A DNA stretch of 28,874 bases from a virus. Below the pieces are notes generated by a model. That model was not told the origin of the DNA, searched no databases, and saw only the letters and a program-made list of their open reading frames with translations. The position numbers and the translations under genes were made by a program. Shown piece after piece: positions 1 to 28,874 of this stretch. The stretch is from positions 1-28,874 of IMG/VR virus record IMGVR_UViG_3300010370_006585. One strand, 5' to 3'. Position 1 is the first letter of the stretch. Every line of letters starts with the position of its first letter.

Positions 1-64
1 CCCCGCCGCTCGGTGACCCCGCCGCTCGGTGACCCCGCCGCTCGGTGACCCCGCCGCTCGGTGA
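1..64. repeat. Four perfect tandem copies of a 16-bp unit
   Basis: The unit CCCCGCCGCTCGGTGA is repeated four times without a mismatch, and a degenerate fifth start (CCCCACAACCCCGCCG) follows. The array touches the window edge, so its true copy number is unknown. The unit contains TGA and is 16 bp long (not a multiple of three), so every + strand frame is stopped within 48 bp and the array is not coding on this strand. It sits just before the packaging genes, where iterons, a terminase recognition region or simply an assembly or slippage repeat are all possible. Confidence 0.95.
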
Positions 65-84
65 CCCCACAACCCCGCCGGAAA

Positions 85-105
85 TATCCCAGGCGACGCG
101 GGATA
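85..105. other. Short inverted repeat (TATCCC / GGGATA)
   Basis: TATCCC at 85-90 pairs with GGGATA at 100-105 across a 9-nt loop. It lies between the tandem repeats and the promoter candidate. It could be an operator, a weak hairpin or chance; there is no clean T-run after it, so it is not called a terminator. Confidence 0.3.
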
Positions 106-168
106 CTTTACCCCCTCCCTCGTAGGATCAAAAAAACAAAAAACAATGTTCTACCTTTTTCCTAATCG

Positions 169-177
169 TGTTATGAT
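169..177 (+). promoter_or_regulatory. Candidate extended -10 promoter of the structural operon
   Basis: TGTTATGAT gives a TG-n-TATGAT extended -10 element. The best-spaced -35 (149-154, TTCTAC) is poor, but extended -10 promoters do not need one, and an A-rich tract at 129-145 could act as an UP-like element. Transcription would start near 184, about 44 nt before the first ATG. It is the only clear AT-rich non-coding stretch upstream of the first gene. The host sigma factor is unknown, so this is inference from the bacterial sigma70 consensus. Confidence 0.4.
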
Positions 178-227
178 AGGTTTGGAGTGTATTTGATGAC
201 TTTTTTTGTGAGAGGGAGGGTGAGGCG

Positions 228-539
228 ATGGTAGAGCGGGTGTGTGAGAATTGCAGGTGGTGGGACGCAGGCCCAACGGGCAACGGCTATTGCCAGAGGC
301 GAGCGCCGATTTCGGTCGAGGATTTGTGGCCGATCACAGGGAAGGGGTCAAGTTGCGGGGACTGGCAGGACAAAGACGTCACCCCAGAACAGGAGGACCG
401 GCAGGAACTGACACGGCGGTTTGCCGTGGCGATTATGGGCACGGGATGGGCTGCGAATTGTCCTGAGGGTCAGGTGTGGGCAGTCGCGGCGAGTTTGGCA
501 GCAGCAGAACCACAGATTCAGAGGGAGAATGAGCAGTGA
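228..539 (+). CDS. Small Cys-containing phage protein, zinc-ribbon-like
   Basis: A 103-aa protein starting with ATG about 7 nt after a purine-rich SD (GAGGGAGGG, 212-220). The N-terminal half carries CENC (Cys7 and Cys10), then a Cys in GYC and a Cys in SSCGDW, a four-Cys arrangement with nearby Trp residues that resembles small zinc-binding phage proteins of unknown role. The C-terminal half is Ala/Glu-rich and helical in character. It is the first gene of the operon and overlaps the next by 4 nt. No specific function can be given; metal binding is inferred only from Cys spacing. Confidence 0.75.
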   Translation: MVERVCENCRWWDAGPTGNGYCQRRAPISVEDLWPITGKGSSCGDWQDKDVTPEQEDRQELTRRFAVAIMGTGWAANCPEGQVWAVAASLAAAEPQIQRENEQ

Positions 540-745
540 AACGGTGGACAATAACCCGGCTGCGATTTGAGTGGAAGCTGGAGGATTTGTGGGTTGGGGT
601 ATTTTGGCGGCATGGTTACGCTAAGTTCGACTATGAGAATCGGCCTATGTGGACGGACGTGTGGATCTGTCTGTTGCCGTGCTGTCCGCTGCATGTGACG
701 ATTTTTTATTTCCCTGACGGACTATTTCGGGAGGACGGCAAGTGA
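536..745 (+). CDS. Small Trp-rich hypothetical protein
   Basis: A 69-aa protein with a GTG start in a GTGA overlap with the preceding stop and a GAGGGAG SD about 9 nt upstream. It is rich in Trp, Phe and Tyr, with a hydrophobic middle (WICLLPCCPLHVTIFYF) that could be a buried strand or a short membrane-associated segment. It ends in another GTGA overlap with the next gene. I do not recognise a family. The double overlap shows it is translated as part of the upstream operon. Confidence 0.65.
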   Translation: MKRWTITRLRFEWKLEDLWVGVFWRHGYAKFDYENRPMWTDVWICLLPCCPLHVTIFYFPDGLFREDGK

Positions 746-1584
746 ACAACGAACAGCAAACACAGCAGGCAGACGACCCGAGCGGGCCGGGGTGGCGGGA
801 TGTGACAACCGGCGGCGTTACGCAGGACGGCGACATGGTTCGCGCGGGCGACAACTTTCCCCTTGGACCATGGGTATTGGCCGAGCCGGGTGAGACAGTG
901 ACCGACGACGACGTTGTGCGCCGACGCATCGAGCCACAGCAGCCGAGCGACAGCGAGCCGGAGACGATGGAGCAGTTGCGGCAACGGCTGGATGCGGCTG
1001 TGCGGCAAAATGTCGAGTTGGCGGATAGGCTGGCGAATGAGCGACGAAGCAAGACTGCGCACCAGAGGATTGCCAAGGCAAGCGTATCGCGAGCACAGGA
1101 GGCCGAGGCACTGGTGGCTGAGGCCGAGCGTGGCGGCCAGCAGGTTCAATCTGAGATGCAGCAGTTGCGGGAGCAGTTGACGACGTTGACGCGGGAACGC
1201 GACCGGTATCGCAACCAGCTTGAGGGAGCGTGGGAGCATGCGCCGAAGGGTCCGCGTAATTTTCGTGAGCGGATGGTATTGGAGAAATTTCGAGCGTTTG
1301 TGGAGGCGAAGGACGACGATCCGTTGACGTTTGGGTATGTGCAGTTGCGTGCCACGGACCCTAAGATTTTGGGATGTTCGGAGTTCGTTGTAGAGTCTTG
1401 GCATCAGGATGTCGGTGGTGGCCGTTTGTCTGAGTCTGTGCGTGTATTTCTGAGGCACTATGCGTCGGAGGAGGACCAGGAGTCTCGTAAGGAGAGCAGT
1501 GCTCGGACGCATTTTCATGTGAGGACGGTGGGCGACTACGAGCGACTGCTGTCGTTTCTGGAGATTGGGGGACAGACGGAGTGA
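742..1584 (+). CDS. Coiled-coil protein in the small-terminase position
   Basis: A 280-aa protein with a GTG start overlapping the previous gene by 4 nt. Residues 1-70 are acidic and low in structure. Residues about 75-165 form a long heptad-rich coiled coil (repeated Leu with Glu/Arg/Gln). The C-terminal 115 residues look globular. It overlaps the large terminase gene by 4 nt, the place where the small DNA-recognition subunit of terminase is usually encoded. No N-terminal helix-turn-helix typical of small terminases was recognised, so that role rests on position only. An accessory packaging protein is equally possible. Confidence 0.6.
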   Translation: MNNEQQTQQADDPSGPGWRDVTTGGVTQDGDMVRAGDNFPLGPWVLAEPGETVTDDDVVRRRIEPQQPSDSEPETMEQLRQRLDAAVRQNVELADRLANERRSKTAHQRIAKASVSRAQEAEALVAEAERGGQQVQSEMQQLREQLTTLTRERDRYRNQLEGAWEHAPKGPRNFRERMVLEKFRAFVEAKDDDPLTFGYVQLRATDPKILGCSEFVVESWHQDVGGGRLSESVRVFLRHYASEEDQESRKESSARTHFHVRTVGDYERLLSFLEIGGQTE

Positions 1585-3011
1585 CCTTACAGATCAGCCA
1601 GAAGCAGTATGAGTTGCTGAGCAGCCCTGCGGACTGGGTGCTGTTCGGTGGCGCTGCTGGTGGGGGCAAGTCGTATGCGTTGATGCTGGACATGCTCAGG
1701 CATTGTCAGGGGCCTCACGGGCAGTCGTTGTTCCGTGGGGCGATTTATCGCCAGACGTTCCCGCAGTTGAGTCAGAGTGGTGGTTTGATTGACCAGACGA
1801 AGCTGATCTATGGTGGTCTGGGTGCGGTTTACAACCACACGGCGAACGAGCATCGGTTCCCGGTGGGTGCGAAGGTAAGTTTGAACACTTTGGACCAGCC
1901 CAAGAAGCTGCAGGGGTATCTGGGCGCTCAGTTTGACTCATTGGCGATTGATGAAGCGAACCAGTTTGAACAAAAAGCGGTGCTTTTTCTGTGGGCGAGG
2001 TGTCGAAGTCAGTGCGGGATACGGCCTACGCTGCGGATGACGTCGAATCCGGACCACGACAGTTGGTTGTTTCCGCTGGTATCGTGGTATTTGGACGATG
2101 AGGGGTACCCGAGACGCGAGTTGAGCGGGAAAATCCGTCATTTTATGGTCAAAGAGGAGCGTTTTCAGTGGTTTGACGAGCCTCAGTACGAGGTAAACCC
2201 GGAAACGGGGCTGGTGGAGCAGGTGACGAACACGTTTGCGTTCATCCCGGCCAAATTGAGCGACAATCATGCGTTGCAGAGGAGCGACCCGACGTATCGG
2301 AAGCGTCTGATGCAGTTGTCGGAGCAGGAACGGGAGCGGTATTTGGAGGGATGCTGGCTGGCGAGCAGTCGGACGGGTCAGGAGTGGCCGAGGGAGTGTT
2401 TTCAGGACGTGACAGTGACGCGGGATCAGTGGCCTCAGGAGGAGCATGCTGGGGACAGTGTGCGGATGTTCGCGGTGGACCCGAGCAAGGGGAAGAATGA
2501 GAAGTCGGGAGACTATTCGGCGATTGTGTGTCTGACGCAGACGCGGGAGTTGAAGTACGTGGATGCGGATCTGGCGCGGCGGCCGCCGGGTCAGATTGTG
2601 GAGGATTTGTTTCGGTTTTGTGAGGATCCGTTGCATCGGGTGCGGAGTGGGGATCTGGTGGGGATCGAAGCGACGGCGTTTCAGGAGGTGATGCGGGATC
2701 TGGTGTACCAGTATGCTGCGGATCACAGTCAGATGGCGTTGAGTCAGTATTTGTTGAGCGGGAATCCGCTGATACCGGTGAAGGACATGCTGAAGAAGGA
2801 GATGCGGATCCGGAGGCTGGACGGTCCGATCCGGCGGCGGGAGTTGCGGTTTTTGGACACGCCCGGGACGCTGTTGCTGTTGAGTCAGTTGCGGAATTTT
2901 GACGGGATACCGGCGAGGGGTAAGCACGACGACGGTCCGGATGCGTTGGATCAGTGTCAGCAGTTGCCGTTGGCGCTGCAGCGGTACTGGGAAGAGATGC
3001 GGAAACAGTGA
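1581..3011 (+). CDS. terL: Terminase large subunit
   Basis: A 476-aa ATP-driven DNA packaging motor and nuclease that docks on the portal. The GTG start overlaps the upstream stop by 4 nt. The N-terminal ATPase shows a Walker A, GGAAGGGKS, at residues 23-31; a Walker B, DSLAIDEAN, at 119-127 with catalytic Glu125; and a coupling motif, TSNP, at 154-157. The C-terminal RNase H-like nuclease shows Asp300 in FAVDPSKG, Glu363 in GIEATAF and DDGPD at 450-454, which together supply the acidic metal site. The length is normal for the family. It is followed by the portal, as in most tailed phages. The family call is secure; the end type (cos or pac) is not visible. Confidence 0.97.
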   Translation: MTLQISQKQYELLSSPADWVLFGGAAGGGKSYALMLDMLRHCQGPHGQSLFRGAIYRQTFPQLSQSGGLIDQTKLIYGGLGAVYNHTANEHRFPVGAKVSLNTLDQPKKLQGYLGAQFDSLAIDEANQFEQKAVLFLWARCRSQCGIRPTLRMTSNPDHDSWLFPLVSWYLDDEGYPRRELSGKIRHFMVKEERFQWFDEPQYEVNPETGLVEQVTNTFAFIPAKLSDNHALQRSDPTYRKRLMQLSEQERERYLEGCWLASSRTGQEWPRECFQDVTVTRDQWPQEEHAGDSVRMFAVDPSKGKNEKSGDYSAIVCLTQTRELKYVDADLARRPPGQIVEDLFRFCEDPLHRVRSGDLVGIEATAFQEVMRDLVYQYAADHSQMALSQYLLSGNPLIPVKDMLKKEMRIRRLDGPIRRRELRFLDTPGTLLLLSQLRNFDGIPARGKHDDGPDALDQCQQLPLALQRYWEEMRKQ

Positions 3012-3034
3012 GACACAGGCAGAGGGAGTGAGTG

Positions 3035-3301
3035 ATGCCAAGGGGCGGTTGTGCGGGCTGTGGGATACCGAGCCCTGTCGAGGATGCGTTGACGGTGCTG
3101 ACGTGGGTGTGTGCGGCGGGGTGGTCGCTGGTGCCTCAGGCGGGGCAGGTGAGTCCTGTGGCTCCGGGGAGCATGACAAGCCGGGCGCGTCGGGTTGTGC
3201 CATTTGCTGTGTTTCGTGATATGCTGCGTGGCTGGGAGACTGGACACGAGAGCATGGGGAGCCTGACAGATGGGTCGTCGCAGGGGTCGGAGAGAGCCTG
3301 A
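3035..3301 (+). CDS. Small protein between terminase and portal
   Basis: An 88-aa protein starting at ATG 3035, 6-7 nt after AGAGGGAG; an in-frame GTG at 3032 is the alternative. It overlaps the portal start by 32 nt. Third codon positions are mostly G or C, as in its neighbours, which supports real coding. The N-terminus has CAGC and a Pro-rich stretch, the middle has a hydrophobic patch (VLTWVCAAGWSLV) and the C-terminus is Arg/Ser-rich. It occupies the place of lambda gpW (head completion), but no sequence similarity to gpW can be claimed. Confidence 0.6.
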   Translation: MPRGGCAGCGIPSPVEDALTVLTWVCAAGWSLVPQAGQVSPVAPGSMTSRARRVVPFAVFRDMLRGWETGHESMGSLTDGSSQGSERA

Positions 3302-4967
3302 GGAGCAGGGTGGCGGGTACGTGGACGCCAGCGAGGGGGCGCGTGGCGCTCGCAGGCAGCGTCCTGAGATCTCGCTGATGGGTGCGTTGGAGCTGCTGGA
3401 GCATCAGAAGGCGATGTTCGCGCGTCAGATTCTGGAGGAGTTGGGGACGGGGTGCGGGCTGTCGGGGGATACGGACGACCGGGACATCCCGGGGAGCGAG
3501 GACCCGTTCGAGAACGCGACGATCGACGACATCCGGGACCTGCTGGACCGTGGGGAGCAGGCGGCCGCGACTCCGTGGGGGAAGAATGCGTGGCGGAACC
3601 GGGCGTGTTACATCGCGGGGCCTCAGGGGCACCGGTATGTCGTGAAGCCTGCATCGGAGACGGGATCGTCGGCTGGTGAGTCTGTGGTGCGGGTGCAGGA
3701 GTATTTGAAGCAGTGGATGGCCAGTTCGGCTTCGGGGTACTGGTCGAGCCGGCAGCAGGAAGTTTGCCGGCGGTTGGACGAGCACGGTGAGTGTCTGGAC
3801 CTGCTGTATTACGAGCCGGGGAAGCCGTTGCGGCTGAGTTTCGTGGAGCCGAGCGACCTGGACGAGGATCCGAGGAGTCGGTATCAGCCGGACACGGGCG
3901 ACGAGCCGTTCGTGGATATTCTGGGGATCCGGCGGACGAACGACGTGCTGTATCGGCCGGTGGCGTACTACGTGTCGACGGTGAGCGACTCGGTGAGTGG
4001 GCAGTGGCTGGGTGATCTGGAGTACCACAAGGCGGAGAAACTGGAGCCGGCGGATTTCACGGCGTTCAGTCCGGCGACTCGGTGTGTGGTGCAGTACCGT
4101 CGCAGGAACGTGGTGAGCGTTAAGCCGAGGGGTCTGTCGCTGTTCTGGGACGTGCGTGAGGAGTTGCGGTGGGCGAAGGTGCTGCTGGGCAACCTGATGC
4201 GGGTGAGTGCGTTTCAGGCGGCGTTTGGAGCGATCCGGACGATCAACACGTCGGCAGGGGCCGATGCGGTAAAGGCGCATTTGCAGAGCCAGAACAGTGG
4301 GGCGGCGGGTCAGCCTGCGGAGCGGATGGAGTTTCCGAGTCCGAGCGTGGTGACGGTGCCATCGAGCGTGAAGTACGAGTTCCCGGAGACGGGGGCTGGT
4401 GTGACGAACCACGCGGAGGTGGAGTTGCTGTTGTTGCGTGCGGTGGCTGCGGGGCTGCAGTTGCCGGAGTTCATGCTGACGGCGAACGTCAGCGAGGGGA
4501 ATTTCGCGAGTACGCTGGTGAGCGAGGGCCCGTTTCACAAGGTCATTGTGGCGGATCAGGGTCAGATGGTGATTGAGGACCTTCGTCTGGTGTGGGAGGC
4601 GTTGGTTTGGGGTGCGTTGGAGGATCCGGAGAGTGGGATTACGGTGGCGGACCTGCAGGCGGTGACGATCGAGGCGAAGCCTCCGAGCGTGCAGACGAGG
4701 AACCGGAAGGAGGACTGGGATATTCATTTTGAGGCCTGGAAAGCAGGCCGGATCAGCGCGAAGACGCTGAATGCGAGTCAGGGGTGGGAGTACGACGAGG
4801 AGCAGGAGCAGCGTCGTGCGGAGGATGGTGAGTTGGAGCCTCCGATGACGGAGCATCCGCAGACACCGGGCGTGACGGGCCCTGATGCGCAGCGGCAATC
4901 AGATCCGTTGAAGGAGCGGGGTGTGATGGCTGGCGACCCGGGGCGACAGGTTCCGGGACAGTCTTGA
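3270..4967 (+). CDS. Portal protein
   Basis: A 565-aa protein, predicted dodecameric ring at the packaging vertex through which DNA enters and leaves, and the docking site for terminase. ATG follows GGGGAG by 8 nt. The basic, disordered N-terminus (about 35 residues) is followed by a long mixed domain. The region around residues 385-414 (hydrophobic helix, then LQLPEFMLTANVSEGNFAST) matches the conserved portal clip/stem segment in which a Pro-Glu and an Asn-rich loop precede a Ser/Thr helix. The C-terminal 60 residues are acidic and disordered. Position directly after terminase and before protease-scaffold supports the call. The fold type resembles lambda-family portals. Confidence 0.85.
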   Translation: MGRRRGRREPEEQGGGYVDASEGARGARRQRPEISLMGALELLEHQKAMFARQILEELGTGCGLSGDTDDRDIPGSEDPFENATIDDIRDLLDRGEQAAATPWGKNAWRNRACYIAGPQGHRYVVKPASETGSSAGESVVRVQEYLKQWMASSASGYWSSRQQEVCRRLDEHGECLDLLYYEPGKPLRLSFVEPSDLDEDPRSRYQPDTGDEPFVDILGIRRTNDVLYRPVAYYVSTVSDSVSGQWLGDLEYHKAEKLEPADFTAFSPATRCVVQYRRRNVVSVKPRGLSLFWDVREELRWAKVLLGNLMRVSAFQAAFGAIRTINTSAGADAVKAHLQSQNSGAAGQPAERMEFPSPSVVTVPSSVKYEFPETGAGVTNHAEVELLLLRAVAAGLQLPEFMLTANVSEGNFASTLVSEGPFHKVIVADQGQMVIEDLRLVWEALVWGALEDPESGITVADLQAVTIEAKPPSVQTRNRKEDWDIHFEAWKAGRISAKTLNASQGWEYDEEQEQRRAEDGELEPPMTEHPQTPGVTGPDAQRQSDPLKERGVMAGDPGRQVPGQS

Positions 4968-5037
4968 GAAGATTTTTTGTCGAAAATCAATGGGCTTTGG
5001 TTTTGGCAATCGTGATTGATTAGATTGTGAGGGACAG

Positions 5038-5211
5038 ATGTGCCTGTGTCATAGACGGAGATCAGCGGCTGCTCGTGCGGCTGAGGCTGCTCGTGCGGCG
5101 GCCCAGGCTCAGGAACAGCAGCAGGCTGCGGTGGTGCCTGAGTCTGTTGAGTCGGTGGTTGCGGTATCGGAATCTGAGGTTACTGATGTCGAAAAGTCAG
5201 AAACAGTCTGA
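5038..5211 (+). CDS. Small Ala/Gln-rich protein overlapping the protease start
   Basis: A 57-aa protein from ATG 5038, 5-6 nt after GAGGGA, ending 26 nt inside the protease gene in another frame. It begins MCLCHRRR, then has an Ala/Arg/Gln-rich helix (AAARAAEAARAAAQAQEQQQ) and an acidic Val/Ser/Glu tail. The same bases read in the protease frame give an implausible Leu/Arg-rich peptide, so this frame is the coding one. The function is unknown; short proteins of this style occur between portal and capsid genes of many phages. Confidence 0.65.
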   Translation: MCLCHRRRSAAARAAEAARAAAQAQEQQQAAVVPESVESVVAVSESEVTDVEKSETV

Positions 5212-6133
5212 GTCGGTGCTGGAGAGCGATGCGTTCGAGCATGATGATTTCGAGCAGGTATCGACTGCGGAAGGCGTGACTGAGAGCATTGTGGTCAAAG
5301 GCGTGAAGTTGTTGGGGTTGCGGAGCAAGAACCGGCGGAATTACGACACGGACGGTGTGCGGAGGTCGGCGAGCGATAAGTTGGTTGGTGCTCCGATCTT
5401 CATCAATCACCCAGCGGACCCGAGTCAGCCTCGCAGTTACAAGGATCAGTTTGGTGTTGTGGAATCTCATGAGTACCGGCCCGGGAAGGGGCATTTTGGT
5501 ACGATCAAGGTGAATCCGCATCACTCTGAGGCGAAGCGATTTCTGTGGGATGTGAAAAACAACCCGCGAGCGATGGGGATGAGCATCAACGCTGTGATTC
5601 GACCGGGTAAGGCGGATCGGAGCGGCGATGTGGTGGTTGAAGAGTTGCTGGATGTGCGGTCGGTCGACGTGGTGACACGTCCAGGCACTGCGAGTGGTAT
5701 TTTCGAACAAGAGGAGAAGACTGTGTCTGAACTGACTGCTCAGGAAGCTGCGGATCTGCGTAAGGCGTTGGATGAGGCTCAGGCTCAGGCGAAGGCGGCT
5801 GTTGCTGCTCTGGAGCAGGAGCGTGCGATTCGTGAGAAGGCCGAGAAGAAGGCTAAGCTCACGGCGTCTGTTGCCAAGGCTGTCGAGGGGACTCCGCTGT
5901 CTGATCTGCAGGAGCGGATTGTCGAGTGTGCCTGCCAGATGGCGGATCCGGCTGAGTTTGAGAAGCTGGTCGGTGATGTGGGTGCGTTGTTCGTCGATGA
6001 CGGCAAGGACATCACGGCTGCGAAGGAACAGGATGAGAGTGACGCTGGGAAGCGTGCTCCACAAGTCGGCAATCGTGGGCAGAAGGGCAATTACGGCGGC
6101 CTGCGGTCGACGTTGGGATTGAAGGCTCGCTGA
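5186..6133 (+). CDS. Head maturation protease fused to scaffold
   Basis: A 315-aa protein from ATG 5186, about 8 nt after GAGG; an open frame extends upstream to a GTG at 5027 but that stretch is a shadow of the 5038-5211 gene. The N-terminal domain (about 30-175) looks like a prohead serine protease of the HK97/S78-herpes assemblin fold: candidate catalytic His75 in INHP, Ser133 in MGMSINA, and a conserved strand RSVDVVTRPG with Asp161. Residues 180-225 form a charged Ala/Glu/Lys coiled coil typical of scaffolding domains, ending in a Gly/Lys/Arg-rich tail. It would guide capsid assembly, then cleave itself and capsid proteins. Confidence 0.85.
   Translation: MSKSQKQSESVLESDAFEHDDFEQVSTAEGVTESIVVKGVKLLGLRSKNRRNYDTDGVRRSASDKLVGAPIFINHPADPSQPRSYKDQFGVVESHEYRPGKGHFGTIKVNPHHSEAKRFLWDVKNNPRAMGMSINAVIRPGKADRSGDVVVEELLDVRSVDVVTRPGTASGIFEQEEKTVSELTAQEAADLRKALDEAQAQAKAAVAALEQERAIREKAEKKAKLTASVAKAVEGTPLSDLQERIVECACQMADPAEFEKLVGDVGALFVDDGKDITAAKEQDESDAGKRAPQVGNRGQKGNYGGLRSTLGLKAR
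5723..6133 (+). CDS. Nested in-frame scaffold protein (internal start)
   Basis: GTG codon 180 of the protease gene lies 6 nt after a strong SD (GAGGAG, 5711-5716), exactly at the junction between the protease domain and the coiled-coil scaffold. Starting here gives a 136-aa protein, MSELTAQEAADLRK..., containing only the scaffold domain. This is the arrangement of lambda C and Nu3, where a free scaffold is made from an internal start in the protease gene. The start is directly visible; that it is used is inference. Confidence 0.65.
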   Translation: MSELTAQEAADLRKALDEAQAQAKAAVAALEQERAIREKAEKKAKLTASVAKAVEGTPLSDLQERIVECACQMADPAEFEKLVGDVGALFVDDGKDITAAKEQDESDAGKRAPQVGNRGQKGNYGGLRSTLGLKAR

Positions 6134-6177
6134 GTTTTCGTGCTGGTCGTTTCTGTGTGATTTGATGGAGAGAAGAG

Positions 6178-6705
6178 ATGCCTCAGTGTTTGGATTGTAT
6201 GCACCAGCAGGGGAACTTCGGCAACGGCGTGATCGACACGGAGTCGATGGCTGCCCCGTCGCCTGCTGTTGATATTTGCGAGGGTGATTTTCTGGTGGCT
6301 GACACCAGCGCGACGGGCGTGACGGAAGCGAAGTTGCTGTCTGCATTCACGTGGACAACTGACCTTGCGACCACGCGAACGAACGCGAAGGCGGCGTTCC
6401 GTGGCGTGAGTGCTCAGGAGTACGGGACGGAAGAGTGCATCACGCAGGAAGATTGCCTGCCGTTCTGGCGGTACAACAAAGGCAACGGCTTCCGTCGGTC
6501 GTATCTGATTGCGGGTGCCACTGGTGCTTTGGAGCCGACGACGTTCCAGCAGGGCCAGTTGTTCACGTTCGCGAAGAACCCGAGCAGCAATGCTCTGGTG
6601 AACAGCAAGATCGTGAAGACCAGTGATACTTCTGTTGCGGTGTTCCGTGCGGTAAGTGACAGCGGTCCGGACAACGTGAGCCGGGCGACCGTCGAGTTTT
6701 ACTGA
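6178..6705 (+). CDS. Probable head decoration protein
   Basis: A 175-aa protein with ATG after a purine-rich leader (GGAGAGAAGAG). It lies between the protease-scaffold and the major capsid protein, the position of lambda gpD. The composition is beta-rich, with many Thr, Ala and Phe, and a CLDC motif at residues 4-7 plus three more Cys. No motif proves the role; it would trimerise on the capsid surface and stabilise the expanded head. A minor head protein is the main alternative. Confidence 0.6.
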   Translation: MPQCLDCMHQQGNFGNGVIDTESMAAPSPAVDICEGDFLVADTSATGVTEAKLLSAFTWTTDLATTRTNAKAAFRGVSAQEYGTEECITQEDCLPFWRYNKGNGFRRSYLIAGATGALEPTTFQQGQLFTFAKNPSSNALVNSKIVKTSDTSVAVFRAVSDSGPDNVSRATVEFY

Positions 6706-6749
6706 GTTTCTGGTTTGGTCTCTGATTGGATTGTTTTGGGAGAGTGACG

Positions 6750-7979
6750 ATGTCGAAAAAAGGGCCGAACCGCGCGGTGACTCAGCAGATTCTGCGAGAC
6801 CACAAGAAGCACGGTGATGCGGTGTTCGAGGAGCTGGATCAGATTCTGGAGGCTGGCGAGATCCAGGCGACGGAACTGGACCTCGTGTCGTGCCTTGAGC
6901 ATGACTTCGGTGTGGGTTACCGGCGCGACGTGATGACGATGGGTGACGACGCGATGGAAGCGATCATCACCAGCGGTACCTTCAACAAAATGGTGCCGAA
7001 GATCATCCGGACGGCGTTGGCGGAGCAGCCGAAGGAACAGTATTTCCTGCTGAACCGAGTGACGATCGAGACCCGTGGCGAGTGCGAGGACGGGTACGAG
7101 GATCACGGAGTGTTCTCGGATCCCCAGGCTGACGAGATCTGCGAACTGCAGAAGCCTCCGATGTTCGGCGTTGCGACCGACTTCATGACGCATCCGAAGG
7201 GCAAGCAGTACGGATTGGGGTTTGCGTTCACTCGTGAGGCGGTGTGCCGCGATCCGAACAACTTCATCCAGCAGCAGATCCCGAAGATTGGTGATGCTCA
7301 CAACGAGAAGTTCGAGAACCAGTTGCTCGACCTTTTTGTTGGCTACACCAACACGTACAACCGGAGCGGGACGGATTACGACACCTACTATGCTGCCGAC
7401 GGCACGTCGACTCCGTTCGGCGACGGCAGTGGCGGCCCGTGGGTGAATGCGCAGGCGAACGACCTGACCTGTCCTGCGGATTTTCAGTCAGCGCGTAACC
7501 TGTTCTACGACTTCCGCGACATGGTTCACGGTCGTCCGATCCCGGTTCCGATGACCGGGTTGAGCGTGGTGACGAGCCCGCAGAAGGCCGATGCTGTCCG
7601 TCCGAAGTTGCTGGCGACTGCGATTGAAGACGACGTGACGTGCAACGGTGGCGACACCGTGAAATACGTCATGACGGCAGCCGTTGCGAACCAGATGACC
7701 TTTGACCTGCTGTCCTATCAGCGACTGGTCGACCGGATTGCACTGCGGTGGGGCGTGACGGCCGATGAAGCGCGGAACTGGTGGTGGTTGGGGAACATCC
7801 CCGAGTTCATGTCGTGGGTGTACAACATCCGGCCGACAGTGACTCGGTGCCCGCAGGATGCGGAGTCGTGTCAGCGACGGATTGTGGCTCAATACACCAG
7901 CCTGTCGAAGGGATACGGGTACATTCGCAGCCCGTATCGCGGGATGTGGTTCACACCGGTGGAAGAGAGCGGTAGCTGA
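6750..7979 (+). CDS. Major capsid protein
   Basis: A 409-aa protein from ATG 6750, 7 nt after GGGAG; an in-frame TTG at 6726 is upstream of the SD and is not favoured. The size, position after scaffold and decoration genes, and a terminator immediately downstream fit the main HK97-fold shell protein. The N-terminal 60 residues are helical and charged. A strand-rich middle contains QYFLLNRVTIETRGE, and a long region with WWWLGNIPEF follows. Eight Cys residues are spread over the chain, unusual for a major capsid protein. No specific family name can be given from sequence alone. Confidence 0.8.
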   Translation: MSKKGPNRAVTQQILRDHKKHGDAVFEELDQILEAGEIQATELDLVSCLEHDFGVGYRRDVMTMGDDAMEAIITSGTFNKMVPKIIRTALAEQPKEQYFLLNRVTIETRGECEDGYEDHGVFSDPQADEICELQKPPMFGVATDFMTHPKGKQYGLGFAFTREAVCRDPNNFIQQQIPKIGDAHNEKFENQLLDLFVGYTNTYNRSGTDYDTYYAADGTSTPFGDGSGGPWVNAQANDLTCPADFQSARNLFYDFRDMVHGRPIPVPMTGLSVVTSPQKADAVRPKLLATAIEDDVTCNGGDTVKYVMTAAVANQMTFDLLSYQRLVDRIALRWGVTADEARNWWWLGNIPEFMSWVYNIRPTVTRCPQDAESCQRRIVAQYTSLSKGYGYIRSPYRGMWFTPVEESGS

Positions 7980-8012
7980 GATTTGCGAGAGATCGCAGAT
8001 TGAGAGAGAATG

Positions 8013-8048
8013 AAACCGTCCGGATTGACCCGGACGGTTTTATTTTTT
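8013..8048 (+). terminator. Rho-independent terminator after the capsid gene
   Basis: AAACCGTCCGG (8013-8023) pairs perfectly with CCGGACGGTTT (8030-8040) across a 6-nt loop and is followed by TATTTTTT. It lies 34 nt after the capsid stop and 20 nt before the next start, so it separates the highly expressed head genes from the downstream operon, which must depend on read-through or antitermination. Confidence 0.93.
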
Positions 8049-8067
8049 GTGGCTGCTGGAGGATAAT

Positions 8068-8349
8068 ATGGCAGGCAAGAGTTCGATTTGGGCGATTCGG
8101 ATGCCGGGTGGTCCAACAAAGATCGTGATGAGTGATGTGGCGATTACTGAGGCGAAGGCGAAGGCCGAATACCGTGCGTCGTTGCCGACGACGGTGGCAT
8201 CGACGTCTGACCGGGACAAGAGTGTTGAGTGGCCGCTGGTCGAGGCGATCGACGAGCAGACACTGACGAACAAGTACAGCAATTTTCTGCATCCGCATTC
8301 TTCGACTGGGCGGTCGCAGTTTGTGGTGGATTTGCGTAAGCCGAAGTGA
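8068..8349 (+). CDS. Small hypothetical protein after the capsid gene
   Basis: A 93-aa protein from ATG 8068, 5 nt after a strong GGAGG SD (8058-8062); an in-frame GTG at 8047 lies inside the terminator tail and is rejected. The sequence is mixed, with a Lys/Ala/Glu helix near residues 28-40 and a basic C-terminus. There are no Cys, unlike its neighbours. It sits where lambda has FI and other head-completion genes. No function is recognised. Confidence 0.7.
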   Translation: MAGKSSIWAIRMPGGPTKIVMSDVAITEAKAKAEYRASLPTTVASTSDRDKSVEWPLVEAIDEQTLTNKYSNFLHPHSSTGRSQFVVDLRKPK

Positions 8350-8356
8350 GGTTGCC

Positions 8357-8671
8357 ATGTCCTGTCTGAGTTGCGCTGAGCTGGAATCGAAGATTTGTGA
8401 GCTGGCAGAGAGTCTCACGAGCGGCGAGGCCTGCGGTGGCATCACCAGTCAAGGCGGAGTGACCGTCGACACCCGTGAGCAGATTATCCAGAAGCAGCGA
8501 GTGCTGGAGACATACCGGCAGATGTGGACGGACAAGCGGTGTGGCGAGCAGAACGATGCGGGGCTGTATGAGTTCATTCATACGGCCTGTGTGACTCCAG
8601 CGACCTGCACAGGGCGGTCCTGTCGTGGTTCGAGGGCCAGTCAGCGATCGACGCGGAGATACCGGCGATGA
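8357..8671 (+). CDS. Small head-completion or connector candidate
   Basis: A 104-aa protein from ATG 8357 with GAGG 5 nt upstream. Residues 1-75 look genuine: MSCLSCAELESKICELAESL, a Gly/Thr turn, then a helical segment with EQIIQKQRVLETYRQMW. The last 25 residues are Arg/Ser/Cys-rich and read like an out-of-frame sequence. In the -1 frame, bases 8602-8667 have almost only G or C at third positions and read DLHRAVLSWFEGQSAIDAEI, which continues into the next gene. Either the tail is a true overlap, or a frame change occurs near 8600. The helix-rich N-terminus and position suggest a head-tail adaptor. Confidence 0.6.
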   Translation: MSCLSCAELESKICELAESLTSGEACGGITSQGGVTVDTREQIIQKQRVLETYRQMWTDKRCGEQNDAGLYEFIHTACVTPATCTGRSCRGSRASQRSTRRYRR

Positions 8672-9315
8672 GTGAGGGGTGCTGTCCGGAGGTGCCGTGC
8701 GGTTGCCAGCAGTGGCTGGAGTCGTTCTGCGACTTCGAGACTGTCACGCACACGTACTGCGGCACTGAGACGACGTTCGAGAAGTGCAAGAGTTATCCGA
8801 TGCAGACGGAACTGGTGCGTCCGGATGCGGGGATACACCAGCAGGACCGGATGTTTTTCGTAAGCCGGCAGGAGCAGGACGTTGGGAGTGCTCCGGGGGC
8901 TGTGATCGAGACGGCGGACGGGGAGCACTGGCAGGTGTACGCTGCGGAGTACCTGCAGGCGTTCTGTGTGTGGAAGCTGTGGGGCAGAAACGTGGCGACG
9001 TGTTTCAGCCTCACGCATCGTCTGGACATCTGGGACGCGACTGGGTGTGAGTCTGACTGTCAGTCGGTGAAAATGCAGCGAGTCGGGACGGTTCGAGGGA
9101 AGATCCTGCCAGTTGCTGGTCAGCGGTCTGGGACGCGGAATTCTGACGATATGCGGGTGCGGTGGCAGTGTTCGGTGGAGCGGTGGACAGTTGGTCCGTA
9201 TCCGCTGGCGCATCACAGAATATCGAGCAGTCAGGGGATGTTCCGGGTGGTGAGCTTCCAGGACGGCGGCCCGTATGTGCCGTTCACGATGGTTCTGGAG
9301 TTGATGGATGTTTAG
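8668..9315 (+). CDS. Cys-rich head-tail joining candidate
   Basis: A 215-aa protein whose ATG overlaps the preceding stop by 4 nt. It has 12 Cys, starting with CCPEVPCGC at residues 5-13. The rest is strand-rich with many Trp, Phe and Val residues and a C-terminus typical of beta-barrel joining proteins (MFRVVSFQDG...). Lambda FII-like position between capsid and tail terminator genes suggests a head-tail joining role; the sequence itself does not identify a family. The open frame continues upstream of the ATG without a usual start codon (see the frame-change finding). Confidence 0.55.
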   Translation: MSEGCCPEVPCGCQQWLESFCDFETVTHTYCGTETTFEKCKSYPMQTELVRPDAGIHQQDRMFFVSRQEQDVGSAPGAVIETADGEHWQVYAAEYLQAFCVWKLWGRNVATCFSLTHRLDIWDATGCESDCQSVKMQRVGTVRGKILPVAGQRSGTRNSDDMRVRWQCSVERWTVGPYPLAHHRISSSQGMFRVVSFQDGGPYVPFTMVLELMDV

Positions 9316-9925
9316 TCTGCGGGTGGCTGATGCTGATGCGGATTACGAGGCTCCGTTCAGGGAGGCGGCTGGGGATGTCTGCTCCAGCCTTGCGTTTTCG
9401 CTTGCGCAAAAGTATCGCGAGTATTTGCTGAAGCCGGACGCTCCTCCGCATAGCACTCCGTTTACGATCCCGCATGCTTACAACGGCTGGAAACCCGGGG
9501 GATTTTATTGGGCAGGAGATGCTGACAGTTTGTCTGATGGCGGTGATCTGAGCGATGAGGCGTGGTTATTCGGGGACGTGTCTGGCGTGGCTCCTCGACA
9601 GCCACCGCCGATGCTGGAAAGCCACAGGAACAATACTGTTGCCGGCGGCAACAGCATGGGCGTGCCGTTTGCCGAGGATCAAACGGTCAGTTTGGCGAAT
9701 TACATTGAGTCAGAGTATTCTGGTGACTGGGAGAAGGGCTATTATGTGGGGATGTCTCCGAGTCACGTCTCTGGGCGTGACAACAACTATCTGGTTCTGT
9801 TGGATCAGGGTCAGATTCCGGGGATTGCTCCGCGACCGTGGATTGAAGTGATTTTTGATTTCGAGCGTCGCGAATTGCTGGCGGCTGCATTGCAGCCACA
9901 GGACGCTTCGCCTTTTGGAGGCTGA
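9308..9925 (+). CDS. Tail completion candidate (Z-like position)
   Basis: A 205-aa protein, ATG overlapping the preceding gene by 8 nt. It starts with a helical segment (residues 8-40), has an aromatic Gly/Trp-rich middle and ends in a strand/helix pair containing RPWIEVIFDFERRELLAAAL, reminiscent of tail-completion proteins in which a C-terminal strand is followed by a helix. Size and order match lambda Z (192 aa). Assignment is positional. Confidence 0.55.
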   Translation: MFSLRVADADADYEAPFREAAGDVCSSLAFSLAQKYREYLLKPDAPPHSTPFTIPHAYNGWKPGGFYWAGDADSLSDGGDLSDEAWLFGDVSGVAPRQPPPMLESHRNNTVAGGNSMGVPFAEDQTVSLANYIESEYSGDWEKGYYVGMSPSHVSGRDNNYLVLLDQGQIPGIAPRPWIEVIFDFERRELLAAALQPQDASPFGG

Positions 9926-9930
9926 CAGGA

Positions 9931-10068
9931 ATGCACCGGTACAAAATCTATGGCGTTGGCAGTGTGATGGAGTTCGACGCGGTGAGCCCGGAGGTGGCTG
10001 AGGCGATGCTGATCGAAGAGATCCCGCAGTTGCGTGTCGAGCAGATGGTGACCCGGAGGGTCCGATGA
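9931..10068 (+). CDS. 45-aa small protein
   Basis: ATG 9931 lies 9 nt after GGAGG (9917-9921), and the TGA overlaps the next ATG by 4 nt. The product, MHRYKIYGVGSVMEFDAVSP..., has a strand-turn-helix look, with SPEVAEAMLIEEI forming an amphipathic helix and a basic end. Both translation signals and G/C-rich third positions support a real gene despite its length. The function is unknown. Confidence 0.65.
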   Translation: MHRYKIYGVGSVMEFDAVSPEVAEAMLIEEIPQLRVEQMVTRRVR

Positions 10069-10484
10069 CCTGTTGCGTCGAGGATGCGTGGATTACTGCG
10101 CTGCGGGCTCTGGACTGCACTCCGGTGAAGTCTGAGGGCCACTTCGTGCTGCAGCGATCGGGCTCCGAGATCGTGCCGTATGTGGTGGTCAGCAGTGCGA
10201 TTTCGAGTGGCCTGCGGACGACGGACACGGTGCAGCGGATCCAGAGTGTGAGCCTGCGCGGGTATTTCAGCGTCGACCGGATTCAGGATGCCAGGGAGTG
10301 GCAGGGGCTGGTTGAGGCGTTGCTGACGTGCCGACGTTGTGTGCCTCTTGGAGACTGTGGCTGTTTTTGTGTACGATCCGTCGGTCCATCGCAGATGACC
10401 CCGGTGGGGACGCTGCTGAGCGTGTTTGTGACTGTCACAGGGAGTTTCATGCCAGCCGAGGAGACGTCCGGGTCTGGCACATGA
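10065..10484 (+). CDS. Tail terminator candidate (U-like position)
   Basis: A 139-aa protein in an ATGA overlap with the upstream small gene. The order (joining proteins, this gene, tail tube, chaperones) and the size (lambda U is 131 aa) suggest the ring that stops tube polymerisation and joins the head. Alternating hydrophobic strands (VPYVVVSSAI, LRGYFSV), a central helix (REWQGLVEALL) and a C-terminal strand (LLSVFVTVTGSF) fit the alpha/beta terminator fold. Six Cys occur, including CGCFC. There is no diagnostic motif. Confidence 0.5.
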   Translation: MTCCVEDAWITALRALDCTPVKSEGHFVLQRSGSEIVPYVVVSSAISSGLRTTDTVQRIQSVSLRGYFSVDRIQDAREWQGLVEALLTCRRCVPLGDCGCFCVRSVGPSQMTPVGTLLSVFVTVTGSFMPAEETSGSGT

Positions 10485-10496
10485 GGAGATATTGAG

Positions 10497-11021
10497 ATGC
10501 CGTTTTCTGCTGGTGAGTTGTGCTGCTCGAATACTGCGTGCGTGTTGCTGGACGTGGCTACGGGGACCACGACAACATGGGAACGCATTCCGCATGTGAC
10601 ACAGATTTCATTCAATCGCACGGCAAACACGCCGAAACTTGTGACCAGTTCGACGAAGGGTGAGGAAACCTCCCTTTGCGGGACGATCACGCAGAATGGG
10701 AATCTGGCGATCGCATGCCATGGTGGTACGGCCCCAGGATATCTGGAGGTGAACGATATTTATCACATTCGATGGGCCGCAGATTGCGCCGACATCTGGA
10801 ACGAGGAGGATTGCCCTTCGCAAGGGAGCGCGACTTCTGCGTTTGCGGCGACTTACTTTGAAGCGTACATTCGAATCACATCATTCCCGGTTGACATGAA
10901 CATCTCCGGAAATGCTGCTTTGGTTTACAACTACGGATTTGACATTGTCTCTTGGGTAAATCGTGGCGTTGCTCAGTCCGCTGGTGTGGAGTCTGGTGTA
11001 ACGGCCGGTTTTGCCTGCTGA
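10497..11021 (+). CDS. Major tail tube protein candidate
   Basis: A 174-aa protein, ATG 8 nt after AGGAG. Strand-rich sequence with Thr, Ser and Val and a long C-terminal segment (AYIRITSFPVDMNISGNAALVYNYGFDIVS) typical of tail tube beta-sandwiches. It directly precedes the tail assembly chaperones, as lambda V precedes G. Eight Cys are present (CC near residue 9, the last residue is Cys), suggesting possible disulfides between stacked rings. It is smaller than lambda V (246 aa) because no extra Ig-like domain is seen. Confidence 0.65.
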   Translation: MPFSAGELCCSNTACVLLDVATGTTTTWERIPHVTQISFNRTANTPKLVTSSTKGEETSLCGTITQNGNLAIACHGGTAPGYLEVNDIYHIRWAADCADIWNEEDCPSQGSATSAFAATYFEAYIRITSFPVDMNISGNAALVYNYGFDIVSWVNRGVAQSAGVESGVTAGFAC

Positions 11022-11036
11022 TAGTGGAGGTGTGGC

Positions 11037-11543
11037 ATGCAGAGAGTTCGAGTGGGCGACCTCGAACTTTCCATCAGTCCTCGCAGGTTGATCAACTACA
11101 TCGAGAAGGTGCAGTTCATCAAGAGTCGGCGGCCGGCTCCGTGGGATCTGATGAGAGGGGTCCCGAAGAATCTTTCGGTGACGGACTACACGGCATACGT
11201 GGAGACGGCGATGAAAACCGTCTACACGCATGCCAGTGCCGTCGGGATACAGGAAGAGATGGATTTTGACACGTCTGCAGAGGGCTTTTTCTGGTCCTTG
11301 TGGAAGTGCATGGTTCCAGACAGGCCTTCGGTCAAACGCAGGGTCACAATGGCCGAGGCTGGAGCACAGCAGGAGCCATGGGAAGCAGGCGTGCTGAGGG
11401 CGAAGGCGTTGTGGGAGGCAGCGACTGACGACGAGAAGCGTCAGATTCGTATGGCGATGGATGCCTCTGACCAGATGCGGCAAGTAAAAAACTCCGATGG
11501 CCCGCCCGAGACGAGCAGTCCGGAGCCGGGCCTAAAGGAGTGA
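11037..11543 (+). CDS. Tail assembly chaperone (G-like)
   Basis: A 168-aa protein, ATG 6 nt after GGAGG. Helical, with IEKVQFIKSRRPAPWDLMRGV early and a helix-rich C-terminus, ending in a disordered Pro/Glu/Ser tail. It precedes the tape measure, the place of lambda G. Codons 150-152 form the canonical slippery sequence A-AAA-AAC in phase, so a fraction of ribosomes can shift to -1 and make a longer G-T fusion. The protein coats the tape measure and recruits tube subunits; it is not part of the virion in known systems. Confidence 0.75.
   Translation: MQRVRVGDLELSISPRRLINYIEKVQFIKSRRPAPWDLMRGVPKNLSVTDYTAYVETAMKTVYTHASAVGIQEEMDFDTSAEGFFWSLWKCMVPDRPSVKRRVTMAEAGAQQEPWEAGVLRAKALWEAATDDEKRQIRMAMDASDQMRQVKNSDGPPETSSPEPGLKE
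11486..11492 (+). promoter_or_regulatory. Programmed -1 ribosomal frameshift site (A-AAA-AAC)
   Basis: The heptamer AAAAAAC is in the correct phase: GTA|AAA|AAC are codons 150-152 of the upstream gene. The -1 frame after it is open through 11704 and contains the small T-like reading frame, giving a 223-aa fusion (152 + 71). Six nt downstream a 6-bp stem can form (11499-11504 with 11527-11532), and CTCCG (11492-11496) can pair with CGGAG (11521-11525), an interleaved order compatible with a pseudoknot. The heptamer is seen; frameshifting is inference from the lambda G/GT precedent. Confidence 0.82.
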
Positions 11544-11545
11544 AG

Positions 11546-11707
11546 ATGGAAATCCTGCCTGAGGATCCGGGTTTTCTGGTTCCTCGGTGCAGGTATCGAC
11601 ATTTGGCTGAGGCTCTGTGTCGTGAGCTGCACATTTCGCTAGACTCTGCGCTGCAGTACACGCCATTTGAGGCGTATCAGGCACTGGGAGCAGAGATCTA
11701 TGTCTGA
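11546..11707 (+). CDS. Tail assembly chaperone T-like extension
   Basis: A 53-aa frame from ATG 11546 to 11707, overlapping the tape-measure start by 8 nt. It could be translated alone (AAAGGAG at 11534-11540 precedes it), but more likely it forms the C-terminal part of the -1 frameshift fusion reading from 11492. The sequence is helical with PFEAYQALGAEIYV at the end. In lambda-like systems the T domain binds the tape measure. It is too short to identify by itself; context makes the call. Confidence 0.65.
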   Translation: MEILPEDPGFLVPRCRYRHLAEALCRELHISLDSALQYTPFEAYQALGAEIYV

Positions 11708-14700
11708 AGGTCAGCGGTTACTCGACGTTTTCGTGAGCGTGCGCCCGGATCCAGAGATGCTGGAGGCTGTGAAGGCTGCGCATGAGACCCTGATCAGTGA
11801 CCTGCAGAAACGCCTAGCAGAGGTCAGCCAGGCGATTAGTGCGACGACTCGGACGCATGTGACCGAGGTTTCCAATGCAGTCCAGACGCTGACAAGTCGC
11901 CTGAATGCTCTGCAGCAGGCGAGCCAAGCCTTGCAATCGCAGAACAGACTCACCGGTGGTGGCGGTGCCAGCGGCGGTGGTGGTGCGGTTACTTCTGGGT
12001 CGTCAGCACCTCCGCCACAGTCTCCTCCGCCCAAAACTCAGGCGGAACTTGAGCTTGATCGGATCAGCGAGAGAAGAGCAGGGATAGAAGAGAACATCAG
12101 GCTGCTGCGTGAGGCGAACTCGCTGGAAATTTCGAGGCTGCGTGCTCTTGGCCAAAAGGAATTTGCATCTCCGTATGAACAACAGAATCGCGAGTTAAGA
12201 GCAATTGTGTTGCAAATGCGAGCGATGGATGCAGAAGAAGTCAACCTGCTGACCAATGATGCAAGACGTAAAGAGTATTTGGATTTCTACACTCAAATCG
12301 GGCGCCGTGTAGATAATGCAAGAGAATCTGTCGAACGATTTGCAGACAGAGCACGGCAGGTGTCTGCATTTGCTGTTCCTCAGCCCGGCGTACTAAGTGG
12401 TTCAAAATTTCAGGAGGACATCGCGAAGCTATTCAGGGCTCAGAATATCAGGGCTGGAATAGCGCTCGGTGCCCCACAGGAACGGCCAACTGGTCTACCT
12501 TCATCGGGTGCATTGGCCGATGACTTGCGTGCGCAGGAACAGGTCGTCAGAGAGAATGCTGCGAACGTCAAGAGGCTGCGGTCTGAGTACGATGGCACAA
12601 AATACTCTGTTGATAATTTGAGAGATGCAATTGACGAACTGGCGAACAGCCAGAAGCGACTCAGTGTTCTGCAACTGGCCGCCAAGGATCAGGGGAATCT
12701 GTATCGTGGCATCGCCGAAGGGGCAAGAGACGCCTCGATAGCTGCAGGACGTTTGTCCATTTCGCTGAAAGATATCGGTGACGTGGGCCTGCGTGATGAC
12801 ATCGTGCAGTTGCGGCGTGACTTCCAAGACTTCGAGCGAGAACTCACACGCCTGCAGAGCAAGGGTGAATTCAATTTCGTTGTGCAGTCGTCTGGTCTGG
12901 ATGATCTGTTGCAAAGACTTCAGAGCGTGACTGCACGATCCGGAACAGCGACTACAAGCAAAGAGAAAATAGTTGAAACGAACGAGAACCTGCGAGCTTC
13001 AATTCGCTTAGACGAAATCAAAGTCCAAGAACTGAACGAGCAGTACATCAGCAGGACGACAGCCAAAGAGCGAGCGGCTATTGTGTCGCAGCGAGCAGAG
13101 CTGGCGCGTAATCAGGCGCTGATTCAAGAGGCAAATAGAGACCGTGACAACTCTTTAATAAAAGAACAGGAATTGAACGCCCTTCTGATACAGCGAAAGG
13201 CTCTGCTTGGCACACTGAGTGCGGACTTGCAAGATTTGGCATCGAGGACAAATGCGTCGTTTAACAGACTGCAGAACACGGCATTTCAGGTTGGCCAGGC
13301 ATTTGAAGACTTTGCCGTCGGCTTCCAGCTAAACGGATTTGCTGGCGGCATCCGTGGTGCTGCCAACAACATTTCGTTCATCGCACAAGACATCGCCAGC
13401 ATTTACGTCAGCAGCGACAAAATCAGCCAGAAATGGAAACTGATTGCTGGTGTCGGCACTGGCATCGGTGCTGCGCTGGCTGTGACGATCCTTCCTCCAA
13501 CGATTGCGTGGCTGGAAAGCCTGAATGACATCTCGATCGAGATCGAAGACATCTCTCGAAAGATGCAGGACATGACTGATGAGTCACGCCGTGTCGCTGA
13601 GGCAAATCAGAAGACCAGAGAGACGCTTCGTGGCATTGGCGATCAGGATTCTTTTGAAGGTGTTCTGCAGCAACTCAGAGACCTTCGAACTGAAACGGAA
13701 GACACGGCCAAGCAGGTTGAAGATCAACTGCAAAGCATTTTTTCTTCTCAACTGGTGAACGGACTTCAGCAATCGTTCTCTGCTATTTCACGCGGAATCA
13801 AACAGCAACTACTGCAACTCGCAGACGATGCAAGAAGTCTGCAGGCTGATATTTTGCGCAGAAATCAGACGAGATTGTCTGGGGAGCAGGACAGGCCTCT
13901 GTCGTTTGATGAGGCGTTGAAGGCAGTCACAGGAGAGTCTGATAGGCAGGCACAACAGCTTATCGACACCTATCAGAAACTTCAGCGCGAACTGGACTCC
14001 GTTAGAGCGAAATCTGAAAGAGGAATTTTTGAGAGCGATCAACTGATCAATGTTCGAAATCTCTTCGAAAGTGTGACGAAACAGGTCGAAGATTTCAGCG
14101 AAACAGCGGACGTCGGGACCAAGAATTTTGCTGAGGATTTGAAGGGCAACATCACCCCGCTGCAGAAGGCCTTCGAGGATTTGATCAAACCTCTGAAGGA
14201 GGTCGAGGAGGTCCTGCAGCGGAGGTTCAGTGCGGCCGTCGATGCTGCACAGCGGAAGACAGAACAACTGGCGGAGCGTCAGCAGCTTCTGCGGCTGCAA
14301 CTGCAGGGCCAGGCGAGCGAGCAGTCGACAGCGTTGCTGGACATCCGGGAGTTCAGCGCACAGTATCAGGACATGATCGACAAGACGCTGGAGTTTTACG
14401 CCAAGTCGCAGGGAGTGACGTCGGCTCAGGTCGAGGGCCTGAGAGAGGTGCTGCGCGGCCAGGCGAACATGGAGATCGGCAACAAGAATCTGACTGAACA
14501 GAAGTCAGTGCTGGATCGCATTCAGTCCGTCGAGGAGCGGATTGCTGGGTTGCGGGAACAATCTGCTGCTGCAAGATCGCAGATGGTGTCACCGGAGGAT
14601 TTCGCTCAGCAACTGCAGCAGAATGTTCTGTCCATTGAGCCGGTTGACAAAAACACGGATGCTCTGCAGAAGGCGACCAACGAGCTGATCGAGTTACGTC

Positions 14701-15116
14701 TGGAACTGGTCAAGCTGCAGCAGTTGGAGGAGATCCGGGTTCAGCGTGGCGAGATTGCGGAGTTCAACAGGAACGCGGCGAACCTCGGCCCACAGATCCC
14801 GAGAATTCCATCGAGCGTGGACCGGGCATTGCTGGAGGCTGAGCGTGCGTTACCATTCCTGCGGGCCCCGACGGTGTCTGACCTGATGCGGATGACTCCG
14901 ATCGTGGCTCCGATGGGAGGTATCGGAGGAGCGGCAGGGATGCTGGATGTGATGAAGGGAATACCCGGTCAGGGCTCAATTTCCGATTTGGTGAGTGTTG
15001 GCGTAGAATCCGGCATTCGCAAGGCGTTGGAAGGTATCGCACCTGCTCTGTTCAATCGGATTGAAGGGGTGAGTGAGGCCGTGAAAACCAAAGACATGTC
15101 GCCGAGGGCACAATGA
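11700..15116 (+). CDS. Tape measure protein
   Basis: An 1138-aa protein from ATG 11700 (GGGAG about 9 nt upstream), the longest gene here. It sets tail length and is ejected ahead of the DNA. Residues 1-80 are helical; a Gly/Ser/Pro linker covers about 86-113; then long coiled coils follow with dense Gln, Glu, Arg and Leu. A hydrophobic stretch near residues 578-603 (IAGVGTGIGAALAVTILPP) could insert in the host membrane. The C-terminus is Gly/Met-rich and again hydrophobic. There is no Cys in the whole protein. At the usual ~0.15 nm per residue the tail would be roughly 170 nm, an estimate only. Confidence 0.9.
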   Translation: MSEGQRLLDVFVSVRPDPEMLEAVKAAHETLISDLQKRLAEVSQAISATTRTHVTEVSNAVQTLTSRLNALQQASQALQSQNRLTGGGGASGGGGAVTSGSSAPPPQSPPPKTQAELELDRISERRAGIEENIRLLREANSLEISRLRALGQKEFASPYEQQNRELRAIVLQMRAMDAEEVNLLTNDARRKEYLDFYTQIGRRVDNARESVERFADRARQVSAFAVPQPGVLSGSKFQEDIAKLFRAQNIRAGIALGAPQERPTGLPSSGALADDLRAQEQVVRENAANVKRLRSEYDGTKYSVDNLRDAIDELANSQKRLSVLQLAAKDQGNLYRGIAEGARDASIAAGRLSISLKDIGDVGLRDDIVQLRRDFQDFERELTRLQSKGEFNFVVQSSGLDDLLQRLQSVTARSGTATTSKEKIVETNENLRASIRLDEIKVQELNEQYISRTTAKERAAIVSQRAELARNQALIQEANRDRDNSLIKEQELNALLIQRKALLGTLSADLQDLASRTNASFNRLQNTAFQVGQAFEDFAVGFQLNGFAGGIRGAANNISFIAQDIASIYVSSDKISQKWKLIAGVGTGIGAALAVTILPPTIAWLESLNDISIEIEDISRKMQDMTDESRRVAEANQKTRETLRGIGDQDSFEGVLQQLRDLRTETEDTAKQVEDQLQSIFSSQLVNGLQQSFSAISRGIKQQLLQLADDARSLQADILRRNQTRLSGEQDRPLSFDEALKAVTGESDRQAQQLIDTYQKLQRELDSVRAKSERGIFESDQLINVRNLFESVTKQVEDFSETADVGTKNFAEDLKGNITPLQKAFEDLIKPLKEVEEVLQRRFSAAVDAAQRKTEQLAERQQLLRLQLQGQASEQSTALLDIREFSAQYQDMIDKTLEFYAKSQGVTSAQVEGLREVLRGQANMEIGNKNLTEQKSVLDRIQSVEERIAGLREQSAAARSQMVSPEDFAQQLQQNVLSIEPVDKNTDALQKATNELIELRLELVKLQQLEEIRVQRGEIAEFNRNAANLGPQIPRIPSSVDRALLEAERALPFLRAPTVSDLMRMTPIVAPMGGIGGAAGMLDVMKGIPGQGSISDLVSVGVESGIRKALEGIAPALFNRIEGVSEAVKTKDMSPRAQ

Positions 15117-16324
15117 GTATGTATGTTGTGGACCCTGATGAATTCCCGATCAAAGCGGTCCATGAATCCGGGATCGTCCAGTATAAGGCTGGGCAGGCGA
15201 CATCGACACGGTCTTTTTCTGTCCGGTGTCATCAGGCTCAGGAGTTGGGGCTGAGGTTTCTCGGCAAGTTTTACAAGCTGGGCGAGTTTGAGACACCCAA
15301 TCTTCCTGCGGAGTTTCCTACAGAAATAGATGAAACTGTTGGGTATGTGCCACAGCAAATGCAGTTAGTGGCGAGCGGGTTTGAAATCATTCCGCTGTCG
15401 ACATGCTGTTTCAACAACTACAAGGTCGATGGCGAAGGCACGGGAGAGGATCCGTTTGTCCTGAAAGATCAGTGCATTGAAAATCTGATCTCCCCCACGA
15501 CTCTCGAAAGGTACTATGTTCGCGAAGTTGACCCGGAGGAGGGCGACCCAGGCATTGACACTTCCAAAGAGTGCATGTGTCGAGTCAACATCGCCTACAC
15601 CGAAAAGCCGTGGGATTGCACGTATCTTGATTTGGGGGATAACGATCCAACTTCAGGTGATCCGGGATTTCTGATTCTTGAGCATACGGCTCTTGCGACT
15701 GAACGAAGCAGCGGTTACGAAATGTACACGCTGCCAAACAGGAACCTTGTTTGGGCGGATGTTGCAGAAGGCCCAGACAAGATGCTCAAGGGTGACACCT
15801 ATGCGACAGTCATGGTGCCAACTGCGGACATTACGGTAACATGGTTCAATGTGCCGGTGAAACATCTGTGCGCCATTGAAACCCATCTTGCGAAGTTCCG
15901 AGGCACAGTGAACAAAGAGCCGTTTGATCTGCTGACACGGTGCATCTGTGCGGATCCGTATTCCTGCGAGGAAGGGACTGGAGGCAGCACACCGCCGGCC
16001 GGAGTTGCCTCAGAAGACTGCAGCTATGAGCCAGAGACTATGATGTTTCTGGATTGGCAGGAAGAGCGATCTCAGAGGACCAGAGCCTTCGCTCCGATGG
16101 ATACCACGACGCTGACGCTGCGATTCAAGCAGAAGCGAATCGCTGTTGATACCAATGAGGACGGGGAAGTTGACCTGATTTGCGGCTGGAATCATCTGCT
16201 CTGCGACCGCGAAACGAACACAAACTCCGGCAGTCCATGGCAGCGAGTCAAGGTGAAGCTGCCGACAGAAAAAGATCTGTTCCTGCAGACGGACTGGAAG
16301 TATTTGCTGAGACCAACTGTCTGA
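15113..16324 (+). CDS. Tail-tip structural protein (distal tail candidate)
   Basis: A 403-aa protein with an ATGA overlap with the tape measure gene. It is the first gene after the tape measure, where distal-tail or hub proteins are encoded. Strand-rich, with aromatic residues, 14 Cys (for example CMC, CIC, CC) and an acidic middle region. The second half contains a run of strands ending in WKYLLRPTV. No known domain is recognised. The Cys content suggests disulfide or metal stabilisation. The call to tail tip rests on location and composition. Confidence 0.55.
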   Translation: MSMYVVDPDEFPIKAVHESGIVQYKAGQATSTRSFSVRCHQAQELGLRFLGKFYKLGEFETPNLPAEFPTEIDETVGYVPQQMQLVASGFEIIPLSTCCFNNYKVDGEGTGEDPFVLKDQCIENLISPTTLERYYVREVDPEEGDPGIDTSKECMCRVNIAYTEKPWDCTYLDLGDNDPTSGDPGFLILEHTALATERSSGYEMYTLPNRNLVWADVAEGPDKMLKGDTYATVMVPTADITVTWFNVPVKHLCAIETHLAKFRGTVNKEPFDLLTRCICADPYSCEEGTGGSTPPAGVASEDCSYEPETMMFLDWQEERSQRTRAFAPMDTTTLTLRFKQKRIAVDTNEDGEVDLICGWNHLLCDRETNTNSGSPWQRVKVKLPTEKDLFLQTDWKYLLRPTV

Positions 16325-16333
16325 GGATTTCCC

Positions 16334-17488
16334 GTGAGCCTACAACCGAGACCATTCAGACCCGGGCAGGTGATTAGCGCTGACAGGCTGAATCATCTAC
16401 GCCGCGAAAGCATACGTGACCAGCAGTTCCGAGTGAGCGGCCCGGGCGTCAGCGTGGTCGATGATTACCTGTCTGGCGGCCAGTCTTCGCATCACGCGAA
16501 GCCCGGCACATTGCTTTGCAGAGCCACTGAAGACTTCGAGGCTGGAAAATACACGGACGCATATTCATGGCCGGATCCTGTGCCGTCTGGGTTGTGTCGT
16601 CTGGTCCGAATGCGACCAGACAATGGCCAGTATGAAGTCGAAAGTGAGGATACGCCTGCATTCCGAGTTTGGGATCCGATGGCTCTGATCTCCGGGACAA
16701 CCAGCAAACAGGAAGGCGACAGTTTCTATGCGGCACAAAACAAGGATACCGGGCGGGTTGAGATTATTGGATCTGCAGCATCTGTGGAGGTTCGCCACGG
16801 GCTGGTTTCCGAGTGCCTCGGGATGGGGTGGTATGTCGTTGAGCTGATGGACTGTCTTCAGTATGAGCCACCGGACTGCGAGAAGTACGACCCGTGGAGC
16901 GGATCGTCTTCTCCGTCATCATCAAAGTCGTCTTCAGGATCCACTTCTCAATCATCGTCAGACAGTTGCGGCGCTCCTGAGCCCTGCGACGACTGTGACT
17001 TTCGTGCGCCGTGTGGCTGTGAGTCTGACAGCAGTGACGTGAACCTGAGTGAGCAGTGCGGAGATGGTGATATCATTGTTCCGCTGCGGCCCAGAAGGGA
17101 CAGCAAATGCTACCCACTGGTGGGGAACGGGACGTTTGTGTACGCACTGGACAAGCGGGCTGTGCCGTTGCGAATCGAGGGCATGGTGACAATTGTCTGG
17201 CTGGGTGACAGGTGTCTTGGAAAAACTGGGTGGGAGTCGAACTGTGCCGGCTGCCCGGACACTGGCGATGATTCTGGCTATGTTCTTGGATCTGCGGGAT
17301 CTGAATGCACCGATGATGGTGCAAAGCTGTACGTGGTTGTGAACGGTGAATACCAGATGGTCACGATCCCGATTAAAGAGTATGAGTGTTGTGATGATGG
17401 CGTCCAGCAGGTTTCCTGTGTGACGTATATCGTCGAGGGTTCAGTCTGCAGGGCTCCTGAAACGCCATGCGGCGAAGGGACGACGTGA
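16334..17488 (+). CDS. Cys-rich tail protein with Ser-rich linker
   Basis: A 384-aa protein from GTG 16334, 7 nt after GAGG. The N-terminus, PFRPGQVISADRLNHLRRES, is the kind of start found in tail-fibre-like proteins that place a PGxxxxAxxLN helix on the tail. Residues about 189-211 are almost only Ser with Gly, Pro and Thr, forming a flexible linker. After it the protein is very rich in Cys (about 21 in total, with CDDC, CGC, CAGC and CC). The Ser-rich linker is a natural site for O-glycosylation, and glycosyltransferases lie downstream. The function is inferred as a virion adhesion or tail-tip component. Confidence 0.6.
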   Translation: MSLQPRPFRPGQVISADRLNHLRRESIRDQQFRVSGPGVSVVDDYLSGGQSSHHAKPGTLLCRATEDFEAGKYTDAYSWPDPVPSGLCRLVRMRPDNGQYEVESEDTPAFRVWDPMALISGTTSKQEGDSFYAAQNKDTGRVEIIGSAASVEVRHGLVSECLGMGWYVVELMDCLQYEPPDCEKYDPWSGSSSPSSSKSSSGSTSQSSSDSCGAPEPCDDCDFRAPCGCESDSSDVNLSEQCGDGDIIVPLRPRRDSKCYPLVGNGTFVYALDKRAVPLRIEGMVTIVWLGDRCLGKTGWESNCAGCPDTGDDSGYVLGSAGSECTDDGAKLYVVVNGEYQMVTIPIKEYECCDDGVQQVSCVTYIVEGSVCRAPETPCGEGTT

Positions 17489-19005
17489 TGTCCGAACGAG
17501 CAACAAGTCGAGGGCTTCTGGAATGCTGCTGCAGTCGCCCATGCGAAGGGCTATGCTGTTTTTGGGTGAAGCGGTTTGCCCGTGCTGTTGGTCCGATCGA
17601 ACCAGAAATTACGGGGCCGGATGCAGAAAACTGCAGTTGGAGTTTTGGGCCATGGATAAGAAGCTATGTTCCATATAACAACGCCGGCCAAACATATTAT
17701 TTCTGGACAAATTTTTTATGGTACAACGCGATTGAACCGGCTAATGCCAACGATGACTCATACCTTGGGAGTGGGTATTATTTGACTGTTGATTTGAATT
17801 CTGCTCCCGATGTTGTTGGCACTGGAACGCCGGGGCAGGGGGCGTGGACGTGGAGTCGATGGAACTGGAGGCCGCCTGCGATACGTTTCCGTGCTGATTC
17901 CTACTCCGATGGGAATGCTGGAGGCTACGACAGCCAAATTGGCTATGGCACGTACCCCAACTGGGTTCGCCCTCAGTCAATGTACAATAACAGTCCATCT
18001 GGATGGCTTGGCTACTCTTTTGCGGATGTCGGAATCAGCAGCAAAACAGTGGGAACTGGGAACTGGCTCCACCCAATGACATTGGATTCCGTCAAAGTTC
18101 CTTACTCTGGAGTTTGCTGGACTTCAGGGTTAAACAGTAGAGAGCTTGGTTATCCACCTCCAGTCCCCGATATCGGAAGACGTATCTTTTTTGGGGTACG
18201 CGCCTACGTCAACTATGTGCGAGTTTTGATTGACGGTCAGGACCAGACCGGACGTGTATTTGTTGGCAGCATGCAGCAAGACACCTTTGTTGGAAGCTCT
18301 TGGTTACGAGGAACGCTAAGGCCACTCAACGGCTTTTTGAGTGATGAGATTTATGTTCCATCAAAAAGGCACAATGGGAAAAAAATTGAATTTGATGTTT
18401 GGATGAGGTTTGAAATGGAGTTCCAGGGGGCTCCTTTTCAGTGGAATGACACGTGGAGATATCAGCCAATCTCAATTATTAAACACGATTGCTGCGGAGT
18501 GCCGATCCACCTTTCATATGGTGATGCTTGCAAAAAAACGACGATAGACGCCAAGTACAGATTGGATTTTGTTGGCACAGCTCCTGGAGGAGCAGGTTCC
18601 TTGACTAATGAGACCACTGCCGGATGGACTCTTGGCCAGTCGACATGTGCGTTCTCGCTTGAAAAGGACGACAGGCTTGCGTCAGTTCGCATGGATTACC
18701 TACGTGAAGTTCCGATGATCAGTGTCAGAAATGATCCATCGTTGTTTGTCTCAGAGCTGGTTGGACTGTATTTCCCCGATGATGACCAAGTGCTCGACAA
18801 TTTACTTTTTGGTGATGGCAGTTACTGGGCTCCGGGTCTGTGGAATCCTTCCGGAGTGACGACTTTTCGCCTAATAGCAGCGAAATCCGTTTATTCTACC
18901 GTTGGAGAATGGCAGACAGAGTGGCTTGCACCGATTTCTCTTTGGCCACTTTCACCGGGCTCGTTGAATCATTTGCCCGAAACAATCACAGTGACAAGGA
19001 TTTGA
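17488..19005 (+). CDS. Large strand-rich tail or adhesion protein
   Basis: A 505-aa protein; ATG 17488 shares one base with the upstream stop and has GAAGGGA 8 nt before it, so it is preferred to an in-frame ATG at 17467. The N-terminus holds a Cys cluster (CCCSRPCEGLCC, residues about 13-24). The rest is rich in Trp, Tyr, Gly and Ser with strand-like alternation, as in receptor-binding or carbohydrate-binding tail proteins. Codons are less G/C-ending than in the head genes. I do not recognise a domain. Position suggests a tail-tip or adhesion role. Confidence 0.55.
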   Translation: MSERATSRGLLECCCSRPCEGLCCFWVKRFARAVGPIEPEITGPDAENCSWSFGPWIRSYVPYNNAGQTYYFWTNFLWYNAIEPANANDDSYLGSGYYLTVDLNSAPDVVGTGTPGQGAWTWSRWNWRPPAIRFRADSYSDGNAGGYDSQIGYGTYPNWVRPQSMYNNSPSGWLGYSFADVGISSKTVGTGNWLHPMTLDSVKVPYSGVCWTSGLNSRELGYPPPVPDIGRRIFFGVRAYVNYVRVLIDGQDQTGRVFVGSMQQDTFVGSSWLRGTLRPLNGFLSDEIYVPSKRHNGKKIEFDVWMRFEMEFQGAPFQWNDTWRYQPISIIKHDCCGVPIHLSYGDACKKTTIDAKYRLDFVGTAPGGAGSLTNETTAGWTLGQSTCAFSLEKDDRLASVRMDYLREVPMISVRNDPSLFVSELVGLYFPDDDQVLDNLLFGDGSYWAPGLWNPSGVTTFRLIAAKSVYSTVGEWQTEWLAPISLWPLSPGSLNHLPETITVTRI

Positions 19006-19006
19006 T

Positions 19007-19864
19007 ATGTTCGCTTCCTCCTATACCCTGGATTCTGACTGGTGGACAGCCTCTGACTGGGCTGATCCAGAGACACCGGCATTCACTATTGAGGGCTCCG
19101 GGGTAGTCGAGTACATCTGGTCGTCAGCGATCCCACTGGCATCATCGCAAGGCTTGCCACTGGCGGCCGGCGTTTACAAGTTTTCTGCGATCATGCCCGG
19201 GCAACTGTTCTGGTTGCGAGTTGTTAGTGGATCTGCAGACATCTATTACCTGCAGGATTTTGGTGTGCAATTTGATCTTTTGTCTTGTGGTGTTGCGTGG
19301 CTGGGGGATGGCGGAGCAGACACTGGATTCATTGGACCGCAGCAGTCAGTGACTATCGGCTTCAATGACGACATTCAGGCACCAGCGACAGGACCATACG
19401 AACACGCGGCGTTTCTCTGCACGAATCCAGCCGGCATTGAGGCGTCTGATGCAATCGACAACTCATGGCTGACAGTGCCGCTTCTTGCCCAGCGCCCCGG
19501 CCGTGTCCTGAGGTTTTACGGGCTGGAGTACAGCAGCAGCCAGTATTCGTCAATCACCGATCTGGCTTCACTGCAGGCTCTGACAAAGACAGTTTCATAC
19601 GCTGATTTTGAGACAGGGCCTGAAAGCATTCTCCGGATCGACGTGACATCCATTGTTGTTGAGTTGCAGTTTGTTTCTGGCTGGTCTTCCAGTAGCCCGC
19701 TGCAGTTTTACGTTGAGGACATTGGAGCGGAGGAAACTGGACTCAACGTGTTCTCCAATTTGTGGCTTAACTCAAAGTCCGGTAGAGTTGTGACTGTTGT
19801 TGACGGGGCTGGTAGCAGTTCCAGCGGAACAGGATCTGCGGGAACATCAACGGCTGGACCATAA
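19007..19864 (+). CDS. Hypothetical virion surface protein with Ser/Gly tail
   Basis: A 285-aa protein, ATG one base after the previous stop, with AAGGA 6 nt upstream. Alternating strands throughout (jelly-roll-like appearance), many Trp, Phe and Ser, only two Cys. The last 18 residues are Ser/Gly/Thr-rich and likely disordered. It precedes the glycosyltransferase genes. A beta-sandwich tail or carbohydrate-binding protein is plausible; no family is recognised. Confidence 0.5.
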   Translation: MFASSYTLDSDWWTASDWADPETPAFTIEGSGVVEYIWSSAIPLASSQGLPLAAGVYKFSAIMPGQLFWLRVVSGSADIYYLQDFGVQFDLLSCGVAWLGDGGADTGFIGPQQSVTIGFNDDIQAPATGPYEHAAFLCTNPAGIEASDAIDNSWLTVPLLAQRPGRVLRFYGLEYSSSQYSSITDLASLQALTKTVSYADFETGPESILRIDVTSIVVELQFVSGWSSSSPLQFYVEDIGAEETGLNVFSNLWLNSKSGRVVTVVDGAGSSSSGTGSAGTSTAGP

Positions 19865-19878
19865 CTGGAGCTTCAAAA

Positions 19879-20658
19879 GTGAAATGGGCTTGTGGAATTA
19901 TTGCTGCCCCCAGGCCGTCGCCAGACTCCCTGTCTAAGTGTCTCGCAAGCGTTCATTCCAATGGGATTGGAGAGTGCCTGGTATTCGCAGAGCCAGAGAC
20001 CGAAGTTTCCTGTGTCCCAAAGTCTCAGTTGATAATCAGGCCAAACAGGATTGCGGATCCCGTTGGGAATCTGCAGTGCAGTCCAGAGGGTCGTTTGGGC
20101 AACTTCCAGAACTGGCTGCAGTGCGCTGCGGACCTGCTGACTCAGGATGCGGATGCGTTTCTGATTGTCGAAGATGATGCTGTGTTTTGTCCGGGTGCTG
20201 TGAGTTTCGTCGATAGCCTTCTGTGGCCGGATTCTCGGTGTGGTGCAATCAACTTTTATGCTGCAAACGTGAGCGTGTTGAGGCAAAAGGCTGTTCCAGC
20301 GTTTGTTCCGTGGCCTCGCTCTGGACTGATGGGTTCGCTCGCTGTCGTTTTCCGCCGTGAGTGTCTGCAGGAGCTTGTGTCAGACACGGACATTTTCGAG
20401 TACCAGAAAGACCTGATACTTTCCGGAAGGCTGAAACCATGGGATCGCCGGGCCATTGATACGTGGGTCGGCGTTCGTATGCGAGCGATGAGATGGCTGT
20501 GCTGGACGTTTACGCGAAGTCTGGTCAATCACCACGTGCCGCCAAAGATGAAAGAGAACAGCAGTCTTGGGCACGGGCCGAGTATTGGTAAGCGAGCCAC
20601 GTTGAGATACGTTGGCGACAACCCGCAGGATCTCAGAAAATTCTTCAGAATGAAATAA
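19879..20658 (+). CDS. Glycosyltransferase (GT-A type)
   Basis: A 259-aa protein from GTG 19879 with GGAG 8 nt upstream. Predicted to transfer a sugar from a nucleotide donor. FLIVEDDAVF, with Glu98-Asp99-Asp100 at the end of a hydrophobic strand, is the metal/donor-binding motif of GT-A enzymes, and the preceding LGNFQNWLQCA helix and the following Gly/Ala strand (CGAINFYAANV) fit that fold. C-terminal DTWVGVRMR resembles acceptor-side motifs. No transmembrane segment, so cytoplasmic. Donor and acceptor are unknown. First of a cluster of such genes. Confidence 0.72.
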   Translation: MKWACGIIAAPRPSPDSLSKCLASVHSNGIGECLVFAEPETEVSCVPKSQLIIRPNRIADPVGNLQCSPEGRLGNFQNWLQCAADLLTQDADAFLIVEDDAVFCPGAVSFVDSLLWPDSRCGAINFYAANVSVLRQKAVPAFVPWPRSGLMGSLAVVFRRECLQELVSDTDIFEYQKDLILSGRLKPWDRRAIDTWVGVRMRAMRWLCWTFTRSLVNHHVPPKMKENSSLGHGPSIGKRATLRYVGDNPQDLRKFFRMK

Positions 20659-20659
20659 C

Positions 20660-21364
20660 GTGAGATACCTGACAAGCCTCAATCCGAAAGACAGAATCAC
20701 GCACCAGCAAACATGCGTGCAGACTTGGTTTGACAGTGGAGCGACTGATGTTTGCGCAGTTCAGACTGCGTCAGACGATATGGATTTGCTTCGCAGTTGT
20801 TTCCCGTCGGTTCGCTTTGAGGTAACCGACAAGACCGGAGTGCTGTTCGACCGCCCATACCTGCCAACAATTCGTGGCATCGTTGATTTTGCGGATTTCA
20901 GTGCTGGTGGCGTGTTGCTGATAAACTCAGACATCGAGGTCAGGCTCTCGAAAGATCTGATCCAAAAAGAGTTTGTCGCGCCGTCTGATGTTGTCAGATG
21001 CTTCATCCGGTGGGACTACAACCAAAGGAAAGCCAGTCGGCCGATCAAGTGGGGCATTGATGCGTTCATGCTGACAGAAAGCATTGCCGGTGTGTTGCCT
21101 GAGGACGGGATGACGATTGGTTGCCCGGTGTGGGACTGGTGGCTCCCATGGCTCTCTTGCCGGCTGCTCGACGCGAGGGTCTCAGCATGGACATCGAAGG
21201 GATTCATGCACGCAATACATCCTCAGAACTGGCCAATGGAACAAATGCAGGTCGGGTTTACTGTGATGCAGGATAAGTACAACATTCAACAACGGGAGCT
21301 TGCAAGGTGGATTCTGCAGCAGACGAAGAGAGCAGCGTATTCGAGCATCGCCCTGCGACCTTAG
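20660..21364 (+). CDS. Glycosyltransferase-like protein
   Basis: A 234-aa protein beginning GTG one base after the previous stop, without a clear SD, so probably made by translational coupling. GGVLLINSDIEV with Asp91-Ile-Glu93 takes the place of the DxD motif, and WGIDAFML plus GCPVWDWWLPWL provide a Trp/Asp-rich acceptor region like that of small glycosyltransferases. The end overlaps the next gene by 58 nt. The family is less certain than for the following gene; the donor is unknown. Confidence 0.6.
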   Translation: MRYLTSLNPKDRITHQQTCVQTWFDSGATDVCAVQTASDDMDLLRSCFPSVRFEVTDKTGVLFDRPYLPTIRGIVDFADFSAGGVLLINSDIEVRLSKDLIQKEFVAPSDVVRCFIRWDYNQRKASRPIKWGIDAFMLTESIAGVLPEDGMTIGCPVWDWWLPWLSCRLLDARVSAWTSKGFMHAIHPQNWPMEQMQVGFTVMQDKYNIQQRELARWILQQTKRAAYSSIALRP

Positions 21365-22107
21365 ACGACTTGCCGGTTTCGATCTTTATCAAAACCTGCT
21401 CGAAGGACTACGCATGGCTGCGATACTGCCTTCTCAGTGTCAGAAAGTTCTGCTCTGGCTTTCAGTCTGTTGTCATTGTGTGTGATGACGTGGACAGGAA
21501 TATCAGCGGGTGGATTGGCGACATGATGGCCGGCTGTGCGTGTTCGGTGCAGTACGCGGAGACTCGTAGCAGTTGCACTGGGTATTTACAGCAGCAAGCT
21601 GTGAAACTACGAGCACTGGAATACTGCCCAACTGAAACTCAGGCAGTGCTGTTTCTGGATTCAGACACAATCTTTACCCGCCCGGTTACTCCGCACTGTT
21701 TTTTGGCGGCCGGAGCCCCGATACTCGCAAAGGCCAGTTACGAATATCTTTCGCAAACCGAAACGGGAAAACCTGCTGTTGCATGGAAGGCTATTACAGA
21801 GGCTGCGGTTGGGCGACCTGTCAGTTTTGAGTACATGCGGCAAATGCCGATAGTGATTCATCGGCAAACACTGCTTGAGTGCCAATCGCAGTACCCGCAT
21901 TGGTATGAGGCAATAATGTCCGGTCGTGTGACTGAGTTCTCGGAGTTCAATGCAATGGGCAGCGTTGCGGAGCATACGCATCCGTGGCTCTATAAAATCC
22001 GAGATGTTGGCACCGAATGCAGCGGTGACGTGTACAGCATTCAGTATTGGTCATGGGGGGGGATCACGCCAGAAATAAGGCGGTCCATCGAGGAGGTTCT
22101 GAGATGA
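21307..22107 (+). CDS. Glycosyltransferase with DSD motif
   Basis: A 266-aa protein, GTG with GGGAG 8 nt upstream. After a short leader, VSIFIKTCSKDYAWLRYCLLSVRKF starts the nucleotide-sugar fold; GYLQQQAVKLRAL precedes VLFLDSDTIFTRPV, with Asp118-Ser-Asp120 as the DxD motif. The pattern (GYxxQQxxKL ... DSDTxFxRP) fits DUF6492-like, GT-A family enzymes. The end shares an ATGA overlap with the methyltransferase, so the two are coupled. Cytoplasmic; the acceptor is unknown. Confidence 0.75.
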   Translation: MDSAADEESSVFEHRPATLDDLPVSIFIKTCSKDYAWLRYCLLSVRKFCSGFQSVVIVCDDVDRNISGWIGDMMAGCACSVQYAETRSSCTGYLQQQAVKLRALEYCPTETQAVLFLDSDTIFTRPVTPHCFLAAGAPILAKASYEYLSQTETGKPAVAWKAITEAAVGRPVSFEYMRQMPIVIHRQTLLECQSQYPHWYEAIMSGRVTEFSEFNAMGSVAEHTHPWLYKIRDVGTECSGDVYSIQYWSWGGITPEIRRSIEEVLR

Positions 22108-22784
22108 TCATCACAGAGTTTGACGTGGCGATATGCGATTCTGACACGCACATTTCAAGATGGGTTCTGGAGAACAGATCTCTCCGGATTGCCACATGGC
22201 TCTGCAGTTTCGCTAAGCCGTTTCTCCGAACGGGATCTGTCGTTGTTGATGCTGGGGCGAACATCGGCGACCACACTGTGGAATACGCAATGATGGTCGG
22301 GGAGTCCGGGACGGTTGTTGCCTTTGAGCCGAACTCGGAGCCGGCAGACTGCCTAGCCTACAACACAAAGTCATTTCCTCAGGTGCAGATTTTTCGCAAT
22401 GGATTATCTGACGTTCCACGTACCGCGAAAATGTTCGCAGAAAACAATGTGGGTGCGTCTTACGTGAGCGATTCTGGCTCTGTGCCAATAGAGCTTGTAC
22501 GACTTGATGACGTATGGAACTTTGATCGTCTCGATTTCATCAAGATGGATATCGAGGGTTACGAAACAAAAGCCATCACTGGAGGCATTGAGACTATCAG
22601 ACTTTTCCGTCCAGTGATGCTGCTTGAGGTGAATGTTGGAGCATTGCAACGTGCTGGTTCTTCCGAAGGCGAGCTTCTGAGCCTTCTCAGAAGCCTGAAT
22701 TATCGTGTCGAAGTGATAGGGCGAAAGGGAATCCAGTACGACATTTTGTGCGTTTCAGGTGACGGTCATGTTTGTGCCCGATAA
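22104..22784 (+). CDS. FkbM family SAM-dependent methyltransferase
   Basis: A 226-aa protein from ATG 22104, in an ATGA overlap with the previous gene and 8 nt after GGAGG; an in-frame upstream GTG at 22047 is not favoured. Motif I, VVDAGANIGDHT (SAM-binding loop, 48-58), then VVAFEPN, and RLDDVWNF followed by FIKMDIEGYE are signatures of the FkbM family, which O-methylates sugars or hydroxyl groups of glycans and natural products. Within a glycosyltransferase cluster it most likely methylates the sugar chain. The end overlaps the next start by 17 nt. Confidence 0.88.
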   Translation: MIITEFDVAICDSDTHISRWVLENRSLRIATWLCSFAKPFLRTGSVVVDAGANIGDHTVEYAMMVGESGTVVAFEPNSEPADCLAYNTKSFPQVQIFRNGLSDVPRTAKMFAENNVGASYVSDSGSVPIELVRLDDVWNFDRLDFIKMDIEGYETKAITGGIETIRLFRPVMLLEVNVGALQRAGSSEGELLSLLRSLNYRVEVIGRKGIQYDILCVSGDGHVCAR

Positions 22785-23559
22785 CACGGTGATGATCTGT
22801 GTGGATTTCGCCGACATCCTGGCGCAGACGTTGCCGAGGAACCGGCACCACTTCTCACGTGCCGTCGTGGTCACGCATCCGGACGACCTTGCGACGATCG
22901 TGGTGTGTCAGCGGAACAGCGTCGAGTGTTTGCTGACTGAGGTGTTTTATGAGCGGGGCGCGGAGTTCAACAAGTGGGCAGCTCTGGAGATGGGGCTGGA
23001 CTATCTCGGGCGGAATGGCTGGACGCTGATCATGGACTGCGACATCGTGTTGCCGGACCGGATCCCGGAAGTGTTTGCACCGCAGGCGGGGTGTCTGTAC
23101 ACGCCGAGAAGGAGAGATCTCAGGGCGTGGCAAAACGGGATTTTGCCGGATCACCTGTGGAAACGATATCGGCATGTGAACGCGAGGGAGGAGTTCGCCG
23201 GGTATTTTCAGTTGTTCCATGCGGACGATCCGGTTCTTAAGTCGAGGCCGTGGTTTGGTCGTGACTGGCGATGGGCTGGGACGGCCGATGCCCTCTTTCA
23301 GCGGCGGTGGCCGGCCAACAAACAGATCCGGCCGCCGTTCGAGGTTCTGCATCTGGGAATCCCGTATGCGAACTGGGCTGGGCGAGTGCAACCGTATGGG
23401 GACGGGCGGATCCCGGAGCGGGCCGAAGAGCGGAAGCAGAAGTACGACACATTCTTGAGGCAGCGAACACAGATTGCCGGGCATGATGACCGGTATCAGG
23501 GAGAGAAGATTTGGACTGGGCTTGCCGAAGATGCCTGCAGTGTGCGCCGGATTGATTGA
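22768..23559 (+). CDS. Glycosyltransferase with DCD motif
   Basis: A 263-aa protein; ATG 22768 with AGGTGA about 7 nt upstream is preferred to an in-frame GTG at 22759. EFNKWAALEMGLDYL leads to WTLIMDCDIVLPD, with Asp90-Cys-Asp92 as the DxD motif, then a Trp/Arg-rich part (FGRDWRWAGTADALFQRRW) and FEVLHLGIPYANWAGR. The layout resembles phage and cellular GT-A enzymes that act on a sugar chain. Third codon positions are strongly G/C, unlike the three preceding genes, which suggests a different origin. Acceptor unknown. Confidence 0.72.
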   Translation: MFVPDNTVMICVDFADILAQTLPRNRHHFSRAVVVTHPDDLATIVVCQRNSVECLLTEVFYERGAEFNKWAALEMGLDYLGRNGWTLIMDCDIVLPDRIPEVFAPQAGCLYTPRRRDLRAWQNGILPDHLWKRYRHVNAREEFAGYFQLFHADDPVLKSRPWFGRDWRWAGTADALFQRRWPANKQIRPPFEVLHLGIPYANWAGRVQPYGDGRIPERAEERKQKYDTFLRQRTQIAGHDDRYQGEKIWTGLAEDACSVRRID

Positions 23560-24258
23560 ATGAGACTGCTGATCGACGTGCAGAGTGTGTACTGGACTGA
23601 GGAGTGCAGTCGGTACCGTCTGGCGATGTCTGAGGCGACGTTGGTTGAGAGCCTCAAACATCTGGACATGACCGGGATCGAGGCATGCTGCGGGCTGTGG
23701 CAGTGCCCGATGGATCCGTGGTGGAAGCGTCGGCGCGGGATGCTGCAGATTCCCGGGTGGCAGGTCAACCGGTACAACGGGTGCAGCAAACGGCCGATAG
23801 GTCACCAGTGTGTGCTGTACGTGACCGATGACGTGGTGCTGCATCCTGACAGCCTGCAGGTCTGTCGTGAGATCTGGGAGCGACAGAGGCGGCGGGATGC
23901 GAACGGGTCAATTCTGTGGCATTTCCGCCATGGTCTGGAGATTGGAGCGGACGTGCAGAGGGTGTGTCTGAAGGATGCTCCCGTGCGGTTCGACTGCAAC
24001 GTGGCGGCCGGACCGGTGGCGTCGCAGGTGGATTTGCGGTGCGATCCGTTGTGGGCTGTGGCGCGGCATGGAATGCGAGAGCATGAGGTTGAGTCGTTCG
24101 AGGGGCCCGGGGTTTTGTGGAAATCGTGTGCTGTGAATATGATCAGGAGATACTCGAAGACGCGGATGATTACGGGAACGTGGAGTGGTGCGAGGGCGTT
24201 CTGGCACAAATCCAAATCCTGCTTCCGTCGTGCGGGGTACAGGAACTGTCGGCGATGA
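23560..24258 (+). CDS. Possible glycosyltransferase-like protein
   Basis: A 232-aa protein starting ATG directly after the previous stop. It has VLYVTDDVVLHPDSLQVC, with Thr89-Asp90-Asp91 in the position of a DxD motif, and WHFRHGLEIG, but the usual N-terminal sugar-nucleotide fold is not evident. The C-terminal 45 residues are Arg/Lys-rich; the -1 frame in the same stretch (24117-24254) is open too and reads acidic, so the C-terminus may be a true overlap or an indel. A glycan-related role is inferred mainly from the neighbours. Confidence 0.5.
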   Translation: MRLLIDVQSVYWTEECSRYRLAMSEATLVESLKHLDMTGIEACCGLWQCPMDPWWKRRRGMLQIPGWQVNRYNGCSKRPIGHQCVLYVTDDVVLHPDSLQVCREIWERQRRRDANGSILWHFRHGLEIGADVQRVCLKDAPVRFDCNVAAGPVASQVDLRCDPLWAVARHGMREHEVESFEGPGVLWKSCAVNMIRRYSKTRMITGTWSGARAFWHKSKSCFRRAGYRNCRR

Positions 24259-24599
24259 CTGAGATGCTGTGGTACTGTCTGGTGGTGGCCGGTGTGAGTG
24301 TGACGATGGGTCAGATGCACGGACCGTTTGGTCTGTGCTATGACTTCCGCCGATGGGTTGAGAAAAAGATCCAGTTCGGCGGTTCCGACAATGCTCTTGA
24401 GAGAGCGAATCGCCTCCGGCAGTATGAGTGGATTCTGGTGGGCGTGAAGTGTCCGATCTGCTGGTCGTTCTGGGTGTCTCTGGTGGCTGCTGTGATTTGG
24501 GCCCCGACTCTGGAATGGCGAGTGTTGTTACAATACTGGCTCGGTGGCATGGGGTTCGTTGCAGTAGTGATGCTGCTGAGTCCCCCTTCGCACGAGTGA
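24255..24599 (+). CDS. DUF1360-like small membrane protein
   Basis: A 114-aa protein from ATG 24255 in an ATGA overlap. The N-terminal helix (MLWYCLVVAGVSVTM) is followed by GPFGLCYDFRRWVEK, then KCPICWSFWVSLVAAVI and a final hydrophobic segment (YWLGGMGFVAVVMLL). A Gly-Pro start, Arg after an aromatic helix, and CPxCxSxW at the head of a membrane helix match the DUF1360 family of phage and Bacillus membrane proteins of unknown role. Likely inserted in the inner membrane. A longer start at GTG 24117 is possible but less supported. Confidence 0.7.
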   Translation: MTEMLWYCLVVAGVSVTMGQMHGPFGLCYDFRRWVEKKIQFGGSDNALERANRLRQYEWILVGVKCPICWSFWVSLVAAVIWAPTLEWRVLLQYWLGGMGFVAVVMLLSPPSHE

Positions 24600-24603
24600 C
24601 CTG

Positions 24604-24660
24604 GCCCGGGATGCCAGCCGGATGCCACAGCGGCTGGACGCCCCATCCCGGGCTTTTTTA
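24604..24660 (+). terminator. Strong two-tier rho-independent terminator
   Basis: An outer 10-bp stem (GCCCGGGATG 24604-24613 with CATCCCGGGC 24644-24653) encloses an inner 7-bp stem (CCAGCCG 24614-24620 with CGGCTGG 24631-24637) around a 10-nt loop, followed by TTTTTTA. It ends the glycan and membrane-protein block. The next ATG is only 11 nt beyond, leaving no space for a promoter. Confidence 0.94.
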
Positions 24661-24670
24661 AGGCTTTGCC

Positions 24671-25015
24671 ATGAGTTATGCCTACGAGCATGTGGAAGTG
24701 CTTCGGGTTCTGGACGGGGACACTGTCGAGTTGCGTATCGACATGGGTAACTCCATCCACTGGACCGGGAAGTTTCGGCTTTACGGCGTGGATACGCCAG
24801 AAGTGCATGGAGACACTCAGGCTGCAGGGCAGACGGCTGCCGATTATCTGCGGACGTTGATTGCTGCCTTTGGCATACTGGAGGTTCAGACGTTCAAGCC
24901 GGACAAGTTCGGGCGGTGGTTGGCAAAGATTCAGCTCCGGGATGGGCGTGACGTCTCTGAGTGTTTGGTTAATGCCGGTCATGCTGTGGGTTACTGGGGA
25001 GGCAAGAAGGCATGA
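24671..25015 (+). CDS. Staphylococcal nuclease-like protein
   Basis: A 114-aa protein with a compact OB-fold nuclease (SNase/thermonuclease). The residues matching the S. aureus active site are present: Asp17 (for D21) in DGDTVE, Arg36 (for R35), Asp41 (for D40) and Glu44 (for E43) in RLYGVDTPE, and Arg82 (for R87) in DKFGRWLAK. LVNAGHAVGYWGG closes the domain. There is no signal peptide, so it acts in the cytoplasm or in the virion, where it could degrade host DNA or RNA in a calcium-dependent reaction. The SD is weak. It overlaps the next gene by 4 nt. Confidence 0.92.
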   Translation: MSYAYEHVEVLRVLDGDTVELRIDMGNSIHWTGKFRLYGVDTPEVHGDTQAAGQTAADYLRTLIAAFGILEVQTFKPDKFGRWLAKIQLRDGRDVSECLVNAGHAVGYWGGKKA

Positions 25016-25398
25016 CTCCACAGATCACAGATGGAAGCGATCTTCCGGTTTGCCTGCTGGGTGACCGGCTGGTCTTCTATTCCACTGTTGACTGTGTTGC
25101 CTATTGCCCGCTACGTGTTGTGTTGGAGTGTCCCGAGGGTGCGAGCTGGGATGGTGCGACGATACCGAGATACTGCTGGTCGCTGATTGGCCATCCGCTG
25201 CAGAAAGAGTTTCGCTTTGCGAGTCTGTTTCACGACAGGTCATGCGAGCGGGCGGAGACTCTGGAGCAGCGGGCGATCGGTGATGCGATATTCCGAGACC
25301 TGTTGAGACAGGCCGGTGTGTGTTGGTGGAGACGGACTGCGATGTGGCTGGCCGTCAGATTTTATGGTGTGTACCTGATGAGAAAGAGGGCGTTATGA
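25012..25398 (+). CDS. DUF1353 family protein
   Basis: A 128-aa protein in an ATGA overlap with the nuclease gene. GASWDGATIPRYCWSLIGHP followed by FASLFHDRSCE and then a C-terminal helix pair with AIGDAIFRDLL matches DUF1353, a phage-associated family of unknown biochemistry often found near lysis and tail genes. A hydrophobic C-terminal helix (TAMWLAVRFYGVYLM) could touch the membrane. It overlaps the next gene by 4 nt. Family membership is good; the role is not known. Confidence 0.8.
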   Translation: MTPQITDGSDLPVCLLGDRLVFYSTVDCVAYCPLRVVLECPEGASWDGATIPRYCWSLIGHPLQKEFRFASLFHDRSCERAETLEQRAIGDAIFRDLLRQAGVCWWRRTAMWLAVRFYGVYLMRKRAL

Positions 25399-25859
25399 AT
25401 GCGTCAAAGTTTTGTGGTCTGGTTGCCACCAGTCTTGGTGGCGGGAATGTCAAGATGGTTGCCAGCAGTCCGGACGCGACTCCGCAGACTGTCGGCAATC
25501 CGGTGATTTTGCTGATCCTCCAGGGACTGCTGCCGCTGATCCCGAGTTTCATCGAAGGCTGCAAGAAGCGACGTGGCGGCATCGACAACACTCAGCCTGT
25601 TCAGCCTCAGGTGGCTGCTCGGCACATGGACGAGAATTCTCGCCGTGAGCAGATCATGGCATTGGCTGTACAGTTGAAGAAGCAGGCGCAGCAGAACATC
25701 CGGGAAGAAAAGCGTCGTGCTGGCCGCAACGGGGCTCCGGACATCGGGCGGTGGCAGTTGACGGACGATTCGTTTCTCGCGATGGCGTCGCACACCGTCA
25801 GCACATACTGCAAACTGAAGCCGGTGGAAGCGGCTGCACTGGTACCGATGGCTCTGTGA
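25395..25859 (+). CDS. Hypothetical protein with one hydrophobic segment
   Basis: A 154-aa protein from ATG 25395 in an ATGA overlap; AAGAGGG precedes it. A longer in-frame start at GTG 25320 lies wholly inside the previous gene. Residues 36-54 (PVILLILQGLLPLIPSFIE) may form a membrane helix, then a basic/Gln-rich helical region and a C-terminal helix domain (FLAMASHTVSTYCKLKPVEA) follow. No family is recognised. Holin-like or virion-associated roles are possible only by location. Confidence 0.6.
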   Translation: MNASKFCGLVATSLGGGNVKMVASSPDATPQTVGNPVILLILQGLLPLIPSFIEGCKKRRGGIDNTQPVQPQVAARHMDENSRREQIMALAVQLKKQAQQNIREEKRRAGRNGAPDIGRWQLTDDSFLAMASHTVSTYCKLKPVEAAALVPMAL

Positions 25860-25900
25860 GCGTGTGGTAATTCTGTCTCTGTGGCAAGGGAGTTTGGGCG

Positions 25901-26575
25901 ATGTTCATGTCATTACTGTTGTTGTTTGCGCTACTGCAGGACGGCGGTAGTGGCTTCGAGTTTCCGATGGGGCAGGTGATGCAGGAGGCTGCGCCTGCCC
26001 CTCGGCCGATTGATACGCTGTTTCTGGATGAGTTCTATCTGATCCAGAGCGATGTGCCGTTGCTGATTCTGTCCAGCCCTGTCGGGGTTGTGGATGTGAC
26101 GGCATCGAAGAAGGGAACGATCGTCAACTCGAAGTTCGCCGGCGGATCCGGAAAGAACGAGGTTCGGACGGTTGAGCGGGAGTGGGGATATCTGGTCAAT
26201 GGGATGGCCGGCGGTGCGGTCGAGCTGATCGTGATCCCGGCCGGGACGACTGACCTGAGTGCGATGCGGCGTGCTTTGCTGCAGGTGCAGGCTCGGAAGG
26301 GCCAAACGATCAACCCGGATCCGCAGGATGAAGTCGATGTGGCGTTCCTGCAGTACGAGCGGGAATGGAGGCAGATTCAGGAGCGGCTGATCGAGAAGCT
26401 CGACAACGGCGAGATCAGCAGTCAGGAAGATGCGGCGAAATGGTTTGGTGCTGAGCATGTGCAGGCGAGGATGCGGGCGTTCGAGCCATTGCTGCAGAAG
26501 GAACAGCAGGCCTTCGGCCAGGCTTGGACGGCTGCAGGTCATGCGGAGTACATCCGGAGGTATGTCAGGCCATGA
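25901..26575 (+). CDS. Hypothetical protein with possible export signal
   Basis: A 224-aa protein, ATG 8 nt after AAGGGAG. The N-terminus MFMSLLLLFALLQDGGSG has a short hydrophobic core like a weak signal peptide but no basic n-region. The middle is strand-rich (FYLIQSDVPLLILSSPVGVVDV) and the last 80 residues are long charged helices. It overlaps the papain-like peptidase gene by 4 nt, so the two may work together, for example as a periplasmic or virion partner. No known family is recognised. Confidence 0.6.
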   Translation: MFMSLLLLFALLQDGGSGFEFPMGQVMQEAAPAPRPIDTLFLDEFYLIQSDVPLLILSSPVGVVDVTASKKGTIVNSKFAGGSGKNEVRTVEREWGYLVNGMAGGAVELIVIPAGTTDLSAMRRALLQVQARKGQTINPDPQDEVDVAFLQYEREWRQIQERLIEKLDNGEISSQEDAAKWFGAEHVQARMRAFEPLLQKEQQAFGQAWTAAGHAEYIRRYVRP

Positions 26576-27447
26576 CTGAGAATATCAATGGACTGGTCGT
26601 GCCTCAGGAGCACGAGATCAAATGGTTGACCGGGGTTCGCACTGTCAGGTCGTGGGCGAAGTCTGACTTCCCAAACTGGGATCAGGTCCTGATGGATCCG
26701 AAACTCAGTCCCGTCGGTGTGATGGAGATTGAGAATCAGGAGCGGTCCGACTGCAACGGAAACACCTGTGCGAACAATCTCGAATGGCAGGATTATGTCC
26801 TGTCTGGCCGGACGAAGATGCAGAAGGCATCTGAGATCGCAGCGTACACGCTGTGTGAGTTTCTGATGGACCCGTCAGGCCGTGGAGTGGGTCTGGACCG
26901 TGGTACGAGCATCCACAGCGCGACGCGGCTTCTGATTGGCGGTGTGCCGCAGTTCGGGCTGGAGCCGGGGGTTCCGTATGAGGCTCAGTGGCCATATTCA
27001 CGGTATTGCCGTTCGCTGCGCGAGCTGAGATCCTTCGCCCCGGGTAAGCCGGTCATGCCGTCTACGGTGGCTCAGGTGGACGACATGCCACCATGGGACG
27101 ATCTGTTGCCGAGTCTGGCTGCAGGCTGTGTGTGCCAGATTGGCACGAAGTGGCCGCCGAGGTTCAAGACGCCGGGCGGTCAGTTTGGCAGGTTCCGTCT
27201 GATGGATGACGCTCCGACGGGTGCCGGCGGGCATGCGACTGCGATCCTATGGGGTGTCAAGATCGCCGGAAGCTGGTACCTGATCGTGTGGAACAGTCAC
27301 GGGTACGGTGCCTACCTGATGTCTCGACGGTGTTATGAGTCTCTGCAGCGGTCTCAGTTTGCTCCGTTCGGGGCGTATCTTCTGAGCCCGAAGGATCCGG
27401 TGTCTGTTTACAACCGAGTTTTGAGTGGTGGAGGGTACTATGACTGA
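26572..27447 (+). CDS. Papain-like (C1) cysteine peptidase
   Basis: A 291-aa protein from ATG 26572 in an ATGA overlap; a longer in-frame start at 26524 lies inside the previous gene. NQERSDCNGNTC gives the oxyanion Gln56 and nucleophile Cys61 in the usual QxxxxC spacing (Cys66 is an alternative), GAGGHATAILWG gives catalytic His221, and VWNSHG gives Asn241, as in the NSWG motif of papain. The order Cys-His-Asn and the spacing fit a C1A-like peptidase. There is no signal peptide. It could cleave virion or host proteins or act in lysis; phage-encoded C1 peptidases are uncommon. Confidence 0.82.
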   Translation: MTENINGLVVPQEHEIKWLTGVRTVRSWAKSDFPNWDQVLMDPKLSPVGVMEIENQERSDCNGNTCANNLEWQDYVLSGRTKMQKASEIAAYTLCEFLMDPSGRGVGLDRGTSIHSATRLLIGGVPQFGLEPGVPYEAQWPYSRYCRSLRELRSFAPGKPVMPSTVAQVDDMPPWDDLLPSLAAGCVCQIGTKWPPRFKTPGGQFGRFRLMDDAPTGAGGHATAILWGVKIAGSWYLIVWNSHGYGAYLMSRRCYESLQRSQFAPFGAYLLSPKDPVSVYNRVLSGGGYYD

Positions 27448-27937
27448 AGAACGTGCAAGAGGAATGATGATCGGTTGGTGTCTGGGCATTGTGCTGTGTG
27501 CGGTGGTGGCAGGAGTGTTGCATACCGGGCAGATGCAGAAACTGCAGGCAGACGAGCAGCAGAGGCCCATAGGCGTCGCTGGTGACATTGCCCTGCTGTC
27601 TGATCGGGTGGCGAGGCTGGAGGCCCGTGTCGAGGCTCTGGAGGGCGGCTCACGTGCCGAGGAGGCCTCGGCATCTGCGGCCGAGGAGGCCTTCGTCGAG
27701 GAACTGCCGGTGCTGGAAGTGCAGAGCGAGAGCTGGTGTGCTGCCTGCAAGGTGTTCGAGGCCGATGTGGCGGCGAACGGGCAGGAGGGGAAAAAGTGGC
27801 GACTGAAGCGGGTGAATCTGAAATCCTCTTCTATACCTGCCTTCAGATTCACCGGCAAAGGTGGAACACCGCAGACCACTGTAGGGTATACCCGTGGTCG
27901 ATTGTCGCAATGGCTTGGTGAGATGGGAGTGCGGTAG
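27440..27937 (+). CDS. Membrane-anchored thioredoxin-like protein
   Basis: A 165-aa protein; ATG 27440 with GGAGGG about 5 nt upstream, overlapping the peptidase gene by 8 nt; an in-frame GTG at 27425 is less likely. Residues about 9-28 form a membrane helix, a short coiled coil (RVARLEARVEALE) follows, then a thioredoxin core with W99-C100-A-A-C103 and a C-terminal GTPQTT segment in the cis-Pro position. It would be tethered to the inner membrane, with the redox site on the outer face if the N-terminus stays in the cytoplasm. It may reduce or form disulfides in Cys-rich phage proteins. Confidence 0.78.
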   Translation: MTEERARGMMIGWCLGIVLCAVVAGVLHTGQMQKLQADEQQRPIGVAGDIALLSDRVARLEARVEALEGGSRAEEASASAAEEAFVEELPVLEVQSESWCAACKVFEADVAANGQEGKKWRLKRVNLKSSSIPAFRFTGKGGTPQTTVGYTRGRLSQWLGEMGVR

Positions 27938-27991
27938 GTACCATCCTGCGTCATTACGCGAAAACGACGACACCTGTTGGTGGACAGTGGG

Positions 27992-28204
27992 ATGACACGG
28001 GATGATAACGACGATCGGGAACAGGAAGGGCTGTCTGTTGATACACCGACTGTCAGGGTTGGTGCGAGTCAGCAGACAGTCCGTCGTTTTCTGGATCTGG
28101 CTGCGAAGCATTCTGGGGCGGCTTGGCCGTGGCTGGTGTATGCGATCGCATTTGCCTTGGTACTGATATCTGCTGGAGCTGCGTGGAGGCTTGCGACACG
28201 ATGA
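27992..28204 (+). CDS. Single-span membrane protein, holin-like candidate
   Basis: A 70-aa protein from ATG 27992; in-frame GTG and TTG starts lie a few codons upstream at 27980 and 27977. A charged N-terminal half is followed by one membrane helix at about 44-66 (WPWLVYAIAFALVLISAGAAW) and a short basic end. Its size and placement near a peptidase and other membrane proteins are compatible with a holin or spanin-like part, but many small membrane proteins look the same. The stop overlaps the next ATG by 4 nt. Confidence 0.5.
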   Translation: MTRDDNDDREQEGLSVDTPTVRVGASQQTVRRFLDLAAKHSGAAWPWLVYAIAFALVLISAGAAWRLATR

Positions 28205-28671
28205 GCGCGATGACAAACAATGAGATCTGCGGATGGCTGCTCATGGCGTGGGCTCAGATCGTCATGGCGTGGTACGTGATGCGGTTGGCCTTGCAGCAGA
28301 AGGGCCACTGTCGGCATATCGGCCGGTGGCTGGGGATTGTGTTGTTCCTGAATTCTCCGGTATTGCTGACCAGTTTGACGGGCCGGCTGTGGCTGGTGTG
28401 TTGTGAGCAGCAGCAGGAGTTGATGGAGTTGGAGATTTTGGCGAGTGGTCGTGCGATCCCAGTGAAGGAGCAGAGAGATGTCCTTGAAGTTGTTTACACC
28501 ACCCGAGGACAATTCGGGGAGTACAGCATCGCCCGAACAGTCTCCGGACAGGTGCGCGGAGCTGCGGAACGCACTGGACTCGACGGTCTACGAGATGGAT
28601 CGTCTGTTGCTGCAGATGGCCGATCGCTTGCAGAGATTGCACGACTGCGAGCAGCAGGTGCAGCGTACTGA
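28201..28671 (+). CDS. Two-span membrane protein with overlapped C-terminus
   Basis: A 156-aa reading frame from ATG 28201 (ATGA overlap). Two hydrophobic segments at about residues 9-30 and 44-68 suggest a small integral membrane protein. The C-terminal 65 residues are encoded in the same bases as the start of the 28478-28780 gene in another frame, and third positions there lose their G/C bias, so the C-terminus is either dual-coding or a by-product of a missing stop. A lysis-related role is possible but not shown. Confidence 0.5.
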   Translation: MSAMTNNEICGWLLMAWAQIVMAWYVMRLALQQKGHCRHIGRWLGIVLFLNSPVLLTSLTGRLWLVCCEQQQELMELEILASGRAIPVKEQRDVLEVVYTTRGQFGEYSIARTVSGQVRGAAERTGLDGLRDGSSVAADGRSLAEIARLRAAGAAY

Positions 28672-28780
28672 TGGGTTTGGCAGTGTTGACATCGCTCCGA
28701 TTGCCGAGTTGCTGACAGCGATGGCTCGGTTCAAAGAACGGATTGCACCCACACAACAGGCAGTCACAGATGGGCGTTGA
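28478..28780 (+). CDS. Small coiled-coil hypothetical protein
   Basis: A 100-aa protein, ATG about 7 nt after AAGGAGCAGAG. Residues 1-30 are disordered (Pro, Ser, Glu). Residues about 33-62 form a heptad helix (ELRNALDSTVYEMDRLLLQM) and a second helix follows at 75-90. Third positions are G/C-ending, so this frame is the stronger of the two overlapping ones. It overlaps the next gene by 11 nt. No family is recognised. Confidence 0.65.
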   Translation: MSLKLFTPPEDNSGSTASPEQSPDRCAELRNALDSTVYEMDRLLLQMADRLQRLHDCEQQVQRTDGFGSVDIAPIAELLTAMARFKERIAPTQQAVTDGR

Positions 28781-28874
28781 AGCGTTACTCAGCACACAGA
28801 TCATCGACACCACAACCGTGGGGCGGTCGGTGATGACGGCCATAGATGCAGCAGCGGCACGGACTGCCCTCGGG
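28770..28874 (+). CDS. Tail-fibre-like protein, N-terminal part
   Basis: An open frame from ATG 28770 runs off the window (35 codons). It reads MGVEALLSTQIIDTTTVGRSV, then TAIDAAAARTALG, which matches the TxxGRxxLTAxDAAAARxALG module that recurs at the start of phage tail-fibre and receptor-binding proteins. Only this N-terminus is present, so length and host-binding domain are unknown. Confidence 0.6.
   Translation, partial: MGVEALLSTQIIDTTTVGRSVMTAIDAAAARTALG

Follow-up and report, generated by a model that had tools for sequence, protein, structure and literature searches.

Serine-rich-repeat glycoproteins (SRRPs) of bacteria carry a signal peptide and an LPxTG-type cell-wall anchor. Alternating serine is the pattern described for them, with mostly Ala, Val or Thr between the serines, repeats that vary by strain, and clustered glycosyltransferase genes of variable number (PMC6973325). 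Published abstracts place SRRP glycosylation within the producing cell. Among phages, the original study of virion glycosylation in mycobacteriophages is said to be Freeman 2023. Phage-encoded glycosyltransferases of Che8, Rita, and their relatives have been proposed to modify virion proteins, and reports place the sugars on major capsid proteins and at the C-termini of capsid and tail-tube subunits (PMC11256854 and PMC12619734). No serine-rich glycosylated phage tail protein was found among the titles and abstract openings of a limited open-access literature.

Here we describe a phage gene (16334–17488, the target) whose product, on a reading that we hold with about even confidence, is an SRR-like, probably O-glycosylated protein of the tail tip. 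The original prediction for this locus had proposed a single serine-rich linker as the glycan acceptor. The analysis lends that idea more support than the prediction could offer by itself, and the pairing with glycosyltransferases recurs; the linker alone is too narrow, since relatives have further serine-rich segments in two loops and at the C-terminus, and the acceptor is probably a set of SRR-like segments rather than one linker. The glycosyltransferase that best tracks these segments is encoded at 19879–20658 (hereafter the second glycosyltransferase; family A4, extended as A7).

Genome, Host, and Relatives

The window, that is, the whole stretch of DNA analysed, is a 28.9-kb virus record encoding a terminase (1581–3011), a portal (3270–4967), a capsid-like protein (6726–7979), and a tape-measure-like protein (11667–15116), and is an uncultured siphophage. 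The record opens with a 16-base tandem repeat in about four copies (1–68), possibly an assembly end effect. A 307-aa protein (26524–27447), conserved in relatives and without a Pfam match, has by eye the features of a papain-like cysteine peptidase (DCNGNTC, GGHA, and WNSHG).

With the window terminase as bait, eight loci were recovered; five of these records contain a homolog of the target, and the other three are fragments of 5–9 kb. A profile of the target family added six further records and one genome contig (L044). Scans with the target as a single protein gave no match in viral or genome contigs, and a tblastn search of the phage collection returned no record matching the gene. A chromosomal match at E 1.5e-4 (G387, L046) was dropped, its two printed frames of at least 180 aa being unlike the target by eye. 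The host is likely a planctomycete, because L044, with its target homolog, comes from a Planctomycetaceae MAG; this is a single contig, and it may be a free phage binned with that MAG.

In three relatives (G001, G003, and G006) the flanking genes are mostly 92–100% identical to those of the window; the exceptions are 228–539 and 742–1584 (42–73%), 10497–11021 (63–67%), and the tape-measure gene (58–84%). The target, in contrast, is about 46% identical, its upstream neighbour 43–44%, and the second glycosyltransferase 47%. With mostly near-identical flanks around diverged genes, the tail-tip module has been swapped by recombination. Over 15113–22784, the module genes are about 43–47% identical to those of the three relatives or have no match there. 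The stretch that separates the tail gene from a conserved block holds, in different relatives, different sets of glycosyltransferases, methyltransferases, and sometimes radical SAM proteins. The islands 3′ of the target homolog in L027, L028, and L033–L036 vary from phage to phage; they contain several glycosyltransferases, Methyltransf_24, and radical SAM proteins, of which some have SPASM.

Organization of the Tail-Tip Module

The genes from 15113 to 24258 share one strand, often overlap, and are never more than 14 bases apart (Table 1), the target being the second gene after the tape-measure-like gene. In most relatives, a gene with a similar Cys-rich start (by eye) occupies the position of the one that follows the target. 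In one group (L050:1765–3369, L057:1303–3444, and L069:2984–4567), this next gene encodes proteins of 527–713 aa with 41 Cys and serine-rich runs of their own. For the 285-aa protein encoded after it, the four relatives with sufficiently long contigs gave no homolog at E 1e-4.

Table 1. Features of the tail-tip gene run, in window coordinates
Feature	Coordinates	Strand	Basis and remarks
Tape-measure-like protein	11667..15116	+	phrog_4200 tail length tape measure, E 0.0014; long; precedes tail-tip module
Conserved tail gene 5′ of target, 403 aa	15113..16324	+	Homologs in relatives 38–44% identical
Target: tail-tip-module protein, 384 aa, GTG start	16334..17488	+	N-terminal region, Ser-rich linker, Cys-rich C-terminal region; alignment of 10 homologs
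Ser-rich segment of target, residues 189–211	16898..16966	+	16 of 23 residues Ser
Cys-rich C-terminal region of target, 16 Cys	16967..17485	+	Cys count; alignment of homologs
Next gene, Cys-rich N-terminus (LECCC...), variable body	17467..19005	+	22-base overlap with target gene
285-aa protein, Ser/Gly/Thr C-terminal tail; alternative acceptor	19007..19864	+	Sequence
Second glycosyltransferase, predicted GT-A fold, EDD motif, A4/A7 family	19879..20658	+	AlphaFold model, phrog_854
Possible glycosyltransferase	20660..21364	+	NSDIE stretch, inspection only; no significant family match
DUF6492, glycosyltransferase-like	21307..22107	+	PF20102 E 9.5e-05, 22.1 bits (cut-off 22.9)
FkbM-type methyltransferase	22047..22784	+	PF05050 E 1.3e-20; phrog_8156 E 2.6e-23
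GT2-like glycosyltransferase, A3 family, syntenic in relatives	22759..23559	+	Family-member matches; 93% identical in G006
Conserved protein after glycosyltransferase block in relatives	23560..24258	+	Comparison with relatives

A Serine-Rich Segment in a Cysteine-Rich Protein

The target has no Pfam or PHROG match, and a PDB profile search returned one row at chance level (E 0.56). Residues 189–211 (SGSSSPSSSKSSSGSTSQSSSDS) comprise 16 Ser, 2 Gly, and one each of Pro, Thr, Lys, Gln, and Asp, much as the original prediction had described them. This serine density is beyond chance; the best of 10,000 shuffled versions of the protein had 12 Ser in 23 residues and so fell short of 16, and the next-best ORF among the 35 scanned in the window (of 161 listed) reaches 7 Ser per 23 residues. 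The run draws on all six Ser codons and coincides with no reported DNA tandem repeat, and Ser-x-Ser occurs seven times against 3.3 expected in shuffles (p 0.02).

The proposed position of the run between two folded regions is plausible in that conserved blocks flank it on both sides in the alignment of homologs; the folds themselves are not backed by the AlphaFold model of the family, which is of low confidence (pLDDT 39). The expected concentration of cysteines is confirmed, with 16 of the 21 in residues 193–384 and five in residues 1–192.

Eight cysteines (161, 218, 221, 352, 353, 362, 372, and 379) are common to all ten aligned homologs. With C161 and seven second-half cysteines so constant, and the sequence of the serine run not conserved, the Cys-rich half might be the functional core, serving in receptor binding or as an adaptor and stabilised by disulfides or metal, with the serine run as incidental low-complexity sequence. 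We consider this improbable, because serine-rich segments that recur at four sites, and that reach very large sizes in G412–G415, are hard to call incidental.

Serine-Rich Segments across the Tail Family

Relatives keep serine-rich segments in the same protein despite differing sequence. The segments occupy four sites (in window numbering, about 121–126, 189–214, and 295–329, and the C-terminus), that is, a loop in each half, the linker, and the C-terminus. Ser-x-Ser alternation exceeds that of shuffles at p < 0.05 in 19 of the 24 distinct segments; significance is lacking for the segments in G004 and G009 and for the second, short ones in G412–G415. The homologs of these last four phages (L080–L083, in the order G413, G412, G414, and G415) contain a serine domain of 242–296 residues with 184–209 Ser (>70%), which uses all six Ser codons and varies in length between close phages; that of G412 (L081) consists in part of repeated DNA units, many of them 12, 15 or 18 bases long.

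At the threshold used, there is no serine segment in G008, L044, G014, L058, L059, L060, and L079. The homolog in G014 (L037) lacks the first ~140 residues and the serine run. The closest relatives, G003 and G006, have a Gly/Ser/Asp linker in place of the run and differ from each other by four residues inside a C-terminal SG repeat.

Several of these features would also be expected if the serine-rich stretch were an unmodified polyserine tether that gives the Cys-rich region mobility relative to the tail-attached part, with drifting composition and a length altered by slippage. The linker varies in sequence and length and is missing from G008 and L044, G003 and G006 make do with Gly, Ser, and Asp, and both their SG-repeat difference and the DNA repeats of L081 fit such slippage. 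Polyserine separates domains in more than one-quarter of Saccharophagus carbohydrate depolymerases (PMC2386152), and serine-rich linkers are described as flexible (PMC10598543). We regard such a tether as possible but doubtful: C-terminal segments, and those in loops flanked by conserved blocks, sit where an interdomain hinge is not needed, and a domain of 242–296 residues far exceeds what a hinge requires. The alternation above shuffles also speaks against it, though DNA repeats could yield alternation too, as does the chromosomal enrichment of serine-rich genes near the second glycosyltransferase family (see below).

Glycosyltransferases of the Gene Run

The downstream glycosyltransferases and sugar-type methyltransferase that had been invoked in favour of O-glycosylation are recovered as three glycosyltransferase-like genes (19879–20658, 21307–22107, and 22759–23559) and the FkbM-type gene (22047–22784). 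None of the genes scanned could be identified as a known Ser-initiating O-glycosyltransferase, nor does any of the ten genes in 15113–24258 have a Pfam match to a GtfA/GtfB-type family (20 of 35 window ORFs were scanned overall).

The AlphaFold model of the second glycosyltransferase (pLDDT 72.7, pTM 0.79) has a GT-A fold. Its best structure match is POMGnT1 (Z 17.6 over 216 residues, rmsd 3.6), followed by GnT-I (17.3); rows for these two enzymes span Z 16.3–17.6, with 12–16% identity in the structural alignments, and the next kind of row scores 14.2. One viral structure match to the model, at rank 3, is Gp87 of mycobacteriophage Ardmore. Six of the nine family members match the phrog_854 glucosyltransferase (best E 7.3e-06), none of the nine has a Pfam match, and the PDB set gave no sequence match up to E 10. 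We take GnT-I and POMGnT1 to belong to GT13, and the EDD motif, invariant in the family alignment, is presumably the equivalent of the GnT-I motif. The protein is thus predicted to be a glycosyltransferase closest to POMGnT1 and GnT-I. In a viral scan with the family, the 13 confirmed loci all fall in records that carry this tail family; matches in four other viral records are weak (20–30 bits).

The GT2-like gene belongs to a family (A3) with no detectable relatedness to A7. Six of ten A3 members match Glyco_tranf_2_4 (best E 6.5e-05), the window member itself having no glycosyltransferase match. An A3 gene lies downstream of the tail gene in 10 of the 12 records found without A3 as bait, counting G011, in which the first 36 residues are present at the contig end; in the two without it (G001 and G014), the contigs end 1.9 and 3.4 kb after the tail gene. 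The proposed recurrence in related genomes largely holds: related phages pair the tail family with downstream glycosyltransferases, usually together with serine-rich segments. The reservation is that the A3 gene persists without a serine run in G008 and L044, where a methyltransferase-like gene is also kept; L059 and L060, recovered via A3, likewise have no serine segment.

The A3 scan found 33 viral loci, 21 in records with the tail family and 12 in records without it. Under a criterion preferring longer overlapping ORFs, the fetched stretches of these 12 contain no serine-rich ORF; a looser ORF choice listed short ORFs with 9–11 Ser per 23 residues in L062, L068, and L074, which fell out once longer overlapping ORFs of either strand were preferred. 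Matches to the second glycosyltransferase in the 12 records are weak (29.6 bits at best).

These 12 loci, together with the glycosyltransferase genes kept in G008 and L044, would be accounted for if the glycosyltransferases and the methyltransferase had other targets, with proximity to the tail gene being modular synteny. Such targets could be the host surface, for receptor masking or superinfection exclusion, the capsid or tail tube, or the phage's DNA. PMC12619734 describes glycosyltransferases directed at phage DNA, at host serotype, or at capsid and tail tube. We think such a role elsewhere unlikely, given that viral loci of the second glycosyltransferase were confirmed in tail-family records only, apart from the four weak matches, that its four best-scoring chromosomal relatives adjoin serine-rich genes, and that a Pfam scan covering 20 of 35 window ORFs revealed no partner for DNA hypermodification.

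Association of the Second Glycosyltransferase with Serine-Rich Proteins

Among the phage records, the homolog has a serine segment in 13 of 14 with the second glycosyltransferase (window included) versus 2 of 6 resolved records without it. The serine loads are 0, 8, 10, 13, 13, 15, 16, 16, 20, 21, 194, 205, 208, and 218 with the enzyme and 0, 0, 0, 0, 9, and 17 without it (one-sided p 0.007); G001, G010, G011, G014, L050, and L079, whose contigs are too short to judge, were left out of the count. L058 has the enzyme and no segment at threshold, and G004 and G009 have segments that lack alternation and no such enzyme. On the A3 tree the association amounts to a single change, with one independent pair, so that descent alone can explain it and the p value is not taken as proof. 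For this reason a separate test was made in genomes of the class to which the L044 MAG belongs.

The family is present in 49 of 397 genomes of this planctomycete class. A serine-rich ORF occurs in 10 of 45 chromosomal stretches around the gene (35 have none), compared with 1 of 40 control stretches from the same genomes (Fisher one-sided p 0.006); the sole serine-rich control has no such glycosyltransferase. Contig size and list order decided which 45 of the 62 listed chromosomal matches were fetched, with more than one from some genomes. Once the first result was known, the sample was extended, and the extra stretches, many on short contigs, yielded less (by batch 7/20, 1/5, and then 2/20, added later; controls 1/20 and 0/20); most of the signal is thus from the first batch. 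Five further stretches (L157–L161) surround A3-type hits outside the 45, and L159 has a serine-rich ORF.

Six of the serine-rich ORFs lie within 520 bp of the glycosyltransferase on the same strand, and the four highest-scoring glycosyltransferases are among them (p 0.0007, for an adjacency criterion set after inspection of the data). On a tree of 61 glycosyltransferases, which includes 12 of the 14 phage enzymes and leaves out near-copies, the adjacency label needs six changes, four of them among chromosomal rows alone. The adjacency may nevertheless reflect only common membership in prophage tail modules.

Two of the neighbouring serine-rich proteins, L187 (728 aa) and L117 (530 aa), resemble the target in layout by eye, with a G..I..A..(F/W)N start, then a serine domain, and then a Cys-containing end. 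Homology of these two to the phage family was not accepted, the profile comparison being non-significant (E 0.061 over 21 columns) and the likeness one of inspection. Two small planctomycete proteins (L138:12935–13405 and L118:8790–9158) have CCC near the start followed by poly-Ser; L138 is a control stretch without the glycosyltransferase.

Proposed Model

The proposed model starts from the observed serine segments, their recurrence, the synteny, the predicted GT-A fold, and the enrichment of serine-rich genes. The target would be a component of the tail tip, and its serine-rich segment one of several Ser-x-Ser decoration sites found at four places in the family. After synthesis in the host cytoplasm, O-linked sugars would be put on the serines by phage glycosyltransferases of the same gene run; the second glycosyltransferase is the strongest candidate for acting on the target, as initiator or elongator, and the FkbM-type methyltransferase may cap the glycan. 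The outcome would be a glycan-coated stretch of the tail tip, short in the window and long in some relatives, that could tune exposure, stability or receptor binding. The attachment of sugar, the serines that would carry it, the enzyme responsible, and the purpose are the parts of this model that we infer.

A wider proposal, which we put forward tentatively and with somewhat less than even confidence, is that phages and prophages of Planctomycetes carry an SRR-like "phage mucin" with Ser-x-Ser stalks and loops of ~13 to ~300 residues and an adjoining, dedicated family of POMGnT1/GnT-I-like glycosyltransferases, within a fast-changing island of glycosyltransferase, methyltransferase, and radical SAM genes that diversifies the tail glycan between near-identical phages. 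Phage virion glycosylation as described in PMC11256854 and PMC12619734 concerns the capsids and tail tubes of mycobacteriophages. If true, a mucin-like tail-tip protein with its own glycosyltransferase set would be a new way for phages to vary their surface, and would offer a defined glycosyltransferase–acceptor pair testable in Escherichia coli as well as a lead on uncultured phages, probably of Planctomycetes.

Comparison with Known Systems

The target family resembles SRRPs in its alternating serine segments, here with Ala, Gly, Val, Asp, and other spacers, in its variable repeats, and in the presence of glycosyltransferase genes in the same cluster. It differs in being encoded in a phage tail module, whereas SRRPs are cell-surface adhesins, in a window segment of only 23 residues, and in its glycosyltransferase, the model of which is GT-A and closest to POMGnT1 and GnT-I, GtfA/GtfB not being recognised. 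Inspection of the target sequence found no LPxTG and no long hydrophobic N-terminus; since it lacks these export and anchor features, we call it SRR-like and do not file it as an SRRP.

Like the polyserine linkers of carbohydrate-active enzymes (PMC2386152), the serine-rich stretch stands between two regions of one protein; unlike them, it belongs to a protein that is no enzyme by any match, has additional loop and C-terminal counterparts in relatives, and has glycosyltransferase neighbours. The second glycosyltransferase shares with GnT-I and POMGnT1 a predicted GT-A fold of the same topology, although it has no PDB sequence match and the structural alignments are at 12–16% identity. As in the mycobacteriophages, glycosyltransferases are encoded by the phage itself, judging here from family matches and predicted fold; the candidate acceptor in the window, in contrast, is a serine-rich protein of the tail-tip module.
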